Origin: Granulicella paludicola
GTDB lineage: Bacteria > Acidobacteriota > Terriglobia > Terriglobales > Acidobacteriaceae
Direction: 5' to 3'
Assembly: GCF_025685545.1 (NCBI RefSeq)
Contig: NZ_JAGSYC010000020.1
Coordinates: 1-64,000, forward strand
DNA length: 64,000 nt
How positions within the stretch are numbered: position 1 is the stretch's first letter; each line of letters opens with the position of its first letter. This document shows positions 1-64,000 of the stretch, in pieces. The notes under the pieces are model-generated. The model saw only the letters and a list, made by a program, of their open reading frames with translations. It ran no database searches and was not told the DNA's origin. The position numbers were made by a program, and so were the translations under genes.

Positions 1-317
1 CGCCCGATGCGATCCTGACGCTGAAGAACAGCGCGACGGTCGCTGTCTTCGAGACGCTGCAGAAGCACGGCGTGAAGGTGCCGGAGACCCTCGCGCTGGT
101 GGGCTACGACGACTTCGAGATGGCTGCTGTTTTGCGGCCCTCGATCAGTGTCATCCGCCAACCGATCGAAGCCATCGGTCACGCCGCAGCTGAACTCCTC
201 TTCGAGCGCCTGCTGAGTCAGGACTCAACCAAGCGGGGCGCTCCTCAGCAGCGACGACAGATCGTACTTGAGACGGAACTCGTTCTACGGAAGTCCTGCG
301 GCTGCCAGCCTGCCTAG
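1..317 (+). CDS. LacI-family transcriptional regulator, C-terminal part (cut by window edge)
   Basis: The reading frame is open from base 3 and ends with TAG at 315-317, giving the last 104 residues of a protein whose N-terminus lies outside the window. The segment VGYDDFEMAAVLRPSISVIR followed by an IGHAAAELLFERLL-like stretch is the usual end of the periplasmic-binding-protein-like effector domain of LacI/GalR repressors, and the closing ETELVLRKSCG matches the common 'lvvReS' C-terminal strand. The DNA-binding helix-turn-helix is not visible, so the family call rests on the effector domain. Its position directly upstream of a receptor and two alpha-mannosidases suggests that it controls them in response to a sugar. 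That role is inferred. Confidence 0.88.
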   Translation, partial: PDAILTLKNSATVAVFETLQKHGVKVPETLALVGYDDFEMAAVLRPSISVIRQPIEAIGHAAAELLFERLLSQDSTKRGAPQQRRQIVLETELVLRKSCGCQPA

Positions 318-410
318 TCTCCGGTCTTGATGGCACTCCCTTACAGCGTTGCAGAATTAGCGCTATCAAAAAAACTTTGATGACTCGGGAAGGAAAGTCT
401 CTCCATACGA

Positions 411-440
411 TTGACAGTCTTCCTGCATTCGAACAACAAT
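411..440 (+). promoter_or_regulatory. Candidate sigma-70 promoter of the mannosidase locus
   Basis: A perfect -35 hexamer TTGACA lies at 411-416. After an 18-bp spacer comes AACAAT at 435-440, which matches the -10 consensus at four of six positions. It precedes the receptor gene at 565 and lies just upstream of a LacI-type palindrome. The -10 is imperfect, so the call is moderate. Confidence 0.45.
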
Positions 441-453
441 TCTCCGCAGCTTA

Positions 454-467
454 TGGAATCGCTACCA
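454..467 (+). promoter_or_regulatory. Candidate LacI-family operator
   Basis: The 14-mer TGGAATCGCTACCA fits the LacI/CcpA operator pattern TGxxAxCGxTxxCA with a central CG. It begins 13 bp after the putative -10 box, where a bound repressor would block transcription. The nearest regulator is the LacI-type gene that ends at 317. Confidence 0.5.
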
Positions 468-564
468 ATGCGGATGGAAACCATTCCAACGCTGTCTTCT
501 CAAGCTCAGCATGCTTGAACGATATGCAGCCATAAGCTGAGTTCGACTTTGGAGAGCCACCTAA

Positions 565-3500
565 ATGCGTTCTATCGCCCGTTTTGCAAAAAGAGGCGTC
601 TGGCTGGTCGCGTTCTTGTTCGCGGCAGTTGTGTGTCAGGCACAGGAGTTTCGCGCCACCCTTACCGGTGTGGTCACAGATCCGTCAGGAGCCTTGATTC
701 CCGGCACCGTGGTTACGGCGACCAACGTTGAGTCGGGTACGAAGTTTACCGGCAAGACCAGCACTAAGGGCGTCTATTACATCAATTACGTTCTGCCCGG
801 CGTCTACACGATCACCGCCGAGGCAAAGGGTTTCAAGACCAACATTCAGGAGCAAGTCACACTCTTCACAGCACAGACATTCAATCAGAACTTTCAGTTA
901 TCTGTCGGAAACGCGGGCGATACCGTAACTGTTAGCGATGCGCCTCCGATGCTTGAAACATCCACCGGATCCGGTGGCACCGTCCTTGGTGCGCGCGAGC
1001 TCGAAAACGTGCCGCTCAACGGCGGTCAGGCCTACTCTCTGATCGGCACAACGCCCGGCAGTCAGGTAACAAGCCAAGCCGGTCCTGGTGGCAACTCTGG
1101 ATCGCGCGGCTGGGACGTGTCTTCTTCTTACAGCCTCGGCGGCGGCGTCAACGGCACCAATCAGTTCACCTTGAACGGTGCAAACATCACCAGCCAGTTC
1201 AGCTACGACAACCACAGCGCCGGTGAGTGGACCGTATCTCCAAACATTGACTCCGTACAGGAGGTCAACGTGATGACGCAGACCTACGACGCGCGCTTCG
1301 GTCGTACCAGCGGCGGTACCATCAACGTTGACACCAAGAGCGGCGGCAACCAGTTCCACGGCACCGCGCACTATGCTTACGAGGATGGTGGCCTCTTCGG
1401 CGCGAATATCAATCAGTTCATCATCAACGACATTCCCCGGCAACAACAGGTCCAAAATCAATTCTGGATCACGGCGGGCGGCCCGATCATCAAGAACAAA
1501 TTGTTCTTCTTCTTCGGCTTCGAGGGCTATCGCCAGTCAATCGCTGGAGGCAAGCTTGAGAATGTTGCGCCCGCCTATCTTCGCCCGGGCTTCAATGGCA
1601 ATGCAGGCGTCGACTTCAGCTTGATCCAGACGTATGACTCGGCAGAATTTCCGAATGGCCTTCCTATCTATCAGCCAGGAACGGCGACCTGTAAATCTGG
1701 CGGGCCCGTCACGTCCTGCAACACAAACAACATTGCACAGACGCAGTTCGCAGGAAATGCAATCCCCGCGAACATGATCAGCCCCATTTCTACCGCGGTA
1801 CTGAAGTACATCCCGCTACCGAACATTGCAGCGAACGCGAATTTCGCAAAAGGGAATAACTACATCGCGAACACGCCTGACCTGTACGACTACAACCAGC
1901 CGCAGCTTCGCGTCGATTACAACCTCAGTGACAAGACCAAACTCTACAGCTACTTCCTGTACTGGAAAGGCTCCGAGTACCGCAGCAACAACGGTCTCAA
2001 TGGTCCCGCCGCGAACGGCAATATCAACTGGATCCATCAGAATTACGTAGCAACCCAGGACCTCACACACACCTTCTCGCCCTCGTTGACGGCCGACTTC
2101 AAGATCGCCTTCGACCGCTTCTACGAGAGTTCACCAAACAGCAACTACGCAGAGCAGCCGAGTCCGACCTCGATCGGCCTTGCGATGCCACTACCTGCTA
2201 CGACCAGCCGCAGCATTGTCCCTCAGTTCAACGTTGGCGATGATTGGGGCACCGGATTGATCAGCAACAATGCATTCTTTGGCAACAACATCAACAACGA
2301 TGTCACCAATAACTTCGCTTTCAACGTCGACTTCACCAAGACACACGGTCGTCACACCATGGAGATCGGCGGCGAAATCGATGAGTTCCAGTTCGGTGGC
2401 TTCCCGAGCGGAGGCGGAAACCCCAACGGAACCTTTGGCTTCGGCTCTGGCTTCACACAGTACAACCCACAGAACGAGCATTGCTACAAGGACACCACGG
2501 GTCAATGCACGGCGACCAATAATCAAAATGGCTCCGCATTGGCATCCTTCTACCTTGGACTGCCGACAGGTGGTAGCGTCGACTGGATCGGTTCCATCAT
2601 GGAAGGCTATCCGGTCTACGCAGCCTACTTCCAGGATAACTGGCGCGTGACGCCGAAGCTCACGATGAACATGGGTTTCCGTTATGACGTACAGCGTGGT
2701 CTGCGTGAGCGTCACAACAATCTGAATCGCGGACTTTGCCTCACCTGCGTCAATCCGCTTACGAATGATGCAACCTACCAGGCCAACGTCAAGAACACAG
2801 GAAATCTTGCAACTTGGGCAGCAGCGGGCATTGCGACGTCAAGCCTGTCGCAGGTTCTAGGTGGTCTGCAGTTCGCTGGTACGGATGGACAATCGCGCGA
2901 TGCATACGATACAGACTGGTCGAATGCCGGTCCGCGCTTCGGTATTGCTTATCAGATCAATGCGAAGACTGTTATTCGCGGTGGCTACGGCATCATGTAC
3001 TCCTATGGATTGGAAGGTGGTTCCAGCATCGGCGATTCGCAGAGTACGAACTACACAACGTCGACGGATGGAGGAAACACTCCCACAACCGGATTCCAGA
3101 GTGGCAATCCCTACGCCAGCGGCCTGCTGAAGCCAACCGGCAACTCTCTCGGTCTGCTGACGGATGTCGGCAATGGCACCATTCAGGCTGACTTCCCTGA
3201 TCGCAAAATTCCCATCGAGCAGGTTATGTCGCTGGGCTTCCAGCGTGAGCTGCCTGGCGCTACGGTGCTCGATGTGAGCTACGCGGGTAATCTGACGAAT
3301 CGCCTCCGGGTCAACCTATGGCGCAATGGTGTGGCGACTAAGGCGATGGAGGATCGTGCGATTGCCGACCCTTCGTACTATGACCAGCAGGTGCCGAATC
3401 CGTATTACGGTGTCGCGGGCATGTCTGGTCCGGGGCAGTGCGGCACGGTGCAAACGATCAAGGCGATCGCGCTCCTCCTGCCGGGCTCGCAGTATTGCTC

Positions 3501-4290
3501 GGCCAATGGCAACGGTCCTGGTCTGATCGGTCAGTACAACGCGCCGCTCGGCGGTAACTTCTACCACGCTCTCTTAGTTAAATTGTCGAAGCGCGTCGTC
3601 GGAGGCAGCGCGCGCGGATTCAGCTACCAGATCGCCTACACGTGGTCGAAGAGCATGGATGCCGATGGCTATCGCAACGGCTGGCCTTACCAGGATATCG
3701 AGCGCTATCACCAGCTCAATGGCAGTGATCGCACGCACGTACTGGCTGTAACAAGTGTGTACGATCTTCCTTTCGGTCACGGTCGCACCTTTCTAGGTAA
3801 CTCGAATGGTCTGGTCGATCGGCTGATTGGTGGCTGGACGCTAAGCGGTGTCTTCACCGCACAAAGCGGAACACCCGTCAGCATCAACACAGGCTTTTAC
3901 TACAACTGCCAGGGCGGTAGCTATGCGTCTCCGAAGGGTTCAGCGTTGGGTCACTGGATCAATCAGGACCAGAGTTGCTACACAAGTGTGCCGGACTACG
4001 GCTATGGTGTTCTCGTTCAGAACATCGACTCCGTCCGCACTCCCACGCAACCAAACCTCGATGCGTCGTTGCAGAAGACGACCCGCATCTTTGGTCGCCT
4101 CGGATTCGATTTGCGTCTTGACGCCTTCAACGCGACCAACTCGCGATTGATGGGTGGTCCGGATACAAACCCGAACGATGGGCCCGCGACCTACTCCCCG
4201 AACGGCGGCTGGAGTGGCTTCGGTACCATTGGACCTAACCAGGCCAACTTTGCAAGGATCCTGCAAATCGGTGGCAAACTCTCTTTCTAA
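565..4290 (+). CDS. TonB-dependent receptor, Oar-like, with N-terminal carboxypeptidase-regulatory-like domain
   Basis: This 1241-residue protein should sit in the outer membrane and import or bind an oligosaccharide. It has a signal peptide of about 26 residues ending CQAQ. A carboxypeptidase-regulatory-like beta-sandwich follows (about 28-115, with the GVVTDPSGALIPGTVV pattern), then a plug-like region (about 120-270) and a long beta-barrel. The last residue is Phe, the usual signal for barrel insertion. The start ATG has GGAGAG at 551-556, 8 nt upstream. Length and order match the large acidobacterial Oar/TonB-receptor family. It is followed by two alpha-mannosidases in the same direction, so a mannose-containing glycan is the likely ligand (inference). 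No SusD-like lipoprotein is encoded nearby. Confidence 0.88.
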   Translation: MRSIARFAKRGVWLVAFLFAAVVCQAQEFRATLTGVVTDPSGALIPGTVVTATNVESGTKFTGKTSTKGVYYINYVLPGVYTITAEAKGFKTNIQEQVTLFTAQTFNQNFQLSVGNAGDTVTVSDAPPMLETSTGSGGTVLGARELENVPLNGGQAYSLIGTTPGSQVTSQAGPGGNSGSRGWDVSSSYSLGGGVNGTNQFTLNGANITSQFSYDNHSAGEWTVSPNIDSVQEVNVMTQTYDARFGRTSGGTINVDTKSGGNQFHGTAHYAYEDGGLFGANINQFIINDIPRQQQVQNQFWITAGGPIIKNKLFFFFGFEGYRQSIAGGKLENVAPAYLRPGFNGNAGVDFSLIQTYDSAEFPNGLPIYQPGTATCKSGGPVTSCNTNNIAQTQFAGNAIPANMISPISTAVLKYIPLPNIAANANFAKGNNYIANTPDLYDYNQPQLRVDYNLSDKTKLYSYFLYWKGSEYRSNNGLNGPAANGNINWIHQNYVATQDLTHTFSPSLTADFKIAFDRFYESSPNSNYAEQPSPTSIGLAMPLPATTSRSIVPQFNVGDDWGTGLISNNAFFGNNINNDVTNNFAFNVDFTKTHGRHTMEIGGEIDEFQFGGFPSGGGNPNGTFGFGSGFTQYNPQNEHCYKDTTGQCTATNNQNGSALASFYLGLPTGGSVDWIGSIMEGYPVYAAYFQDNWRVTPKLTMNMGFRYDVQRGLRERHNNLNRGLCLTCVNPLTNDATYQANVKNTGNLATWAAAGIATSSLSQVLGGLQFAGTDGQSRDAYDTDWSNAGPRFGIAYQINAKTVIRGGYGIMYSYGLEGGSSIGDSQSTNYTTSTDGGNTPTTGFQSGNPYASGLLKPTGNSLGLLTDVGNGTIQADFPDRKIPIEQVMSLGFQRELPGATVLDVSYAGNLTNRLRVNLWRNGVATKAMEDRAIADPSYYDQQVPNPYYGVAGMSGPGQCGTVQTIKAIALLLPGSQYCSANGNGPGLIGQYNAPLGGNFYHALLVKLSKRVVGGSARGFSYQIAYTWSKSMDADGYRNGWPYQDIERYHQLNGSDRTHVLAVTSVYDLPFGHGRTFLGNSNGLVDRLIGGWTLSGVFTAQSGTPVSINTGFYYNCQGGSYASPKGSALGHWINQDQSCYTSVPDYGYGVLVQNIDSVRTPTQPNLDASLQKTTRIFGRLGFDLRLDAFNATNSRLMGGPDTNPNDGPATYSPNGGWSGFGTIGPNQANFARILQIGGKLSF

Positions 4291-4304
4291 TCACCATGGT
4301 TCAT

Positions 4305-4332
4305 GCGGAGGGCCTGGATCCAGGCCCTCCGC
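4305..4332 (+). terminator. Perfect 28-nt inverted repeat after the first receptor gene
   Basis: GCGGAGGGCCTG and its reverse complement flank a 4-nt loop, 15 nt after the receptor stop codon. No T-run follows, so it may act as a partial terminator or as an mRNA-stabilising hairpin between receptor and mannosidase. Confidence 0.6.
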
Positions 4333-4369
4333 AGAGCCATCTTAACGTTAGTTCGTTTTGGAGATCTGG

Positions 4370-7300
4370 ATGTATCTTTCGCGTGCCCGCATGTTCTCCG
4401 TCCTGATGGCTTCTGTTGCCTACACCGCCATCTCTACCGCTCAAACTGCAGCCGCACCCGATCTCACCAAAGAACCTACCCTCTATGCAGTCGGCTACGC
4501 GCATCTCGATACCGAATGGCGTTGGGAGTATCCACAGGTCATCGACGAATACCTCTATCGGACGATGCACGATAACTTCAATCTCTTTGAAAAGTATCCG
4601 CACTACATCTTCAATTTCAGTGGCGCGAACCGCTACCGGCTCATGGAGGAGTATTACCCCTCTGACTTCAATCGCGTGAAGCATTACGTCGCTGAGGGCC
4701 GCTGGTTTCCCGCGGGATCGTCCATGGAAGAAGGCGACGTCAACGCGCCGAACGCAGAGGCTGTCATCCGGCAGATCCTCTATGGCAATAAGTGGTTCCT
4801 CAAGACCTTCGGCAAAGCCAGTGAAGAGTACATGCTTCCCGACTGCTTCGGATTCCCGTCGTCGCTACCGAGCATTCTTGCGCACTCGGGCGTGAAGGGT
4901 TTCTCAACCCAGAAGCTGTCGTGGGGATCGTCTGCGAATGTAGGCGGCCCTGAATCGCTGGAGAACACTCCTGAGGGCACACCCTTCAATGTAGGCGTAT
5001 GGGTCGGGCCGGATGGCTCGCGAGTCATCGCGGCCTTCAATCCCGGGGCCTATAACGGAGACATTACGACTGACCTGAGCACTCCGTTGCCTCCTATGCA
5101 GCTAAATCCGCTGTTGCCGGAGATCGAGAAGAAGCTCTCGGCAGTCGATGTGCAACGCCAGAATTCAAGCCAAGGTCAAATCGATCCAGGCATGGTGCAA
5201 CAGTACTTCGCTTTGCGTCAGGAGCAATCGGCGCTCGAACATCAGCGGCAGCTCGATGAAGCTCGTCATTTCCAAGGAGACTGGGCCGCGCGTGTTCTGA
5301 ACAACGGTAAAGTGACAGGGCTATTCGCCGACTACCACTATTACGGCACCGGCGACATCGGAGGAGCTCCGAGAGAAGAATCCGTCAAGCGCTTGGAAGC
5401 GATCATCACGAAGGGCTCGGTCGACATGCCACCAGCTGATGGCTCCGGCATGCGTAGCGGGCGACAGGGTGGGTGGCCGATGGTCACTGTAGGAAACGGC
5501 CCCGTCCACGTCGTCTCTGCTACAGCGGATCAGATGTTCAAAGACATCACCCCGGCGGAAGCCGCGGCGCTGCCTCGCTACACCGGAGAGCTTGAGCTGA
5601 CCAACCACTCCGCTGGTTCACTTACCTCGCAGGCGTATCAAAAACGCTGGATCCGCACAGAAGAGCTCCTCGCCGACGCTGCAGAAAAATCCTCTCTCGC
5701 CGCTGCCTGGTTGGGAGGGCGCAGCTATCCACTTGAACGACTCAATGATGCCTGGACGCTCGCAATGGCTGCTCACTTCCACGACCTTGCTGCAGGCACT
5801 GCAACACCTCGCTCGTACGATTTCGCGTGGAACGACGATGTGATCGCCATGAACCAGTTCTCGGTCGTCCTGAAGAGTGCCACTGATGCGGTCTCACAGG
5901 CTCTCGATACGCAGACCAAGGGCATACCTGTGGTGGTGTTCAATCAACTGAACGTTCCCCGCGAAGATATTGTGGAAGCGTCTCTCGACTTCAATGGCAA
6001 GTCTCCTTCTACCGTCCGCGTCACCGGCCCTGACGGGAATGTTGTTCCTTCACAGAGGGTGAAGGACAAGCTGATCTTCAACGCAAAGGTCCCATCGATC
6101 GGCTACGCCGTCTACGATGTCGAGCCAGCAGACAACGAAGCGGCGGCTTCTTCTGATCTGCGCGTAACGGACCACGAACTTGAAAATGCGTACTATCGGG
6201 TTACATTGAACGGCGATGGCGATGTTGCCAGCATCTTCGACAAACAGTTGAACAAGGAGCTTCTCTCTGCACCCGCACGTCTCGCGCTCTCCTACGACAA
6301 CCCTGAGCAGTGGCCCGCGTGGAACATGGACTGGACGCAAGAGCAGGCTGCTCCGAAGGAATACGTTTCAGGCCCTGCAAAGATACGCATCGCAGAAAAG
6401 GGTCCCGTCCGCGTCGCCATCGAGGTGACACGTGAGACGGGAGGCTCCCGCTTTATGCAGACGATCAGTCTTGCAAGCGGTCAGGCTGGCAAGCGCGTCG
6501 AGTTCGGCAACGTGATCGACTGGAACACCCGAGAACGAAACCTGAAGGCCACCTTCCCTCTGGTCGCTGAGAACGAAAACGCTACGTACAACTGGGACAT
6601 CGGAACGATTGATCGACCAACAGCACAGCCTAAGAAGTTCGAGGTGCCATCGCACCAGTGGATCGATCTCACGGACATGAGCGGCAAGTTTGGCGCGACG
6701 GTCCTGACCGATGCCAAGAACGGCTCCGATAAGCCGGACGATCACACGATTCGTCTCACCTTGATTCGCACGCCTGGCGTCGCTGGAGGGTACACAGATC
6801 AGGCGACCCAGGACATCGGACACCACGAGTTCAAGTATGGATTTGCTGGACACGCCGATGGCTGGAGGGACGCACAGACAGATTGGCAGGGACAGGAACT
6901 CAACGCTCCGCTGCTGTCGTTTGCTGCCACGAAGCATGCGGGTTCTCTGGGAAAGAGCTTTTCCATCGTAAAGATCAACAACCCGCGCGTTCGCATCCTC
7001 GGTATGAAGAAAGCGGAGGATAGCGACGAGATCATCGTGCGGCTTGTTGAACTCGATGGCAAGCCGCAGAAGGATGTGCGCGTGACCTTCGCCGCGCCAG
7101 TCACAAGTGCGCGCGAGGTCAATGGTCAGGAACAGCCTCTGGGAGAGGCGCATACCGAGGCGGGTGAACTCGTCACCTCGCTCGGTGCGTATCAGCCGCG
7201 TGCCTTCGCTTTGAAACTTGGGCCCGCACCGTCGACCGTCACTGCGGTACAGTCGATTCCTGTCGCCCTGAAGTATGACGTTGCAACGGCGACGAGCGAC

Positions 7301-8749
7301 GGTAGTGCCGAAAAGATCGGGTTCGATGGCAAGGGCAACTCGCTGCCCGCTGAGATGCTGCCTGCGCAAGTGACCTTCAACGATGTGGTCTTCCATCTGG
7401 CAGCCGCAAAAACTAACACGCCGAACGCGGTCATCACACGTGGGCAAAAGATCCAGCTGCCCGCCGGTAGTTACAACCGCGTCTACCTGCTGGCAGCCTC
7501 ATCCTCGGGCGACCAGTCTGCGGAGTTCGAAGCGGGCGACCGAAAGACAAAGCTCAACATTGAAAACTGGGGCGGCTTCGTCGGGCAATGGGACGAACGT
7601 GTTTGGAGCTCGGCCGATACCTCACAGGGTTACGGCGAGATGGTCGGTCTCAAGCCCGGCTTCATCAAGCGCGCCGATCTCGCTTGGTACAGCAGCCATC
7701 ATCACAATGCGGCAGGCAAGAACGTAGCGTATAGCTACTCCTATCTCTTCGCCTATGGCATCGACCTGCCTGCGGGTGCCAGGACCCTCACCCTCCCCAA
7801 AAATCCGAACGTCCGCATCCTCGCCATCTCCGTCGCGAATGAGGACACGGAGGCAAAGCCGCTGGAGCCCCTCTACGACGTGCTGCCATCCCCCAACGCA
7901 GGCGCACCGGACTTCTCTCTCTCAACTTCGGGCAAGGTCGCTGTCTCGCAGGGCCGCTCCGCGACAACCAGGATCGTCGTTCTTCCGCGAGGCAATTTTG
8001 ATGGCGGAGCTAAGCTCACCGCAATCGATCTTCCCGCTGGTGTCACCGCAAAATTCAGTTCAGAAAGCGCCGCTCCCCAGACCCTCACGATCTCAGCGGC
8101 GGAGACCGCAGCGCCCACCATCTCGGATTTTAGAGTGATTGCGACCTCCGGCTCCATCAAACATGAAGAGACAATCCATCTCAATGTCACTCCGATCCTC
8201 AAGGGAACCGTCCCGGTTGATCTCTCCTCCGCCTTCAACGTTAACGGAATCTATAAGAAGGGCACAAAGTTCGAACCCAATGCCAGCGCAGATGGAGGAG
8301 GTTACTCCTTCGCAACTGAGACCCTCGGTCGCGAGCAGGTGGGGGGTGAGGTCATCTTCAAACTCGGCCCCGCCAACGTCGCGGATGCTGTATCGAGTAA
8401 GACCATCTCGCTCCCGGCAGGGAAGTACAGCAGCATCCATGTTCTCGCGACGGCCATCGAAGGGAACCAGACGCGGCAGCCCTTCACCATCTCCTATACA
8501 GATGGAACCACCTCAACCGCTACGCAGAGTCTCAGTGACTGGTCCGGCTCCGCAGGCTTCCGTGGGGAAAGCGATGCCACAGACGTGCCCTATCGTATTG
8601 CGGGCGATGGCACGGTCGATGGTAATCCCTTCCACCTGTGGGCTTACGAATGGAAGACCGATCCTGCAAAGGAAGTGAAGAGCCTCACTCTCCCTTCCAA
8701 TCGCAACGTCATCGTCTTCGGTGTCACGCTTGTTCCTGCGGGCAACTAA
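4370..8749 (+). CDS. Glycoside hydrolase family 38 alpha-mannosidase with long C-terminal extension
   Basis: The product is an exported retaining, Zn-dependent alpha-mannosidase of 1459 residues. ATG 4370 was chosen because GGAG at 4360-4363 lies 6 nt upstream and a signal peptide (MYLSRARMFSVLMASVAYTA...) follows; an in-frame TTG at 4358 would overlap that ribosome site. The zinc and catalytic motifs are visible: HLDTEW (His45, Asp47), PDCFGFP with the presumed nucleophile Asp158, and AHFHDLAAGT, equivalent to the family's HHDAITGT. Family members are usually about 1000 residues. The extra C-terminal part, from about residue 950, holds two related beta-sandwich modules, both with an LPAGxYxx(V/I) pattern, separated by an Ig-like NEW3-type segment. 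These may bind carbohydrate. It works with the GH92 enzyme downstream. Confidence 0.9.
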   Translation: MYLSRARMFSVLMASVAYTAISTAQTAAAPDLTKEPTLYAVGYAHLDTEWRWEYPQVIDEYLYRTMHDNFNLFEKYPHYIFNFSGANRYRLMEEYYPSDFNRVKHYVAEGRWFPAGSSMEEGDVNAPNAEAVIRQILYGNKWFLKTFGKASEEYMLPDCFGFPSSLPSILAHSGVKGFSTQKLSWGSSANVGGPESLENTPEGTPFNVGVWVGPDGSRVIAAFNPGAYNGDITTDLSTPLPPMQLNPLLPEIEKKLSAVDVQRQNSSQGQIDPGMVQQYFALRQEQSALEHQRQLDEARHFQGDWAARVLNNGKVTGLFADYHYYGTGDIGGAPREESVKRLEAIITKGSVDMPPADGSGMRSGRQGGWPMVTVGNGPVHVVSATADQMFKDITPAEAAALPRYTGELELTNHSAGSLTSQAYQKRWIRTEELLADAAEKSSLAAAWLGGRSYPLERLNDAWTLAMAAHFHDLAAGTATPRSYDFAWNDDVIAMNQFSVVLKSATDAVSQALDTQTKGIPVVVFNQLNVPREDIVEASLDFNGKSPSTVRVTGPDGNVVPSQRVKDKLIFNAKVPSIGYAVYDVEPADNEAAASSDLRVTDHELENAYYRVTLNGDGDVASIFDKQLNKELLSAPARLALSYDNPEQWPAWNMDWTQEQAAPKEYVSGPAKIRIAEKGPVRVAIEVTRETGGSRFMQTISLASGQAGKRVEFGNVIDWNTRERNLKATFPLVAENENATYNWDIGTIDRPTAQPKKFEVPSHQWIDLTDMSGKFGATVLTDAKNGSDKPDDHTIRLTLIRTPGVAGGYTDQATQDIGHHEFKYGFAGHADGWRDAQTDWQGQELNAPLLSFAATKHAGSLGKSFSIVKINNPRVRILGMKKAEDSDEIIVRLVELDGKPQKDVRVTFAAPVTSAREVNGQEQPLGEAHTEAGELVTSLGAYQPRAFALKLGPAPSTVTAVQSIPVALKYDVATATSDGSAEKIGFDGKGNSLPAEMLPAQVTFNDVVFHLAAAKTNTPNAVITRGQKIQLPAGSYNRVYLLAASSSGDQSAEFEAGDRKTKLNIENWGGFVGQWDERVWSSADTSQGYGEMVGLKPGFIKRADLAWYSSHHHNAAGKNVAYSYSYLFAYGIDLPAGARTLTLPKNPNVRILAISVANEDTEAKPLEPLYDVLPSPNAGAPDFSLSTSGKVAVSQGRSATTRIVVLPRGNFDGGAKLTAIDLPAGVTAKFSSESAAPQTLTISAAETAAPTISDFRVIATSGSIKHEETIHLNVTPILKGTVPVDLSSAFNVNGIYKKGTKFEPNASADGGGYSFATETLGREQVGGEVIFKLGPANVADAVSSKTISLPAGKYSSIHVLATAIEGNQTRQPFTISYTDGTTSTATQSLSDWSGSAGFRGESDATDVPYRIAGDGTVDGNPFHLWAYEWKTDPAKEVKSLTLPSNRNVIVFGVTLVPAGN

Positions 8750-8797
8750 CGTCAAGTCCGTTGAACCACTCTCGTCTCTTCAAGAGGAATAAGAAAC

Positions 8798-11134
8798 ATG
8801 ACTCGTGCAACGGTGCGAAGCCTCATCGTCTTGTCATTGAGCACGGCTGTATCGGTCGCCGGAGCAGTCGCTCAAAGTAGTTCGAAGCAACCGATCGATT
8901 ATGTAAATACTCTGGTGGGTACCGCGCCGCTCGACCAGCAGAAATTCATTGGAAACGCGCCGCCTCCGGGCGAGCCCGTCTACTCGGGACAGACCTCGCC
9001 CGGAGCTCGTTTACCTCACAGCTCCGTCGAAGCCGCACCCGTAAACAACAACATCGAGTTGAGCTTTCCCAACGGCGTTCCGGTCCCGTATTACTACCCG
9101 AACCCGACGATGCTGGGCTTCACCGGCGGTGGGGGCGCCACGTATGGTGGAGGTGCCGAGCCCATCATCTCGCCGGTCGTCGGCGACTGGTCGATGCCTC
9201 CCGCCTATCGCGAAAGCTACTATGACAAAGCGGCAGAGAAGGCGACTCCCGGCTACTACTCTGTCGACCTCGCCACCTTCAAAACTCGCGTGGAACTGAC
9301 AGCGACTCGGTGGGCGAGCCTGATGCGCTTTACCTTCCCGGCAAGCGAACGCGCCAACATCCTCGTGAATTTTCCAGCGCATGGCGGCCAGATGGAGATC
9401 GTCGGAGATCATACCGTGCGCGGTATCTCGCGAGACAACGGAGCGGTGGACGGTGCCTACTTCGTCGCCGAGTTTTCCGCGCCGTTCGTCGATCTCGGAA
9501 TCTTCCGCAAATCCTCTGGTGACGGCAGAGGCTGGGGCATCGGTGACAAAGACGTTGATCCTGGCGCACGTACCGTCGAGGGCAGCTATGCAGGCACCTA
9601 TCTCACCTTTCACACCAAAGCGGGTGAGCAGATCCTGATGAAGATGGCGCACGGAGCAAGCTACGAGCAGGCGGAGCAGCGGCTGCACGAAGAACTCCCC
9701 GGCTGGAACTTCGATGGCATTCACGAGGCCGCTCGCAAAGAGTGGTCGAAGCTGCTCGATCGCGTGCAGGTAGAAGGCGGTACACCGCAGCAGCGCACGA
9801 TTTTCTACTCAACGCTCTTCCAGTCCTTCGCAAGCCCTCGACTTATCGCCGCCAAAGGCGAGAAGTTCAAAGATACGAACGGCAAGATTCAGGTAGCCAC
9901 GCATGACCGCTACAGCCCCGTACCTTTCTGGGATACGGGCCGCAACCAGATCGTGCTTCTCGAGATGATGGAGCCCGAGCGGATGAAAGACATCATGGCC
10001 TCCGAACTCGACATGGCGCGCGAGCGCGGCTACATGAACACCTCCTTTCACGGCGACAACGCCGTCTTCATGTACCTCGGCTCATGGAAGCGCGGCATCC
10101 CGTTCGACTACGCCGCCGCCTACGAATACCTTCGCAAGAACGCACTCGATCCCGCCGGTCCTCGTCAGTACCTTGCCGAGTATGAGAAGAACGGCTGGAT
10201 CTCAGACTTCATTCCCAAAGGAAACCCAAGCCCACCCTATGCAGGCGGGAAAGCCGGAGCCGCAACGACTCTCGAATACGCCTGGGACGATCACGCCATG
10301 GCGCAGTACGCTGCGCTCCTCGGCAAGAAAGACGATGAGCAGGTATTCCTGAAGCGTGCCGCCAACTACAAAAATGTCTTCGATCCCTCGGTCGACTTTA
10401 TACGTGGCCGTACCGAAGACGGCAAATGGATCTCGCCCTTCGATCCCCAGGAACCGTATTACAACTTCATGATGAAAGAGGCCTCAGGCTGGTCGACGCT
10501 CTGGCTTGAGCCACACGACGTGCAAGGGCTGATCAACCTCCTTGGCGGACGTGAAGCCTTCGATCGAAAGCTAGATCAGTTCTTTTCGACTCCCTACAAT
10601 CCCAAAGGCATCTGCCGCGATTGCACCGGCTTGATCGGCCAGTACGTGCAAGGAAACCAGCCGGACCAGCAATCCCCGTACTACTACGATTGGAGTGGTC
10701 AACCGTGGAAGACACAGAAGCTGGTGCGTCAGATTCTCTCCGAGATGTATGGAAGCGATGCCTCTGGCTACGGCTATCCAGGCATGGATGATCAGGGAGC
10801 AACCTCGTCTTGGTACGCCCTGAGCGCCATGGGCTTCTATCCGGTCGATCCATCGAGCGATGAATACATCATCGGTTCTCCTCTGTTCGATAGGGTGTCG
10901 CTCGTGCTCGGTAATGGCAAAAAACTGGACATCGTCGCCCGAAAGAATTCGACACAAAATATGTACATCCAATCGGCCGCGCTCAACGGCAAGCCTTGGT
11001 CAAAGCCGTGGTTCAGCTATGCCGACATCAGAGCAGGTGCAGTTTTTACGTTGCAGATGGGCGCAACTCCCAACACGACCTGGGGTAGTTCCCCCGACGT
11101 CGCACCTTCGTCCATGACCTCTGCCGACAGGTAG
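8798..11134 (+). CDS. Glycoside hydrolase family 92 exo-alpha-mannosidase
   Basis: This 778-residue exported enzyme belongs to the Ca-dependent inverting alpha-mannosidases that trim alpha-1,2-, 1,3- or 1,6-linked mannose. It has a signal peptide ending near AVAQSSS. Family motifs are seen: VNTLVGT near the N-terminus, PFWDTGR, the KEASGW...PHDVQGL region carrying the predicted general-acid Glu, and GMDDQGATSSWYALSAMGFY carrying the acidic residues of the base/Ca site. Length is normal for GH92. AAGAGGAA lies about 8 nt before the ATG. The gene begins 48 nt after the GH38 gene, so the two are probably co-transcribed and attack the same mannan or N-glycan. The linkage specificity cannot be read from the sequence. 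Confidence 0.93.
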   Translation: MTRATVRSLIVLSLSTAVSVAGAVAQSSSKQPIDYVNTLVGTAPLDQQKFIGNAPPPGEPVYSGQTSPGARLPHSSVEAAPVNNNIELSFPNGVPVPYYYPNPTMLGFTGGGGATYGGGAEPIISPVVGDWSMPPAYRESYYDKAAEKATPGYYSVDLATFKTRVELTATRWASLMRFTFPASERANILVNFPAHGGQMEIVGDHTVRGISRDNGAVDGAYFVAEFSAPFVDLGIFRKSSGDGRGWGIGDKDVDPGARTVEGSYAGTYLTFHTKAGEQILMKMAHGASYEQAEQRLHEELPGWNFDGIHEAARKEWSKLLDRVQVEGGTPQQRTIFYSTLFQSFASPRLIAAKGEKFKDTNGKIQVATHDRYSPVPFWDTGRNQIVLLEMMEPERMKDIMASELDMARERGYMNTSFHGDNAVFMYLGSWKRGIPFDYAAAYEYLRKNALDPAGPRQYLAEYEKNGWISDFIPKGNPSPPYAGGKAGAATTLEYAWDDHAMAQYAALLGKKDDEQVFLKRAANYKNVFDPSVDFIRGRTEDGKWISPFDPQEPYYNFMMKEASGWSTLWLEPHDVQGLINLLGGREAFDRKLDQFFSTPYNPKGICRDCTGLIGQYVQGNQPDQQSPYYYDWSGQPWKTQKLVRQILSEMYGSDASGYGYPGMDDQGATSSWYALSAMGFYPVDPSSDEYIIGSPLFDRVSLVLGNGKKLDIVARKNSTQNMYIQSAALNGKPWSKPWFSYADIRAGAVFTLQMGATPNTTWGSSPDVAPSSMTSADR

Positions 11135-11190
11135 AGGTCATGGACGCTTTCCCCGGAGTGCAACCGCCACCTCCGTTTGATCATTCGCAA

Positions 11191-11219
11191 TTGACCCTCT
11201 CGCTGAGGCGTGCTACTTT
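11191..11219 (+). promoter_or_regulatory. Possible sigma-70 promoter for the cysteine dioxygenase gene
   Basis: TTGACC at 11191-11196 and TACTTT at 11214-11219 are separated by 17 bp in the 280-nt gap before the next gene. The -35 is good and the -10 is weak. Nothing else was recognised in the 11135-11414 gap. Confidence 0.3.
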
Positions 11220-11414
11220 CTCGATATGGCGTTTCCCCTCGTTCCTTGTTGTCGCTGCGATCACTCTCTTCTTGGGTGAGCCTCGACATATCCATACGCT
11301 GAAACGCATCCTCCGAAGCTCATCCGAAATCTCCATACCTTGCTCATAGCACCGTCAACTGGCCTGTCTTGATCCGCAGGCCCCTTGCTGACGTCGATGC
11401 TTTGGAGAGATCCT

Positions 11415-12362
11415 ATGCCACTCGCAACAGAGGAACGGCTCATTGCCGAATCGGAAAACGCACTTGCTCCCAACCCGGCGGAAGGGAAGACACCCCAGGA
11501 ACTCGCTGATATCGTCACGCGATTCGCAGCATCAGACGGATGGATCGACCGCGTCCGTCTGCGCACAGAAAACCGCTGGTATGAGCGTCTCTACCTCGGC
11601 ACCGACTACGACGTCTGGGCGATCAGCTGGATGCCCGCACAATCGACCGGCTTCCACGATCATGGCGACTCGTCAGGAGCATTTGTTGTAGCAACCGGCG
11701 TGCTTGAAGAGCATCGTCCAGGAGCGGCGCCCATAGAAATCACCCCGGGCAGACCTCGCGCCTTTGGGCAGCATTACGCGCACGATGTCCGCAATGCCTC
11801 ACTCGGACCGGCCGTTAGCATTCATGCCTATTCACCACCGTTGACCGAGATGAATGAGTACGATCTGGTGGGAAGCGAACTTGTGTCGCGTGAGCAGGCA
11901 TCGGCCCGCGCGGAGTCGCTTGCAAAGGAACGACACCAGCGGAAACCGCCCCAATCAACGCGCGCTTCCAATATCGACCTCATGCTTGCCGAAGCGCGTG
12001 ATCGCCTGCGACGTCTCTCCCCGTCGGCCGCCTTCGACGCCATGGCGCACTCCCAGGCAATCCTGGTGGACATTCGTCCCGAAGTCCAACGTGCGCAAGA
12101 AGGCAATATCCCGGGGGCCTTGATTGTCGAACGCAACGTGCTCGAGTGGCGATTTGATCCGAAGTCGGAGGCTCGTTTACAAATCGCGACCAGCTACGAC
12201 TTACAGATCATCGTCTTTTGCTCTGAAGGTTATACCTCAAGTCTCGCGGCGGCAGCTTTGCAGGAACTCGGCCTCTGGCGCGCAACCGATATCGAGGGCG
12301 GTTTTCAGGGATGGCTCACAGCAGGTCTTCCAACCTCACAGCACATACCTCACCAGCCATGA
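11415..12362 (+). CDS. Cysteine dioxygenase-like cupin fused to a rhodanese domain
   Basis: The 315-residue cytosolic protein has two domains. The first half is a cysteine-dioxygenase-type cupin: FHDHGDSSGAF supplies two iron-binding His residues and HYAHDVRN the third. Such enzymes oxidise cysteine to cysteine sulfinate. The second half (about 200-315) is a rhodanese module with the persulfide-forming Cys in VFCSEGYTSS and the typical ending GGFQGWLTAGLP. ATG 11415 was preferred because TTTGGAGAGA at 11401-11410 forms its ribosome site; upstream in-frame TTG and ATG codons would overlap it. The fusion suggests handling of cysteine sulfur (thiol oxidation plus sulfane transfer). Substrate is inferred from family only. 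It has no clear link to the mannosidases upstream. Confidence 0.85.
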   Translation: MPLATEERLIAESENALAPNPAEGKTPQELADIVTRFAASDGWIDRVRLRTENRWYERLYLGTDYDVWAISWMPAQSTGFHDHGDSSGAFVVATGVLEEHRPGAAPIEITPGRPRAFGQHYAHDVRNASLGPAVSIHAYSPPLTEMNEYDLVGSELVSREQASARAESLAKERHQRKPPQSTRASNIDLMLAEARDRLRRLSPSAAFDAMAHSQAILVDIRPEVQRAQEGNIPGALIVERNVLEWRFDPKSEARLQIATSYDLQIIVFCSEGYTSSLAAAALQELGLWRATDIEGGFQGWLTAGLPTSQHIPHQP

Positions 12363-12432
12363 AGGGGAGAGCATCGATGCCCAGTGCCTCTGCTTTCGTC
12401 GTCGCTGCCGTGCAGCATTGCGTAAACAGGAG

Positions 12433-14673
12433 CTAGTGCTTTCCTTCATTCAGGTCCAGCGTATACAGATCGCCCGTCGCCGTTCTCGATCGAACGATCG
12501 GCGTGTCCGAAAGACTTAGCCCCGAAAAGAAGTAATCTGTAGGCGAGTCGGAAAAGCTGCCCAGGTTCGTCACCTCCTGCAGCTTGCCATCCGGCACAGA
12601 CACCCGATAGATCGGCTGCGTCTCTGCCAGCGCCGCATGAATGTAAATCGACTGGCTGTCCGGCGACCACACGGGGTCCGCCGCCGTCGTCCTCGCCAGC
12701 GTCTTCCATCGCTGCGTCGCCACGTCATATAGCAGCAGCTGATTCTGATCGAGCGACAGGGCCGCAATATACTGCCCGTTCGGCGACCAGCGCGGGCTGA
12801 ACATCCCCGTCGATTGCGGCACCGGCGTCGACTTTCCGGTGCGAACATTCAGCATCTCCAGAAAGCGCGGCTCGCCCTCGTTGCCCATCACATCGTTCAG
12901 CCGCCCAAACACAATCTGAGTTCCATCCGCAGACCATGAAGGGTCGGCAGCATTGTGCTGACCCGTCGGCAGTCGCTGCACATTTCCGCCCTCGGCCGAC
13001 ATCACATACAACTGATAGGCCCCGTTCGCCTCGCGCGCCATCAGCGCAATCTGCTGTCCGTTCGGCGACCAGCGCGCAATAAACACCTGTAGCGAATCCG
13101 ACGTCAGCTGAATCTGCTCCGTCCCGTCCGTATGTGCCCGCCACGCGCGCCCCGCCTGGTCCACCCATAGCACCCACTTGTGGTCCCGCGAGTACTCCAC
13201 CCGGCTGGCATCCGCCAGAAATCCATCCGCCGCCACAAAGCGCGACCGCGCAGGATCGTAGCGTTGCAGCTTCGACTGCGCATCCAGGCCAAGGAAGTAG
13301 ATGCGGCTACTGTGCGCGTCCGCCACCGGCGCCGCAAAGTCCAGCGGTCCATCGGTCACACGAACCGGCCGCGAGCCGAGTCGGCTGTCGATCCTCCATA
13401 TATCGGAGTGTCCATCGCGGTTCACCTGGTACACAAAAGACTTACCACCATCCGCCCACACACCGCAGCACTCGGACGACCTTTTGTCGCCATCGCTGAT
13501 CACCGTCTTCAATCCCTTGCCGCTCTTATCCACCTGCCACAGGTGCATCGTGTGGCGTAGCGGATCGAGGAGCGTAAACCGCAGCGTGCTCCCATCCGGA
13601 GACCAGCGCAGCCACAGCGCCCGACCCGGCAGCGTCGTAAACAGAGTCGACACGCCACTGTCGATCCGGTGAATCCTTAGGTCATTCCCAATCGCATATA
13701 AAACGCTCTTGCCATCCGGCATCCAGGTCGCATCATGCGCGGTCACGTTCGGCAGCCGCAACGCGCTGCCTCCATCTGCAGGAACCAGCCACAGCGGCTG
13801 CTCCGACTCCGGCGACAGGTGGTTCCTCAACAGCAGCGTCGACATATCCGGCGACAGGTCGCCCAGCATCGGCGATGCCACCTCCTGTGGCAGATCGATC
13901 GGCTGCACCGCTCCCGTGTGGACGTCCACGCGCGACAGCACCGTCCGGCCATCCACCAGGATCGGCACAAAGATGCGCAGCCCGTCACTCACCGAAGCCG
14001 GCAGGCTCTCCATCCCCGGCATTCCCGGCGCAATCTTCCCCACATGCGTCAGCTGCTCCACTCTCAATAAAGGAGCAGCTCCTTTCGGCAGGTCATGATG
14101 CAGTAGCCGCGTCGCCACCACTCCCAGCCCGAATGCCAGAACCACTGCGCCCCCGACCAGCCAGGCCGATCGCCGCAGTTTCATACCGATCGGTTCCACC
14201 ACTACCGCCGCGGCTGCACTCACGGCAGGCATCACCACCTCCGCCGGAACGATCGGCTCTGTCACATCCTCGGCCGCAGGTGCCTCGTGTGCCGATTCAA
14301 CAGCAGTCAACGGCCCATGCACTGGCTCGTGTGCCAGCACCGTCACCGGAGCAATAAAACGATATCCTCGCCGGGCCAGCGTCTCAATGAACCGGGGATT
14401 GTCCGCATGGTCGCCCAGCGCATCGCGAATCTTGTTCACCGCCGTCCCCAGCGACTGGTCGAACTCACCCACTTGGTCCTTACCCCAGATCAGGGTCTGC
14501 AGATCCGTCCGACTAACCACCTCGCCCGGATGTTCCAGCAGCGCCGCCAGCACTTTGAACGGCTGGCTCTGCAGCCTGACTCTCCGGCCCGCCTTCCATA
14601 ACTCGCCCGTATGCAGATCGGCCTCATAGAGGCCGAACGAGAGTCGAGGCGAAGGTTGGGAATCGGAGTTCAT
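12433..14673 (-). CDS. Membrane-bound winged-helix regulator with WD40-like (PD40/TolB-type) repeats
   Basis: The 746-residue protein starts with an OmpR/CadC-type winged-helix DNA-binding domain (about 10-110, ending ARRGYRFIAPV). A linker and one transmembrane segment (AWLVGGAVVLAFGLGVVATR) follow, and then a large C-terminal propeller of WD40-like repeats carrying WSPDG/WSADG motifs. This CadC-like topology places the propeller outside the cytoplasm as a sensor. ATG 14673 was preferred over an upstream TTG (14700). It is divergent from the receptor-amylase locus at 14994 and convergent with the dioxygenase gene. Control of the alpha-glucan locus is plausible but unproven. Confidence 0.85.
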   Translation of the reverse strand: MNSDSQPSPRLSFGLYEADLHTGELWKAGRRVRLQSQPFKVLAALLEHPGEVVSRTDLQTLIWGKDQVGEFDQSLGTAVNKIRDALGDHADNPRFIETLARRGYRFIAPVTVLAHEPVHGPLTAVESAHEAPAAEDVTEPIVPAEVVMPAVSAAAAVVVEPIGMKLRRSAWLVGGAVVLAFGLGVVATRLLHHDLPKGAAPLLRVEQLTHVGKIAPGMPGMESLPASVSDGLRIFVPILVDGRTVLSRVDVHTGAVQPIDLPQEVASPMLGDLSPDMSTLLLRNHLSPESEQPLWLVPADGGSALRLPNVTAHDATWMPDGKSVLYAIGNDLRIHRIDSGVSTLFTTLPGRALWLRWSPDGSTLRFTLLDPLRHTMHLWQVDKSGKGLKTVISDGDKRSSECCGVWADGGKSFVYQVNRDGHSDIWRIDSRLGSRPVRVTDGPLDFAAPVADAHSSRIYFLGLDAQSKLQRYDPARSRFVAADGFLADASRVEYSRDHKWVLWVDQAGRAWRAHTDGTEQIQLTSDSLQVFIARWSPNGQQIALMAREANGAYQLYVMSAEGGNVQRLPTGQHNAADPSWSADGTQIVFGRLNDVMGNEGEPRFLEMLNVRTGKSTPVPQSTGMFSPRWSPNGQYIAALSLDQNQLLLYDVATQRWKTLARTTAADPVWSPDSQSIYIHAALAETQPIYRVSVPDGKLQEVTNLGSFSDSPTDYFFSGLSLSDTPIVRSRTATGDLYTLDLNEGKH

Positions 14674-14993
14674 GGAATGTTCACATGCATCTGGGCGCAA
14701 CGCAAAGCATCTCTATCTTCGTGCCTGGCTGCCTGTTCCAGTATACCCGGACAATTGATCTCAATTCTCAAGATGCTGATTCAAAAAGAGTTGATGGGAT
14801 ATGTCTTGTTCAGCAAGAGACTATCCCCAGACTATTGCGATTATGCGACAGATTAGAGGAGAGTTCTCTCCGACACTGACTGTCAGCTTCTGCGCAGCAG
14901 GGAGGGACCCGATTCGCCTCAAGAGGAGGGTCAGGTCCGAAGGCCTAACTCGGGAATCCATCCCCGGTAGGTAAGAATTTTGGAGAGCCAAAG
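14674..14993. other. 320-nt divergent intergenic region with a structured-looking leader
   Basis: The region must hold the promoters of the CadC-like gene and of the second receptor. From about 14880 to 14970 it is rich in short inverted repeats: CTGACTGTCAG, GACCC paired with GGGTC around CTC/GAG, and GGTCCGAAGGCC. No known riboswitch class was recognised. GGAGAG at 14982-14987 is the receptor ribosome site. Confidence 0.35.
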
Positions 14994-17900
14994 ATGTCTG
15001 ATTTTATGAAATCAATGTACAGGAGTGCGGGCAAACTGCTTCTGCTGTTTGTCGTTATGACCCTCGGCCTATGCGGAGCCACATCCATCGCCCACGCCCA
15101 GTCCGATAACGGAAGCGTCGTCGGAACCGTCACCGACCAGACCGGCGCCGTCATCCCGAACGCCACCGTCGTCGTCACCGAGACCCAGACCGGTACCGTC
15201 TTCAACGCCAAGTCGAACGACTCTGGTGAGTTCCGTATCCCCACCGTGCCCCGCGGCGACTATAAAGCAGTTGTCACCGCCGACGGCTTCCAAGGCCAGA
15301 GCGCGAACTTCACCGTCGTCGTCGCCACCTCCCAGACCCTCGCCTTCAAGCTCGCGATCGGTTCCACCTCCCAGTCCATCTCCGTCTCCGATGCCACCCC
15401 GCTCGTCGACACCAGCAACGCCTCCCTCGGCACCGTCATTTCTGGCAAGCAGGTCACCGACCTCCCGCTGAACGGTCGCAACTTCACTGGCCTCGCCCTG
15501 CTCACCCCGGGCGTCACCCGCGGCTCTTACGGCGATGCCGCCAGCGGCGTCAGTGGCAACTCCGAAACCTTCCGCAACAGCGAGAACGGGGGCGGTTCGC
15601 TCTCCGTCAACGGTCTCCGTCCTCAAGCAGACAACTACCTGCTCGACGGCCTCGACGACAACGACTCGCTGCTCAACACCATCTTGATCTTCCCCAACAT
15701 CGACGCCCTCCAGGAGTTCAAGGTCGACACCAGCATCGCTCCGGCCCAGTATGGACGTGCAGGCGGAGCTATCGTCTCGAACTCGCTCCGCAGCGGCACC
15801 AACAATATCCACGGCTCGTTGTTCTGGTACTACCGCAGCGGCAAGTTCGATGCGAACCCAAACTACCAGTTCCTCGGTGCCCCCAAGAGCGCCAACCCCT
15901 CCTTCAACCGCAACCAGCCGGGTATCTCCCTCGGTGCTCCCATCATCAAGAACAAGCTGTTCATCTTTGGTGACTATCAGGCCTACCGTGAGACGGTGCC
16001 CGTCAATGCCAACTACGTGACCGTGCCCACTGCACGGATGCGCACCGGCGACTTTAGCGAACTGCTGCCGACCTCGCCAAACTTCGACACTACCCCGAAC
16101 GGCACAAGCACCAACGGTGCAGTTGTCGACGGCCAGTTCTCTACGCCCTACTGCCTTATTCACTCGGGCGGTAAGGCGGCGGCTGGTCAGCTTTACAACC
16201 CCACCACCTGCGCTCCGATCCCCGGCAACGTGCTCTCCGCTGGCGGTATCACTCCCAACGCAGCTGGCATTAACTACTTCAACGCATATCCCGCACCGTC
16301 GCGTGCGGGTGTCATCAATAACTTCCTTACCCACCAACAGTCCAATGTTCGCTACAACACCTTCGACGCTCGTCTCGACTGGAACGCCACCGCGCGCGAT
16401 CTCATGTTCGCTCGCTTCAGCTACGACAACTCCACCCAGACCAAGACCCCTGAACTTGGCACGCTACCTTCAGGCTTCGGCTCGGGGTCAAACTACGTTC
16501 ACGCTCGCTCGTACGCGCTCGGCGAGACCCACACCTTCTCTCCAACGGTCGTCAACCAGCTGTTGATCGGCTATAACCGCGACAATTACGGTTACCAGCC
16601 TCCGTTCTACGGTCAATATCTTTCGCAGTCGCTCGGTATCGTCAACGCGAACCGTAATGAAGAGACCACCGGTGGTGCGCTCATCGGCGGCAACAACGGC
16701 GTCGACTACACCGGTGACTACGGCCTCTACGCCGTTCCACAGAACACCATCCAGATCACCGATTCCGTCGACTACCAAAAGGGTCATCACGCGTTCAGTT
16801 TCGGCGCGAGTGGCATCCTGCGCAACACAGAGTACTTCCGCCCGATCTCGGGTAAGGGCTACTTCAACTTCGGCGCAGGCGACTTCACCGGCTTCCCCTC
16901 GGCAGAAATGCTGGCAGGTTTCACGGACTCCTACAGCATCGGTGCGCAGAACGGCTACTTCAGCAACATCGCATACGAGGACGGATTCTTTGCCCAGGAC
17001 AACTGGCGCGTTAGCAAGAAGCTCACACTCCAACTGGGCGTTCGTTACGACATCCTCACCCGTCCGTACGAGACCCAGAACCGTCAGGCCTCGTTCGACA
17101 TCAACAAGAGCAGCCCGACCTACGGTCAGGTGCTCGAAGCTGGTGTCAACGGCGTCTCCCGCTCGATCATCAATAACGCTTTCAACGATTTCGCTCCCCG
17201 TATCGGCTTCGCTTACGACGTCACCGGCAACGGTAAGACGGTTGTCCGCGGCGGTTACGGCATCTTCTACTTCCCGGACTACGGTGGCATCAGCAATCAG
17301 CTCGGCCAGCAGGCACCGTTCGGCGGCAGCCTCTCGTATTCCGCTCAGAATGGTTACTGTGTGACGTTCACGGGTCAGACGCCTGCTCCGGGTGCGACCT
17401 ACGGTTGCACCACAAACTCGCAGCAGACGACCGCTCTTCCCGCACCTGGCTACCCCGGCTTCAACCCCGCGACGCCTCCGGCTGGTCTCAGCACGCTGGC
17501 CGTCAATCGCAATGACAAGAGCCAGCAGATCCAGGAGTTCAACCTCCAGATCAGCCGACAGCTTGGCCGGTATGACGTAATCGATGCGGCATACGTTGGA
17601 ACCGTGGCACAGCATCTTTCCACCTACTACAACTACAACCTCTATCAGTTCGGCACGGGTCTCCAGAACTTCCCGACCTACGGAACGATCACCTACAACA
17701 ACTACAACGGCAACGCGAACTACAACGCTCTGCAGGTTCACTACGAGCACCGTCAGGGCGAAGACCTCCTGCTTACGGCGTCATACGCTCTGTCTCACGC
17801 ATTGGATAACTCGCCCGGATCGAACCTGTCGTCCACCGCTCCGCTCTACTACAACCCCGGCGCAGACTACGGCAACTCCCTACAGGATCAGCGTCACGTA

Positions 17901-18449
17901 TTCAGTTCCTCGATCGTGTACCAGCTGCCCTTCGGGCAGGGTAAGCGCTTCGGCGGTGGTGTGAACTATGCGACAAACCTGCTGATCGCTGGCTGGCAAT
18001 TCAACGTCATCGGTCGTCTCTCTTCGGGCAACCCGTTTGATCTTTCTGCGGGCGGCCTGAACGGCGCGGTAACGGCGGATCGTCCGGATATTGTCGGCAA
18101 CATCAGCTATCCGAAGACGATCCTCGGCACCTGGTTCAACACCGCCGCATTCGCACAGCCCTCGCAGACCACCGCGAACGGCCACATCGTTTACACGCGC
18201 CTCGGCACAATCGGACGTGACAAGCTGTACGGTCCCGGACAGCGCGATGCGGACATCTCCATCCAGAAGAACATCTACCTTACCCACAAATATGTTCTCC
18301 AACTGCATGGCGATGCGTTCAACATCACCAACACGCCCCAGTTCACGAATCCCGATGGCGTGCTGACGGACGCGAACTACGGCAAGATCACTGGTGTGCA
18401 GCAATTCTCGCAACGCCAGCTGCAGCTTGCCGCTCGGTTCACCTTCTAA
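14994..18449 (+). CDS. TonB-dependent receptor, Oar-like, of the alpha-glucan locus
   Basis: This 1151-residue outer-membrane protein has a signal peptide (about 1-36, ending IAHAQ). A carboxypeptidase-regulatory-like domain follows (about 40-125, VVGTVTDQTGAVIPNATVVV), then a plug region with VTDLPLNGRNFTGLALLTPG, and a barrel ending in ARFTF with the terminal aromatic residue. TTTGGAGAGCCA precedes the ATG. It is followed by a GH13 and a GH31 enzyme in the same direction, so malto-oligosaccharide or starch-fragment uptake is the likely role (inference). A strong hairpin immediately downstream suggests that the enzymes are transcribed at a lower level than the receptor. Confidence 0.88.
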   Translation: MSDFMKSMYRSAGKLLLLFVVMTLGLCGATSIAHAQSDNGSVVGTVTDQTGAVIPNATVVVTETQTGTVFNAKSNDSGEFRIPTVPRGDYKAVVTADGFQGQSANFTVVVATSQTLAFKLAIGSTSQSISVSDATPLVDTSNASLGTVISGKQVTDLPLNGRNFTGLALLTPGVTRGSYGDAASGVSGNSETFRNSENGGGSLSVNGLRPQADNYLLDGLDDNDSLLNTILIFPNIDALQEFKVDTSIAPAQYGRAGGAIVSNSLRSGTNNIHGSLFWYYRSGKFDANPNYQFLGAPKSANPSFNRNQPGISLGAPIIKNKLFIFGDYQAYRETVPVNANYVTVPTARMRTGDFSELLPTSPNFDTTPNGTSTNGAVVDGQFSTPYCLIHSGGKAAAGQLYNPTTCAPIPGNVLSAGGITPNAAGINYFNAYPAPSRAGVINNFLTHQQSNVRYNTFDARLDWNATARDLMFARFSYDNSTQTKTPELGTLPSGFGSGSNYVHARSYALGETHTFSPTVVNQLLIGYNRDNYGYQPPFYGQYLSQSLGIVNANRNEETTGGALIGGNNGVDYTGDYGLYAVPQNTIQITDSVDYQKGHHAFSFGASGILRNTEYFRPISGKGYFNFGAGDFTGFPSAEMLAGFTDSYSIGAQNGYFSNIAYEDGFFAQDNWRVSKKLTLQLGVRYDILTRPYETQNRQASFDINKSSPTYGQVLEAGVNGVSRSIINNAFNDFAPRIGFAYDVTGNGKTVVRGGYGIFYFPDYGGISNQLGQQAPFGGSLSYSAQNGYCVTFTGQTPAPGATYGCTTNSQQTTALPAPGYPGFNPATPPAGLSTLAVNRNDKSQQIQEFNLQISRQLGRYDVIDAAYVGTVAQHLSTYYNYNLYQFGTGLQNFPTYGTITYNNYNGNANYNALQVHYEHRQGEDLLLTASYALSHALDNSPGSNLSSTAPLYYNPGADYGNSLQDQRHVFSSSIVYQLPFGQGKRFGGGVNYATNLLIAGWQFNVIGRLSSGNPFDLSAGGLNGAVTADRPDIVGNISYPKTILGTWFNTAAFAQPSQTTANGHIVYTRLGTIGRDKLYGPGQRDADISIQKNIYLTHKYVLQLHGDAFNITNTPQFTNPDGVLTDANYGKITGVQQFSQRQLQLAARFTF

Positions 18450-18463
18450 CAACACCACCGATA

Positions 18464-18497
18464 AAGGCGCCCCGATCGACTATCATCGGGGCGCCTT
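18464..18497 (+). terminator. Strong hairpin after the second receptor gene
   Basis: AAGGCGCCCCGAT and its complement form a 13-bp stem with an 8-nt loop, 15 nt after the stop codon and followed by ATTTC. It is probably an intrinsic or partial terminator. Confidence 0.7.
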
Positions 18498-18501
18498 ATT
18501 T

Positions 18502-18553
18502 CGCAGCAAAGCTCCGCAGCAACGCCTCGCAGCAATGCTTCGCAGCCACCGCA
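18502..18553 (+). repeat. Four tandem copies of a 13-bp unit
   Basis: The unit CGCAGCAAxGCxT recurs at exactly 13-bp spacing at 18502, 18515, 18528 and 18541; the last copy is degenerate. The array fills the space between the receptor terminator and the GH13 gene. Confidence 0.75.
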
Positions 18554-18569
18554 AAGCCACGCGCTTTGC
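18551..18569 (+). promoter_or_regulatory. Hairpin just upstream of the GH13 start
   Basis: GCAAAGC and GCTTTGC are separated by 5 nt, giving a 7-bp stem that ends 23 nt before the ATG at 18593. It could affect translation initiation of the GH13 gene. Confidence 0.4.
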
Positions 18570-18592
18570 AGGAACGAGTCAGGGAATTGACG

Positions 18593-20467
18593 ATGTCGTA
18601 TTTTGGGCGGGAACTCGTTTGGGGGCTGGTTCTTGCCAGCTGTTGCACCATCGCACACGCTGAACTTCCAGCCGACTGTCACACCCACACCTCTGCTGCT
18701 CCGGCTCCGCACATCTGCAAGATCGATCCGCCCAACTGGTGGCCCGCCATGCCCGCGCCTATGCTTCTCGCCTATGGCGAAGGCCTCGACACGGCACAGT
18801 TCACCCTCAGCGACACCAACCTTCATCTTCAAAAAGTAGGGCACTCCGCCAACGGACACTACGCACAGCTTTGGCTTGCCGAAGACCCGTCGAAGCCCCA
18901 GACTATTCAGATCCGAGTAAAGAACAAGTCAGGCTCCACCGAAATCTCCTACACCTTCGCGCCCCGCCGCGCCGCGAGCGACGGCTTCGCAGGCTTCTCC
19001 TCCGCGGACGTTATGTACCTCATCATGCCCGATCGCTTTGCCGACGGTGACCCCGCCAACGATGGCCCCGATCACGCAGACGAGCTCGCAAAACCCCGCG
19101 GCTGGCATGGCGGAGACTTGCGCGGCATCACGCAGCATCTCGACTACCTCCAGCAACTCGGCATCACCACCGTCTGGATCACCCCCGTCGAAGAGAATCA
19201 CGAGCCGCAGAGCTATCACGGCTACGGCGCTACCGACCTCTATCGCATTGACGAGCACTTCGGCAACCTCGACGACCTCAAGGCCCTCGCAACCGCTCTG
19301 CACGCGCGCCACATGAAGCTCGTTCTCGATCGCGTGCCCAATCACATCGGCCCCGCGCACCCTTGGGTCAACGACAGCCCCGACCCCACCTGGTTCCACG
19401 GCACGCTCGCGCAGCACGATAAAGCCCAGGGAGAATTCGCTCCCATCACCGACCCTCACGCTCCCTGGCGCGACCAGAAGGACATCACGCAGGGCTGGTT
19501 CGCCAACGTACTGCCCGACCTCAATCAGGAAGACCCCGCCGTCGAGCGCTACCTCATCCAGAACACCATGTGGTGGGTTGAGCAAGCGGGAGTCGACGGC
19601 CTCCGCCTCGACACCTTCCCCTATGTCGGCCGCGCTTTCTGGCACGACTTCCACGCCGAACTCCACGCCACATACCCGCATCTCACCAGCGTCGGCGAAG
19701 TCTTCAACGGCGATCCCACCATCACCTCTACCTTCGCCGCTGGCGTCACGCGCACGGGTGTCGATACCGGCCTCGACACACCCTTCGACTTCCCCAGCTA
19801 CTTTGCTCTCCGTGAGGTCTTTCTCAAAGACGCGCCCATGTCCAAGCTCGCCGAAGTCCTTCGCCTCGACAACCTCTTCCCGCACCCCGAGCGTCTTGTC
19901 CCGTTCCTCGGCAACCACGACACCAGCCGCTTCATGAACGATCCCGCCGCCACCCTGGCGAAGCTGCAACTCGCGTTCACCGTGCTCACCACCATGCGCG
20001 GTATGCCCCAGATCTACTCCGGCGACGAACTCGCCATGCGTGGTGGCGACGACCCCGACGACCGTCGCGACTTTCCCGGTGGCTTTACGCCTGCCTCGCA
20101 CGATGCCTTCCAGTCGCAGGGCCGCACGCCTGAAGAAGCACAGGCGTACAACTCCCTGCAGAAGCTGCTCCAACTTCGCAGCACGACACCCGCTCTGCAG
20201 CACGGCACCGAGCAGCTGCTCTCCGTCGATAAAGATGTCATGGTTTATGCGCGTGTGTTAGAAAGTTCCGCGGGCACGCAGCGTGTGCTCATCGCCGTCA
20301 ACAAAAGCAAGTCAGGGCAGGACCTCTCCGTGATCACGTCTGAAACCACACTCGCAGGCCTCACCCATGCGCAGCTCCTGCTCGGCGATGGCACCCTAAC
20401 GCTCCAGCCGAACCTGCTCAAGCTTCACCTCGGCTCCGAATCGGCAGTCATCTTCAACCTGAACTAG
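18593..20467 (+). CDS. GH13 alpha-amylase-family enzyme (neopullulanase/cyclomaltodextrinase type)
   Basis: The 624-residue exported enzyme hydrolyses alpha-glucans. Signal peptide MSYFGRELVWGLVLASCCTI...AHA is followed by an N-terminal beta-sandwich resembling the cyclomaltodextrinase N-domain (DPPNWWPAMP-like opening). The catalytic barrel shows all four GH13 regions: DRVPNH, GLRLDTFPY with the nucleophile Asp, SVGEVFNG with the acid Glu, and FLGNHD with the stabiliser Asp. ATG 18593 was preferred because the signal peptide begins there; an upstream in-frame TTG (18566) would add nine charged residues. It lies 39 nt ahead of the GH31 gene and probably shares its transcript. Precise substrate (cyclodextrin, pullulan or maltodextrin) cannot be told. 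Confidence 0.9.
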   Translation: MSYFGRELVWGLVLASCCTIAHAELPADCHTHTSAAPAPHICKIDPPNWWPAMPAPMLLAYGEGLDTAQFTLSDTNLHLQKVGHSANGHYAQLWLAEDPSKPQTIQIRVKNKSGSTEISYTFAPRRAASDGFAGFSSADVMYLIMPDRFADGDPANDGPDHADELAKPRGWHGGDLRGITQHLDYLQQLGITTVWITPVEENHEPQSYHGYGATDLYRIDEHFGNLDDLKALATALHARHMKLVLDRVPNHIGPAHPWVNDSPDPTWFHGTLAQHDKAQGEFAPITDPHAPWRDQKDITQGWFANVLPDLNQEDPAVERYLIQNTMWWVEQAGVDGLRLDTFPYVGRAFWHDFHAELHATYPHLTSVGEVFNGDPTITSTFAAGVTRTGVDTGLDTPFDFPSYFALREVFLKDAPMSKLAEVLRLDNLFPHPERLVPFLGNHDTSRFMNDPAATLAKLQLAFTVLTTMRGMPQIYSGDELAMRGGDDPDDRRDFPGGFTPASHDAFQSQGRTPEEAQAYNSLQKLLQLRSTTPALQHGTEQLLSVDKDVMVYARVLESSAGTQRVLIAVNKSKSGQDLSVITSETTLAGLTHAQLLLGDGTLTLQPNLLKLHLGSESAVIFNLN

Positions 20468-20506
20468 GCCCTGCACTCATTACTGTCCTTGAACGGAGCT
20501 CTCCGC

Positions 20507-22972
20507 ATGAACGTCTCTCAAGCCTCTTTTCTTATTTGTTCTCTGTTGCTGTCGTCTGCGTGTTCGCAAGCCGAGACTTCTACTAACTCACATCACACCG
20601 ACTCCGGCATCGAGGTCTCCGACCAGACCGATACCCTGCGTGTCGACGCGCTTCGCGACGACGTACTCCGCGTCCGTCTCTATCCCCTCGGCCATCCAGC
20701 AGAGGACGCCTCCTGGGCTGTACTCCCGCAGGCACGCACCGCGCACATCGCCGTCACCTCCTCCGACGATGGCTTCAAGACCTCCGCGCTTGCCGTGCAC
20801 ATCGGCTCCGACCTCAAGCTCACCGTGACCGATCTCGCAGGCCACATCTTGCAGTCCGACGCCGCCCCCATCGCCCGCGACGGCGCAGGCTTCCACATCA
20901 ACAAGATTAAGTCCCCCGAAGATCACTTCTTCGGCCTCGGCGATAAGCCCGGACCGCTCGACCGCGCCGGTGAATCCTTCGTCATGTGGAACACCGACAA
21001 CTTCGGCTGGCAGGAATCCACCGACCCCATCTACAAGTCCATTCCGTTCTTCCTCGAGATGCATGAAGGTCGCACCCTTGGCGTCCTCTTCGATAACACC
21101 TTCCGCACCTGGTTCGACTTTGGCCACGAGCGCACCGACCGTTACACCTTCGGCGCTCCCGGCGGCCCGGTCGACTACTACCTCCTCTATGGCCCTGAGC
21201 CGAAGCACGTCGTCGAAACCTACGCCTGGCTCACCGGCCCCACGCCGCTGCCGCCCCTCTGGGCTCTGGGCTATCAGCAGTCGCGCTACAGCTACACCCC
21301 ACGAGCACGTCTCGAAGAGGTCGCCGCACGCCTCCGCGCCGACCAAATCCCCACCGATGTCCTTTGGCTCGACATCGACTTCCAGGAAAAGAATCGCCCC
21401 TTCACCGTCGATCCGCAGACCTTCCCTGATTTCCCCGGCCTCATTCACAAGATGACCGCCGAGCACTTCCACACCATCGTCATCACCGACCTCCACATCG
21501 CCCATCTGCCCAACCAGGGCTACGCCCCTTACGACTCCGGCGAAGCAGGCGATCGCTTCGTCAAGCTCCACGGTCAGGAATACGTCGGCACCGTCTGGCC
21601 CGGCCCTTCCGTCTTTCCTGACTTCACGCAGAAGAGCACCCGCGACTGGTGGGGCACCCTCTACAAGCAGTTCGACGCCGATGGCGTAGCCGGCTTCTGG
21701 AACGACATGAACGAACCCGCCGTCTTCACCTACCCCACCAAGACCATGCCCGACGATGTACAGCATCGCATCGACGAGCCCGGCTTCGTCAAACGCACCG
21801 CGCCCCACACCGAGATCCACAACGTCTACGGCATGGAAAACTCCCGCGCCACCTGGGACGGCCAACTCGCGCTGCGCCCCAACGTGCGTCCCTTCGTGAT
21901 GACCCGCGCCAGCTATGCGGGCGGCCAGCGATACGCCTCCACATGGACTGGCGACAACTCCTCCACCTGGAACCACCTGCGTCAGACGACGCCGCAGCTG
22001 CTCAACCTCGGCCTCAGCGGCTTCGCCATGTCCGGTGCTGACGTTGGCGGCTTTGCTGGCTCACCGTCTCCCGCCTTACTTACCAGCTGGCTCATGCTCT
22101 CAGCCTTCCAGCCCATCGACCGCGATCACTCCGCCAAGGGCACCCGCGATCATGAGCCCTGGGTCGATGGCCCCGAGCAGGAAGCAATCCGCCGCCGCTA
22201 CATCGAAGAACGCTATCGCCTCATGCCCTACCTTTACACCACCGCGGAGGAGACCTCGCGCGACGGCCTACCCATCGTGCGACCGCTGTTCCTAGAGTTC
22301 CCGCACGCCACCTCCGACAACCATCCGCTCGATAGCGACGCCCCGGGCGAGTTCTTCTTCGGCCCCAGCATACTCGTCGCCGCCTCGCCCTCACCCGATG
22401 AGGTCGCCCCCTACGAGGTCCATCTCCCTCAGGGCATCTGGTACGACTACTGGACCGGCGAAAAGCTCGATCGCCGCGTCGCCGTCGGCGCTCGCGATCT
22501 CGAAATCCGCGACGCAGCCAACAATGGCCCCAGGCCCGTCATGGTCCAGCCCAAAGAAGGGGAGCTGCCCGTCTACGTCAAAGGCGGCAGCATCGTCCCC
22601 ATGGCTCCGCTCGTGCAATCCACCGAGGAGCGCCCCGTCGGCCCACTCACCCTCCGCGTCTTTCCCGGCGACAACTGCGAAGGTACCGTCTACCAGGACG
22701 ACGGCGTAAGCTACGACTTCCGCAAGGGAAGCTTCTTCCGCCAGCACTTCACCTGCAGCGTCGCGGCCGATGGCGCCGTCACCGTCTCGATGGCCAAACC
22801 CGAAGGCAGCTTCAGGCCGTGGTGGACCTCTCTCCGCATCGAACTCGTCGGCCGCAAAACCTCAGGCACCGAGAAGACCGGCCGCAACCAGCCCATCACT
22901 GCAACCCCTCTGGGTTCGGCCGTCACTGTTACCAACGCAGAGTCCGTCACCTTTCCCGTAGCCGCAAACTAG
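20507..22972 (+). CDS. Glycoside hydrolase family 31 alpha-glucosidase
   Basis: The 821-residue enzyme removes terminal alpha-glucosyl (or alpha-xylosyl) residues. GH31 landmarks are the nucleophile motif GFWNDMNEPAVF, the acid/base region TWTGDNSSTW, and the N-terminal beta-sandwich with FFGLGDKPGPLDRAG. The N-terminus (MNVSQASFLICSLLLSSACS) is a signal sequence with a Cys at a lipobox-like place, so surface or periplasmic lipoprotein attachment is possible, though the -3 residue is atypical. ATG 20507 was chosen over an in-frame TTG at 20489. With the GH13 enzyme and the upstream receptor it completes a pathway from external malto-oligosaccharides to glucose. Confidence 0.92.
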   Translation: MNVSQASFLICSLLLSSACSQAETSTNSHHTDSGIEVSDQTDTLRVDALRDDVLRVRLYPLGHPAEDASWAVLPQARTAHIAVTSSDDGFKTSALAVHIGSDLKLTVTDLAGHILQSDAAPIARDGAGFHINKIKSPEDHFFGLGDKPGPLDRAGESFVMWNTDNFGWQESTDPIYKSIPFFLEMHEGRTLGVLFDNTFRTWFDFGHERTDRYTFGAPGGPVDYYLLYGPEPKHVVETYAWLTGPTPLPPLWALGYQQSRYSYTPRARLEEVAARLRADQIPTDVLWLDIDFQEKNRPFTVDPQTFPDFPGLIHKMTAEHFHTIVITDLHIAHLPNQGYAPYDSGEAGDRFVKLHGQEYVGTVWPGPSVFPDFTQKSTRDWWGTLYKQFDADGVAGFWNDMNEPAVFTYPTKTMPDDVQHRIDEPGFVKRTAPHTEIHNVYGMENSRATWDGQLALRPNVRPFVMTRASYAGGQRYASTWTGDNSSTWNHLRQTTPQLLNLGLSGFAMSGADVGGFAGSPSPALLTSWLMLSAFQPIDRDHSAKGTRDHEPWVDGPEQEAIRRRYIEERYRLMPYLYTTAEETSRDGLPIVRPLFLEFPHATSDNHPLDSDAPGEFFFGPSILVAASPSPDEVAPYEVHLPQGIWYDYWTGEKLDRRVAVGARDLEIRDAANNGPRPVMVQPKEGELPVYVKGGSIVPMAPLVQSTEERPVGPLTLRVFPGDNCEGTVYQDDGVSYDFRKGSFFRQHFTCSVAADGAVTVSMAKPEGSFRPWWTSLRIELVGRKTSGTEKTGRNQPITATPLGSAVTVTNAESVTFPVAAN

Positions 22973-22992
22973 ATTTGTCGATTGTGTGCATC

Positions 22993-23029
22993 CCGAAGGC
23001 TCGCCCATTCAAATTGGGCGGGCCTTCGG
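22993..23029 (+). terminator. Terminator hairpin after the GH31 gene
   Basis: CCGAAGGCTCGCCCA pairs with TGGGCGGGCCTTCGG (one G-T wobble) around a 7-nt loop, 20 nt after the GH31 stop. No T-run follows. Confidence 0.7.
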
Positions 23030-23072
23030 CGCAAATCTTGATGTCTTCGTCTCTCTTATCCCTTATTCGCGC

Positions 23073-23078
23073 TATACT
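23073..23078 (+). promoter_or_regulatory. -10 box 5 nt before the csp start codon
   Basis: TATACT ends 5 nt before the ATG at 23084 and no ribosome-binding sequence is present. This suggests a leaderless or near-leaderless transcript. No clear -35 was seen. Confidence 0.45.
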
Positions 23079-23083
23079 TCCGC

Positions 23084-23287
23084 ATGGCTACCGGCACAGT
23101 TAAATGGTTCAACGACTCTAAAGGCTTCGGCTTCATCACACCTGACGACGGCGGCGAAGACCTCTTCGCTCACTTTTCAGCTATACAGTCCAGCGGCTTC
23201 AAGTCGCTTCAGGAAGGCCAAAAGGTCCAGTTCGACGTTACACAGGGCCCCAAAGGCAAGCAGGCTTCGAACATCCAGTCTGCGTAG
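23084..23287 (+). CDS. cspA: Cold-shock protein (CspA family)
   Basis: A 67-residue single cold-shock domain that binds single-stranded RNA/DNA and acts as an RNA chaperone. RNP1 (KGFGFI) and an RNP2-like DLFAHFSAI are both present, and the N-terminal [11 protein letters not shown] is characteristic. The length is exactly that of the family. It is a monocistronic unit bounded by hairpins on both sides. Confidence 0.96.
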
Positions 23288-23364
23288 TCGTTGACCGACC
23301 ACGTCCTCGCACGAGCAGACTTTGCCGCGCGCTCTAAACTTCTGTGCCTTCGGCCAAAACATCG

Positions 23365-23399
23365 AACGGCCCTGTCTCTCGTTGAGAGACAGGGCCGTT
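23365..23399. terminator. Bidirectional terminator between csp and the Gly/His-rich gene
   Basis: AACGGCCCTGTCTCTC and its perfect complement form a 16-bp stem with a 3-nt loop. It lies between convergent genes and probably serves both. Confidence 0.85.
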
Positions 23400-23423
23400 T
23401 CATTTGCAGATGCTGACTAAGTT

Positions 23424-23894
23424 TTAGTGGTGTCCGCCGCCACCACCACCGTGGAAGCCGCCGCCGCCACCGCCGTGGAATCCAGGTAACGCGTGTTCCC
23501 CTCCGCCACCATGCGGAGCCTCGCCGATATGGCCTCGGCCATCACGAGCCTCGTTGCCTTGGAAGTGGTTGAAGGGTTGAGCGCCGCGACCGGGAAGGGG
23601 ACCGTGGTACCCGTAATGCGGGTCATAGCGATTGTCCACGTGGCCATAGAACCCGCGAGGACCATGGAACCAGGGACCGGCTCCGATAAAGAGGCCGCCG
23701 CCATCGAACCAGTCCGGACCGTAATAGCCATATGGAGCACAATCATAGGGTGCGTAGTCGAAGTAGCCGTAAGGGCAGACCGGCGCGACGCCTCCGACTC
23801 CGATACCTACGGAGATTTGCGCAGGAGCCTTCGCGCTCGGAATGAGCACAGCGGCTGCGATAGCGGAAAATACAAGCGGTTTCCAAATGGACAT
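23424..23894 (-). CDS. Secreted Gly/His/Tyr-rich protein of unknown function
   Basis: A 156-residue protein with signal peptide MSIWKPLVFSAIAAAVLIPS... and a Tyr/Gly/Pro-rich middle. The C-terminus is made of GFHGGGGGG-type repeats and ends in HH. No family was recognised beyond low-complexity secreted proteins. The start was set at 23894: AAGGAG directly abuts an upstream ATG (23903) with no spacer but lies 9 nt before this one. His-rich repeats suggest metal binding (inference). It lies 105 nt downstream of the CpxRA-like genes in the same direction and could be a periplasmic partner or target of that system. Confidence 0.65.
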   Translation of the reverse strand: MSIWKPLVFSAIAAAVLIPSAKAPAQISVGIGVGGVAPVCPYGYFDYAPYDCAPYGYYGPDWFDGGGLFIGAGPWFHGPRGFYGHVDNRYDPHYGYHGPLPGRGAQPFNHFQGNEARDGRGHIGEAPHGGGGEHALPGFHGGGGGGFHGGGGGGHH

Positions 23895-23999
23895 AACGTT
23901 CATCTCCTTGTCCCACTCTTTGTGAGATGCGCCGTCGGCTCACATTGTTGTGTCGTACAGCGCACGTATTCCTTATACGACATAAACGTCAACGGTTCC

Positions 24000-25379
24000 C
24001 TAGCATTCTGCCGGAAACAGCATCTGGATCGACGTCCCTCCACCTACCCGGTTTATTGCTTTCAGCGTGCCACCATGGAGCCGCACCGCGCGTTCCGTAA
24101 TCGCCAGCCCCACACCGAACCCGCCGGTTGAGGTGCTGCGCGCCATATCCACGCGATAGAACGGTCGGAAGATGTGCTCCAGCTCCGCCTCAGGAATCCC
24201 CGGCCCGTGGTCGCTCACCTCCACCATCACCATCGCCGACTGCACGTCCTGCGCCAAGCGGATCGTCACCTGGGACCCAGCCGCTGTATAGCGAATCGCA
24301 TTGCGCACCACGTTCTCAATCGCCCGATGCAGCAACTCCCAGTCGCCGCGAATCGTCGCCGTCTTCTCCTGCTCCAGCACCACCGAGCACGGCCGTTGCT
24401 GCGCCTCGTAATCCGCATCCGGCAGTATCTGCTCGCACAGCTCGTTTAGTGACAGCGTTTCGAACGTCGATGTCCGCTCCGTCGCCTCCAGCGAAGACAG
24501 CGTCAGCAGCTGCCCGATCAGCAGGTTCAGTCGCTCCGTCTCGCGCTCGATCCGGCCAAGATGTTCTTCCAACTCCGGCGCGGAGTCGTCCCGCGCCAGC
24601 TCCAGCGCCACACTCAGCCTCGCCAGCGGAGACCGCAGCTCGTGCGACACATCCCGCAGTAACAGCCTCTGTGCCGCCACCAGAGACTCCAGCCGCTCCG
24701 CCATGTGATTGAAGTCGTGCGCCAGTCCTTGGAACTCGTCCGCATGCTTCCCACTCGCAGGCGGTGCCACCTGCTCCACGCGAGCACTCAGATTCCCGCC
24801 CGCCAGCTCTCTCGCCGCTTTGCGCAGCCGCACCAGCGGTCGCGTAAACAGCAGCACCAGCACAAACGTCGTCAGTCCACCCACCGCAAGCGCCACCGGA
24901 ATCTGCGGAAACGCAAAGTGCAAAATGTCATGCCAAGGCGTGGGTGGCCTCGCTGTGGATGTTGAAGGCGGCTGAAACCACGCATACCAATAACTCACCC
25001 CATTGCTTGCCATCGCGGGGATGAACCAGACATAGCTTTTGTCCAGTGCTCGTCCTTCTATCCGATGCGGTGAGTGTGGATGCACGCCTTGCAAAGAGTC
25101 AGCTCCCGGCGTCTGGCACAGCGGCTCGCCATCGAGTCTCAGCAGCGCCGCTCCCGCAGGCTCGTTACGTGCTGCATTGTTGTTGAAACCGATGCACCCA
25201 CCCGCCTCATACGCATCCAGCGCCAGCCGTGCGTCGTTATGGAAGTGGCTGTCCAGCGCATCCCCCACCGTGTTGTGGTTCGGAAACCGCTGGCTCACAA
25301 TCAGCGCCGTCGAGATGATGTAAATCATGCTCTGCGCCAGCCAGAAAATCGCAAAGATCTTGAAGAATAATCCGCGCAT
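24000..25379 (-). CDS. Sensor histidine kinase, CpxA-like
   Basis: A 459-residue inner-membrane kinase. TM1 lies at about 7-29 (MRGLFFKIFAIFWLAQSMIY resembles the CpxA start), a periplasmic sensor at about 30-155, TM2 at about 160-180, then HAMP. The HisKA domain has the phospho-acceptor His246 in RDVSHELRSPLARL. The HATPase domain shows the N box ENVVRNAIRY, DHGPGIPEAE and GGFGVGLAI. It starts 3 nt after the stop of the response-regulator gene, so the two form one operon. By family it should sense envelope stress; the actual stimulus is unknown. Confidence 0.93.
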   Translation of the reverse strand: MRGLFFKIFAIFWLAQSMIYIISTALIVSQRFPNHNTVGDALDSHFHNDARLALDAYEAGGCIGFNNNAARNEPAGAALLRLDGEPLCQTPGADSLQGVHPHSPHRIEGRALDKSYVWFIPAMASNGVSYWYAWFQPPSTSTARPPTPWHDILHFAFPQIPVALAVGGLTTFVLVLLFTRPLVRLRKAARELAGGNLSARVEQVAPPASGKHADEFQGLAHDFNHMAERLESLVAAQRLLLRDVSHELRSPLARLSVALELARDDSAPELEEHLGRIERETERLNLLIGQLLTLSSLEATERTSTFETLSLNELCEQILPDADYEAQQRPCSVVLEQEKTATIRGDWELLHRAIENVVRNAIRYTAAGSQVTIRLAQDVQSAMVMVEVSDHGPGIPEAELEHIFRPFYRVDMARSTSTGGFGVGLAITERAVRLHGGTLKAINRVGGGTSIQMLFPAEC

Positions 25380-25382
25380 CGC

Positions 25383-26093
25383 CTAGCTCCTTCCGCCCGC
25401 AGCCGACCTGCGCAGCACCAGTTGATATCCCGTGCCGCGCACCGTCTTCACGCGTTCGTCGCCGCCGCCATCGCCCGCCAGCTTCTTCCGTAACCGGCTC
25501 ACATGCATGTCGAGACTGCGATCGAAAGGGCTGAACTTGCGTCCCAGCACCTCTTCCGCCAGCCCTTCGCGCTCCACCACCTTGCCCGGAGAGCGCATCA
25601 GCACCTCCAGCAGCGTGAACTCCACATCTGTCAGCTCGATCGGCTCGCGGTCCATCGTCACCGTCCGTGCTGCCGGATCAAGCACCAGATCCTCCACCAC
25701 CAGCGCCGTCGATCCACCCGCAGTCGCAGGCACTACGCCGCGCCGCCGAATCGCCCGTATCCGCGCCAGCAGTTCCCGCGCATTGAACGGCTTGGCCAGA
25801 TAATCATCCGCGCCCATCTCCAGCCCCACGATGCGGTCCACATCTTCGCCGCGCGCCGTCAGCAGCAGCACACTGTCGGTCGAACTCATCCGCAGCTGCT
25901 TCAACACCTCGAAGCCATCCATCCCTGGCAGCATCACGTCCAGCAGGATCATCGGCCAGTTGCGGCTGCGTGCCGTCTCCAGTCCCGTATCGCCGCGATG
26001 CACAGCAATCACGCGTAGTTCGTAGCGCGCCAGATACTCGGTCAGCATCTCGCACAGCTCCATATCGTCATCGATCAGCAGTATGTCTTCCAT
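25383..26093 (-). CDS. OmpR-family response regulator, CpxR-like
   Basis: A 236-residue regulator. The receiver domain has the acidic pocket IDDD, phospho-acceptor Asp52 (ILLDVMLPGMDG) and Lys101 (AKPFN). The C-terminal winged helix carries EVLGRKFSPFDRSLDMHVSR, which closely resembles the CpxR recognition region. GAGGA lies a few nt before the ATG. It is co-transcribed with the kinase downstream. The pentamer array at 26299-26333, upstream of this gene and of a divergent receptor, is a likely target. Confidence 0.93.
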   Translation of the reverse strand: MEDILLIDDDMELCEMLTEYLARYELRVIAVHRGDTGLETARSRNWPMILLDVMLPGMDGFEVLKQLRMSSTDSVLLLTARGEDVDRIVGLEMGADDYLAKPFNARELLARIRAIRRRGVVPATAGGSTALVVEDLVLDPAARTVTMDREPIELTDVEFTLLEVLMRSPGKVVEREGLAEEVLGRKFSPFDRSLDMHVSRLRKKLAGDGGGDERVKTVRGTGYQLVLRRSAAGGRS

Positions 26094-26108
26094 CGTGTCC
26101 TCGAGTAT

Positions 26109-26160
26109 CGCGTTGCCAACTTCGCTTTGAAGTAGCGCATTGCTAGCTTTGCTTTGAAGG
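26109..26160 (+). repeat. Imperfect direct repeat of about 25 bp
   Basis: GCGTTGCCAACTTCGCTTTG (from 26109) recurs as GCATTGCTAGCTTTGCTTTG (from 26138). It leads directly into the REP-like element at 26154. Confidence 0.6.
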
Positions 26161-26226
26161 GGCGGGGCTTCAGCCCCGCCATCAAACCGCTACCAGACAT
26201 CGGGCTTTAGCCCCGGAGGGAAGGCA
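26154..26226 (+). repeat. REP-like palindromic element, intergenic copy
   Basis: It contains two palindromic arms: GGCGGGGCTTCAGCCCCGCC (26161-26180) and CGGGCTTTAGCCCCG (26201-26215). The first 30 bases (26154-26183) are identical to the reverse complement of 56512-56541 inside moeA. Repeats built around GGGGCTTCAGCCCC arms are typical dispersed elements (inference). Confidence 0.8.
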
Positions 26227-26298
26227 TGGCAAGACTCTTTCTGCGTAATACTACTGCCCAACCCCTCCCTCCGCGCGTAATGATTGGTCACAACCCTC

Positions 26299-26333
26299 GT
26301 GACAATTCGTTACACAGCGTTACGCAATGTAAC
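26299..26333 (+). promoter_or_regulatory. Four pentamers spaced by 5 bp: candidate OmpR/CpxR-type binding array
   Basis: GTGAC, GTTAC, GTTAC and GTAAC start at 26299, 26309, 26319 and 26329, exactly one helical turn apart. CpxR boxes are GTAAA-N5-GTAAA, so this layout fits an OmpR-family regulator. It lies between the response-regulator gene (starts 26093, minus) and the receptor gene (starts 26395, plus). Confidence 0.6.
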
Positions 26334-26394
26334 CGCACTCCCTCTGCGCCTGCGCGACTCTGGAGAAGCTCCCCTCGAGCGCAAGGGAATCATC

Positions 26395-29283
26395 ATGAAG
26401 AAATCTGTTCGCCGCCTGGTACTCAACGCTTTGCTGTCACTCTCTGCCTTCGCCCCCGGCGCTTCTGCGATCGCACAGTCAGCCACTGGCATCGTCAGGG
26501 GCTCAGTCACTGACCCCTCGGGTGCCCTCGTTCCGCAGGCCAGCATCACCATCTTTAACACCAGCGGCTTCTCGCGCAAACTTACCAGTAGTGCCACCGG
26601 TGCCTTCGATATCCCTCGCCTCGTCCCCGGCCGTTACTCGCTCTCCATCACCGCCAAAGGCTTCGGGGCCGCGCAGGTAGACGATGTCGAAGTCTTCGGC
26701 GACAAGGTGACGCCCGAAACCGTCAAGCTCGATATCTCCGTGGAATCCGAAGTCCAGGTCACCGCAGAAAATCCCGGCCTCACCACCAGCCCCGATGACA
26801 ACGCGAATTCCCTAGTCATCAAGGACAAGGACCTCGCCGCTCTCTCTGACGATCCCGACGATCTCCAGAACGAGCTCACGGCTCTCGCCGGTCCGTCCGC
26901 TGGCCCTAGTGGCGCGCAGATATACATCGACGGCTTCACCGGCGGCCAGCTTCCCCCCAAGAGCTCCATCCGGGAAATCCGCATCAACAAAAATCCGTTC
27001 TCCGCACAGTACGACAAGCTCGGTTACGGTCGCATCGAAATCCTCACCAAGCCCGGCACCGACAAGCTCCACGCCTCGTTCATGTTCAACGGCAATGACA
27101 GCGCCTTCAACTCGCTCAACCCGCTCGTCACCAGCGAGCCCGCTTACTACTCCACCTTCCTCAATGCCAGCGCCAGCGGCTCGCTCAACAAATCGTCGTC
27201 ATGGTTCGTCAGCGCCTTCCGTCGCGATAACCAGGCCAACGCCATCGTCGCTGCCACCATCGCCGACGCCCTCAACAACCCCGTCGCCTACAACACCGCC
27301 GTCGCCAATCCGCAGACGCGCCTTGACCTCAGCCCGCGCTTCGATTTCCAGCTCGGCGCAAGCAACACCCTCAGCGTCCGCTACCAGTTCGACCGCGTCT
27401 CCTCCAGCAACAACGGCGTTACCGGCCTCTCGCTGCAGCAGCAGGCCTACAGCACCCTCAACTACGAGAACACCGTCCAGATCAGCGACACGCAGATTCT
27501 CAGCTCGAAGATTGTCAACGATCTCCGCTTTCAGTACACCGCTGACCGCGATACCCAGACCCCCAACAACACCACGCCCACGATCACCGTGCAGGGTGAC
27601 TTCGTCAACGGCGGCAATAACAACGGTCTCGTTCAGGACAACCTCGACAAGTACGAGCTGCAGGACTACGTCACCGCCGCCGAAGGCAAGCACGCTCTCA
27701 ACTTCGGCACCCGTCTTCGCCTCACCCACGAGGTCAACACCACGCGCTCCGGCTTCAACGGCAACTTCATCTACAGCTCCTCCACCGCCGCAGGCTCCAC
27801 CACCACCGCTCTGCAGGCCTACAACCAGGGCAACGGCACTCCCTCCGAATACGACGTCACCGTCGGCACGCCCACCGCTCGCGTTAACCTCTTCGATGCC
27901 GCCCTCTTCTTCCAGGACGACTGGACCGTGCGCCCCAACCTCACCTTCAGCTACGGTGTCCGGTACGAATCGCAGAACCGCATCAGCGATCATGCTGACT
28001 TCGCTCCGCGCTTCGCTCTCTCCTGGGCACCCGCCGCGCGCAACGGCAAGAAGGCCAGCACCGTCTTCCGCGCTGGCTACGGCTGGTTCTACGATCGCTT
28101 CTCACCCACCTACGTCCTCGATGCCATCCACCAGAACGGCGTCAACCAGACCTCCTACGTCCTCAAGAACCCCGGCTTCAACAGCGGTACACCCACCGCC
28201 GCGCAGCTCGCTCTCAGCACCGCGTCGCCCACGCTCTACTCCGTCGACCCGCACTTGCACGCCTCCACCAACATGGAAGCCGCCGTCGGCGTCGATCACT
28301 CCTTCGGCAAGGCCGTCACGCTCTCCGCCACCTACGTCAACTCGCGCGGCATCCATCAGTACAACAGCGACAACACCAACGCCTACCTCGACTACAACAG
28401 CACCACCGACACCGGCATCCGCCCCAACGGCATCAACGAGAACATCTACCAGTTCCAGTCTGGCGGTGTTTATAACCAGAACCAGCTGATGCTCAACTAC
28501 TCTGTCCGTGCCAAGAAGCTCTCACTCTTCGGCTTTTATCAGCTTGGCTTCGCCAAGTCCGACACCTCCGGCGCCAGCTACTTCGGCTCCAATCCCACCA
28601 ACCTCAGTGCTGACTACGGCCGCGCCAGCTTCGATGTTCGCAACCGCTTCCTCATCGGCGGAAACTACATCGCCCCCTTCGGCATCTCGCTCAGTCCGTT
28701 TCTCGTCACCAACTCCGGCTCCCCCTTCAACATCACCATCGGTAACGACCTCAACGGCGACAACCAGTACAACGATCGCCCCTCCTACGCCACGGCCACC
28801 AGCACCGACACTATCGCCACCTCGTACGGCACCTTCAATCTCGACCCCGGCGCCACGGCCAAGCGCATCGCCTACAATCTTGGCACCGCACCCGCTGAGT
28901 TCAGCATGAACCTCCGCGTCGCCAAGACCATCGGCATCGGTCCCCGCGTCGCAGGCGGAGCCGGTGGCACCAACGGCGGTGGTCCTGGCGGCCCCGGCGG
29001 CGGACCTCCGGGAGGCGGTCGTGGTGGCCCCGGCGGAGGTCTCGGCCCCGGCGGCCTTAGTGGCAACAACGGCCCGCCGCGCCTCGATCAGCTCGCCCCC
29101 CGCAAGTACGCCCTCACCTTCTCTGTCATGAGCCGCAACATCTTCAACCACGTCAGCTACGCTGCCCCCAACGCTGTGCTCGACTCTGGCGCCTTCGGCA
29201 AGTACCAGTCCATCGCCGGCGGCTTCTTCGGCTCCGCAGCCTCCAACCGCAGCATCGACCTGCAGGCCTCCTTTAGCTTCTAA
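26395..29283 (+). CDS. TonB-dependent receptor, Oar-like, with a Gly/Pro-rich insert
   Basis: A 962-residue outer-membrane protein: signal peptide (MKKSVRRLVLNALLSLSAFA...), carboxypeptidase-regulatory-like domain (about 35-115), plug and barrel ending in Phe (ASFSF). A glycine- and proline-rich stretch of about 42 residues (about 28950-29085) sits in a late barrel loop. ATG 26395 was chosen because AAGGGA lies upstream and a signal peptide follows; an in-frame start at 26284 would run through the pentamer array. It is divergent from the CpxRA-like operon, which may regulate it. No catabolic enzyme is adjacent, so its ligand is unknown. Confidence 0.85.
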   Translation: MKKSVRRLVLNALLSLSAFAPGASAIAQSATGIVRGSVTDPSGALVPQASITIFNTSGFSRKLTSSATGAFDIPRLVPGRYSLSITAKGFGAAQVDDVEVFGDKVTPETVKLDISVESEVQVTAENPGLTTSPDDNANSLVIKDKDLAALSDDPDDLQNELTALAGPSAGPSGAQIYIDGFTGGQLPPKSSIREIRINKNPFSAQYDKLGYGRIEILTKPGTDKLHASFMFNGNDSAFNSLNPLVTSEPAYYSTFLNASASGSLNKSSSWFVSAFRRDNQANAIVAATIADALNNPVAYNTAVANPQTRLDLSPRFDFQLGASNTLSVRYQFDRVSSSNNGVTGLSLQQQAYSTLNYENTVQISDTQILSSKIVNDLRFQYTADRDTQTPNNTTPTITVQGDFVNGGNNNGLVQDNLDKYELQDYVTAAEGKHALNFGTRLRLTHEVNTTRSGFNGNFIYSSSTAAGSTTTALQAYNQGNGTPSEYDVTVGTPTARVNLFDAALFFQDDWTVRPNLTFSYGVRYESQNRISDHADFAPRFALSWAPAARNGKKASTVFRAGYGWFYDRFSPTYVLDAIHQNGVNQTSYVLKNPGFNSGTPTAAQLALSTASPTLYSVDPHLHASTNMEAAVGVDHSFGKAVTLSATYVNSRGIHQYNSDNTNAYLDYNSTTDTGIRPNGINENIYQFQSGGVYNQNQLMLNYSVRAKKLSLFGFYQLGFAKSDTSGASYFGSNPTNLSADYGRASFDVRNRFLIGGNYIAPFGISLSPFLVTNSGSPFNITIGNDLNGDNQYNDRPSYATATSTDTIATSYGTFNLDPGATAKRIAYNLGTAPAEFSMNLRVAKTIGIGPRVAGGAGGTNGGGPGGPGGGPPGGGRGGPGGGLGPGGLSGNNGPPRLDQLAPRKYALTFSVMSRNIFNHVSYAAPNAVLDSGAFGKYQSIAGGFFGSAASNRSIDLQASFSF

Positions 29284-29291
29284 CGTAAGCC

Positions 29292-29321
29292 GCCCTGCCT
29301 GTCCTCCCCGACAGGCAGGGC
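29292..29321 (+). terminator. Terminator hairpin after the third receptor
   Basis: GCCCTGCCTGTC pairs perfectly with GACAGGCAGGGC around a 6-nt loop, 8 nt after the stop codon. Confidence 0.75.
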
Positions 29322-29349
29322 GTCACCGCACACGCCGCGAGGAACTCCC

Positions 29350-29517
29350 GTGACACCATCCCGCCCCTACCGCCTCATCGTCAAGCCTGTGAACCACCGC
29401 GCCCTCGCCATCATCGCGCTCGCTCACCTCGTCCTCTTTCAGCTCTTCCTCTTCGCCAATACTGACTACGCGATCGCCGAATCCATCCGCGGCTTCTGCC
29501 ATAACGTTTTGCGATAA
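29350..29517 (+). CDS. Possible small single-pass membrane protein (55 aa)
   Basis: A GTG-initiated frame of 55 residues with a basic N-terminus (VTPSRPYRLIVKPVNHRA) followed by one hydrophobic segment (LAIIALAHLVLFQLFLFA). GAGGAA lies a few nt upstream of the GTG. It sits alone between the receptor terminator and the DUF3861-like gene. No family is recognised. Its strongly hydrophobic helix and positive-inside N-terminus favour a real gene, but at this size coding status is uncertain. Confidence 0.45.
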   Translation: MTPSRPYRLIVKPVNHRALAIIALAHLVLFQLFLFANTDYAIAESIRGFCHNVLR

Positions 29518-29584
29518 GTTACGATCACTTCTTTCTCATCCAAAGCCGCGGCCGCATCATCCAATCTCCATCAAGGAGTTGCGC

Positions 29585-29896
29585 ATGTATCGCTACCGCA
29601 TTACCGTTGAAATGCTCTCGCCCGAACCCGCCACGTCGGCACCTCTGAAGTTCGAAACCGAAAATCACGACGACATCATCGCCATCGCGAACCGCATGAA
29701 CGGACGCTTCGATCTCGACGAGGAGTCGGCAAAATCCATGGCCATCGGCATGAAGCTCTTCAGCGAAATCATCCTCAAGAACCGTACCCGCGAACCCTTC
29801 ATCACCATTCGACCCGCCATCGCCGACTTCATCAAGGCCGTCAAAGCCGCCCGCCCCACGGAGCCATCCGAAGCCGAAGAAAGCAGCATCCAATAA
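29585..29896 (+). CDS. DUF3861-like small cytosolic protein
   Basis: A 103-residue soluble protein. The opening MYRYRITVEML, the FETENHDDIIAIANRM segment and the FIKAVK helix near the end match my memory of the DUF3861 family, whose function is unknown. ATG 29585 was chosen because AAGGAG lies 6 nt upstream; the in-frame TTG at 29579 immediately follows that site. The next gene begins 19 nt downstream, so the two may be co-transcribed. Confidence 0.65.
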   Translation: MYRYRITVEMLSPEPATSAPLKFETENHDDIIAIANRMNGRFDLDEESAKSMAIGMKLFSEIILKNRTREPFITIRPAIADFIKAVKAARPTEPSEAEESSIQ

Positions 29897-29914
29897 CGGG
29901 GAGGCTCTTCGCTC

Positions 29915-30298
29915 ATGCGTTCTATCTCGCATCTCCTCGCCGCTGCATTCTTCCTCGTCGGATTCACGGCCCACGCTCAGAAATCCGCTCCGCCGCCTGC
30001 AGCCGTGCCGCCTCCGCAGACACAAACACAGATGCCCGCTAACACCGCTCCCAGCGCGAAAGCAGACGTCGGTCACGGTGCCGGAGATATCGGCAAAGGC
30101 GCTGGTGGAGCCGCAGGCAACGTCGCGAAGGGAACGGGCAAAGGTGCCGTCGACCTCGTCACACTCCACCCCGTCAACGCGGTCGGCAACGTCGGCAAAG
30201 GCGTAGGCGTCGGAGCCAAAGACGCAGGCGTAGGCGCAGCCAAAGGCACCGGCAAAATCCTCAAGGGCACCGGCAAAGGCATCAAGCACATCTTTTGA
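29915..30298 (+). CDS. Exported Gly/Lys-rich repetitive protein
   Basis: A 127-residue protein with signal peptide MRSISHLLAAAFFLVGFTAH and a Pro-rich segment. Irregular repeats of the type GKGAGGAAGNVAKGTGKGAV follow through to the C-terminus (KGIKHIF). GGGGAGG lies about 11 nt before the ATG. The Gly/Lys/Ala repeats resemble glycine-zipper or surface low-complexity proteins. No function can be assigned. Its stop lies 6 nt from the end of the convergent VOC gene. Confidence 0.6.
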   Translation: MRSISHLLAAAFFLVGFTAHAQKSAPPPAAVPPPQTQTQMPANTAPSAKADVGHGAGDIGKGAGGAAGNVAKGTGKGAVDLVTLHPVNAVGNVGKGVGVGAKDAGVGAAKGTGKILKGTGKGIKHIF

Positions 30299-30304
30299 TT
30301 CTGC

Positions 30305-31219
30305 CTACTTCGTCGGCGCCTCTGCCGTTGGCACTGAGCAGCAAGACTTCATCACCGGCTGAAACTCCATCAACTCCACTCGAGTTCCATCCGGATCGTA
30401 AAAGTTCGCCTGCCACTTCCCGTCCTTGCCCATCTGCGGGCCATCATGCCGAGGGCTCAGCCGGTCCTCCCGATAGAGCGTCGTCACCGCTGCCTCCATA
30501 TTTGGCACGCCCAGCGAGAAGTGGTTCATCACGCCCAACGACCGCGCATCCACCTTGTCCACCGGCGTGTCCGATCCCTCGCCCACCATCATGTACTCCA
30601 CCCAGTCGTGCCCATCCGGAACCTGCAAGGAGATCCAGTCCACCTTGTCCGGCTGCGACCCGCCATACCAGTACGGACGGAACCCTAGCACCTCGCGATA
30701 GAACCTGTCCTCCGCCGCCTTGCTCTTCACCATGTAGCCAACATGGATGATCCGCGAACTGATCGGGGTCGTCGTCACCGCGCTCTGCCCACCCTGCACA
30801 AACTCCACGCGATTGCCTTCGGGGTCGTTCACTGCAAACCACCGGCTGCCATCGCTGGCTCGCTTCACCTCGCTGGCCCCGGCAAAACCATGCGCGCCCA
30901 GATACTTCCGCAGTGCCTCGGCATCTGCCGTGCTGAACGCCACACAGCTCTGCCGACTCAGGCCCTGCTCCTTCGGCAGCGGCAGCATCTCCACAAACTG
31001 TGTCGGGCTGAACGCATAGCGCACACCTTGCGCATCAAGGGGATCGGCGCTCCGGCTCGCTCCCAGCACATGCGCATAAAAGTGCTCACTCGCCGCCGCA
31101 TCGCTTGCATACACGCACATGTGCGAAATGCCGGTAATTGCCGGGCGCTGTTGCGCGCCAGCACGCATTCCAATCCCAGCTACTGCAAAGCCGAACGCAA
31201 GCCGAATCCATGTCTTCAT
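30305..31219 (-). CDS. Exported protein with two VOC (glyoxalase/bleomycin-resistance-like) domains
   Basis: The 304-residue protein has a signal peptide (MKTWIRLAFGFAVAGIG...) and two vicinal-oxygen-chelate modules. The first begins ITGISHMCVYASD and the second RIIHVGYMVKSK; the second contains FYREVLGFRPYW and ends with FYDPDGTRVELMEF. VOC pairs form a metal site that opens toward small substrates, but the reaction cannot be told from sequence. ATG 31219 was chosen because GAGGAG lies upstream and a signal peptide follows, although the frame is open to 31285. Confidence 0.8.
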   Translation of the reverse strand: MKTWIRLAFGFAVAGIGMRAGAQQRPAITGISHMCVYASDAAASEHFYAHVLGASRSADPLDAQGVRYAFSPTQFVEMLPLPKEQGLSRQSCVAFSTADAEALRKYLGAHGFAGASEVKRASDGSRWFAVNDPEGNRVEFVQGGQSAVTTTPISSRIIHVGYMVKSKAAEDRFYREVLGFRPYWYGGSQPDKVDWISLQVPDGHDWVEYMMVGEGSDTPVDKVDARSLGVMNHFSLGVPNMEAAVTTLYREDRLSPRHDGPQMGKDGKWQANFYDPDGTRVELMEFQPVMKSCCSVPTAEAPTK

Positions 31220-31320
31220 GGGAGAACTCCTCTTCGCGCCACCGTGGCAACGCATTTTCACTCGCGAAAACACTAGCATGGTCAACCGTTCGAAGTCCCC
31301 AACGCAAGCCGCTCAAACGT

Positions 31321-31326
31321 TACAAT
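31321..31326 (+). promoter_or_regulatory. -10 box 6 nt before the sugar-kinase start codon
   Basis: TACAAT is followed by six bases and the ATG at 31333, with no ribosome-binding sequence. This fits a leaderless transcript. Confidence 0.45.
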
Positions 31327-31332
31327 GAATTA

Positions 31333-32298
31333 ATGCAGCAACACCCCGCGCAAGTCGACCTCGTCGGCGTCGGCCTCAATGCAACCGATACGGTGATCCC
31401 TCTCACCGAGTTTCCCGCCTGCGGTTCCAAGGTCGCCTACACCTCAGAGAGCGTCATGCCCGGAGGACAGGTCGCCTCGACCGTCGTCGCCTGCCAGATC
31501 TGGGGCCTGCGGACGCGCTATGTGGGAAAGCTAGGTGACGATGAAGCCGGTCGCCTGCACCGCTCCGAGTTCGACCGCCTCGGCGTCGACGCACGCATAG
31601 TCGAAGCTCCCGGCGCAGCCTCTGCGAAGTCCCTCATCCTCGTTAACTGGGACGGCGAGCGCACCGTGCTCAACCGCAAAGATCCGCTCATCGCGTTGCG
31701 TCCCGAGGAGCTCGATCGGAGCTGGATCACTTCTGCTCGCGCTCTGCACGTCGATGGTTATGACACAGCCGCGGCGACGACTGCTGCGCGTTGGGCGCGT
31801 GAAGCGAATATTCCTGTCATCGCCGACCTTGATGAGATCTACGATGGCGTCGAAGAGCTGCTCTCGAACATCGATTATTTGATCGTCAGCAAAGACTTTC
31901 CTGGACGCTTGATGGGCGACAACGATCCTGAGCGCGCGCTGCGCAATATGCAGACACGTTATGGAGCTCGTCTCACGGCGACTACGCTTGGTCCTGATGG
32001 TGTTCTTGCGTGGGATGGGAAGAAGCTGCATCATCGGCCCGCTTACTGTGTTCCTGTCGTCGATACGACTGGCGCTGGCGATATCTTCCACGCGGGCTTT
32101 ATTTACGCGCTTCTGCAGGACTGGCCGCTTGGCCGCCAGCTGGATTTCTCCTGCGCGGCGGCTGCGATGAACTGCACAGCGCAGGGAGCGCGGGGAAGCA
32201 TTCAGGCGGTTGCGGCTATCGAAGCTCTAATGGCCTCAACTCCCCGGTACGAACCCACCCCCCCCCTCCCCCCCATACTTTTGCACTCAAAGTCTTGA
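31333..32298 (+). CDS. PfkB-family carbohydrate kinase
   Basis: The 321-residue cytosolic kinase phosphorylates a sugar or nucleoside with ATP. The N-terminal VDLVGVGLNATD, the GG motif MPGGQVASTVVA and the C-terminal signature DTTGAGDIFHAGF with the catalytic Asp place it in the ribokinase/PfkB family. The substrate is not identifiable. The last dozen residues (TPPLPPILLHSKS) are unlike the family and are encoded by the left end of the dispersed element at 32264-32490, so the original stop may have lain further upstream. ATG 31333 is preceded by a -10 box rather than a ribosome site. Confidence 0.87.
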   Translation: MQQHPAQVDLVGVGLNATDTVIPLTEFPACGSKVAYTSESVMPGGQVASTVVACQIWGLRTRYVGKLGDDEAGRLHRSEFDRLGVDARIVEAPGAASAKSLILVNWDGERTVLNRKDPLIALRPEELDRSWITSARALHVDGYDTAAATTAARWAREANIPVIADLDEIYDGVEELLSNIDYLIVSKDFPGRLMGDNDPERALRNMQTRYGARLTATTLGPDGVLAWDGKKLHHRPAYCVPVVDTTGAGDIFHAGFIYALLQDWPLGRQLDFSCAAAAMNCTAQGARGSIQAVAAIEALMASTPRYEPTPPLPPILLHSKS

Positions 32299-32490
32299 TC
32301 CGAAGCGGGTTAGGTCTGGATTCAGAGGTTCGGAAGTCTTCCTAAAGGAGAAACCGGCTGCCGGACGCATTGAAGCTCCAACAGCCGGTTTCTATTTCTC
32401 TCTCTATTTCTATTATAGCGGGTTGAATGGAGTGAACATGCAACTCTATTCTGTTTAGAATGAATATGTTGCAGGATAAAGGGCTTGACA
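32264..32490. repeat. Dispersed intergenic element, copy 1 (about 230 bp)
   Basis: The element aligns with 54493-54730. Its left block (32264-32340) matches at a constant offset of 22229 and its right block (32351-32490) at 22240, or 22241 just 3' of the stem. In the last 90 positions I count 64 identities. It opens with a C-rich tract and CCCATACTT, contains a stem AAACCGGCTG/CAGCCGGTTT (32351-32360 with 32382-32391), and ends GGGCTTGACA. It sits between a plus-strand kinase gene and a minus-strand NIPSNAP gene, which suggests a bidirectional terminator or small-RNA-like element. Confidence 0.8.
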
Positions 32491-32508
32491 AGCCCGGACC
32501 CTCAGCTG

Positions 32509-32931
32509 CTAGATGGCTGTCGAAAAGTCCGTCAGCGTCATGAATGTCGATTCGTGCAGCTTCACGAACGGCCCATCCTTTTCGCTCTCCGTCTTGATAG
32601 CCACCCACTCCGGATCAGACGAAAAAGCTTTCCAGCTGGCGTCCGCCGCGGCCCGGCTCTTGTGGCGCATAAGGTAGATCAGCGTTCGCCCTGCCAGGGG
32701 TTCATCGGTGGGGACCCAGTACGCGACCGGATGCATGCCGTGCCGCACAAAGATCTCTCGTTCCTTGCCGCGGAACCGCGCCAGGATCAGCGGCTGCTTC
32801 CCTTCGTTCAGGTGGTAGGTGCGGAGTTCATAGACGGTCTCCGGACCTACGCCTTCCTGGGCAGAAGCCCCCAGCGTGCCCATTGCTAAAGCCATTGCAG
32901 CAGCTCCTTTTAGTGCATCTCTACGATCCAT
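32509..32931 (-). CDS. NIPSNAP-family protein with probable Tat signal
   Basis: A 140-residue protein whose mature part (VYELRTYHLNEGKQPLIL ... GMHPVAYWVP ... IYLMRHKSRAAAD) is a NIPSNAP/dimeric ferredoxin-like domain. Members bind small molecules or act as uncharacterised oxidoreductase partners. The N-terminus MDRRDALKGAAAMALAMGTL has a twin Arg followed by a hydrophobic stretch and ASA, so Tat export is likely. It is transcribed alone, convergent with the PfkB gene. Confidence 0.8.
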   Translation of the reverse strand: MDRRDALKGAAAMALAMGTLGASAQEGVGPETVYELRTYHLNEGKQPLILARFRGKEREIFVRHGMHPVAYWVPTDEPLAGRTLIYLMRHKSRAAADASWKAFSSDPEWVAIKTESEKDGPFVKLHESTFMTLTDFSTAI

Positions 32932-33280
32932 GCCTCACGCTCCTCACATCCAGATACTTCCGTTTGCAAACGCGACCATGCTATCAAGACGCTCGGGCCA
33001 ATGGACGGCATTCTTCGCGCCGCGACAGGATTAGCTCGTATCCAGCCATAGTCTGTTGCGACGTATGTCGCGTTACGCACCTCTATGGCGTGACGTAGAG
33101 CCAACGCAGGGGCGTCGTTGGAATGACGCATACACGTGTAATTTTCATGAATTTTTATTTGGCACGATACGTGCTTCGTCCTGTTCATTCACGTTAGTTC
33201 TCTTAATGGATAGCGAATAGCAACCTCGTTGACTATCCCTTCCATCGAGACGCGACCGAATCACGAGGAGCTTTTCACGT
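32932..33280. other. 349-nt divergent intergenic region
   Basis: It holds the promoters of the NIPSNAP gene (minus) and the fourth receptor (plus). Apart from the sigma-54-like site at 33159-33175 and a short hairpin (GCGAC-GTAT-GTCGC near 33057-33070), nothing was recognised. Confidence 0.4.
33159..33175 (+). promoter_or_regulatory. Candidate sigma-54 (-24/-12) promoter
   Basis: TTGGCACGATACGTGCT matches the consensus YTGGCACGRNNNTTGCW at all fixed positions but one (GTGC for TTGC). GG and GC are exactly 10 nt apart. It lies about 105 nt upstream of the receptor gene at 33281. Confidence 0.55.
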
Positions 33281-36200
33281 ATGTTGTCTTTCCGTCGAAG
33301 TGCCATGACGATCCTTGCCATTCTGGCCATCTCTGCAAGTGCTGCCTTTGCGCAGGCAAACATCAGTGGCAGCCTGCACGGCACCATTGTTGACTCCACG
33401 GGAGCGGCGCTGCCCAACAGCACGGCCACCCTCACGTCCGTAGATACGGGCGTTGCTTACAAGGGCGCCGTCAATGCGCAGGGCGAGTATCTCTTCTCCG
33501 CTGTGGCGCCCGGCAAGTATGTTCTCGTGGTCGATGCACCTGGCTTCTCCGAGGCCAAGTTCAGCAACGTCGTGGTCGATCTGAACCAGGCTGAAGTCCT
33601 GCCGGTCAAGATGGCTGTAGGCGATGCCGGCACTGCGATTGAAGTCTCCACAGAGAGCGAAAGCGTGGTCACCACCAACACCAGCGTCACGGGTGTGTTT
33701 ACGGCGAAGGAGATCACGACCCTCCCGTTGAACGGTCGCGACTACCAGAACCTTCTCTATCTTTCGCCCGGTGTGACGCGCGCTGCAGGTGGCGAAGGTC
33801 AGGGTTCGGGCGTTGTTGCTGCCGGTACGCGTGCCACCAACAACAACTATCTGATCGACGGTGCGGACAATAATGATCCGGTCGTTCCGTCCGGCGCAGC
33901 CGGCGGCGCCAGCGGTGAGATCGGTCCCGTGCCGCTCGACGAGGTCGCGGAGTTCACGGTCATCGCGACCAACGGCTCGGCTGAGTTCGGTCGTTCTTCC
34001 GGCGCGGTCATCAACGTCGTCACCAAGGGCGGTACCAACAAGATCCACGGCACGCTCTTCGAGTTCATCCGTAACCCCAAGTTCAATACCCGCCAGTGGT
34101 TCGATCCGCTCGGCTTCAAGAGCGCGTTCAAGCAGAACGACTTTGGTGGACGCTTCGGCATTCCGCTCATCAAGGACAAGCTGTTCATGGCCGGTGCCTA
34201 TGAAGGCTACCGCCAGCGTGCGGGTGGTTCGACCACCGAGTTCATTCCGTCGGCTGAGTTGATTAACACCATTACCAATCCCACCTTCAGGCAGTACCTC
34301 ACTGGCTTCTTCGGTTCCGTTTCCAACGGCGGCACACCGATCACGGCGGCCAACTACTCGCAGTCCGGCATCGGCTCGCTCAGCCAGGGTCGCAAGTACA
34401 CGAACAACCTGGATGGCGACACAGGCTTTGTGCGCTTCGACTACGTCTGGTCGCAGCGTCACCAGAGCTTCGTGACGGGCAGCATCCTGGACGGCAACTA
34501 CGGCGGTGCGAACTCCGCAACGGTTCCGTACTCCGGATACGGCGAAACGCTTCGTCCGTATCACTTCGTCGGCGGCGATAACTTCGCTTTCTCGCCGAAC
34601 CTTTTGAACACCTTCCGTCTTGCAGTCCAGCGGACGGCCTACCAGTTTCCGGGCGAGCATGCCTCGGCAGCCATCCTCGCGGCCGGTACGGCGCGTACCG
34701 CCGGACCTTACGCTGGTCTTGCCTATCTGGACAACATCGGCAGTGCAAATGGCGTTCCCACGGTCAGCGACACGGCGGGCATCTTCAGCGCGGCTGGCAC
34801 GCCCTCCAACTTCCCGCAGGGACGTGCTACCAACGTCAGCGCTCTCTCGGATTCGTTCACGATCGAGAAGGGCAAGCACGAGATCAAGTTCGGCGGCGAG
34901 CTGACCTACATTCAGGAGAACGGCATCTTCTCGAACGCTATCCGTCCGTCGGTCTCGATTCTGGACAGCGGTGGCACGGGCTTCGCGGCCTTCGACGCGG
35001 GTACTCTCAACACCCAGTCGCAGTACTTCTATCTGAATCCGGCTGGCACCTCCAACCGCGGTTTCCGTCAGCTTGAGCAGGGCTACTTCGTGCAGGACAG
35101 CTGGCACGCTACCGCTCGTCTTACGCTAGAGGCGGGTCTTCGTTATGACCTGTATCCTGCGTTCAGCGAGATCCATAACTATCTTGGCAACGCATTCCTG
35201 CTGGATTCGAACAACAACCCACAGTGGTGCACCTCGCTGCCAGTCGGTTCTGCTGCCATGTCCAACGTGGTGCTGTTGAACCCAGCGGCCTACGGACATA
35301 AGGCGATCTGCAACGATAAGAACAACGTGGCTCCTCGCGTTGGCTTCTCCTACGATGTCACGGGCAAGGGCAAGACCGTTCTCCGCGGTGGATGGGGTTT
35401 CTTCTACGACCGCATCTTCGATAACGTCTTCGGCAACAGCCGCTTCAATGCTCCTGCCGTGGCTCCTATTATTCTCAACACAGGCGCGTTCGATGGGACC
35501 CAGGCTATCGGCGCGATCAACCCGACGCAGGTGTACACCGGCACGATCCTCGATCCGCACCTTCGCACCCCGTACACGCAGCACTTCAACCTGACGGTCT
35601 CGCAGGAGCTGGATAAGGCTACCTCGTTGACGGTCGCGTACGTCGGCTCCATCGGTACCAAGCTGTTTGCCACGGAAAACCCGAACTACGGTTCGAGCTT
35701 CCCGGATGCCTTCCGTCCGACCAACGGCCCGAATGTGGCTGCTGGAGTAGGCGGAGCCTTCAGCCCACGCTCAGCGAACGATATCGCAGCCGGAATCATC
35801 CGTCCGCCGTTCGGCAACCTCAGCCTGCGTACGTCGAATGCCAGCTCGAACTTCCATTCGTTGGAGGTCACGCTCAAGCGCCGCACCCAGTTCGGTCTGT
35901 CCGGGCAGGTGGCTTACACCTACGCTCACAGCATGGACAATATCTCGGACGAGATCGCGGGCGGCACCGACTCTCCCAGCCCGCAGTCGACGGTCGATAA
36001 CCTGCTTGCTCCTTACCTTGCTCCGGGTTCGCCGTGCCCCACGACGCAGGTCTCGGCGGCCACTCTGACTGCAGCGACGATCACCTCGGCGGCTACTTAC
36101 CTGGGTGCTACGCAGTGTGCCAGTGGCAACACTGCTCTCACCGCGAACACCGCTCCGAACTACTTCATCGCCAACTACGTGAAGTTCCGTCCCATTGGAT

Positions 36201-36874
36201 ACAACTATGGCGACTCCGGCTTCGACGTTCGTCAGCGCATTGCGACCAGTGTTCTGTACGCGCTTCCTTTCGGACGCGGCAAGATGATCGGTCACGATGT
36301 GAATGGGTTCGTGGATGAGATCATCGGTGGCTGGAACCTCAGCAGCACGATCGACTTCCAGACGGGAACGCCGTTCCTCATCAACTCCGGCGTGGATTCG
36401 AACCGCGACGGTACAGTGAACGATCGTGCTTTCCTGCTGACTCCTGGTTCGCCTCGCAACCCGAAGCTGGTCAAAAACAGCCCGCTCTTCGGCTTCCCCA
36501 ACGTCAGCCGCTTCCAGTGCTCGGTCACAGCACCCACGGGTACGAACCTGACCAAGACCTGTGCAGATGGCTCCACCACGATCACGTTCGGTGAAGGCCT
36601 CGGCAACATCAACCCTGTCAACACGCTTCACCGCGGTTCGTTCCGCGAGCCCGGTATCTTCAACTGGGACGCAGAGATCTTCAAGAACTTCAAGGTGAAG
36701 AGCTACGGCAATCTGCGGTTCAGTGCGGATGGCTTCAACGTCCTCAACCGTGCCAACTTCGGAACGTCGGGTGCGACGCTTACGTCGAGCAGCTTCTCTC
36801 GTTCGTCGTCAGCCCGCGCGATCAACAACACGGTATCGCGTCAGTTCCAGTTCGCTCTCAAGTACGAGTTCTAA
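33281..36874 (+). CDS. TonB-dependent receptor, Oar-like, with possible sigma-54 control
   Basis: A 1197-residue outer-membrane protein: signal peptide (MLSFRRSAMTILAILAISAS...), carboxypeptidase-regulatory-like domain (about 28-115), a plug with ITTLPLNGRDYQNLLYLSPG, and a barrel ending in Phe (LKYEF). GAGGAG lies about 11 nt before the ATG. No hydrolase or transporter is linked to it, so the ligand is unknown. A sigma-54-like promoter upstream would make it dependent on an enhancer-binding regulator, possibly signalling nitrogen or envelope state. A textbook terminator follows the gene. Confidence 0.87.
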   Translation: MLSFRRSAMTILAILAISASAAFAQANISGSLHGTIVDSTGAALPNSTATLTSVDTGVAYKGAVNAQGEYLFSAVAPGKYVLVVDAPGFSEAKFSNVVVDLNQAEVLPVKMAVGDAGTAIEVSTESESVVTTNTSVTGVFTAKEITTLPLNGRDYQNLLYLSPGVTRAAGGEGQGSGVVAAGTRATNNNYLIDGADNNDPVVPSGAAGGASGEIGPVPLDEVAEFTVIATNGSAEFGRSSGAVINVVTKGGTNKIHGTLFEFIRNPKFNTRQWFDPLGFKSAFKQNDFGGRFGIPLIKDKLFMAGAYEGYRQRAGGSTTEFIPSAELINTITNPTFRQYLTGFFGSVSNGGTPITAANYSQSGIGSLSQGRKYTNNLDGDTGFVRFDYVWSQRHQSFVTGSILDGNYGGANSATVPYSGYGETLRPYHFVGGDNFAFSPNLLNTFRLAVQRTAYQFPGEHASAAILAAGTARTAGPYAGLAYLDNIGSANGVPTVSDTAGIFSAAGTPSNFPQGRATNVSALSDSFTIEKGKHEIKFGGELTYIQENGIFSNAIRPSVSILDSGGTGFAAFDAGTLNTQSQYFYLNPAGTSNRGFRQLEQGYFVQDSWHATARLTLEAGLRYDLYPAFSEIHNYLGNAFLLDSNNNPQWCTSLPVGSAAMSNVVLLNPAAYGHKAICNDKNNVAPRVGFSYDVTGKGKTVLRGGWGFFYDRIFDNVFGNSRFNAPAVAPIILNTGAFDGTQAIGAINPTQVYTGTILDPHLRTPYTQHFNLTVSQELDKATSLTVAYVGSIGTKLFATENPNYGSSFPDAFRPTNGPNVAAGVGGAFSPRSANDIAAGIIRPPFGNLSLRTSNASSNFHSLEVTLKRRTQFGLSGQVAYTYAHSMDNISDEIAGGTDSPSPQSTVDNLLAPYLAPGSPCPTTQVSAATLTAATITSAATYLGATQCASGNTALTANTAPNYFIANYVKFRPIGYNYGDSGFDVRQRIATSVLYALPFGRGKMIGHDVNGFVDEIIGGWNLSSTIDFQTGTPFLINSGVDSNRDGTVNDRAFLLTPGSPRNPKLVKNSPLFGFPNVSRFQCSVTAPTGTNLTKTCADGSTTITFGEGLGNINPVNTLHRGSFREPGIFNWDAEIFKNFKVKSYGNLRFSADGFNVLNRANFGTSGATLTSSSFSRSSSARAINNTVSRQFQFALKYEF

Positions 36875-36894
36875 CTGCAGCTTGCTTGAACCGA

Positions 36895-36928
36895 GCAGGG
36901 GCGCCGATCGGCGCCCCTGCTTTTCTTT
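36895..36928 (+). terminator. Intrinsic terminator of the fourth receptor gene
   Basis: GCAGGGGCGCC and its complement form an 11-bp stem around GATC, followed by TTTTCTTT. This is the clearest Rho-independent terminator in the window. Confidence 0.92.
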
Positions 36929-37014
36929 GCGTGTAAGTCTCATCATTGCCACATCAGCAGACTTTTTTCATCGCACAGCACAACTTTCACCTTCAACCTT
37001 GCGTCTGCGTATGT

Positions 37015-37028
37015 GTGTTGCGCAACAC
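37015..37028. promoter_or_regulatory. 14-bp perfect palindrome upstream of the YXWGXW gene
   Basis: GTGTTGCGCAACAC lies 27 nt before the ATG at 37056. It could be an operator or a short 5'-UTR hairpin. Confidence 0.35.
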
Positions 37029-37055
37029 GACATCGCTGCAAGGAGTTAGAAAGCC

Positions 37056-37361
37056 ATGAAAAAGCAGATTTTGATCGCAACCGCCGGTCTTGCTATCACG
37101 CTCGGCACTGCACTCGCCAACGCTCAGTTCGTTGTCCGCATCGGACCTCCGCCTCCGCGTCCCGTTGAAGTCGTCCCGCCGCCTCCGCCTGAGCACCGCG
37201 ATTGGGCCTGGCACGCTGGCTACCATGAGTGGGATGGCGGCGCCTATCGGTGGCACCCTGGGTACTATGTCGAACCACCACATCCACATGCCCGCTGGGT
37301 CGATGGACACTGGGCCCACCGCGGCGGTGGCTACGTCTGGGTAGAAGGTCACTGGCGGTAA
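37056..37361 (+). CDS. Exported YXWGXW/WXXGXW-repeat protein
   Basis: A 101-residue secreted protein with signal peptide MKKQILIATAGLAITLGTAL and a Pro-rich stretch. Trp/His/Gly repeats of the YRWHPGYY and WVDGHW/WVEGHW type run to the C-terminus. This pattern fits the YXWGXW-repeat proteins, which are exported and of unknown function. AAGGAG lies about 10 nt before the ATG. Confidence 0.8.
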   Translation: MKKQILIATAGLAITLGTALANAQFVVRIGPPPPRPVEVVPPPPPEHRDWAWHAGYHEWDGGAYRWHPGYYVEPPHPHARWVDGHWAHRGGGYVWVEGHWR

Positions 37362-37389
37362 GGTTGAACGCTCTCTCTTGATCCACAAA

Positions 37390-37415
37390 CAGGAAGCAGC
37401 TCAGGCTGCTTCCTG
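37390..37415 (+). terminator. Terminator hairpin after the YXWGXW gene
   Basis: CAGGAAGCAGC pairs perfectly with GCTGCTTCCTG around TCAG, followed by TTTCG. The kdsC -10 box lies 13 nt further on. Confidence 0.8.
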
Positions 37416-37428
37416 TTTCGCTTCCAGA

Positions 37429-37434
37429 TATCAT
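37429..37434 (+). promoter_or_regulatory. -10 box 6 nt before the kdsC start codon
   Basis: TATCAT is followed by six bases and ATG 37441, without a ribosome-binding sequence. A leaderless transcript is suggested. Confidence 0.4.
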
Positions 37435-37440
37435 CACTAC

Positions 37441-38049
37441 ATGTCTGAATCTCTCTCTGCAGCCGACCGCGCGCGCCGCATCAAGGTTCTCCTCTATGAC
37501 GTAGATGGAGTGCTGACGAATGGCGACATTACGATTATTCCGACCAGCGAACCTGGAGCTGAGAAGCTCACCGGCGTCGAGGTCAAGAGCTTCTCCGCGC
37601 ACGATGGCATGGGCATTTCCATTGCGCGGCTGGCAGGCCTAAAGATCGGATGGGTCACCAAGCGGCAGTCGCAGGTGGTGGCGATTCGTGCGCGCGATCT
37701 GAAGATTGACCATGTGTACCAGGGGCAGCATGACAAGCGCGAGGCGCTCGACAAGGTGCTGCTGGACGAGCAGTGCACGTTGGAGGAGATTGCGTACGTC
37801 GGCGACGACATCATTGACCTGCCGGTAATGCGCAAAGTCGGCTTGGCGATCGCTGTAGCGAATGCCCGCAAGCAGGTGAAGGACGTCGCCCACTACATTA
37901 CCCCCATGCGCGGTGGGGAGGGCGCCGGGCGGGATGCGATCGACTTCCTGCTGGAGTCGCGGGGGATCCTCGAGGAGACCATCGAGCGCTACCTCACGCC
38001 AAACAGCGCCGAAGCGAAGTCGGCCGATATCGGCGTTGGCAATATGTAA
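37441..38049 (+). CDS. kdsC: 3-deoxy-D-manno-octulosonate 8-phosphate phosphatase (KdsC-type HAD)
   Basis: The 202-residue HAD phosphatase removes phosphate from Kdo-8-P in lipopolysaccharide precursor synthesis. HAD motif I is YDVDGVLTNG with both Asp residues. KSFSAHDGMGI, IGWVTKRQS (motif II Thr) and VGDDIIDLPVM (motif IV) follow in the KdsC order. It is slightly longer than the E. coli enzyme because of a short insertion after motif I. ATG 37441 was chosen over an in-frame start at 37378, which lies inside the upstream terminator region. The presence of a heptosyltransferase-like gene at 60.8 kb agrees with a Kdo/heptose-containing envelope. Confidence 0.88.
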   Translation: MSESLSAADRARRIKVLLYDVDGVLTNGDITIIPTSEPGAEKLTGVEVKSFSAHDGMGISIARLAGLKIGWVTKRQSQVVAIRARDLKIDHVYQGQHDKREALDKVLLDEQCTLEEIAYVGDDIIDLPVMRKVGLAIAVANARKQVKDVAHYITPMRGGEGAGRDAIDFLLESRGILEETIERYLTPNSAEAKSADIGVGNM

Positions 38050-38090
38050 ACTGCACCAAAGTCAGGGCGAACAAAGCACGAACCTCGCGC

Positions 38091-38096
38091 TACAAT
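38091..38096 (+). promoter_or_regulatory. -10 box 6 nt before the lhr start codon
   Basis: TACAAT is followed by six bases and ATG 38103. There is no ribosome-binding sequence and no clear -35. Confidence 0.45.
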
Positions 38097-38102
38097 CGCA
38101 GC

Positions 38103-41100
38103 ATGGCTGCAGCCGCTGCATCGCCGGAACTCCTCACGCACCCCGCGCTTGCCTGGGCGCATCCTGTGGTGCAGGAGTGGTTCCTTGCGAATTTCGGCTC
38201 GCCCACGGAACCGCAGATCGCTGGCTGGCCTGCGATCCTGCTCGGCGACCCGACGTTGATTTCGGCGCCTACCGGTTCCGGCAAGACGCTGACCGCCTTT
38301 CTCGTCTGCATCGATACGCTGTTGCGTAAGGCGCTTGACGGCAGCCTCGCAGCGCAAACCGAGGTCGTCTACGTTTCCCCGCTTAAGGCGCTCTCGAACG
38401 ATGTGCAGAAGAACCTCGACGGTCCTCTCGCCGAGATTCAGCAACTCGCCGGGCAGCGTGGCTATCTCTGCCCGCAGATCCGCACCGGCGTTCGCACTGG
38501 AGACACGCCGACGAAAGACCGCGCGGCGATGCTTCGGCAGCCGCCGCACATTCTTGTCACCACGCCCGAATCGCTGTACATCCTGCTCACTGCGGGTAAG
38601 TCGCGGCAGAACCTCACGCGTGTCCGCACCGTCATCGTCGATGAAATTCACGCGATCGCCGATGACAAACGCGGCGCGCATCTGGCACTGTCGCTCGAAC
38701 GGCTTGATGCTCTCGTCTGCGGCGAAAATCGGTTATCTCCGGGGACGTTTCTCACCGGGCTTGCTACGCCGCCGCAACGCATCGGGCTTTCTGCGACGCA
38801 GAACCCCATCGACCTCGTTGCCAACTTTTTGACAGGCGTAGTGGGAAGTCGCCAGCCAGCTACCATCATCCAGGTTGGGCAGCGGCGTACGCTGGATCTC
38901 GCGATTGAAGTGCCTTCCGACGAACTTGGCTCGATTACCACGAGCGCCATGTGGCAGGAGATTTTCGACAAGCTGGCAGCGCTCACCGAGCATCATCGCT
39001 CCACGCTCGTCTTCGTGAACACCCGCAAGCTCGTCGAGCGCATCAGCTTCGAACTCAGCAACCGGCTTGGTGAAGAGGTTGTCGCAGGGCATCACGGCTC
39101 GCTGTCGCGCACGCTGAGGCTGGATGCCGAGCAGAGACTGAAGCGCGGGGAGATCAAGATTCTCGTCGCGACGGCTTCCCTTGAACTCGGCATCGACATC
39201 GGCACCGTCGATCTCGTCTGCCAGATCGCCACGACGCGCGCCGTCGCCGTTGCGATGCAGCGCGTCGGTCGTGCTGGTCATTGGCGTGGAGCGATTCCGA
39301 AGGGTCGTTTCTTCGCCACGACCCGCGATGACCTGATGGAGCAGGCCGCTCTGCTGCGCAAGATGGTCGCCGGCGAGCTCGATCAACTCGAAGTGCCAGA
39401 GCTTCCTGTTGACGTGCTGATGCAGCAGATCGTCGCAGCCTGCGGTGCCGAGTCATGGGATGAGATCACGCTTTACAACGTCGTGCGCCGCGCGTGGCCC
39501 TTCCGCAACCTGTCCTTTGAAGAGTACGAAAAGCTGCTGGCACTCCTGCACAATGGCATCGAAAGCTCGCGCGGACGCTACGGTGCCTATCTGCTTCGCG
39601 ACCGCGTCCAAGGCCAGCTGCACGCTCGTCGCGGCGCTCGCATGATCGCGATAGGCAATGGCGGGGCGATACCTGACACCGCGATCTTCGCCGTGATGCT
39701 GCAGCCGGAGAATGTGCAGATCGCCACACTCGATGAACACTTCGCCGTCGACTCATCCCCTGGCGACGTGATCCTGCTCGGCAACACAAGCTGGCGTATC
39801 CAGCGTGTTGAAGCTGCTGGGAGGGTTCTCGTCGAAGACGCTCACGGCGCGCCACCGAGCATTCCTTTCTGGGAGGGCGAAGCGCCGCAGCGCACCAGTG
39901 TGCTCTCCGATGGCGTCGGTGATCTTCGTTCAGAGATCGATGTTCGCACGCGCAACGTCGCACCCACAGCGGTCCGCACGACGAATCCCGAAGTCGCTGC
40001 GTGCATCACGTGGCTCAAGGAAAACTGTTACGTCTGCGACTCGGCCGCACTGCAGCTGATTACTTACATCGTTGGAGGGCGGGCTGCGCTGGGCGCTGTG
40101 CCGACGAAGACGACCATCATCGCTGAACGCTTCTTCGACGAAGGTGGAGGCCAGCAGCTCATCCTGCATGCGCCGTTCGGCGGTCGTCTCAACAAGGCGT
40201 GGGGACTCGCGCTGCGCAAGCGGTTCTGTCGCGGATTCAACTTCGAGCTGCAGGCTGCGGCGACCGACAACGGCATCAACATCTCGCTCGCCGAGCAGCA
40301 CAGCTTTCCGCTCTCCGATGTCTTCCACTTCCTCACCGAGCACACTGCGAAGGACCTGCTCGAACAGGCGTGTATTCCATCGCCGCTCTTCAAGAACCGG
40401 TGGCGCTGGGCTGCGGGTCGCAGCCTCCAGCTGCTGCGCATGCAGAAGGGCAAACGCGTCGCTCCACAGATTCAGCGCTCGCGCTCGGATGATCTGCTCG
40501 CCAGCGTCTTTCCGCACGCCTCGGCCTGCCCTGAGACGATGACCGGAGACATTCAGATTCCGGATCATCCACTTGTGAACGAGGTGATGAAGGATACACT
40601 CACGGAGGCAATGGACATCGAAGGCCTGTTGGAGGTCTTGCGCGGCATCGCATCGGGAGCGATTCGCACCCTCGCAGTCGATACGCCCGTACCTTCGCTC
40701 TTCGCACACGAACTTGTAAACGCGATGCCGTATGCGTATCTCGACGAAGCCGGTGCGGAAGAGCGCCGAGCGCGTTCGACCTCGCTGCGGCGCGCTTTGC
40801 CCGACGCTGTCAGCGAAGGAGCTGGCCGCATCGATGCCGCTGCCATCGCCACTGTGCGCGAGCAGCTTTGGCCTGATGTTCGCGACGAGCATGAGCTTCA
40901 CGACCTGCTGCTTTCTCTCGTCGCTCTGCCTCTTGACTGGCTTGCAGCGCAAGCAGGTAAAGGCGACACAACGCACTGGCAGCTCCTCTTTGAACGCCTG
41001 GCGCAGCAGCAGCGCGCGCACTGCGTCGAGATCGACGGCCTGCCGATGTGGCTCGCGAGTGAACGCCTTTCTGACGCCGCCCATCTCTGGCCGGAGGCAT

Positions 41101-42689
41101 CTTTGCCTGCGTCGCTCGTCGTGCCTGAGGCCAAAGCGATCGTGCTCGGCGGCACAGAAGATCGTCCCGCACAGACGTTCAGCGCGCGTGATACGGCGAC
41201 GACTACGCTTGTGCAGGGCTGGCTGCAGCTACTCGGCCCCACAACGGCGACGGAGCTTGGCGCGATCACACACCTGCATCCTCGCTCTCTGCATCAGGCC
41301 TTCCTTGCGATGGAGATGCAGGGCATCGCGATGCGCGGTGTCTTTGAACATGCGAAGCCCGCAGACGATCAGCCGCTGGCCATCGAGTGGTGTGAACGCC
41401 GCATCCTGCAGCGCATCCATCGGCTCACGCTTAGCACGCTGCGGAAGTCCGTCGAGCCTGCAACGCCCGCGATCTTCATGCGCTGGCTTCTCGACTGGCA
41501 TCATCTCGCGCCGCAGACGCAGCTTACCGGCGAAGAAGGCGTCCTCGCCGCTATTGAGCAGCTCGAAGGCTTTGAAGCGCCGGCTGTTGAATGGGAGCGC
41601 ACGCTGCTGCCTGCGCGTGTGGCGAACTACGATCCGCAATGGCTGGATAATTTGTGCCTAGCTGGTGTGATCGGCTGGGGACGCATCTCGCCGCATCCGG
41701 CGTGGAGCGCGAAGGAAGCGTCCGCGCCGCGTCGTGTGATTCCGACGAGCGCCGCGCCGATCACGTTCTATCTGCGCGAGTCCTCCGAGTGGCTGCATGC
41801 AGCTCTCGCCGCAAAGTCCGTGGATGAGACGGTGCTCGCACAGTCGCTCTCGGCGGAGGCTCAAACTATCCGCGCCTTGCTTGCACGCAGCGGGGCCGCC
41901 TTTACCGCCGACCTGCAGCGTGTCTCCGGCCTGACGAAGCTGCAGACCTGCACGGCGCTTTGGGAGCTCGCAACCGCGGGTCTTGCTTCGGCTGATGGCT
42001 TCGATCAACTGCGCGCCTTGATGGATCCTCGCCGCAAGTCGGCGACCACGGAGCAGAAGCCCGCGACGAGTCTGCGGAAGCGAGCTGCCGCACGAACGAC
42101 GGCTGGCCGCTGGTCGCTGTTGATCGAATCCGAGGCACCTACGGCGCAGATGGATCCTCAGCAGAAGGCGATCGCGGAGGCTCGTCGCAACGATACGGCT
42201 CTCGATGCCCAGGCGCGGATTCTGCTCTGCCGCTACGGTGTGCTCTTCCGCGATCTGCTGGCGCGTGAATCGAACGCTCCGAAGTGGCGCGATCTCGTGC
42301 CTATCCTGCGCAGGCTTGAAGCCCGTGGAGAGATTCGCGGCGGTCGCTTTGTCAGCGGTCCCTTTGGTGAACAGTACGCGCTGCCCGAAGCCTCCGATGC
42401 GATCCGAGAAGCGCGCAAGCGTTACGCCTCGTCGACCGAAACGCAGGCAATCTCTATTGCAGGAACTGATCCACTGAACCTTGTGGGCATCCTTGTGCCG
42501 GGCGAGCGAGTTGCTGCGACGCCGGGCAATCAGGTGCTGTTTCTCAATGGCTGCGCGGTGCAGGACGATCTCGTGCCGACTCCGCCGAAGAAGTCGACGC
42601 GCGCCCGCAACATCGCCGATCTGCTCCGCAACGAAGCTCTCACGCCGCGCGCAGCTGCAACGCCCGTTACGCAGAGTCTTTTCCAATGA
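38103..42689 (+). CDS. lhr: Large ATP-dependent helicase Lhr
   Basis: A 1528-residue superfamily 2 helicase, almost the length of E. coli Lhr (1538). Walker A is SAPTGSGKTLTAFL (about 54-67) and the DEAH-type box is VDEIHAIADDKRGAHL. The second RecA domain carries TASLELGIDIG and the motif VI region AMQRVGRAGH. The Lhr-specific winged-helix and C-terminal domains occupy the rest. Lhr translocates 3' to 5' on single-stranded nucleic acid and is tied to DNA repair. It starts 53 nt after kdsC with its own -10 box, and its stop overlaps the start of the DUF5522 gene, so those two are translationally coupled. Confidence 0.95.
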   Translation: MAAAAASPELLTHPALAWAHPVVQEWFLANFGSPTEPQIAGWPAILLGDPTLISAPTGSGKTLTAFLVCIDTLLRKALDGSLAAQTEVVYVSPLKALSNDVQKNLDGPLAEIQQLAGQRGYLCPQIRTGVRTGDTPTKDRAAMLRQPPHILVTTPESLYILLTAGKSRQNLTRVRTVIVDEIHAIADDKRGAHLALSLERLDALVCGENRLSPGTFLTGLATPPQRIGLSATQNPIDLVANFLTGVVGSRQPATIIQVGQRRTLDLAIEVPSDELGSITTSAMWQEIFDKLAALTEHHRSTLVFVNTRKLVERISFELSNRLGEEVVAGHHGSLSRTLRLDAEQRLKRGEIKILVATASLELGIDIGTVDLVCQIATTRAVAVAMQRVGRAGHWRGAIPKGRFFATTRDDLMEQAALLRKMVAGELDQLEVPELPVDVLMQQIVAACGAESWDEITLYNVVRRAWPFRNLSFEEYEKLLALLHNGIESSRGRYGAYLLRDRVQGQLHARRGARMIAIGNGGAIPDTAIFAVMLQPENVQIATLDEHFAVDSSPGDVILLGNTSWRIQRVEAAGRVLVEDAHGAPPSIPFWEGEAPQRTSVLSDGVGDLRSEIDVRTRNVAPTAVRTTNPEVAACITWLKENCYVCDSAALQLITYIVGGRAALGAVPTKTTIIAERFFDEGGGQQLILHAPFGGRLNKAWGLALRKRFCRGFNFELQAAATDNGINISLAEQHSFPLSDVFHFLTEHTAKDLLEQACIPSPLFKNRWRWAAGRSLQLLRMQKGKRVAPQIQRSRSDDLLASVFPHASACPETMTGDIQIPDHPLVNEVMKDTLTEAMDIEGLLEVLRGIASGAIRTLAVDTPVPSLFAHELVNAMPYAYLDEAGAEERRARSTSLRRALPDAVSEGAGRIDAAAIATVREQLWPDVRDEHELHDLLLSLVALPLDWLAAQAGKGDTTHWQLLFERLAQQQRAHCVEIDGLPMWLASERLSDAAHLWPEASLPASLVVPEAKAIVLGGTEDRPAQTFSARDTATTTLVQGWLQLLGPTTATELGAITHLHPRSLHQAFLAMEMQGIAMRGVFEHAKPADDQPLAIEWCERRILQRIHRLTLSTLRKSVEPATPAIFMRWLLDWHHLAPQTQLTGEEGVLAAIEQLEGFEAPAVEWERTLLPARVANYDPQWLDNLCLAGVIGWGRISPHPAWSAKEASAPRRVIPTSAAPITFYLRESSEWLHAALAAKSVDETVLAQSLSAEAQTIRALLARSGAAFTADLQRVSGLTKLQTCTALWELATAGLASADGFDQLRALMDPRRKSATTEQKPATSLRKRAAARTTAGRWSLLIESEAPTAQMDPQQKAIAEARRNDTALDAQARILLCRYGVLFRDLLARESNAPKWRDLVPILRRLEARGEIRGGRFVSGPFGEQYALPEASDAIREARKRYASSTETQAISIAGTDPLNLVGILVPGERVAATPGNQVLFLNGCAVQDDLVPTPPKKSTRARNIADLLRNEALTPRAAATPVTQSLFQ

Positions 42690-42868
42690 GCCAAGAGATC
42701 AAGCCCGATGGACCGAAGCCTGCACCCGGTGAAGCTCCCCAGGTCGCAGTCGAGCTGCAACCCGGAGACTTCTACATGGAAGGTCCTTACATGGTCTTCA
42801 CTGCGGCCTACCATCTGCGTCGCGGCTACTGCTGTAACTCGGACTGCCGTCACTGCCCTTACAAGTAA
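42686..42868 (+). CDS. DUF5522 small Cys-rich protein coupled to lhr
   Basis: A 60-residue protein whose end, YHLRRGYCCNSDCRHCPYK, carries the CC-x3-C-x2-C pattern typical of DUF5522, a likely metal- or Fe-S-binding motif. The start ATG overlaps the lhr stop by 4 nt (ATGA), which points to coupled translation and a shared function with the helicase. The first 35 residues are Pro/Glu-rich and probably flexible. The biochemical role is unknown. Confidence 0.85.
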   Translation: MSQEIKPDGPKPAPGEAPQVAVELQPGDFYMEGPYMVFTAAYHLRRGYCCNSDCRHCPYK

Positions 42869-43891
42869 CTAGGGTCGCGAATAGTAACCGTCACGCGTCC
42901 GCACTCCGCTGCCTGCAACCTTTACCTGCAGCTGATGAAACTCTTCAGGATGATCGCTTGGCGCTGGCTCGAACGACAGCTCATAGTAGTGGTCTGCATC
43001 CGCCGTGCACTGCTGGATCATGCCGCCCACATCGCTCGTATTCAGCACCAGACCGCCGCTTTGTACCGCCAGCACCTGCAGCCCTATATTGCCGAGCTGC
43101 GCGTCGCCGGGCTTCTTCACTCCGCTGATGAAAGCCTCATAGTAGTTGGAGCGATTGAGGGACTCACTGGCTCCCCAGCTGTTGAGGCTGTAGAGCGTGA
43201 TGTTAGCCTCGCGCAGCTGCGTGGAGAAGCTGACGACAGATTGATAGATGCTGCGCTGTTGATTGCCGCTCAGTTCTACTTCCGGTCCGGAGAGCAGCGG
43301 CCAGCCTGGCGAAAGCCAGAGCAGCAGCTTGCGCCCTGGCTGCTTCGCTTCAGCGCCGATCAACTGCTTGAGCGCATTGAGCGAGATCGTCATGCGGTCG
43401 GACGCGCCGTAGAATCCCTGATCGCGGCCAATTACGCGCAGTCCGATGTCGTAATGCTTGAGAGAGTCCGCAAGCTCCATTCCGTTGCGCGTCGCCTTCG
43501 GCGTGATCTCCAGAGATTTGTCTGTGAGCACCGCGATGCGGGTGGGATAGGCAAGCATGCCTTCGTGGCTGCGCAGATACTTATCGATCTGGTCGCGCTG
43601 ATAGCCCAAGGCCGTGTATGGCGTGTTCACCGCATCCACTACGAGGATGACCTCGGCTTGATCCGTCTGGTTGTTCGCCGCACGTACCAAGGTGATCGGA
43701 CGCGGTGTTTTGTTGTCGAGCAGCGTGAAGTCCTGAGGGCGAAGCTCGCTCTCGCCTTTTACCTGGACGTCGAGATGAATCTGCTTGTTCTGCGGGCCTG
43801 CAGCCTGAGTACTGGTTTGGGCCGTAAGGGTTGCAGAGGGTAGAAGAGCTACCGCGAGAGAGAGAAGACCGAGAGACAGACGTGTACGCAT
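42869..43891 (-). CDS. Exported VWFA-related protein (acidobacterial type)
   Basis: A 340-residue exported protein: signal peptide MRTRLSLGLLSLAVALLPSA..., then a short beta-domain (LRPQDFTLLDNKTPRPITLV) and a von Willebrand A-like domain of the acidobacterial family (TIGR03436 type). The MIDAS motif, usually DxSxS, is degenerate (VVDAVNTPY), so metal-dependent adhesion may be lost. The C-terminal part HYYELSFEP...GVRTRDGYYSRP is conserved in the family. It is the last gene of the five-gene minus-strand cluster. Its stop abuts that of the convergent DUF5522 gene. Confidence 0.8.
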   Translation of the reverse strand: MRTRLSLGLLSLAVALLPSATLTAQTSTQAAGPQNKQIHLDVQVKGESELRPQDFTLLDNKTPRPITLVRAANNQTDQAEVILVVDAVNTPYTALGYQRDQIDKYLRSHEGMLAYPTRIAVLTDKSLEITPKATRNGMELADSLKHYDIGLRVIGRDQGFYGASDRMTISLNALKQLIGAEAKQPGRKLLLWLSPGWPLLSGPEVELSGNQQRSIYQSVVSFSTQLREANITLYSLNSWGASESLNRSNYYEAFISGVKKPGDAQLGNIGLQVLAVQSGGLVLNTSDVGGMIQQCTADADHYYELSFEPAPSDHPEEFHQLQVKVAGSGVRTRDGYYSRP

Positions 43892-44011
43892 GATGAATCC
43901 TCAGAGGCCGGAATGCCGCGGGTAAGTCACCTCGGCCTTTCGGGTCTAAGGATTTAGATGCGTTATGGCGTGTTGCGACGTGTGGCCTAGCGATTATCGC
44001 TGCCAGTCTGC

Positions 44012-44908
44012 TTAATCTGGTAGGTTATGGGGTTCGCTACCCGCTCCGAGTGGAGCTGTGTTTGTGACGGCGACGCGTTTCCGGAGGGCCTCGGTATTTG
44101 CGATCATGTCCTGGAACTCCGGGTCTTTCAAAAGAGGACGAAGCGTGCGATCGTCGTCCATTGCGGCCCGCAGATCGGCGCCATTCTCGCCGGCCCGCCG
44201 CAGCCACACCTTCGCCAGCTGAATCCGTCCCTGTTCGACATACAGGTGCGCCATCTGAAAACACAGCCTTGCGAAGTCCTTGACCTGCAACGCCCGCAGC
44301 GTGACGCCACCTTGAGATCGGTCTTCGAGGATCGCGGGATCGAGCTCAAGTGCGATCTGGAACTCCCGCTGCGCCGCCGATGTGTCACCTGCAGAGAGGT
44401 AGGCAATGCCGAGATTGGCATGGAACACGGCAGACTTTTTGTTGAGCTTCACCGCTCGCTTGTATTCGTGGATGGACCGGCTGTAAGCACCCATTACGTA
44501 ATCGGCGGCTCCCAGGTTGTTCCATGCCTGGGCATCGTTTCTGGACACCTGTACGCAACGCTGGAAGATCGCTCTGGCCAGCAATGTTTGCTGCAGTTCA
44601 AGGCGCACGACACCGATCTTCTTCATCAACTCACTGGGGTTGCCGCCTCGCTTCATCGCGAACTGGTAGTAGTCGAGAGCGTCTTCCGGAAAGCGACGAG
44701 CGTTGAGAACGTCCCCGGAGAGCTCCAACTGAGCGGCTGTGGCGGTCGCTGGATCGGGAAGATGCGGAAGGATCAGGTCCCATTCACTGCTGCGATGCAG
44801 CGATGCGCGTTCTGCAGACAAGGTGGGCGTAGACGGTTGCTGCGCGGGAAGCAGGGCACAGGCGGAAAGGCCGGTGAGGAAAGGGACGAACAGCGAACGA
44901 AGACGCAT
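44012..44908 (-). CDS. Exported TPR-repeat protein
   Basis: A 298-residue protein with signal peptide MRLRSLFVPFLTGLSACALL and about five tetratricopeptide repeats (about 55-225), e.g. AWNNLGAADYVMGAYSRSIH and VFHANLGIAYLSAGDTSAAQ. TPRs bind protein partners, so this is likely a periplasmic or outer-membrane scaffold. Cys17 in the signal region could be a lipoprotein site, but the context (LSACAL) is ambiguous. It lies 76 nt downstream of the large VWFA gene and 120 nt upstream of the small one, in the same direction. Confidence 0.8.
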   Translation of the reverse strand: MRLRSLFVPFLTGLSACALLPAQQPSTPTLSAERASLHRSSEWDLILPHLPDPATATAAQLELSGDVLNARRFPEDALDYYQFAMKRGGNPSELMKKIGVVRLELQQTLLARAIFQRCVQVSRNDAQAWNNLGAADYVMGAYSRSIHEYKRAVKLNKKSAVFHANLGIAYLSAGDTSAAQREFQIALELDPAILEDRSQGGVTLRALQVKDFARLCFQMAHLYVEQGRIQLAKVWLRRAGENGADLRAAMDDDRTLRPLLKDPEFQDMIANTEALRKRVAVTNTAPLGAGSEPHNLPD

Positions 44909-44984
44909 CGTGAGCCTCCTGTTCAGGAAGGCACAAATTCTGCTCTTCGTCGCTGCAACTCGTCAAGGCAAAAATGGACGAATA

Positions 44985-47246
44985 TTACCGTCCGCCATCA
45001 CCGGTTGGCGGGGGAGGCGGAGCAGGTGTGACTGTTGCTGCGGCAGGCGTTACGCGCACGGCCATACGCGGGAAGGTGAAGCTGCCGCCAGCGTCGTCGA
45101 TCACATTTACCTGGCAGATGTAGGTGCCCGGCTTCAGCTGCGTCAGCGGCACATCGAACTGGAAGGCAACCGCGCCGCGCAGAGGATCGTTCAAGGCATC
45201 CGCTGTCACCAGCGGCGTCTCGTACACCTTCGTGCCGCCGTTGAGGAATTCGATGCTGGTGAGCACGTGCACCGGACCATTCTCGCGGCGAGTTAGACCG
45301 GGCGAGGCGGACGGCGTCGCCGCGCCTTTCTGGCTTGTCGGATCATAGACCTCGTACAGGAAGTAGAGATGCTGGTCCTGGCGGAAGACGTGCGCGACGT
45401 TCGGCACCCACTCAAGACCATCGCGGACAAGCGGACTCGGCTCAGCTCCCTTGGTGGGCTTGGTGGTGTTCGGCACACGCTGGCTCGCGAGCACGACGGA
45501 GCTCAGCTTGAGCGGCACCTTCTTCAGATCGGGCACCTGGATGTCCGTTTCGAAGCTACCCATGTTGCCCGTCTGGTTTTCGCGCACCACGAACTTCAGG
45601 TGATACTTGCCCGGCGCCAGCGTAAAGCCGGTCGAGTACTGGATGTTCTTGCGCTGCACCTGCTGCGAAGCGTCGAGCGCGAGCTTGATTGTGTCGCGCA
45701 CGTTGCCGACGGTGATGCTCTGCGACTCGGCATTCGGCCCGGTGACCTTTGCATCGACGACGACCTTCTTCACCTGACCGATGATGTCGAGCGTGGCCTT
45801 GTCCTTCTCCTGGCCGCGGGCGCTATCCCCGTTCTTCACAAACGGAATCTGCGAACCGGGTACAAGCAGGCTGACAGGGATGTAGAACAGGTTCTCCGTC
45901 TGGCGGAAGTAGAGTGCCTGCAGGTACAGAGCGACATCGGTGGCGGGCAGATCGCTGCGCATCTGCTCGGTCAGTGCCAGCTCGCGGTCCTCTGTCTTCT
46001 GGTGAGTGAAGTCCGCAGGCGCATAGTAGCCGGGTCGGAACTCGAGCTTCACGTCGGGCCGGTTCACCTTCACGGTCAGGTGACGATAGGTCCCGTCCTT
46101 GCGCTGGTTCGTCGAGTGGAATCCGAGGATGTAATAGGCCTCGGTATCGTGCTGCACCTGCTGGAATGCAGGCGCGAAGTCGTTGGAGTCGCCGAAGAAC
46201 TTGCCGCCTGTGTCCGCTGCCAGTGTGCCAAGCGTCTCCTGCGAGCTGAAGTTCGCGGCAAGCTGCGCTGTTGCTGCTCCACCGCTGTAGGCCGAGTTGC
46301 CGCGGAGGCTGCCTTTGCTGGCATCGCCTACGGGAGGCAACGCCTGCAAGCCGCGCGTGTCCACGCTGTAGATCGCCATGTTGGCCTTCGCTGCTTCGTT
46401 GGTCGCGGCTCGCAGGCTCGCCTGGTTTTCAATGCCGTTGCGCGTCAGGCCGCCGGAGAAGTACATCATCGACTTGCGCTGGTCCACGCGTTCCAGGCTC
46501 TTGGCAATTGCGCGGATGGCGAACAGTTCGCGGTCCGTATTGAGGCTGTTGAACTCGGTGTCGTCCGCCGCGAAGGCGGAGGTGTCATCGCTGGTGCCGT
46601 CGGTCGAGCCGGTGGTGCCGTTCGCGAAACCTGTTTCGTCGCTGCCGTCGTACTTGGCGACGGCGCGGAGTAGTGCGGCCTTGTCCGACGTGAAGTCCTG
46701 GTCCATGCTGAGACCAGTGGACATACTCACCATGGCAACGAGATCGGCGGGCGCCATCTGCTTGTTGATGTAGTTCTTCGCCGCGTCGACGGAGCGGTCG
46801 ATGTCCTCATCCTGCATGGAGCTGAGGTCGAAAAACATGACGATGAGCCGGTGGTCGCGCAGTTGCTGCGTGTTCGCCGCGAAGTTATGCTCCAGTAGGT
46901 CCGCGATGCTGGCTTTGCCGCCTGCGGTTCTGCCTTCATTCAGCACAGCGGCATCGTCGACGGTCTGGTAGTCGAAGCTGGCGATCTTCTGCGGGGTTTT
47001 GTCTTCGATGATAGTGAAGTCGCTGGCTTTGAGGCCCTTCACGACGGCGCCGGTCTTCTTATCGCGCGCCACTACGTTGGTCAGCACGATGTTGGTGTCG
47101 ACCTTCAACGTGTAGGTGCCTGCGCCGTTCTGCTGTGCATCCTGCGCGGCCAGCATCATCGGGTTCAACGCTCCCAGCGTGCCCACCATCATTGCCGCTA
47201 CCATCCGCTGCATACGTACTCCGCTCATGGTTGTGCCTGGGGTCAT
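44985..47246 (-). CDS. Large exported VWFA-related protein (acidobacterial type)
   Basis: A 753-residue protein: signal region (MVAAMMVGTLGALNPMMLAA), a domain with VVKGLKASDFTIIEDKTPQK, then the acidobacterial VWFA-related domain (about 105-370) with a partial MIDAS (FFDLSSMQDEDI). A long C-terminal region of beta-rich segments ends in a Pro/Thr-rich tail. ATG 47246 was chosen because it lies 2 nt after the receptor stop, so translation is likely coupled; the frame runs open upstream only as a shadow of the receptor gene. A later in-frame ATG at 47228 is possible. It probably acts at the cell surface with the neighbouring receptor. Confidence 0.83.
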   Translation of the reverse strand: MTPGTTMSGVRMQRMVAAMMVGTLGALNPMMLAAQDAQQNGAGTYTLKVDTNIVLTNVVARDKKTGAVVKGLKASDFTIIEDKTPQKIASFDYQTVDDAAVLNEGRTAGGKASIADLLEHNFAANTQQLRDHRLIVMFFDLSSMQDEDIDRSVDAAKNYINKQMAPADLVAMVSMSTGLSMDQDFTSDKAALLRAVAKYDGSDETGFANGTTGSTDGTSDDTSAFAADDTEFNSLNTDRELFAIRAIAKSLERVDQRKSMMYFSGGLTRNGIENQASLRAATNEAAKANMAIYSVDTRGLQALPPVGDASKGSLRGNSAYSGGAATAQLAANFSSQETLGTLAADTGGKFFGDSNDFAPAFQQVQHDTEAYYILGFHSTNQRKDGTYRHLTVKVNRPDVKLEFRPGYYAPADFTHQKTEDRELALTEQMRSDLPATDVALYLQALYFRQTENLFYIPVSLLVPGSQIPFVKNGDSARGQEKDKATLDIIGQVKKVVVDAKVTGPNAESQSITVGNVRDTIKLALDASQQVQRKNIQYSTGFTLAPGKYHLKFVVRENQTGNMGSFETDIQVPDLKKVPLKLSSVVLASQRVPNTTKPTKGAEPSPLVRDGLEWVPNVAHVFRQDQHLYFLYEVYDPTSQKGAATPSASPGLTRRENGPVHVLTSIEFLNGGTKVYETPLVTADALNDPLRGAVAFQFDVPLTQLKPGTYICQVNVIDDAGGSFTFPRMAVRVTPAAATVTPAPPPPPTGDGGR

Positions 47247-47248
47247 GG

Positions 47249-50200
47249 CTAGAACCTGTACCTTGCCTGATATTGAATGGCGCGCATATTCGCTGCGCTC
47301 TGCACCTGCCCGAAGGTTCCCGAATACAGATTCGTGGTGATGCCGCTGTATTGCACCGTGTTGAAGACGTTCGATGCCGTCACGCGAGTCTCCAGCGAGT
47401 TCGTTCCCTTGAACTGGATCGTGCGCGAAAGCGAAGCTGTGACTGAAACTGTGCCGGGGCCTTCGATTGAGTCCACCGCTGCCGTGCCGTAGCCAGTGGG
47501 TACGGTGAACGCCGATGTGTTGAAGAACCTTCCAACGGAGCCCGGACCGACGCTGGACATGGTGTAATCGCGGTTCGGGCGCTGTGTGAAGGTGTTGCCT
47601 GAGTTTGCCTGCTCGGTGCCGGAGTAGGTTGGCGTAAGGTACGTACCGGAGGCGAAGGTGAAGTTGCCGCTGACGTTGAAGCTGTCCAGCACCTTGGCCA
47701 CCACGCCGCCTTTGTTCAGGAACATGCGGTTCGGTCCGAAAGGTAACTCGGCGACCCAATTGCCGGTGACGCTGTGACGCACATCGAGGCTCGAGTTTCC
47801 TTCTTCGCCGCGGAGGTTGTAGAAGTTCTGCATTGGCGTGCGAGCTGCTCCGTTGCCCACGGCAGACGCGTCGTCGATAGCATGGCCATAGGTGTAGGTC
47901 GCGCCGACAGCGATGCCTTTCTGCTGACGCTTCTGCAGGCTCACGACAAGCTGGTTCGAGTGCAGCGTTGCGCCGGAGGTCTCATAGTCGAACGGAGCGA
48001 CGCCCGGTACTGTCGAACCAGCGGTCGTGCCGTTCGGTGTGCCGTAGATGTCCAGACCTGAAGCTTTCGTTCCGTTGTAGCCGATGTTGAAGACGGTCTG
48101 CAGCGGCAGCGTCTTCTGGATGTTCAGGTTGTACACCTGCGTCATGCCGAGTCGGTAGTTTGGGTCGACGGCGTAGTTGTTCGTGATCGCGTACAGCGAG
48201 GAGCAGCCGAAGCCGTTCGCCAGTGTCATGTTCGCCCGGGTTGCTGTAGTGGTCGTCGTGCAGCCGGAGGTCAACGTGTTCGTCTGCGTCACCGCAAACG
48301 GAGTCTGGTGAGACAGTGACTGCGCGAAGCTCACAAAGGCGCCGGTGTTGTAGTTAATGCCATAACCGCCGCGCACCACGACATCCTTGAACAGCTTGAT
48401 CTTCTGGTTCGGCCGGTAGGCGAAGCCGAAGCGCGGTGCGAACATGGCGCGATCGGGGTTTACGAGGCTTCCTGTTCCTGCACTGCAATTCACCGTGCCT
48501 GCCGCGCTGGTGTAGCTGATCGCCACCGGTGAGACGCAGCCAATGCCCGAGGTCGCGGGCGTGGTGCGACTGATGCCGGTAAGGTTGACCAGCCGGTTGT
48601 TCTTCTCTGTGTAGGGGCCGAAGTACTCGTACCGTATGCCGTAGTTCAGCGTCAGATTGGACGCCACACGGAAGTCATCCTGCGCGTACCAGTCATAAAC
48701 GTTTTCGCGGAGGTAGTCCTTGTAGAGTCCAGCCTGAATCGAGGTGGTCTGCGGCAGGCCGAGCAGGAAGTCGGCGAAGCCTGAGCCTGTGGCACCCTGG
48801 TCGTTGTTGGCCTGATCGGTTGGCGACTCGGTCGCATAGCCGGTGAAGTCATAAGAACCCAGGGGATTGTTGCCGCCGATCTGATCGTTATGAACGCGGC
48901 GGAGGTCAAAGCCGATGCGGATGTTGTGCTTCTTCTTTCTCCACGCCACGAAGTCGGTGAAGCTGATGGTCTGGTTGATCGTCTGGCTGGGCGTCTGGTT
49001 GCTCAATCCGGTGAACTTGCCGAAGCTGAAGCTCGCGAGGCCATTGTAGAAACGCGGATCGGCGAAGCCGCCGCCCATGTTGGGCACATTGAGGCCGATG
49101 GTCGCGGAAGGATTGTTGGCCGTATCCGTGAAGTAGTTGCGGGTCTTTGCGTCCAGCCGGTTCCACGTGATGCTGGCGTTGTTCGATAGACGTCCGTAGC
49201 CGAGGGTGTAGCCGACGTTCAGCGCGTTGCCATCGCTCTGCGTCGCACCCCCGAGAGGCAGAAAGATCTGGCGCTGGTCGGCCGCGGCATGCTGGTAGTT
49301 GTACGAGATGTTGATGTTCTGATGGATCTGCGGCTTCACGTTCTGGTTCTGTCCGCGCTGCCGTGTTCCACCGCCAGCACCTCCGCCGAAGCGACCAAAC
49401 GGGGTGTTTGTCGCGCTTCCCAGCGTACGTACGTAGCGGCTGTTGATAGCGACGGTGTTGTTGCCCGCGTTGGTGACGGTCTGATAGTTGTCGCCGTTCG
49501 TGACGTTCGGGGTGATGTTGGGCAGAGGATAATAGCCGGTGTTCAACAGGTTCAACGCCTGCTGCGAGATGGGCACTGTGGCGTTCGCGAGATTGTTGCC
49601 CGGGATGGGATTGCCGGTCGTCGGGTCGTACAGCACAATCGGAACGCCTCTCAGCGTGGCGCCGGAAAAGTTGCCCGCTCTCTCTGCTGCGGTCGGTACA
49701 AGACCGTCATAGAGCGACGCGGTCAGCGTCTTTTTGCCGGTCAGGTTGATGAAGACGAATTGCTTCGTATTTGGCTTCGTCAGACCCGGGATATAGGGCG
49801 ACATACCCAGCGTGAGCCCGTAGTTGTTCTGATAGCCGTCAGGCTGCGTTGTCGGTTGTAAGGTCGGGGACCATTGAGCCGAGTTCAGGGCGTTGTTTGC
49901 GCCCTGGTAGAAGATGCTGCCATGCGGCTGTGCGGGGTTCAGGTTGCGGAAGGCACCTCCACCGAAGCCACCGCCACCGCCACGACCTCCGCCCCCGCGA
50001 CCGCCGCCTCCACCGCCAGGACCGCCGCCGAATCCACCACCACCCATCATGCCGCCCAGCATGCCGACGATGGCGTTGGTTGGATCGCCACCCTGCGGAA
50101 TCAAGCCGCTGGCGCGTCCCTGTGCGACGGCATCTTCCACGCGATTGCGCAGGTCTTCTTCGCTTATGCCTGCGAGGCCATTCATCTGCGACTGCGCCCC

Positions 50201-50845
50201 ACCACTCACAGCGATGGAGTCACTTGTCGCATCCGCAGAATCGCCCAATCCACCGAGCGCGGGTAGCGTGGTGCCGGTGTTGCCTGTGCTGGCGCTCGCG
50301 TCGGTTGCATCGAGGCCTGCGTCGCCGAGGTTCAGGCTCACCGTGCCTCGTCCCATCGCTGCGCCGGTGCGCGTCGTCGCGGTCGCTGTCTGTGCAGCCT
50401 CGGCCGCAGCAGCGCGGCTGGCGAGTTGCAGCCCGAACTCGGCCTTCTTTTCGCTGCCTGCGTCCGCGCTGGTGATGACAACCTCCTGCGTTTCGAGGGC
50501 AAAGCCGGTCAGTTCAGCCTTGATGACATAGCGGCCGTTCTTCGGGATCTTCATGGCATACACGCCGTCGATATCGGTAGCGGTGGTGTACTTCTTCCCG
50601 GTGAGCGTGTTGGTCGCAGTCACGGCGACGCCTGGCAATGGGGTGCCAGCCTTACCTGCGATACCAGCGATGACGGTGCCCTTGATTGTGCCGCCCTGTG
50701 CTGGAGCCGCAGCCGTCACTTGCGCCGGTGTCGTTGCGGTCGTCGGAGCAGCGTTCTGAGCCCGCAGCATCTGCCCACCCAGCACTGCGCTCAGCGCGAA
50801 CATGCCAGCCACTCGCATCTCGAATCGTGTCTTCGTACCTGCCAC
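47249..50845 (-). CDS. TonB-dependent receptor, Oar-like, with Gly/Arg-rich insert
   Basis: A 1198-residue outer-membrane protein: signal peptide ending GQMLRAQ, carboxypeptidase-regulatory-like domain (about 55-130, GTVIAGIAGKAGTPLPGVAV), then a plug-like region interrupted by a Gly/Arg-rich stretch (about 49940-50060), and a barrel ending in Phe (ARYRF). A second low-complexity patch contains TRQRGQNQN. GTG 50845 was chosen because GGAGGA lies 6 nt upstream; ATG 50818 is an alternative. It stands second in the five-gene cluster, followed 2 nt later by the large VWFA gene. No sugar-active enzyme is nearby, so this receptor is more likely part of a surface assembly than of nutrient uptake (inference). 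Confidence 0.85.
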   Translation of the reverse strand: MAGTKTRFEMRVAGMFALSAVLGGQMLRAQNAAPTTATTPAQVTAAAPAQGGTIKGTVIAGIAGKAGTPLPGVAVTATNTLTGKKYTTATDIDGVYAMKIPKNGRYVIKAELTGFALETQEVVITSADAGSEKKAEFGLQLASRAAAAEAAQTATATTRTGAAMGRGTVSLNLGDAGLDATDASASTGNTGTTLPALGGLGDSADATSDSIAVSGGAQSQMNGLAGISEEDLRNRVEDAVAQGRASGLIPQGGDPTNAIVGMLGGMMGGGGFGGGPGGGGGGRGGGGRGGGGGFGGGAFRNLNPAQPHGSIFYQGANNALNSAQWSPTLQPTTQPDGYQNNYGLTLGMSPYIPGLTKPNTKQFVFINLTGKKTLTASLYDGLVPTAAERAGNFSGATLRGVPIVLYDPTTGNPIPGNNLANATVPISQQALNLLNTGYYPLPNITPNVTNGDNYQTVTNAGNNTVAINSRYVRTLGSATNTPFGRFGGGAGGGTRQRGQNQNVKPQIHQNINISYNYQHAAADQRQIFLPLGGATQSDGNALNVGYTLGYGRLSNNASITWNRLDAKTRNYFTDTANNPSATIGLNVPNMGGGFADPRFYNGLASFSFGKFTGLSNQTPSQTINQTISFTDFVAWRKKKHNIRIGFDLRRVHNDQIGGNNPLGSYDFTGYATESPTDQANNDQGATGSGFADFLLGLPQTTSIQAGLYKDYLRENVYDWYAQDDFRVASNLTLNYGIRYEYFGPYTEKNNRLVNLTGISRTTPATSGIGCVSPVAISYTSAAGTVNCSAGTGSLVNPDRAMFAPRFGFAYRPNQKIKLFKDVVVRGGYGINYNTGAFVSFAQSLSHQTPFAVTQTNTLTSGCTTTTTATRANMTLANGFGCSSLYAITNNYAVDPNYRLGMTQVYNLNIQKTLPLQTVFNIGYNGTKASGLDIYGTPNGTTAGSTVPGVAPFDYETSGATLHSNQLVVSLQKRQQKGIAVGATYTYGHAIDDASAVGNGAARTPMQNFYNLRGEEGNSSLDVRHSVTGNWVAELPFGPNRMFLNKGGVVAKVLDSFNVSGNFTFASGTYLTPTYSGTEQANSGNTFTQRPNRDYTMSSVGPGSVGRFFNTSAFTVPTGYGTAAVDSIEGPGTVSVTASLSRTIQFKGTNSLETRVTASNVFNTVQYSGITTNLYSGTFGQVQSAANMRAIQYQARYRF

Positions 50846-50963
50846 CTGCACTCCTCCAACCGCCGCTGAGTTGCAGCGGTCCCATCCCTTACCAAACAAA
50901 TTTGTAGTTCGCGTCGTGTCGCTCGAAGCTCAGTTACAGCGGTTGCGGATCGAGTTTCAGCTT

Positions 50964-51761
50964 CTACTGCTGCGGCGCAGCAAGCGCTTCAGAGCCAGCA
51001 TTGCGGGACCTGCGCTGTCCGGGTGTAGCCACGACGACCTCGGTCGGCACGAAGACGCCGGCCTTCAGCGAGCCTTTGCCGCCGATGTTGTCGCCTACTT
51101 TGATGTCGGCGAGCGTGATGCTTTCAGCTGTCGGTGTCGGCTGACCGGCGTTGTCACCGCCGCGCTGTCGGCCACCACCCATTCCCGCGCCGCCAAACTC
51201 TCCTGCTGCTACGCGACCCCGACGGAAGGAGGTCGCTTCGTCCAGGCCGATCGTCTGGGAGACGCCGTCCGACCGCAGCACCGTGAGCTTGGCGTCGTCC
51301 ATGTCTATGCCTGTGACCTTACCTGCGATGTAGGTTTTGCCGAGGTTGTCCTTCAGTGCCTTCAGTTGTGCCGCGTCCGTCGCCATCACCATGGCCGCAT
51401 GGATCGTCTTGTTCGGCGCATCGAGATTGCCCATGGCCATGACGCCATCGCCAACCTTCAGATCGCCAACTTTGATGACGCCGCCGCCTTCGTTAGGGCG
51501 GCCCTTCATGATGCGGGTATTGTCGGTGGTGACGATCTGCATCGTTCCACCGGTCTCGGTTTTGATCGTGATCGTCGCGCCGGAGACTGCCGTCACTTCG
51601 CCACCTGCACGTTGCATGCCGGCAAACTGTCCGCCCCCGAACTGGCCGCGCTGTCTTGGCGCCCCTGCCCCATCGGACGAAGCGGTGTCCTGGGCCAGAG
51701 CGCGACCCAGCGGAGTTACCAAGACTAAAGACAATCCACACACCAGGGCTTTACGCAGCAT
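50964..51761 (-). CDS. Exported DUF5666-type protein
   Basis: A 265-residue protein with signal peptide MLRKALVCGLSLVLVTPLGR...ALAQ. Repeated small beta-barrel units of the DUF5666 kind follow, e.g. GEVTAVSGATITIKTETGG and GKVTGIDMDDAKLTVLRSDG, each followed by VGDxV/VGDxI turns. Low-complexity stretches PRQRGQFGGGQFAG and GMGGGRQRGGDNAG resemble the patches in the adjacent receptor. ATG 51761 was chosen because AAGGAG lies 11 nt upstream, although the frame is open to 51938. It is the first gene of the minus-strand cluster. The function is unknown. Confidence 0.78.
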   Translation of the reverse strand: MLRKALVCGLSLVLVTPLGRALAQDTASSDGAGAPRQRGQFGGGQFAGMQRAGGEVTAVSGATITIKTETGGTMQIVTTDNTRIMKGRPNEGGGVIKVGDLKVGDGVMAMGNLDAPNKTIHAAMVMATDAAQLKALKDNLGKTYIAGKVTGIDMDDAKLTVLRSDGVSQTIGLDEATSFRRGRVAAGEFGGAGMGGGRQRGGDNAGQPTPTAESITLADIKVGDNIGGKGSLKAGVFVPTEVVVATPGQRRSRNAGSEALAAPQQ

Positions 51762-52144
51762 TGAATACCACTCCTTGCAGGTCACGTCAGCGCCCGCGTC
51801 GAACCTCGTCTGTGACCTGCATACAGAGACGTGTTTCCGCCTCTGAAGACGCACGCAGCGATCAAATATTTGCACCTCTCCTACTGCAGCCTTCTGGCTT
51901 GCCGCCGTTCCATGCCTTTCCAACGGCGGACGCTCCACGCAAAAATTGAATCCCCAGGGCGTCCGAGCGCGTATTATCTGTTGATCGAGTTCACCGAACT
52001 TCGCGATCGGCTGCGCGCATTCCCCATCTCTGATCCGGCCTGCACGGCTGCCGGGTCTCTACTCAGGGCCCAGCTTTCGGCAGGCTGCTTCTGGCAACAA
52101 CTTCTCTTCGCAACGGCATCTAACCTGAGATTGGAGCTCCCTCT
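51762..52144. other. 383-nt divergent intergenic region (DUF5666 cluster / egtB)
   Basis: It contains a hairpin CCGCCGTT/AACGGCGG (51902-51929) and an imperfect palindrome GATCGAGTTC-ACC-GAACTTCGCGATC (51983-52008). A TATTAT at 51972-51977 could be a -10 for egtB, but its nearest -35-like TTGAAT is 20 bp away. TTGGAG about 8 nt before ATG 52145 is the egtB ribosome site. No small gene was found. Confidence 0.35.
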
Positions 52145-53455
52145 ATGCTCACCCAGCAGTCCGCCGCGATCTCGCTGCTCGAACGCTTTCGGGCCGTCCG
52201 CGCCGCGACCACCCGCTTCTGTGGCCCGCTTTCGCCGGAAGACATGATGGTGCAGTCCTGCGCCGAAGCCTCGCCCGTCAAGTGGCACCTCGCACACACA
52301 TCGTGGTTCTTTGAGACCTTCCTTCTGGCTGAGTTCGTCGCCGGCTACCAGGCGTTCGATCCCGACTTCCGCTGGCTCTTCAACAGCTACTACAACTCGC
52401 TGGGCGAGATGCCGGAGAAGAAGCTTCGTGCCAGCTTCTCGCGACCGCCGCTGGACCGCATTCTCGCCTACCGCGCGCATGTGGAGGCAGGCATCGAACG
52501 CCTTCTGCAGCAGACGCCCGAGGATGAAATCCTGCGTCGCGTCGCGCTGGGACTGGAACACGAGCAGCAGCATCTCGAGCTCGCCGCTACTGATATCAAG
52601 CACGCCTTCTTCACTAATCCGTTGCAGCCAGCGTACATCGATGCCAAAGACGGGCCGAGTTCGATGATCGCTCCGCCGGTCGAGTGGCTGCCGTATTCGC
52701 CTGGTTATCCGGTGCGTCCTGGCATTGTCGAGGTGGGCATCTCGCCCAATCCGCGTGCGGTCGACAGCTTTGCTTTTGATAACGAGACGCCGCGCCATCC
52801 GGTCTATGTGGCTCCTTTCCGGCTGGCGTCGCGGGCAGTCACCTGCGCGGAGTACCTCACCTTTATCGAAGAAGGCGGCTATTCGCGTCCCGAGGTCTGG
52901 CTCAGCGAAGGCTGGTCCACGCTGCATGCCGAAGGCTGGCAGGCGCCGCTCTACTGGCGCCGTGATGCGGCAACGAAGTCCGGCTGGTCGATCTACACGC
53001 TCCATGGATGGCGTTCGCTGGGCGAGCTTTCGGAGACGCCTGTCTGTCATCTCAGCTTCTTTGAGGCGGACGCTTATGCTCGCTGGTCCGGTCATCGTCT
53101 GCCTACGGAGTTCGAATGGGAGTTCGTCGCGGCGCAGATGCCGATCCAGGGCAATCTGCTGGAGTCCAATGCGCTGCATCCACGACCTGCTGCGAACGGT
53201 CCGGGCCCACAGCAGATGTTCGGTGATGTGTGGGAGTGGACGCAGTCGCCTTATACGGGTTATCCCGGATATAAGCCGCTGCCTGGAGCGCTGGGAGAGT
53301 ACAACGGCAAGTTCATGAGCTCGCAAATGGTGTTGCGGGGCGGATCGTGTGTCACGCCACAGACCCATATTCGCGCCACTTACAGAAACTTCTTCACCCC
53401 GGCTACGCGGTGGCAGTTCTCGGGACTTCGTTTGGCGCGGGACGGCGCAAGTTAG
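52145..53455 (+). CDS. egtB: Ergothioneine pathway sulfoxide synthase EgtB
   Basis: A 436-residue non-haem iron enzyme that joins hercynine to a cysteine or gamma-glutamylcysteine thiol with oxygen. The N-terminal DinB-like domain provides iron ligands in WHLAHTSWFFE and LEHEQQHLEL. The C-terminal formylglycine-generating-enzyme-like domain shows RLPTEFEWEF, GDVWEWTQSPY and VLRGGSCVTP. Length and order are normal for EgtB. It is followed 64 nt later by egtD. No egtA, egtC or egtE lies in the window, so the last C-S lyase step must be encoded elsewhere or done differently. Confidence 0.94.
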   Translation: MLTQQSAAISLLERFRAVRAATTRFCGPLSPEDMMVQSCAEASPVKWHLAHTSWFFETFLLAEFVAGYQAFDPDFRWLFNSYYNSLGEMPEKKLRASFSRPPLDRILAYRAHVEAGIERLLQQTPEDEILRRVALGLEHEQQHLELAATDIKHAFFTNPLQPAYIDAKDGPSSMIAPPVEWLPYSPGYPVRPGIVEVGISPNPRAVDSFAFDNETPRHPVYVAPFRLASRAVTCAEYLTFIEEGGYSRPEVWLSEGWSTLHAEGWQAPLYWRRDAATKSGWSIYTLHGWRSLGELSETPVCHLSFFEADAYARWSGHRLPTEFEWEFVAAQMPIQGNLLESNALHPRPAANGPGPQQMFGDVWEWTQSPYTGYPGYKPLPGALGEYNGKFMSSQMVLRGGSCVTPQTHIRATYRNFFTPATRWQFSGLRLARDGAS

Positions 53456-53519
53456 CATCCAACGTTGAGTTTGCGTCTTTTGCTGACGAAAGTTGACTCT
53501 AAACCCGCTCGAGGACTCT

Positions 53520-54491
53520 GTGGCTGCTGCTGATATCTCCCTTCAAAATGAAGCTGTGCTGAACGCTGCTCTGACTGGATTGACCGCGCGCGGGCAGAAG
53601 TCGCTTCCGCCGTGGCTGTTCTATGACGAGGCTGGATCGCTGCTGTTCGAGCAGATTACGGCGCTGCCTGAGTATTACCTGACGCGTACGGAGCGCGAGG
53701 TGTTTGTCACGCACGCCGATGAGATAGTGACCGCGCTCGGTGCGGATGTGACGCTCGCGGAACTCGGTGCGGGCTCAGCCGCGAAGACAGGCGTGCTGCT
53801 GCGGGCGGCCACGAAGTTTCAGGATGAGGTGCTGTATCAGCCGATCGACATCAGCCCGAGTGCGTTGGATGAGGCGGCAGCTTCGATCGCTGAGCGGATT
53901 CCGGGTGTGAAGGTAGAGCCGCAGGTTGCGAACTACATCACTGAACGTTATGACATTGCGCGGCCGAAGGGACAGAAGGTGCTGGCGCTGTATATCGGGT
54001 CGAGCATTGGGAATTTCTCGCCGAGCGAAGCTGTGCAGATTCTGTCGAACCTGCGCCAGCATTTGCAGGTAGGCGATGCGCTGCTGTTAGGAACTGACCT
54101 TTCGCCGAGTGTGGAGAAGTCTGTGGATACGCTGTTGGCAGCTTATGACGATGCGGCTGGTGTGACTGCGGCGTTCAACCTGAATGTGCTGGCTCGGTTG
54201 AACTGCGAGTTGGGTGCTGACTTTGATGTGGCTGCGTTTGCTCATCGCGCGCGCTGGAATCAAGGCTGCAGCCGCATTGAGATGCATCTGGAAAGCCTGA
54301 TTGCGCAGACGGTTCACATTGCGGGAGAGACGATTTCCTTTGCTGCAGGCGAGACGATTCATACGGAGAACAGCCACAAATTCACGGAGGCGTCTTTGCA
54401 GCAGCTGCTGGGGAGCGCTGACTTCAGTGCCAGCAGGACGTTTTTGTCGCCGACGAAGAGCTTTGCGGTGACGCTGGCGGTAGCAGTCTAG
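53520..54491 (+). CDS. egtD: L-histidine N-alpha-methyltransferase EgtD
   Basis: A 323-residue SAM-dependent enzyme that trimethylates histidine to hercynine, the first step of ergothioneine synthesis. The SAM-binding site LAELGAGSAAKTG and the EgtD-typical segments LPEYYLTRTEREV, YIGSSIGNFSPSE and ENSHKFT are visible. GTG 53520 was chosen because GAGGA lies about 5 nt upstream; an in-frame TTG at 53493 is the other option. It is probably co-transcribed with egtB. Its stop lies at the left edge of the dispersed element copy 2. Confidence 0.93.
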   Translation: MAAADISLQNEAVLNAALTGLTARGQKSLPPWLFYDEAGSLLFEQITALPEYYLTRTEREVFVTHADEIVTALGADVTLAELGAGSAAKTGVLLRAATKFQDEVLYQPIDISPSALDEAAASIAERIPGVKVEPQVANYITERYDIARPKGQKVLALYIGSSIGNFSPSEAVQILSNLRQHLQVGDALLLGTDLSPSVEKSVDTLLAAYDDAAGVTAAFNLNVLARLNCELGADFDVAAFAHRARWNQGCSRIEMHLESLIAQTVHIAGETISFAAGETIHTENSHKFTEASLQQLLGSADFSASRTFLSPTKSFAVTLAVAV

Positions 54492-54492
54492 G

Positions 54493-54730
54493 ACCCCTCC
54501 CCCATATTTAAGTAGTCAAAGTATTGAGCGGTCGTGGGTTAGGTCTGACTCTTGGTGATGTGAAGTCTGAAAGTACTGGCTCTAAACAGCAGACCGGCTG
54601 GCGGAAGGGGATGTCCTCCTGGCAGCCGGTCTCTTTTGTTTCTCTATTTCAATTTTATCAGGTTGATAAGGGTAAACATCCAACTCTATTTCGCATGGAA
54701 TGAGGGGTTTAGGAGATTCAGGGCTTGACA
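54493..54730. repeat. Dispersed intergenic element, copy 2 (about 240 bp)
   Basis: This is the partner of 32264-32490. Shared blocks include CCCATATTT, TCAAAGT, GGGTTAGGTCTG, GAAGTCT, the stem AGACCGGCTG/CAGCCGGTCT (54591-54600 with 54623-54632), TCTCTATTTC, CAACTCTATT and GGGCTTGACA. Compared with copy 1 the stem has an A-T to G-C change on both sides, which keeps the pairing. It lies between egtD (plus) and moaC (minus); the right end encodes the last residues and stop of MoaC. Confidence 0.8.
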
Positions 54731-55203
54731 GGTCTATGGTAAGGGCCGGACTTGCCGCCGGTTTTACTTTCAAGGACGATCTCGCGGATGCGGATGCCTT
54801 TGTCGAGGGCTTTCGTCATGTCATAGACGGTGAGGGCGGCGATGGAGGCGGCGGTCATGGCTTCCATCTCGACGCCGGTTCCGGCGACGGTGGCGGCGGT
54901 GGCGCGGATGTCGACTCCGCCAGGGACGATGGTGGCCTGCACGTCGACGAAGCTGAGAGCGAGCGGGTGGCACATGGGGATGAGCTCGGAGGTGCGCTTG
55001 GCGGCCTGGATGCCGGCGAAGCGGGCGACCTCGAGCGGATTGCCTTTGGGGTTCTGGGGCAGGGCGGCGAGGACGGCTTCGTTGAGTTCGACGAAGGCGG
55101 AGGCTACGGCTTCGCGGCAAGTTTCAGCCTTGGCGGAGACGTCGACCATGTGGGCTTGGCCGGAGGCGTCGAAGTGGGAGAGCTTGGTGGGTTGATCGGT
55201 CAT
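54718..55203 (-). CDS. moaC: Cyclic pyranopterin monophosphate synthase MoaC
   Basis: A 161-residue enzyme that, with MoaA, converts GTP to cyclic pyranopterin in molybdenum-cofactor synthesis. Motifs MVDVSAK, PMCHPLAL, GVEMEAMTAAS and the C-terminal KTGGKSG are diagnostic. ATG 55203 overlaps the stop of the small membrane-protein gene by 4 nt (ATGA), so the two are translationally coupled; AAGGACAAGG lies just upstream. The final residues (RPVKP) are encoded by the conserved edge of the dispersed element. Confidence 0.95.
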   Translation of the reverse strand: MTDQPTKLSHFDASGQAHMVDVSAKAETCREAVASAFVELNEAVLAALPQNPKGNPLEVARFAGIQAAKRTSELIPMCHPLALSFVDVQATIVPGGVDIRATAATVAGTGVEMEAMTAASIAALTVYDMTKALDKGIRIREIVLESKTGGKSGPYHRPVKP

Positions 55204-55418
55204 GCCTTGTCCTTGTGCTGGCGGCCTGCGGCGGCGAGAGCTATGCCGAGGATGATGAGAAAGATGGGCAACAGCAGCATCACGATGAGGGCTGGCCAGC
55301 TGGAGGTGCCGATGACGTACATGTGGCGCATCCATGTCCAGACCCAGATGCCGAAGGCCAGGGTCGCGAGGCCGAAGCCTACGAGAACTCCGCCGATGAA
55401 CTTGAGGGAGAGGCGCAT
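55200..55418 (-). CDS. Small two-TM membrane protein coupled to moaC
   Basis: A 72-residue protein with two hydrophobic helices (FIGGVLVGFGLATLAFGIWV and ALIVMLLLPIFLIILGIALA) and a basic tail (GRQHKDKA). No family is recognised. The start is uncertain: ATG 55418 gives a plausible N-terminus but is preceded by a simple CCCTACTC-type repeat rather than a ribosome site, while the frame is open to 55538. Overlap with moaC supports it being a real gene. Confidence 0.6.
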   Translation of the reverse strand: MRLSLKFIGGVLVGFGLATLAFGIWVWTWMRHMYVIGTSSWPALIVMLLLPIFLIILGIALAAAGRQHKDKA

Positions 55419-55827
55419 AGGGATAGGGTACAGGGAGTAGGGAGTAGAGAGTGGGTGGGAACTGGAAAGGGGGTAAGCTCGTGCTTCGCACATCGCTACG
55501 GGAAATGCAGATTCTTCCGCTGCGCTACGGGATGACAAAGAGCTGCGCTACGGAATGACAAAGAGCTGCGCTACGGAAGGACAACAAGAAGTGCGGAGTG
55601 ACAAAGAAAAGGGGTGCGCGCCCGGTTGGGTGGTGGGAAAGCGGTGGGCGGATGAGGTGAAACGGGAGCGTCGGGGTCCTTCGGCTCCGCTGCGCTTCGC
55701 TCAGGATGACAGAATTCCTGTTGTGCGCTTCGCTCAGGATGACAGATTTTTGTAGCTACGGGCTGCGCTCAGAGTAGCAGGTTTTGTAGCTGCGGGCTGC
55801 GCTTAGGATGACGGAGAGTCGGACTGT
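55419..55827. repeat. Repeat-rich intergenic region downstream of moeA
   Basis: From 55425 to 55460 there is a degenerate GGGAGTAGGGA array. At 55519-55587 a 23-bp unit (GCTGCGCTACGGxATGACAA-type) occurs three times in tandem. At 55648-55712 lies a 65-bp sequence shared with 57323-57387. From 55690 to 55815 degenerate TGCGCTTCGCTCAGGATGAC units follow. Short open frames here consist only of repeat DNA. Confidence 0.8.
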
Positions 55828-57144
55828 TCAACGGAGGAGGACGCGGACGGGGTCGCCTGCTTTGAGGTCCTGGCCTATGGGGAGGACGCAGTAGCAGTTG
55901 CCGCGGGCGTTGGCGGAGAGGTCTCCGGAGCCTTGCCAGCCTACGAGGCGGGTGGTGACGGATTCGTGGGTGCCGGTGAGTTCGGCGGGAAGGAAGCGGA
56001 GGACTTTGGGGCCGGAAGGGATGTCGTGTTCTAGGCGGGCCTCGACGAAGGTGGGCGCGAGATGGGAGCCTCCGGCGAGGGCGCGAAGGAGCGGCGCGAC
56101 GAAGAGGTGGAAGCAGACCTGGGTGGAGACGGGGTTGCCGGGAAGGCCGAAGAAGTAGGGGCCTTCGTGCGTCTCAGTGGCGGGGAGCTTGCCGAAGACG
56201 ATGGGCTTGCCGGGCTGGATGGCAGCGCCGGTAAAAAAGAACTCGGCACCGCGGGCGGCGAGGGCCTCTTCGACGAGGTCGAACTTGCCCATGGAGACGC
56301 CGCCGGAGAGCAGGAGGAGGTCGTGATCCATGGCGGAGGCGAGGCGGGCGTCGAGATCGGCGCGGTTGTCGCGGGCGATGGGGAGGCGCGTGGGCAGGCC
56401 GCCGGTGGAGCGGACGAGGGAGGCGAGGGCGTAGCTGTTGGAGTTGTAGATTTCGGCTTCGTTGAGCGCAGTACCTTCAGGGGCTGAAGCCCCTTCTTCT
56501 GGAGGCGTATGGATGGCGGGGCTGAAGCCCCGCCCCTTCAACGCTGCCGCTAACGGCGTACTTCCCAGTTCGACGAGCTCGTCTCCAGTGGCGAGGATGG
56601 CGACGGTGGGCTGCTGGAAGACGGCAATGGTGGAGCACCCGCAGCTGGCGGCGACGGCGATCTCGGCGGCTTGCAGGGAGCGGCCGGTGGGGAGGACGGT
56701 GTTGCCGGTACGTGCCTCGGCTCCACGCGGGACGATGTTGTCACCGGAGCGCAGGGTGCGGGATGGATCGATGTGGAGAGTGTCGCCGGTGAGAGAGGTG
56801 TGCTCGACCATGATGACGGCGTCGGCGCCTGTGGGGACGGGAGCGCCGGTCATGATCTCGATGGCTTGGTTCGCGGCGAGAGGTGGGTGCTGCCAGGTCT
56901 CTCCGGCGCGGAGCTGGCCGATGACCTTGAGAGGGGTGGCGATGTCGGCGGCGCGGATCGCGAAGCCGTCGCGGGTGGAGCGGTCGAAGGGCGGCTGGTC
57001 GCGCGGGGCGACGATGGGGGTGGCGAGGATGCGGTTCGTGGCTTCGTCGAGAGGGACTTGTTCGGTCGCGGGCCGGGGCAGGGAGGCCGCGTGGGTGAGA
57101 ACGGTGGCGAGGGCTTCAGCGAAGGGGAAGACTTGGTTGGGCAT
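55828..57144 (-). CDS. moeA: Molybdopterin molybdenumtransferase MoeA with in-frame repeat insertion
   Basis: A 438-residue enzyme that inserts molybdate into adenylated molybdopterin. Visible motifs are DRSTRDGFAI, MTGAPVPTGADAVIMVEHT, LATGDELVELG, YNSNSYAL, LLSGGVSMGKFD and FGLPGNPVSTQV. Between GDELVELGSTPL and NEAEIYNSN, where homologues have a short turn, there is an extra stretch of about 24-28 residues (ALKGRGFSPAIHTPPEEGAS...). It is encoded by a REP-like element (56473-56541). The frame stays open through it, so the protein may still fold with a surface loop. Confidence 0.93.
   Translation of the reverse strand: MPNQVFPFAEALATVLTHAASLPRPATEQVPLDEATNRILATPIVAPRDQPPFDRSTRDGFAIRAADIATPLKVIGQLRAGETWQHPPLAANQAIEIMTGAPVPTGADAVIMVEHTSLTGDTLHIDPSRTLRSGDNIVPRGAEARTGNTVLPTGRSLQAAEIAVAASCGCSTIAVFQQPTVAILATGDELVELGSTPLAAALKGRGFSPAIHTPPEEGASAPEGTALNEAEIYNSNSYALASLVRSTGGLPTRLPIARDNRADLDARLASAMDHDLLLLSGGVSMGKFDLVEEALAARGAEFFFTGAAIQPGKPIVFGKLPATETHEGPYFFGLPGNPVSTQVCFHLFVAPLLRALAGGSHLAPTFVEARLEHDIPSGPKVLRFLPAELTGTHESVTTRLVGWQGSGDLSANARGNCYCVLPIGQDLKAGDPVRVLLR
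56473..56541 (-). repeat. REP-like element inside moeA (in-frame copy)
   Basis: The bases 56512-56541 are identical, in reverse complement, to 26154-26183. A second arm AGGGGCTGAAGCCCCT lies at 56479-56494. The similarity continues weakly past the core toward 56555. It is translated as part of MoeA. Confidence 0.85.
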
Positions 57145-57598
57145 GGTTCGCTCCGGGGCGACGGCCCCTTGTTTCAGTGTATGAGAGGCAATGAGTCTCA
57201 GGGATCTGGTGGTTGGGTGAGGATGGGTTCTGTGGCGGAGGACGGGGGGATCATCATCCGACTTTAGCTATGGTCAAGCTGTCGCGAAGAGGCGGAGTCG
57301 GTTGTGGGAGGGGAAGGGGCGCGCGGATGGGGTGAGGCGAGAGCGTCGGGGTCCTTCGGCTACGCTGCGCTTCGCTCAGGATGACAGGTTTTTGTAATTT
57401 GCCGCTTCGCTTGGGGTGAAAGGTTTTTGTAATTTGGCGCTGCGCTTGGGTGAGAGGTTCTTGGGGATCACCGCTGCGCTTGGGGGATAAGTTTTTTTGA
57501 TGGCGGGCGGCGCTTTTGGGGACAGTTTGTGGAGCGGGGGAAAGCGGAAGGGGCATGGCTTGTGGCCATGCCCCTTGGGGTGTTGGTTGGAGTTCAGG
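57145..57598. repeat. Repeat-rich intergenic region upstream of moeA
   Basis: A hairpin GGGGC-GACG-GCCCC lies at 57155-57168 in the moeA leader. The 65-bp repeat copy is at 57323-57387, followed by degenerate CGCTGCGCTTGGGG-type units with TTTTTGTAATTTG spacers up to about 57500. The hairpin at 57548-57576 ends the next operon. No gene was found. Confidence 0.75.
57548..57576 (-). terminator. Terminator hairpin of the exported TPR gene
   Basis: AAGGGGCATGGC pairs perfectly with GCCATGCCCCTT around a 5-nt loop, 22 nt past the stop codon of the minus-strand gene. Confidence 0.75.
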
Positions 57599-58777
57599 CT
57601 ACTTCTTGCCGGCCTTGAACTTGGTGTCGATCTTTTCGCCGAGGCTGGTGAGGACTTCCTTTACACCCGGAGCCTTGGGGTCATTCGGTGCCAGCTCGAG
57701 GAACTTCTGGTAGGCCTCGACGCATCCCGGAGGCGCGGTGAGCTTCTGTGTCTTCTGGTCGAAGGTGGACTTGGCGATCAGCACCTGGCCCTTGATCCAG
57801 TAAGGGTCGGGACCATTGGGGTCAGCAGCGATGGCCTTGTCGGCTGCGGCCAGAGCAGCATCGTTCTGGTTGCTGTTGAAGGCGACGACGGCTTCGTTCT
57901 TGTAGTACATGCCAGCCTTGGTCGGGTCAGCCTTGGCTGCACCTTCGAAGGCTGCGGTGGCGTCGTCGATCTTGCCACTCCGAGCGAGAGCGGTGCCCAT
58001 CTGGTTGTTGGCGGCTGCGATCTCGGCGGTGTTCGGCTTGGAGGCTGCCGAGTCAAGCTCGATGGCCTTCTTGTAGGCTGCAGCGGAGTCGGTGTACTCC
58101 TTGACGACTTCCTCGTCGGTGAGCGACGGCTTGCCAGCGGCCTTATCGGCTGCAGCGAGGTGGTCGCCCTGTGCGAGCAGCGTGTCGCCGTAGGTGACCC
58201 AGAGGAGGCCAGTGTCGGGCTTGGCGTCGACGGCCTGCTTCATCTGCGTGATGTCGGAGCTGACATCGCCCTTGGTGGGCGCGGCAGCTGCGAGGTCGGC
58301 GCGGACCTGCTTCAGGGTTGCGTTGAGCTTGCCGATGACGGCGTTCGCAGAGCTTGCGGCGGCGTTCTTCTTCTTGAAGTCCTCGATCTGCTGACGCTGC
58401 TCGGGCGTGAGTGACTTCATGTACTCTTCGCGGGTCATGTCGAAGTTGATGGTCTTGTCGTCGCCAGCCTTGAGGGTGACGGTCTGATAGTCAGCCTGGA
58501 CAGTGCCCTTGAAGACGACGATGAGGTAGTCGCCCGGAGGAACGGAGGCTTTGTAATCACCATTGCTGTCGGTATCGACGGAGATGGGGAACTTGCGGTC
58601 CTTGGCTTCGGAGGTCTTATCGGTAGTGAACTTGACCTGGACGCCGGCGAGGACGGCACCAGCGGCATCGTTGACGTGGCCGTGGACGCTGGCCGGGGCG
58701 GGACCCTGGGCCTTGACCGGGGCAGTGAAGACGATCGCCAGCATGGCGACCGCTGCGGTAAGTGTGCGCTTCAACAT
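57599..58777 (-). CDS. Exported TPR protein with N-terminal carboxypeptidase-regulatory-like domain
   Basis: A 392-residue exported protein. Signal peptide MLKRTLTAAVAMLAIVFTAP is followed by a carboxypeptidase-regulatory-like beta-sandwich (about 28-115, ASVHGHVNDAAGAVLAGVQV). A Lys/Glu-rich helical linker comes next, then TPR-like repeats (about 190-370, e.g. AANNQMGTALARSGKIDDAT and MYYKNEAVVAFNSNQNDAAL). It uses the same N-domain type as the big receptors but has TPRs in place of a barrel, suggesting a periplasmic or surface adaptor. Function is unknown. It has its own terminator. Confidence 0.82.
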   Translation of the reverse strand: MLKRTLTAAVAMLAIVFTAPVKAQGPAPASVHGHVNDAAGAVLAGVQVKFTTDKTSEAKDRKFPISVDTDSNGDYKASVPPGDYLIVVFKGTVQADYQTVTLKAGDDKTINFDMTREEYMKSLTPEQRQQIEDFKKKNAAASSANAVIGKLNATLKQVRADLAAAAPTKGDVSSDITQMKQAVDAKPDTGLLWVTYGDTLLAQGDHLAAADKAAGKPSLTDEEVVKEYTDSAAAYKKAIELDSAASKPNTAEIAAANNQMGTALARSGKIDDATAAFEGAAKADPTKAGMYYKNEAVVAFNSNQNDAALAAADKAIAADPNGPDPYWIKGQVLIAKSTFDQKTQKLTAPPGCVEAYQKFLELAPNDPKAPGVKEVLTSLGEKIDTKFKAGKK

Positions 58778-58905
58778 CGTATTCTTCCTTTCAAGTCCTG
58801 GCGGAGATCGAGCTCCATCGCTTCAGCAAGGTCAAAGTTACATGCAATCAACTGCCTGTATCAACTCCGAGGCGGCTGGATTGTTGCGATGGCGGGGGAT
58901 CGGGG

Positions 58906-59193
58906 CTATTGAGGTTTGGTTTGGGCTGCGATTTCAGCTTCAGTGACGCTCTCCAGGGATTCGGGGGAGTCTTCCATCTCCTGCAGGATTTCACGGGCTG
59001 CGGCTTCATCGCTGACGGAGACCTGCAGCTGTGCGGTGAAGGCGACGGGAACCATTGAATTGGCGGTCTCTCCGTTGATCCAGCATTCGATTCCGGCGGA
59101 TTCCAGAGCGCTGCGGGCCATGTTGGCCTCCATCGGCTCGGGGAAGGTAGCGATGGTGACATGTTTCAGTTCGATCGGGCTAGCGTCGGGCAT
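58906..59193 (-). CDS. DUF2007-like putative signal-transducing protein
   Basis: A 95-residue cytosolic protein. VTIATFPEPMEANMARSALE and GIECWINGETA match the pattern of DUF2007 (a small ferredoxin-like domain found in proteins annotated as putative signal transducing). An acidic tail follows. It begins 18 nt after the stop of the DUF3108 gene, so the two are probably one operon. Confidence 0.75.
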   Translation of the reverse strand: MPDASPIELKHVTIATFPEPMEANMARSALESAGIECWINGETANSMVPVAFTAQLQVSVSDEAAAREILQEMEDSPESLESVTEAEIAAQTKPQ

Positions 59194-59211
59194 GGTGCCT
59201 CTTCCTGGTAC

Positions 59212-60042
59212 TTATTTGAAGTCGATCGATTGCAAGTGGAAGGTGATGGTGCCCCAGAAGAAGGCCCTTGCCTGCATTTGAACGGGCAGGTGGCGGGCGT
59301 CGTCGGTGTACCAGATCCAGATGCTGCCGCGGTTCTTCACCACGCCTTCGTCGGCGGTGGCTTGTACTTTGATGGTCTGAAAGGTGCCAGCGGGTGTCTT
59401 GATCTCTTCGCGGGATTCGGCTTTCATGCCGACGGTGACGGTGCGCATGGAGTCGGCGAGGGGGAAGTAGAAGGTCTGGCCGACGGTGATGGGCTCGGCC
59501 TGGGTGTAGAACAGTGCGGAGAGGGAATCGGAGACGCAGGCCGGAATGTTGGCCTCTTTGCGGGTGGCGGTGCCTTTGACGAGGTTGCGGGCGTACTCGT
59601 TCTGCTTGCCGCGGGCGTAGTCGAAGGCGAGCTCGGAGGCGATCTTGCGGCGGCCTTCCTGGATCTGCTTGTTGAAGCCGGTGGAGCAGCCGGTCTTGAC
59701 GTCGATACCGGACTGGAAGCGGTCGACGATAGGGAAGAGCATGTTGACGGCGCCGATGGTGTCGGCGGTGGCGGAGATCTTGAGGATGCCGTTGGCCTGA
59801 TCGAGATGGAAGACCGCGAGACCGCCCTGGAAGACGCGCCAATCGACGGTATAGGTGAGGGTCTGGTGCTGGGGGAAGTCGAAGCCTGCCATGGGTGGCT
59901 GCAGCTGCGGGATGGGTCGCGGCGGGGCGGCGGGTTTGGCGGCGAGGGGGTTGCGCAGCAGCTGGGCGCAGACAGGGGCAGCCGTGAGTGCAAGCGCGGC
60001 GAGAGCGAAGGCTAATTTACTTGAGTGGATCCCAGCCTTCAA
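59212..60042 (-). CDS. Exported DUF3108-type protein
   Basis: A 276-residue protein with signal peptide MKAGIHSSKLAFALAALALT...CAQ. The beta-rich body (LTYTVDWRVFQGGLAVFHLD, GTFQTIKVQA, WIWYTDDARHLPVQMQAR) is typical of DUF3108, which is thought to be periplasmic and lipid-binding-like. TTG 60042 was chosen because GGGAGA lies 6 nt upstream and the signal peptide begins there; no ATG fits. It lies upstream of the DUF2007 gene in the same direction. Confidence 0.75.
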   Translation of the reverse strand: MKAGIHSSKLAFALAALALTAAPVCAQLLRNPLAAKPAAPPRPIPQLQPPMAGFDFPQHQTLTYTVDWRVFQGGLAVFHLDQANGILKISATADTIGAVNMLFPIVDRFQSGIDVKTGCSTGFNKQIQEGRRKIASELAFDYARGKQNEYARNLVKGTATRKEANIPACVSDSLSALFYTQAEPITVGQTFYFPLADSMRTVTVGMKAESREEIKTPAGTFQTIKVQATADEGVVKNRGSIWIWYTDDARHLPVQMQARAFFWGTITFHLQSIDFK

Positions 60043-60176
60043 AAGACATCTCCCGTGGCGACGGCGGAGCAGTGGAAGCTGCTCTGCGATAGGGTTGCTA
60101 AGATTTGGACGTATCAGCCTGCCGATTTGCCGCCGAGAACTGCGTTTCTGGCGATAGGTTGCAGATTTAAAGGCAC

Positions 60177-60773
60177 TTAGAGGTGCGGAAAGAACAGCAT
60201 GCGAAGCAAAAGCGCAGCGTAGATGGCGGCAGCGCCCATAGCAGCATTGTACTCGCGGTGATGCTTGTATTGCGTTGATTGGAATCGGCCACCGGAGGGG
60301 TCGACGTCCGGGAAACGGGCTGGAGTGAAGCGCGGGAGCAGGCGAGGGACCTTGGCGGCGTAGGCATCGAAGCCGGGGAAGGCGGAGCGAAGGAATGTTT
60401 CTTCGGAGAGGATGGTGGGAATATAGATGGCCAGGAACATGGCGACCAGCAGGACGACCAGCCACCAGCGCCCGGCAGCGACGGCGAAGCCTGCGGCGAT
60501 GAGTACCGAGCCCAGATAGAGGGGATTGCGGGTGTAGGCGTAGGGGCCGGTGCGGGTGAGCTCGGCGTTCTTCTTGACGTAGCCAGCGGCATAGCCTCGG
60601 AGCCAGAGGCCGAGGAGAACGGGGACGAGGCTGCAGGCGAGGGTGAGCCAGGTGGGTCGCGCAAAGACGAGGAAGATGGCAGCGACAACGAAGCCAAGGG
60701 GCACGCGGATACGGCGAGCGATCTTCTGGTAGCGTGTCTTGCCTTGCGTGGCCGTGCCTGCTGCGGAACCCAT
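60177..60773 (-). CDS. Isoprenylcysteine carboxyl methyltransferase-like membrane protein
   Basis: A 198-residue membrane protein with about five hydrophobic helices and the family signature ELTRTGPYAYTRNPLYLGSV, followed by an EETFLRSAFPGFDAYAAKVP-type segment. These are the SAM-binding and cytosolic parts of the ICMT/phospholipid methyltransferase superfamily. The natural substrate in bacteria is generally unknown. The gene starts 12 nt after the stop of the glycosyltransferase gene, so the two are likely co-transcribed and may act on the envelope. Confidence 0.82.
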   Translation of the reverse strand: MGSAAGTATQGKTRYQKIARRIRVPLGFVVAAIFLVFARPTWLTLACSLVPVLLGLWLRGYAAGYVKKNAELTRTGPYAYTRNPLYLGSVLIAAGFAVAAGRWWLVVLLVAMFLAIYIPTILSEETFLRSAFPGFDAYAAKVPRLLPRFTPARFPDVDPSGGRFQSTQYKHHREYNAAMGAAAIYAALLLRMLFFPHL

Positions 60774-60785
60774 CTGGGTATTGTC

Positions 60786-61820
60786 TCAGAAGCAGGGATT
60801 AGGGAGTAGGCAGTGGGGAGTAGGGTGCAGGCCGTCAATAGCAGTGAGGACCTGGTCGACGGTGATGTTGGCGAGGCCAGGGTCGAGGGTGCTGGAGCGC
60901 TTGTAGGTGTCGGGGGAGGCGGGGTCGCGGAGGATGGCGATGGGGCCGGAACCCCAAGGCCCGTTGCGGGCGGGGTTGGTCGGGCCGAAGAGGGCGATGG
61001 TGGGGATGCCGAGCGCGGCGGCGAGGTGCGTGGGGCCTGAATCTCCACCGACGAGCAGGGAGGAGAGGCGAACGAGCGCGATGAGACCGGCGACATTGCA
61101 GACGACGGTCTCGGCGGATCCGTTGCTGGCGGCGACGACGGCGTGGGCGGTGGCGTCGTCCTGAGAGGTGGCGTTCACCAGACAGGTGTAGCCGCGTGCG
61201 CGAAGCTGCTGAGCGAGATGGCCGAAGCGGTAGGCAGGCCATTGCTTCGCACCCCATCCGGCGCGGGGGCTGAGGATCGCGACGCGGCGGTTGGCGATAC
61301 GTTCGGCGGCCCAGGTGTCCGCCAACTCGCTGTGGGGAAGTTGTGGATTTGTGGGAGAGAGTTCGAGGTTGCAGGCCGCGCTGAGGAGGTTTGCGCCTTG
61401 CTGAACGACGTGCGTGCCTTCGCGCTGGATCCTGGTGGCATAGAACTGCGCGGCGAAGGACTCGCGCGGGTCGGCGTAGCCGGTAAGAAGCTTACCTCCG
61501 GCAAGGCGACCGATGGCGGCGGAGCGCAGGGTGCCTTGCATGTCGACGACGAGATCGTACTGGCCGCGGACTTGTTTGAAGCTAAGCAAAGATTGAAGTG
61601 TGGTTCGGGAGAATGGGTGCTGCTTCCATGCCTTGATGGGGACGGGGATGGAGGTGCGGACTTCGGCGGGGGTGTCCGCGGTGAGGAGCGGCTGCCAGCG
61701 CTCGTCGATGACCCAGTCGATGGGCCAGTCGGGGCGGGCGCGTCGCAGGGCGGCGACTGCGGGGAGCGCGTGCAGGACGTCTCCCATGGCGCCGACGCGG
61801 ACGATGAGGATTCGGGACAT
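60786..61820 (-). CDS. Glycosyltransferase family 9 (heptosyltransferase I-like)
   Basis: A 344-residue enzyme of the GT9 family that adds ADP-heptose to the lipopolysaccharide core. The N-terminal MSRILIVRVGAMGDVLHALP with PAVAALRRARPDWPIDWVID is characteristic of WaaC. AILSPRAGWGAKQWP and VGGDSGPTHLAAALGIPTIA match the nucleotide-sugar half. The last dozen residues (LHPTPHCLLPNPCF) are encoded by a simple GGGAGTAGG-type repeat and are not family sequence. The presence of kdsC elsewhere in the window agrees with an LPS role. Confidence 0.87.
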   Translation of the reverse strand: MSRILIVRVGAMGDVLHALPAVAALRRARPDWPIDWVIDERWQPLLTADTPAEVRTSIPVPIKAWKQHPFSRTTLQSLLSFKQVRGQYDLVVDMQGTLRSAAIGRLAGGKLLTGYADPRESFAAQFYATRIQREGTHVVQQGANLLSAACNLELSPTNPQLPHSELADTWAAERIANRRVAILSPRAGWGAKQWPAYRFGHLAQQLRARGYTCLVNATSQDDATAHAVVAASNGSAETVVCNVAGLIALVRLSSLLVGGDSGPTHLAAALGIPTIALFGPTNPARNGPWGSGPIAILRDPASPDTYKRSSTLDPGLANITVDQVLTAIDGLHPTPHCLLPNPCF

Positions 61821-61927
61821 CCTGAATAGAGTACTGCGTGGGTGGGGATGGTGCAGGGGCTATAGGGTGACCCTGCCTTGCGTGTGCTTACTGATGCGAA
61901 GGGTGTTTATGGATACCTATGTCTGCT

Positions 61928-62326
61928 TCAACTTAGCTGCTCCCGGCTGATGAGGTCCTCGATGCGCTGTTTTATCTCATCCCGCACCTTTCGCACTTCT
62001 TCAATGGGCAGTTCTTTCGGATCACGCAACGGCCAGTCATCACGGCGAAGTCCAGGAACATAAGGGCACTTCTCTCCGCAACCCATTGTCACGAGGAGCG
62101 TGGCGTTTCGTGACAACTCCTCCGTGAGGAGCTGTGGCTGGGCGTGGGAGAGATCGAGCCCAACCTCGTGCATCACTCCAAGAACTACAGGATGGACACG
62201 CGGGCCGGGTTCAGTTCCGGCCGAAACAGCCTGCGCTTTCTGAGGGTTGGCAAGCTGTTTGAAGAAAGCCGCTGCCATTTGGGAACGTCCGGCATTGTGT
62301 ACGCAAGCGAAGATGTAGGTCTGCAT
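61928..62326 (-). CDS. arsC: Arsenate reductase, thioredoxin-coupled (low-molecular-weight phosphatase fold)
   Basis: A 132-residue enzyme that reduces arsenate to arsenite. The P-loop is CVHNAGRSQM (CX5R, nucleophile Cys8). Two further Cys in TMGCGEKCPYVPG form the disulfide relay, and LRDPKELPIEEV follows. Its start shares one base with the arsM stop (TGATG), so it is translated from the arsM message. It supplies arsenite to ArsM and to the efflux pump on the other strand. Confidence 0.92.
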   Translation of the reverse strand: MQTYIFACVHNAGRSQMAAAFFKQLANPQKAQAVSAGTEPGPRVHPVVLGVMHEVGLDLSHAQPQLLTEELSRNATLLVTMGCGEKCPYVPGLRRDDWPLRDPKELPIEEVRKVRDEIKQRIEDLISREQLS

Positions 62327-63207
62327 CAGGACCGCGCTCCCGGCTTGATGGCAAACACCTTCACGCTGGCCGCTACCTGATTTACATCGTAGGTGTCCAG
62401 CAAGTAGGACAGATCTTCATGCAGGGAGGAAGTGGCTGGTGTGCAGCAAGCCTCCTGAACGACTGCAAATGGGCTGGCTTCGTCCATTGCAGGTGAGCAG
62501 CATCCGGCCTGATTCTCCACCTTCTTGTAGGCGTTCAGGTCCGCTCCAGTATCGAGGATCTCCACATACTCGAACCCGGCCTTCAGCAGCTCCTCCCGGT
62601 ATATCTCGATCCGCACGGCTCCGGCGATGCAGCCGACATACGCGGCGAGGCTCGATGCAATCGCCTCGGGCAACTCGGCCTTGAGCGCGATATCGCTCAC
62701 CGCGAGCCGTCCACCGGGCTTCAGAACTCGGGCAATCTCGCGGAACACAGCGGGCTTGTCCGGGGCGAGATTGATGACGCAATTGGAGATCACGCAATCC
62801 ACGGATTCATCGGGAAGCGGGAGGCTGTCGATCTGAGCGAGGTGGAACTCCACGTTGCTGTAGCCGCCCTTCTCGGCATTGGCTTTGGCCCGCTCGATCA
62901 TGGAAGGGGTCATGTCGATGCCAATGGCCTTACCGGTCGGCCCGACCTGCTTGGAAGACAGGAACACGTCGAGACCGCCGCCGGACCCAAGATCGATGAC
63001 AATCTCGCCCAGGCGAAGGTTAGCCGTAGCTGTAGGGTTGCCGCAGGACAGCCCCATGTTGGCCTCGGCGGGAATCGAAGTCAGTTCTTCAGGGCTGTAG
63101 CCGAACGCTTCCGCCACGGCTTTGACGCCCGCGTGATCGGTGGAAAGGGTGCTCTCCGCAACGGCACCATACTTCGATTTGACAGACTCCAGCAGCAGCT
63201 CCGACAT
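62326..63207 (-). CDS. arsM: Arsenite S-adenosylmethionine methyltransferase
   Basis: A 293-residue enzyme that methylates arsenite with [20 protein letters not shown] is the SAM site. The three arsenic-binding Cys are visible in NMGLSCGNP (Cys55), SNCVINLAP and [15 protein letters not shown] lies 6 nt before the ATG. The C-terminal region has extra Cys pairs (QAGCCSPA and EACCTPA) that could bind metal. It is the first gene of the arsM-arsC unit and diverges from arsR. Confidence 0.92.
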
Positions 63208-63233
63208 AAAGCCTCCTTACATACGCTAAAGCG

Positions 63234-63262
63234 ACTATATGTGTTGCTTTCGTATACGTCAA
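63234..63262 (-). promoter_or_regulatory. Promoter of arsM-arsC
   Basis: On the minus strand TTGACG (63262-63257) and TATAGT (63239-63234) are separated by exactly 17 bp, a near-consensus sigma-70 promoter. Its -35 lies inside the palindrome at 63252-63271. Confidence 0.75.
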
Positions 63263-63272
63263 CGCGTATACA
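63244..63272 (+). promoter_or_regulatory. Promoter of arsR-acr3 (leaderless)
   Basis: TTGCTT at 63244-63249 and TATACA at 63267-63272 are 17 bp apart. The -10 ends 6 nt before the arsR ATG, so transcription should begin at or next to the start codon. Confidence 0.7.
63252..63271. promoter_or_regulatory. Candidate ArsR operator
   Basis: GTATACG and CGTATAC form a perfect inverted repeat with a 6-bp spacer. It covers the -35 of arsM and the spacer and -10 of arsR, so one bound repressor could silence both directions. Confidence 0.7.
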
Positions 63273-63278
63273 TAGGTT

Positions 63279-63689
63279 ATGGCTGGAAAGCGAACATACA
63301 ACGTGGAGCGGTTCTTTCAGGCATTGGGAGACAACACCCGCCTTCGGCTCTTGAACCTCATCGGCGACCAAGAGGTCTGCGTCTGCTATTTCGTGGAGAT
63401 TCTGGGCGGCCCGCAGCCCAAGATTTCAAGGCATCTAGCTTATCTCCGTAGCGCCGGGATTGTGCAGGCGCGGAGGGAAGGCAAATGGATGCACTACCGC
63501 ATCGTGATGCCTCCGCATATCGGAGCAACGCAGGTTCTACGGCAAACATTGGAATGGCTCCGAAAAGAAAAGCAAATGCAGGCAGACCGCGTCCGTCTGA
63601 CCAAAGCCTGTTGTGCATCCGCGAAATACGCTTCGCTGGATGGTGCTCCCTTACCAGCGCCGGTCGCTGCTTCCTGCGAGGTCTGCTGA
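63279..63689 (+). CDS. arsR: ArsR-family arsenic-responsive repressor
   Basis: A 136-residue winged-helix repressor. [20 protein letters not shown] opens the helix-turn-helix domain and [20 protein letters not shown] is the recognition region. EVCVCYF is the metal-site motif, equivalent to ELCVCDL in ArsR. The C-terminal tail has further Cys pairs (KACCASAKY and ASCEVC) not found in the classical protein; they may form a second metalloid site. The stop shares one base with the acr3 start (TGATG). Confidence 0.92.
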
Positions 63690-64000
63690 TGTCTACCGCA
63701 TTCAGTACCGAAGGACGAAACTGCGCGCCAGCGGCCCGCAAAAAGCTCTCCTTCCTGGATCGCTTTCTTACGCTCTGGATATTCCTTGCCATGGCCGTTG
63801 GCGTGGCCGTTGGGCACTTCATCCCTGCAACGGCTGGACTGGTGAACCGATTCCAGAGTGGCACCACCAACATCCCTATCGCTATCGGACTCATCGTGAT
63901 GATGTTCCCGCCGCTCGCGAAAGTACGTTACGAAAAGCTGGGAGAGGTCTTCCGCAACAAACGTGTTCTGGGACTTTCTCTCGTGCAGAACTGGCTCATA
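63689..64000 (+). CDS. acr3: Arsenite efflux permease, Acr3 type (cut by window edge)
   Basis: Only the first 104 residues are visible. A short hydrophilic N-terminus leads to [20 protein letters not shown] (TM1), followed by [20 protein letters not shown], which is characteristic of the Acr3/ArsB-2 family of proton-driven arsenite exporters. Its start overlaps the arsR stop, so the repressor and pump are co-translated. The rest lies outside the window. Confidence 0.88.

Follow-up and report, generated by a model that had tools for sequence, protein, structure and literature searches.

What kind of DNA lies in two similar spacers that separate converging genes in a contig of Granulicella paludicola, and what does it do there? 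Within the window, the whole 64,000-nt stretch of DNA that was analysed, the two copies span positions 32254-32490 (copy 1) and 54494-54730 (copy 2). The earlier note had described them as twins, and the alignment bears this out: they match end to end with a mean column identity of 77%, an 11-nt gap and short loop differences. Both lie between converging genes, as had also been stated, copy 1 being flanked by PfkB kinase and NIPSNAP genes, and copy 2 by genes for a histidine-specific methyltransferase (EgtD-like) and MoaC. The PfkB kinase frame enters copy 1 and ends at the TGA of the copy (32296-32298), and the moaC frame terminates at 54718-54720, within the right part of copy 2. The central stem is GAAACCGGCTG/CAGCCGGTTTC in copy 1 (32350-32360/32382-32392) and AGACCGGCTG/CAGCCGGTCT in copy 2 (54591-54600/54623-54632). 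The compensatory change reported between them, in which one A-T pair is replaced by G-C, is a true double change but a single event. Folding of the whole element beats 200 of 200 shuffles for copy 1, and is equalled or bettered by 64 of 200 shuffles for copy 2. The parts of the two copies are the following.

32254-32298, plus strand: left block of copy 1, with a C-rich run at 32254-32274, then ATACTTTTG..CAAAGTCTTGA to 32298 (profile R1, 68.4 bits, E 1.5e-18).
32307-32338, plus strand: GGGTTAGG stretch and second small inverted-repeat region of copy 1.
32350-32392, no strand: copy-specific hairpin of copy 1, terminator-like (-25.0 kcal/mol).
32412-32443, no strand: core of copy 1, ATTATAG-N15-GAACATGCAA, whose minus strand reads TATAAT.
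32481-32490, plus strand: right end of copy 1, GGGCTTGACA.
54494-54527, plus strand: left block of copy 2, with a C-rich run at 54494-54503 and CAAAGTATTGA at 54517-54527 (49.4 bits, E 1.3e-12).
54591-54632, no strand: hairpin of copy 2, carrying the compensatory pair (-28.2 kcal/mol).
54652-54683, no strand: core of copy 2, ATTTTAT-N15-AAACATCCAA.
54721-54730, plus strand: right end of copy 2, GGGCTTGACA.

The search for further copies that had been suggested finds far more than two. With copy 1 as the query, 57 matches are obtained in its own genome (G000), while R1, a sequence-only profile of the left block built from 32 copies, finds 76 places at E <= 1, of which 69 diverged copies, the two in the window among them, were kept at E <= 0.0067 and inspected together with their flanking sequence; alignment A2 took in 32 of the 35 full copies then known. 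The element is about 220 bp long, polar and of fixed layout. It is formed, from left to right, by a C-rich left end, one or more AAAGTCTTGA units, a copy-specific hairpin, the core ATTATAG-N15-RAACATGCAA, and the right end GGG(C/G)TTGACA. The left end itself runs from a weak GGTA through the C-rich run to ACTTT-loop-CAAAGTCTTGA and GGGTTAGGTCTGGACTT, ahead of the variable hairpin, and an A+T-rich stretch (73% A+T over 24 nt, n=36) connects the hairpin to the core. The gap within the core is 15 nt in 41 of the 52 copies scoring >=13. With at most one mismatch allowed, the right end is present within 1.5 kb in 59/69 copies, 57 of them within 400 nt, and its distance from ATTATAG is 69 or 71 nt in 24 copies and 91-93 nt in 16. 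Terminal inverted repeats are absent, the left and right ends being different, and at the left junction GGTA/TA is weakly preferred ahead of the C-run (n=50). Near-identical copies are also absent among the 57 G000 copies compared, the best near-full-length pair sharing 71% identity over 250 nt and the best partial pair 80% over 143 nt. Two copies have their right end 596 and 836 nt from the left block, and a cargo-bearing parent element, considered for these two long-spaced copies only, was dropped. To note, in locus L016 (G000 C22:331472-332319) the interval from a weak left block to the right end 836 nt off harbors a Cys/His-rich reading frame, some 240 codons long.

R1 matches occur in 14 of 41 genomes (G000 and 40 relatives), all from the same genus, with 1 to 89 per carrier; these counts, and the zeros, are lower bounds because the training copies of R1 all came from one genome and no more than 119-150 candidates were scored in each. 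Among the named carriers are Edaphobacter aggregans, Edaphobacter sp., Granulicella sp. and the Acidobacteriaceae strains KBS 146 and TAA 166. An exact-pattern search returned 43 loci, 29 of which were treated as Acidobacteria (some from genomes already sampled); the remaining 14, from scattered phyla, look like chance matches. Eight of the 29 (L153, L156, L158, L173, L174, L181, L184 and L185) come from CAJCIP01, a MAG whose Verrucomicrobia label is probably wrong, its contigs fitting G017 of this genus. In line with the earlier opinion that the element is not a known riboswitch or attenuator, Rfam yields no match in the window at the gathering score, and none at E <= 0.5 in four loci. Among the matches listed in the open-access literature, no paper deals with the element or with skew of the kind described below in Acidobacteria. 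By sequence alone this would be an ordinary-looking extragenic repeat; what sets it apart is its position, in two genomes, at jumps of the GC skew.

The two spacers belong to a directional element dispersed over the chromosome, which runs C-rich end first on the locally G-rich strand. Four-fold-site GC skew is strong in these genomes (mean absolute value per gene 0.39-0.54) and correlates at 0.83-0.93 between adjacent genes, whether or not these are on the same strand; genes and copies with too few informative sites (thresholds 20-40) were left out. The flank to the right of the element is G-rich on the plus strand in 65/67 G000 copies and in 57 of the 58 copies sampled from four relatives (G018, 19/19; G014, 19/19; G007, 16/17; G013, 3/3), and the left near flank is positive in 61/68 G000 copies. 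The alignment of element and skew holds for genes of both strands: in G000 the counts are 17/17 for minus and 41/49 for plus genes on the left, and 44/46 for minus and 17/18 for plus genes on the right. The orientation of the genes is itself unaligned, with a positive coding-strand skew in 103/258 (G000), 129/281 (G018) and 91/260 (G007) genes. A coding-strand artefact was rejected as the cause of the left/right difference because same-strand contexts exhibit it too, the skew rising from 0.45 to 0.64 where both neighbours are plus (n=12) and from 0.51 to 0.71 where both are minus (n=10). The 29 acidobacterial pattern loci behave likewise: the right side is positive in 23 of the 26 measurable (median 0.37) and the left near side in 21/27, while the median is 0.01 beyond 2 kb to the left (n=18). 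Exceptions are L169, L180 and L187, L151 being flat; the chance matches in other phyla offer four measurable right flanks, two of them positive, which is too few to compare. Skew does not rise significantly with the intactness of a copy (rho 0.18, p 0.14; right end present versus absent, p 0.09). Window copy 1 is the clearest exception, as its surroundings are of the wrong sign (-0.29/-0.23). In two blocks of the window the synonymous GC skew is extreme and of contrary sign, namely at 12433-31168 (mostly -0.4 to -0.7) and 53520-61820 (mostly +0.6 to +0.9), and no convincing minus-strand left block was found at the end of the negative block near copy 1.

At longer range, skew was followed in 20-kb stretches, 20 per genome chosen along the contigs of G000, G018 and G007, together with the window; single-strand values are quoted where the other strand had no sites. 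In G000 and G018 the element sits where a domain of G gain begins, which then fades over about 40 kb. Upstream of the 7 elements of G018, skew stays near zero between -16 and -2 kb; for the 15 elements of G000 this applies between -12 and -2 kb, the value at -16 to -12 kb being 0.26. In both genomes it reaches about 0.27 in the last 2 kb upstream, and is 0.5-0.74 to the right (G000, 0.49 at 8 to 12 kb). For plus-strand genes of G007 (4 elements), it amounts to 0.33-0.34 at -8 to -2 kb, 0.43 at -2 to 0 kb and 0.66-0.79 at 0 to 4 kb. When the nearest element of either orientation is taken and the three genomes are pooled, the profile reads 0.08, -0.02 and 0.08 between -15 and -2 kb, 0.32 at -2 to 0 kb and 0.52-0.61 at 0 to 8 kb, followed by 0.49, 0.37 and 0.31 to 40 kb and -0.10 at 40-60 kb. 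Counted instead from the nearest element pointing at the gene, the pooled means downstream are 0.56, 0.51, 0.41, 0.35 and 0.32 (0-5, 5-10, 10-20, 20-30 and 30-45 kb), and lie between -0.04 and 0.06 beyond 45 kb. G018 displays a saw-tooth, with skew falling from 0.66 to -0.10 at 40-60 kb, standing at -0.19 at -8 to -4 kb, and then jumping back.

The contrast between 0-10 kb downstream and 2-12 kb upstream is 0.534 versus 0.016 for the pooled data (G000, 0.54/0.02; G018, 0.52/-0.11; G007, 0.54/0.32). None of 500 random shifts of the elements reaches the observed step of 0.518 (shifted mean 0.00, sd 0.12). This shift control alone counts, as an orientation-flip control was uninformative, the statistic being nearly symmetric under flips. 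G007 has little or no step when the nearest element of either orientation is used (0.45-0.71 at 2-8 kb upstream, 0.53-0.67 downstream), its fading taken alone is non-monotonic (0.51 at 30-45 kb), and strong skew is also found in it at places remote from every detected copy (480 and 680 kb). The flanks of G014 are equally skewed left and right within the 1.5 kb read. Regarding composition, within 15 kb downstream in G000 and G018, G increases from 0.30-0.39 to 0.59-0.67, C drops to 0.15-0.20 and T and A are slightly lower, the G+C content of four-fold sites (GC4) rising from 0.72-0.78 to 0.79-0.85; G007 resembles them downstream, but GC4 in this genome is high (0.88) at -25 to -15 kb as well. 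The skew of noncoding DNA goes the same way, with 0.10-0.19 within 25 kb in G000 and 0.17-0.30 at 4-25 kb in G018, although in G018 it is near zero at 0-4 kb. Much ordinary replication skew includes a T-A skew, unlike the near-zero values found here (between -0.11 and 0.08).

The elements are also ordered along the chromosome. On G018 contig C2, 27/31 copies are oriented along the replication arm when the arm boundary is placed where the skew switches, near 0.8 Mb; the bias is weaker in G007 (22/33 copies), where the elements track local sign changes (16/17 right flanks). The G007 dnaA gene lies at 2.14 Mb, where the large-scale skew turns from minus to plus. If this site is the origin, the G-rich strand is the leading strand and most elements are directed away from it. 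The accepted view is that a bacterial chromosome has a single replication origin and that its skew changes sign there and at the terminus. We propose, with a probability of roughly 0.4, that the element is the polar start site of a DNA process that is one-way and strand-asymmetric, replication restart or initiation being the likeliest and our first choice because of the arm alignment and the saw-tooth. Each element would be the start of a process that treats the two DNA strands differently; the C-rich end, the direct-repeat units, the A+T-rich stretch and the fixed-spacing boxes would be its recognition parts, and the skew would have been left by repeated use over evolutionary time. The hairpin would be secondary and replaceable, and could act as a terminator for neighbouring genes. 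The element may have spread by insertion into the single-stranded lagging-strand template, which would explain its orientation along the arm but not the step. The link between element and skew is an association, and the step alone cannot separate a cause from a preferred location.

Copy 2 allows the boundary to be followed gene by gene. The skew domain at this copy is the following.

53131-61820, plus strand: domain of strong G-over-C skew at four-fold sites, starting about 1.5 kb left of copy 2 and extending to the right.

Along the upstream gene, which encodes FGE-sulfatase/DinB domains (EgtB-like) and has near-zero skew, values run from -0.22 to 0.19 and reach 0.40 at its end (53.1-53.4 kb); they are 0.44-0.82 along the methyltransferase and 0.85 past the element, remain at about 0.5-0.9 on to 61.7 kb, and are 0.11 for the gene at 62.3-63.2 kb. 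One could suppose that such steps are merely the edges of acquired zero-skew islands inserted left of the element, given that near-zero-skew blocks exist and that skew ends abruptly in places, as at about 62 kb in the window. At copy 2, however, the change is gradual, over 1.5-2 kb, and crosses a conserved EgtB-like/EgtD-like pair: the methyltransferase is near moaC in 22 of 26 relatives' loci and the EgtB-like gene adjoins it in 10 of the 26 (partial pieces at locus ends, 81-92% identity). An island edge is thus ruled out at copy 2, though at this copy only, and we regard it as very improbable as a general account. On the far side, the plus-strand skew downstream of copy 2 stops abruptly at 61820-62329, passing from 0.75 to 0.11 between neighbour genes.

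The same locus in relatives links the element to the sign of the skew. In G001, G014 and G019 the element lies at moaC in the opposite orientation, with its C-run against the moaC stop, and G020 has the units and right half of a reversed element without the C-run. Skew is reversed with it: moaC coding skew is +0.51 to +0.58 in these relatives (far side +0.80 to +0.94), as compared to -0.89 in G000. By eye, no element was seen at moaC in the other 18 of the 22 relatives inspected, loci L129-L132 having been left out of this search. G010 has a 6-nt spacer between the same genes. Thirteen other relatives have a moaC skew of -0.26 to +0.39; eleven of the thirteen are without an element seen, and G003 and G011 were outside the by-eye search. 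G013 stands at 0.34. Six more (G006, G007, G009, G015, G016 and G021) have strong moaC skew (absolute 0.54-0.80) although none was seen next to the gene; G007 does have an element in the right orientation 2 kb away. As for copy 1, neither a C-rich left end nor a right-end motif was seen by eye in the 400 nt after the kinase in 15 of 16 matched relatives (one of these stretches being only 10 nt long; match L146 was left out). Of the 57 copies sampled from G018, G014 and G007, about 8 have a neighbour gene in common with one of the G000 copies, in some cases in reversed orientation, a ninth (44% identity) being doubtful; G013 and G014 share 2/3.

Other readings have to be weighed against a polar start site. 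The bidirectional terminator, 3'-UTR element or small RNA proposed in the earlier note, with a minus strand bearing a promoter-like TATAAT at fixed spacing, finds much in the neighbourhood that suits it. With neighbour genes called by a home-made gene caller, 37 of the 69 junctions are convergent in element orientation, 12 have both genes plus, 10 both minus and 8 are divergent, the right gene being undetermined in 2. A left plus gene has its stop codon at most 7 nt from the matched left end in 39/51 copies, and the core boxes keep their 15-nt gap in most scoring copies. Hairpins with T-runs occur, and the hairpins are more stable than shuffles (mean -19.3 versus -13.2 kcal/mol; 54 of 57 copies taken in) and lie below all 12 shuffles in 25/54. 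The amplified, structured and often convergent element described initially is real, yet its stem is the most variable part and is not the main story. The G+C hairpin with its T-run is strong in many copies and weak in others, independent of context, with no gain where the left gene ends there (44 copies versus 13, p = 0.34), and a context-dependent terminator was dropped on this ground. Moreover, the nearest left gene is directed away from the element in 18/69 copies (a left minus gene starts 16-66 nt away in 13/18), and the spacing from ATTATAG to the upstream box is, we take it, unlike that of a canonical -35. A role in transcription predicts neither the polarity nor the skew step, and as the main story it has little probability. 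A non-autonomous mobile repeat, inserting single-stranded into the lagging-strand template as IS200/IS605 does and as has been proposed for REP/RAYT, would make the skew link a by-product of old replication-skewed blocks. The orientation bias along the arm in G018, the patchy copy number (0-89), the empty site of G010, and the flanking genes shared in part with reversed copies all favor it, and the alignment without a step in G007 fits it better than it fits a polar start site. It leaves unexplained why skew in G000 and G018 steps up from near zero at 2-12 kb upstream, at copy 2 even inside a conserved gene pair; near-identical copies are lacking, and a constant target sequence is not established. 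RAYT was rejected as the mobiliser, since the 1.5-kb flanks of 23 Y1_Tnp/RAYT (PF01797) loci in 7 genomes hold no clear element (L259 has a single left-block match with 3 mismatches) and copy number does not go with the number of RAYT genes. We consider a mobile repeat as the whole account somewhat unlikely.

As to what causes the skew, the chief competing idea is directed DNA transfer with biased repair. Recombined fragments would begin at an oriT- or pac-like element, and strand-biased mismatch repair would drive G over about one headful. The decay of skew to about zero by 40-60 kb suits this, as do a gain of G at the expense of C, T and A rather than by C-to-T change, and the rise of GC4 in G000 and G018. 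The arm alignment is not predicted by it, and viral sequences provide motif matches without the rest of the element: three viral left-block matches, on which a viral origin was dropped, and 16 viral core-motif matches, one of them with a left-block-like motif and without the right end. We judge a transfer or packaging start improbable. A plasmid origin was set aside, with one weak left-block match on the Granulicella tundricola plasmid (NC_015057.1:465376-465436). A doubtful contig classed as viral, L289 (IMGVR_UViG_3300035703_000046), has the core motif preceded at 154 nt by a left-block-like motif, and may be host DNA.

Known systems share some of these features with the putative start site. 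REP, BIME and REPIN sequences are described as extragenic, present in many copies, hairpin-bearing and tied to single-strand biology (PMC6006769, PMC3116915). The element is likewise extragenic, many-copied and hairpin-bearing, but it has an asymmetric layout of about 220 bp, no clear repeat beside RAYT genes and no near-identical copies. We know of no skew step at REPs. Like IS200/IS605-type MITEs, it is polar, oriented along replication and provided with a small inverted repeat near its left end, although neither a transposase nor a target tetranucleotide was identified for it. Chi and KOPS are polar replication or segregation motifs oriented along the replication arm; the element is strand-oriented in the same way, but is far longer, occurs in tens of copies, and sits where skew jumps. 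At its left end, G is enriched on the strand opposite to that of KOPS. Animal replication origins (N-domains) exhibit the same abrupt skew jump followed by fading with distance, whereas here the host is a bacterium, the effect is mainly in one direction, and a defined DNA element lies at the jump.

If a small element does mark one skew jump after another, the chromosome would have either many secondary sites of start or restart or a directed DNA transfer shaping synonymous sites over tens of kilobases, and skew-based origin finding may fail in this group. It is possible, and we hold it tentatively, that dozens of dispersed, mostly one-directional start sites of DNA synthesis (or strand transfer), each of 220 bp, wrote a genome-wide saw-tooth asymmetry by repeated firing.

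Some copies depart from the common layout. The two G018 copies inspected, L047 and L061, seemingly miss the full right half, yet the G018 skew step is sharp. By eye, the left block of six relatives' copies (L053, L054, L061, L064, L065 and L218) extends as a degenerate, iteron-like array of 30-45-nt units, AAAGTATTC...GGTTA.
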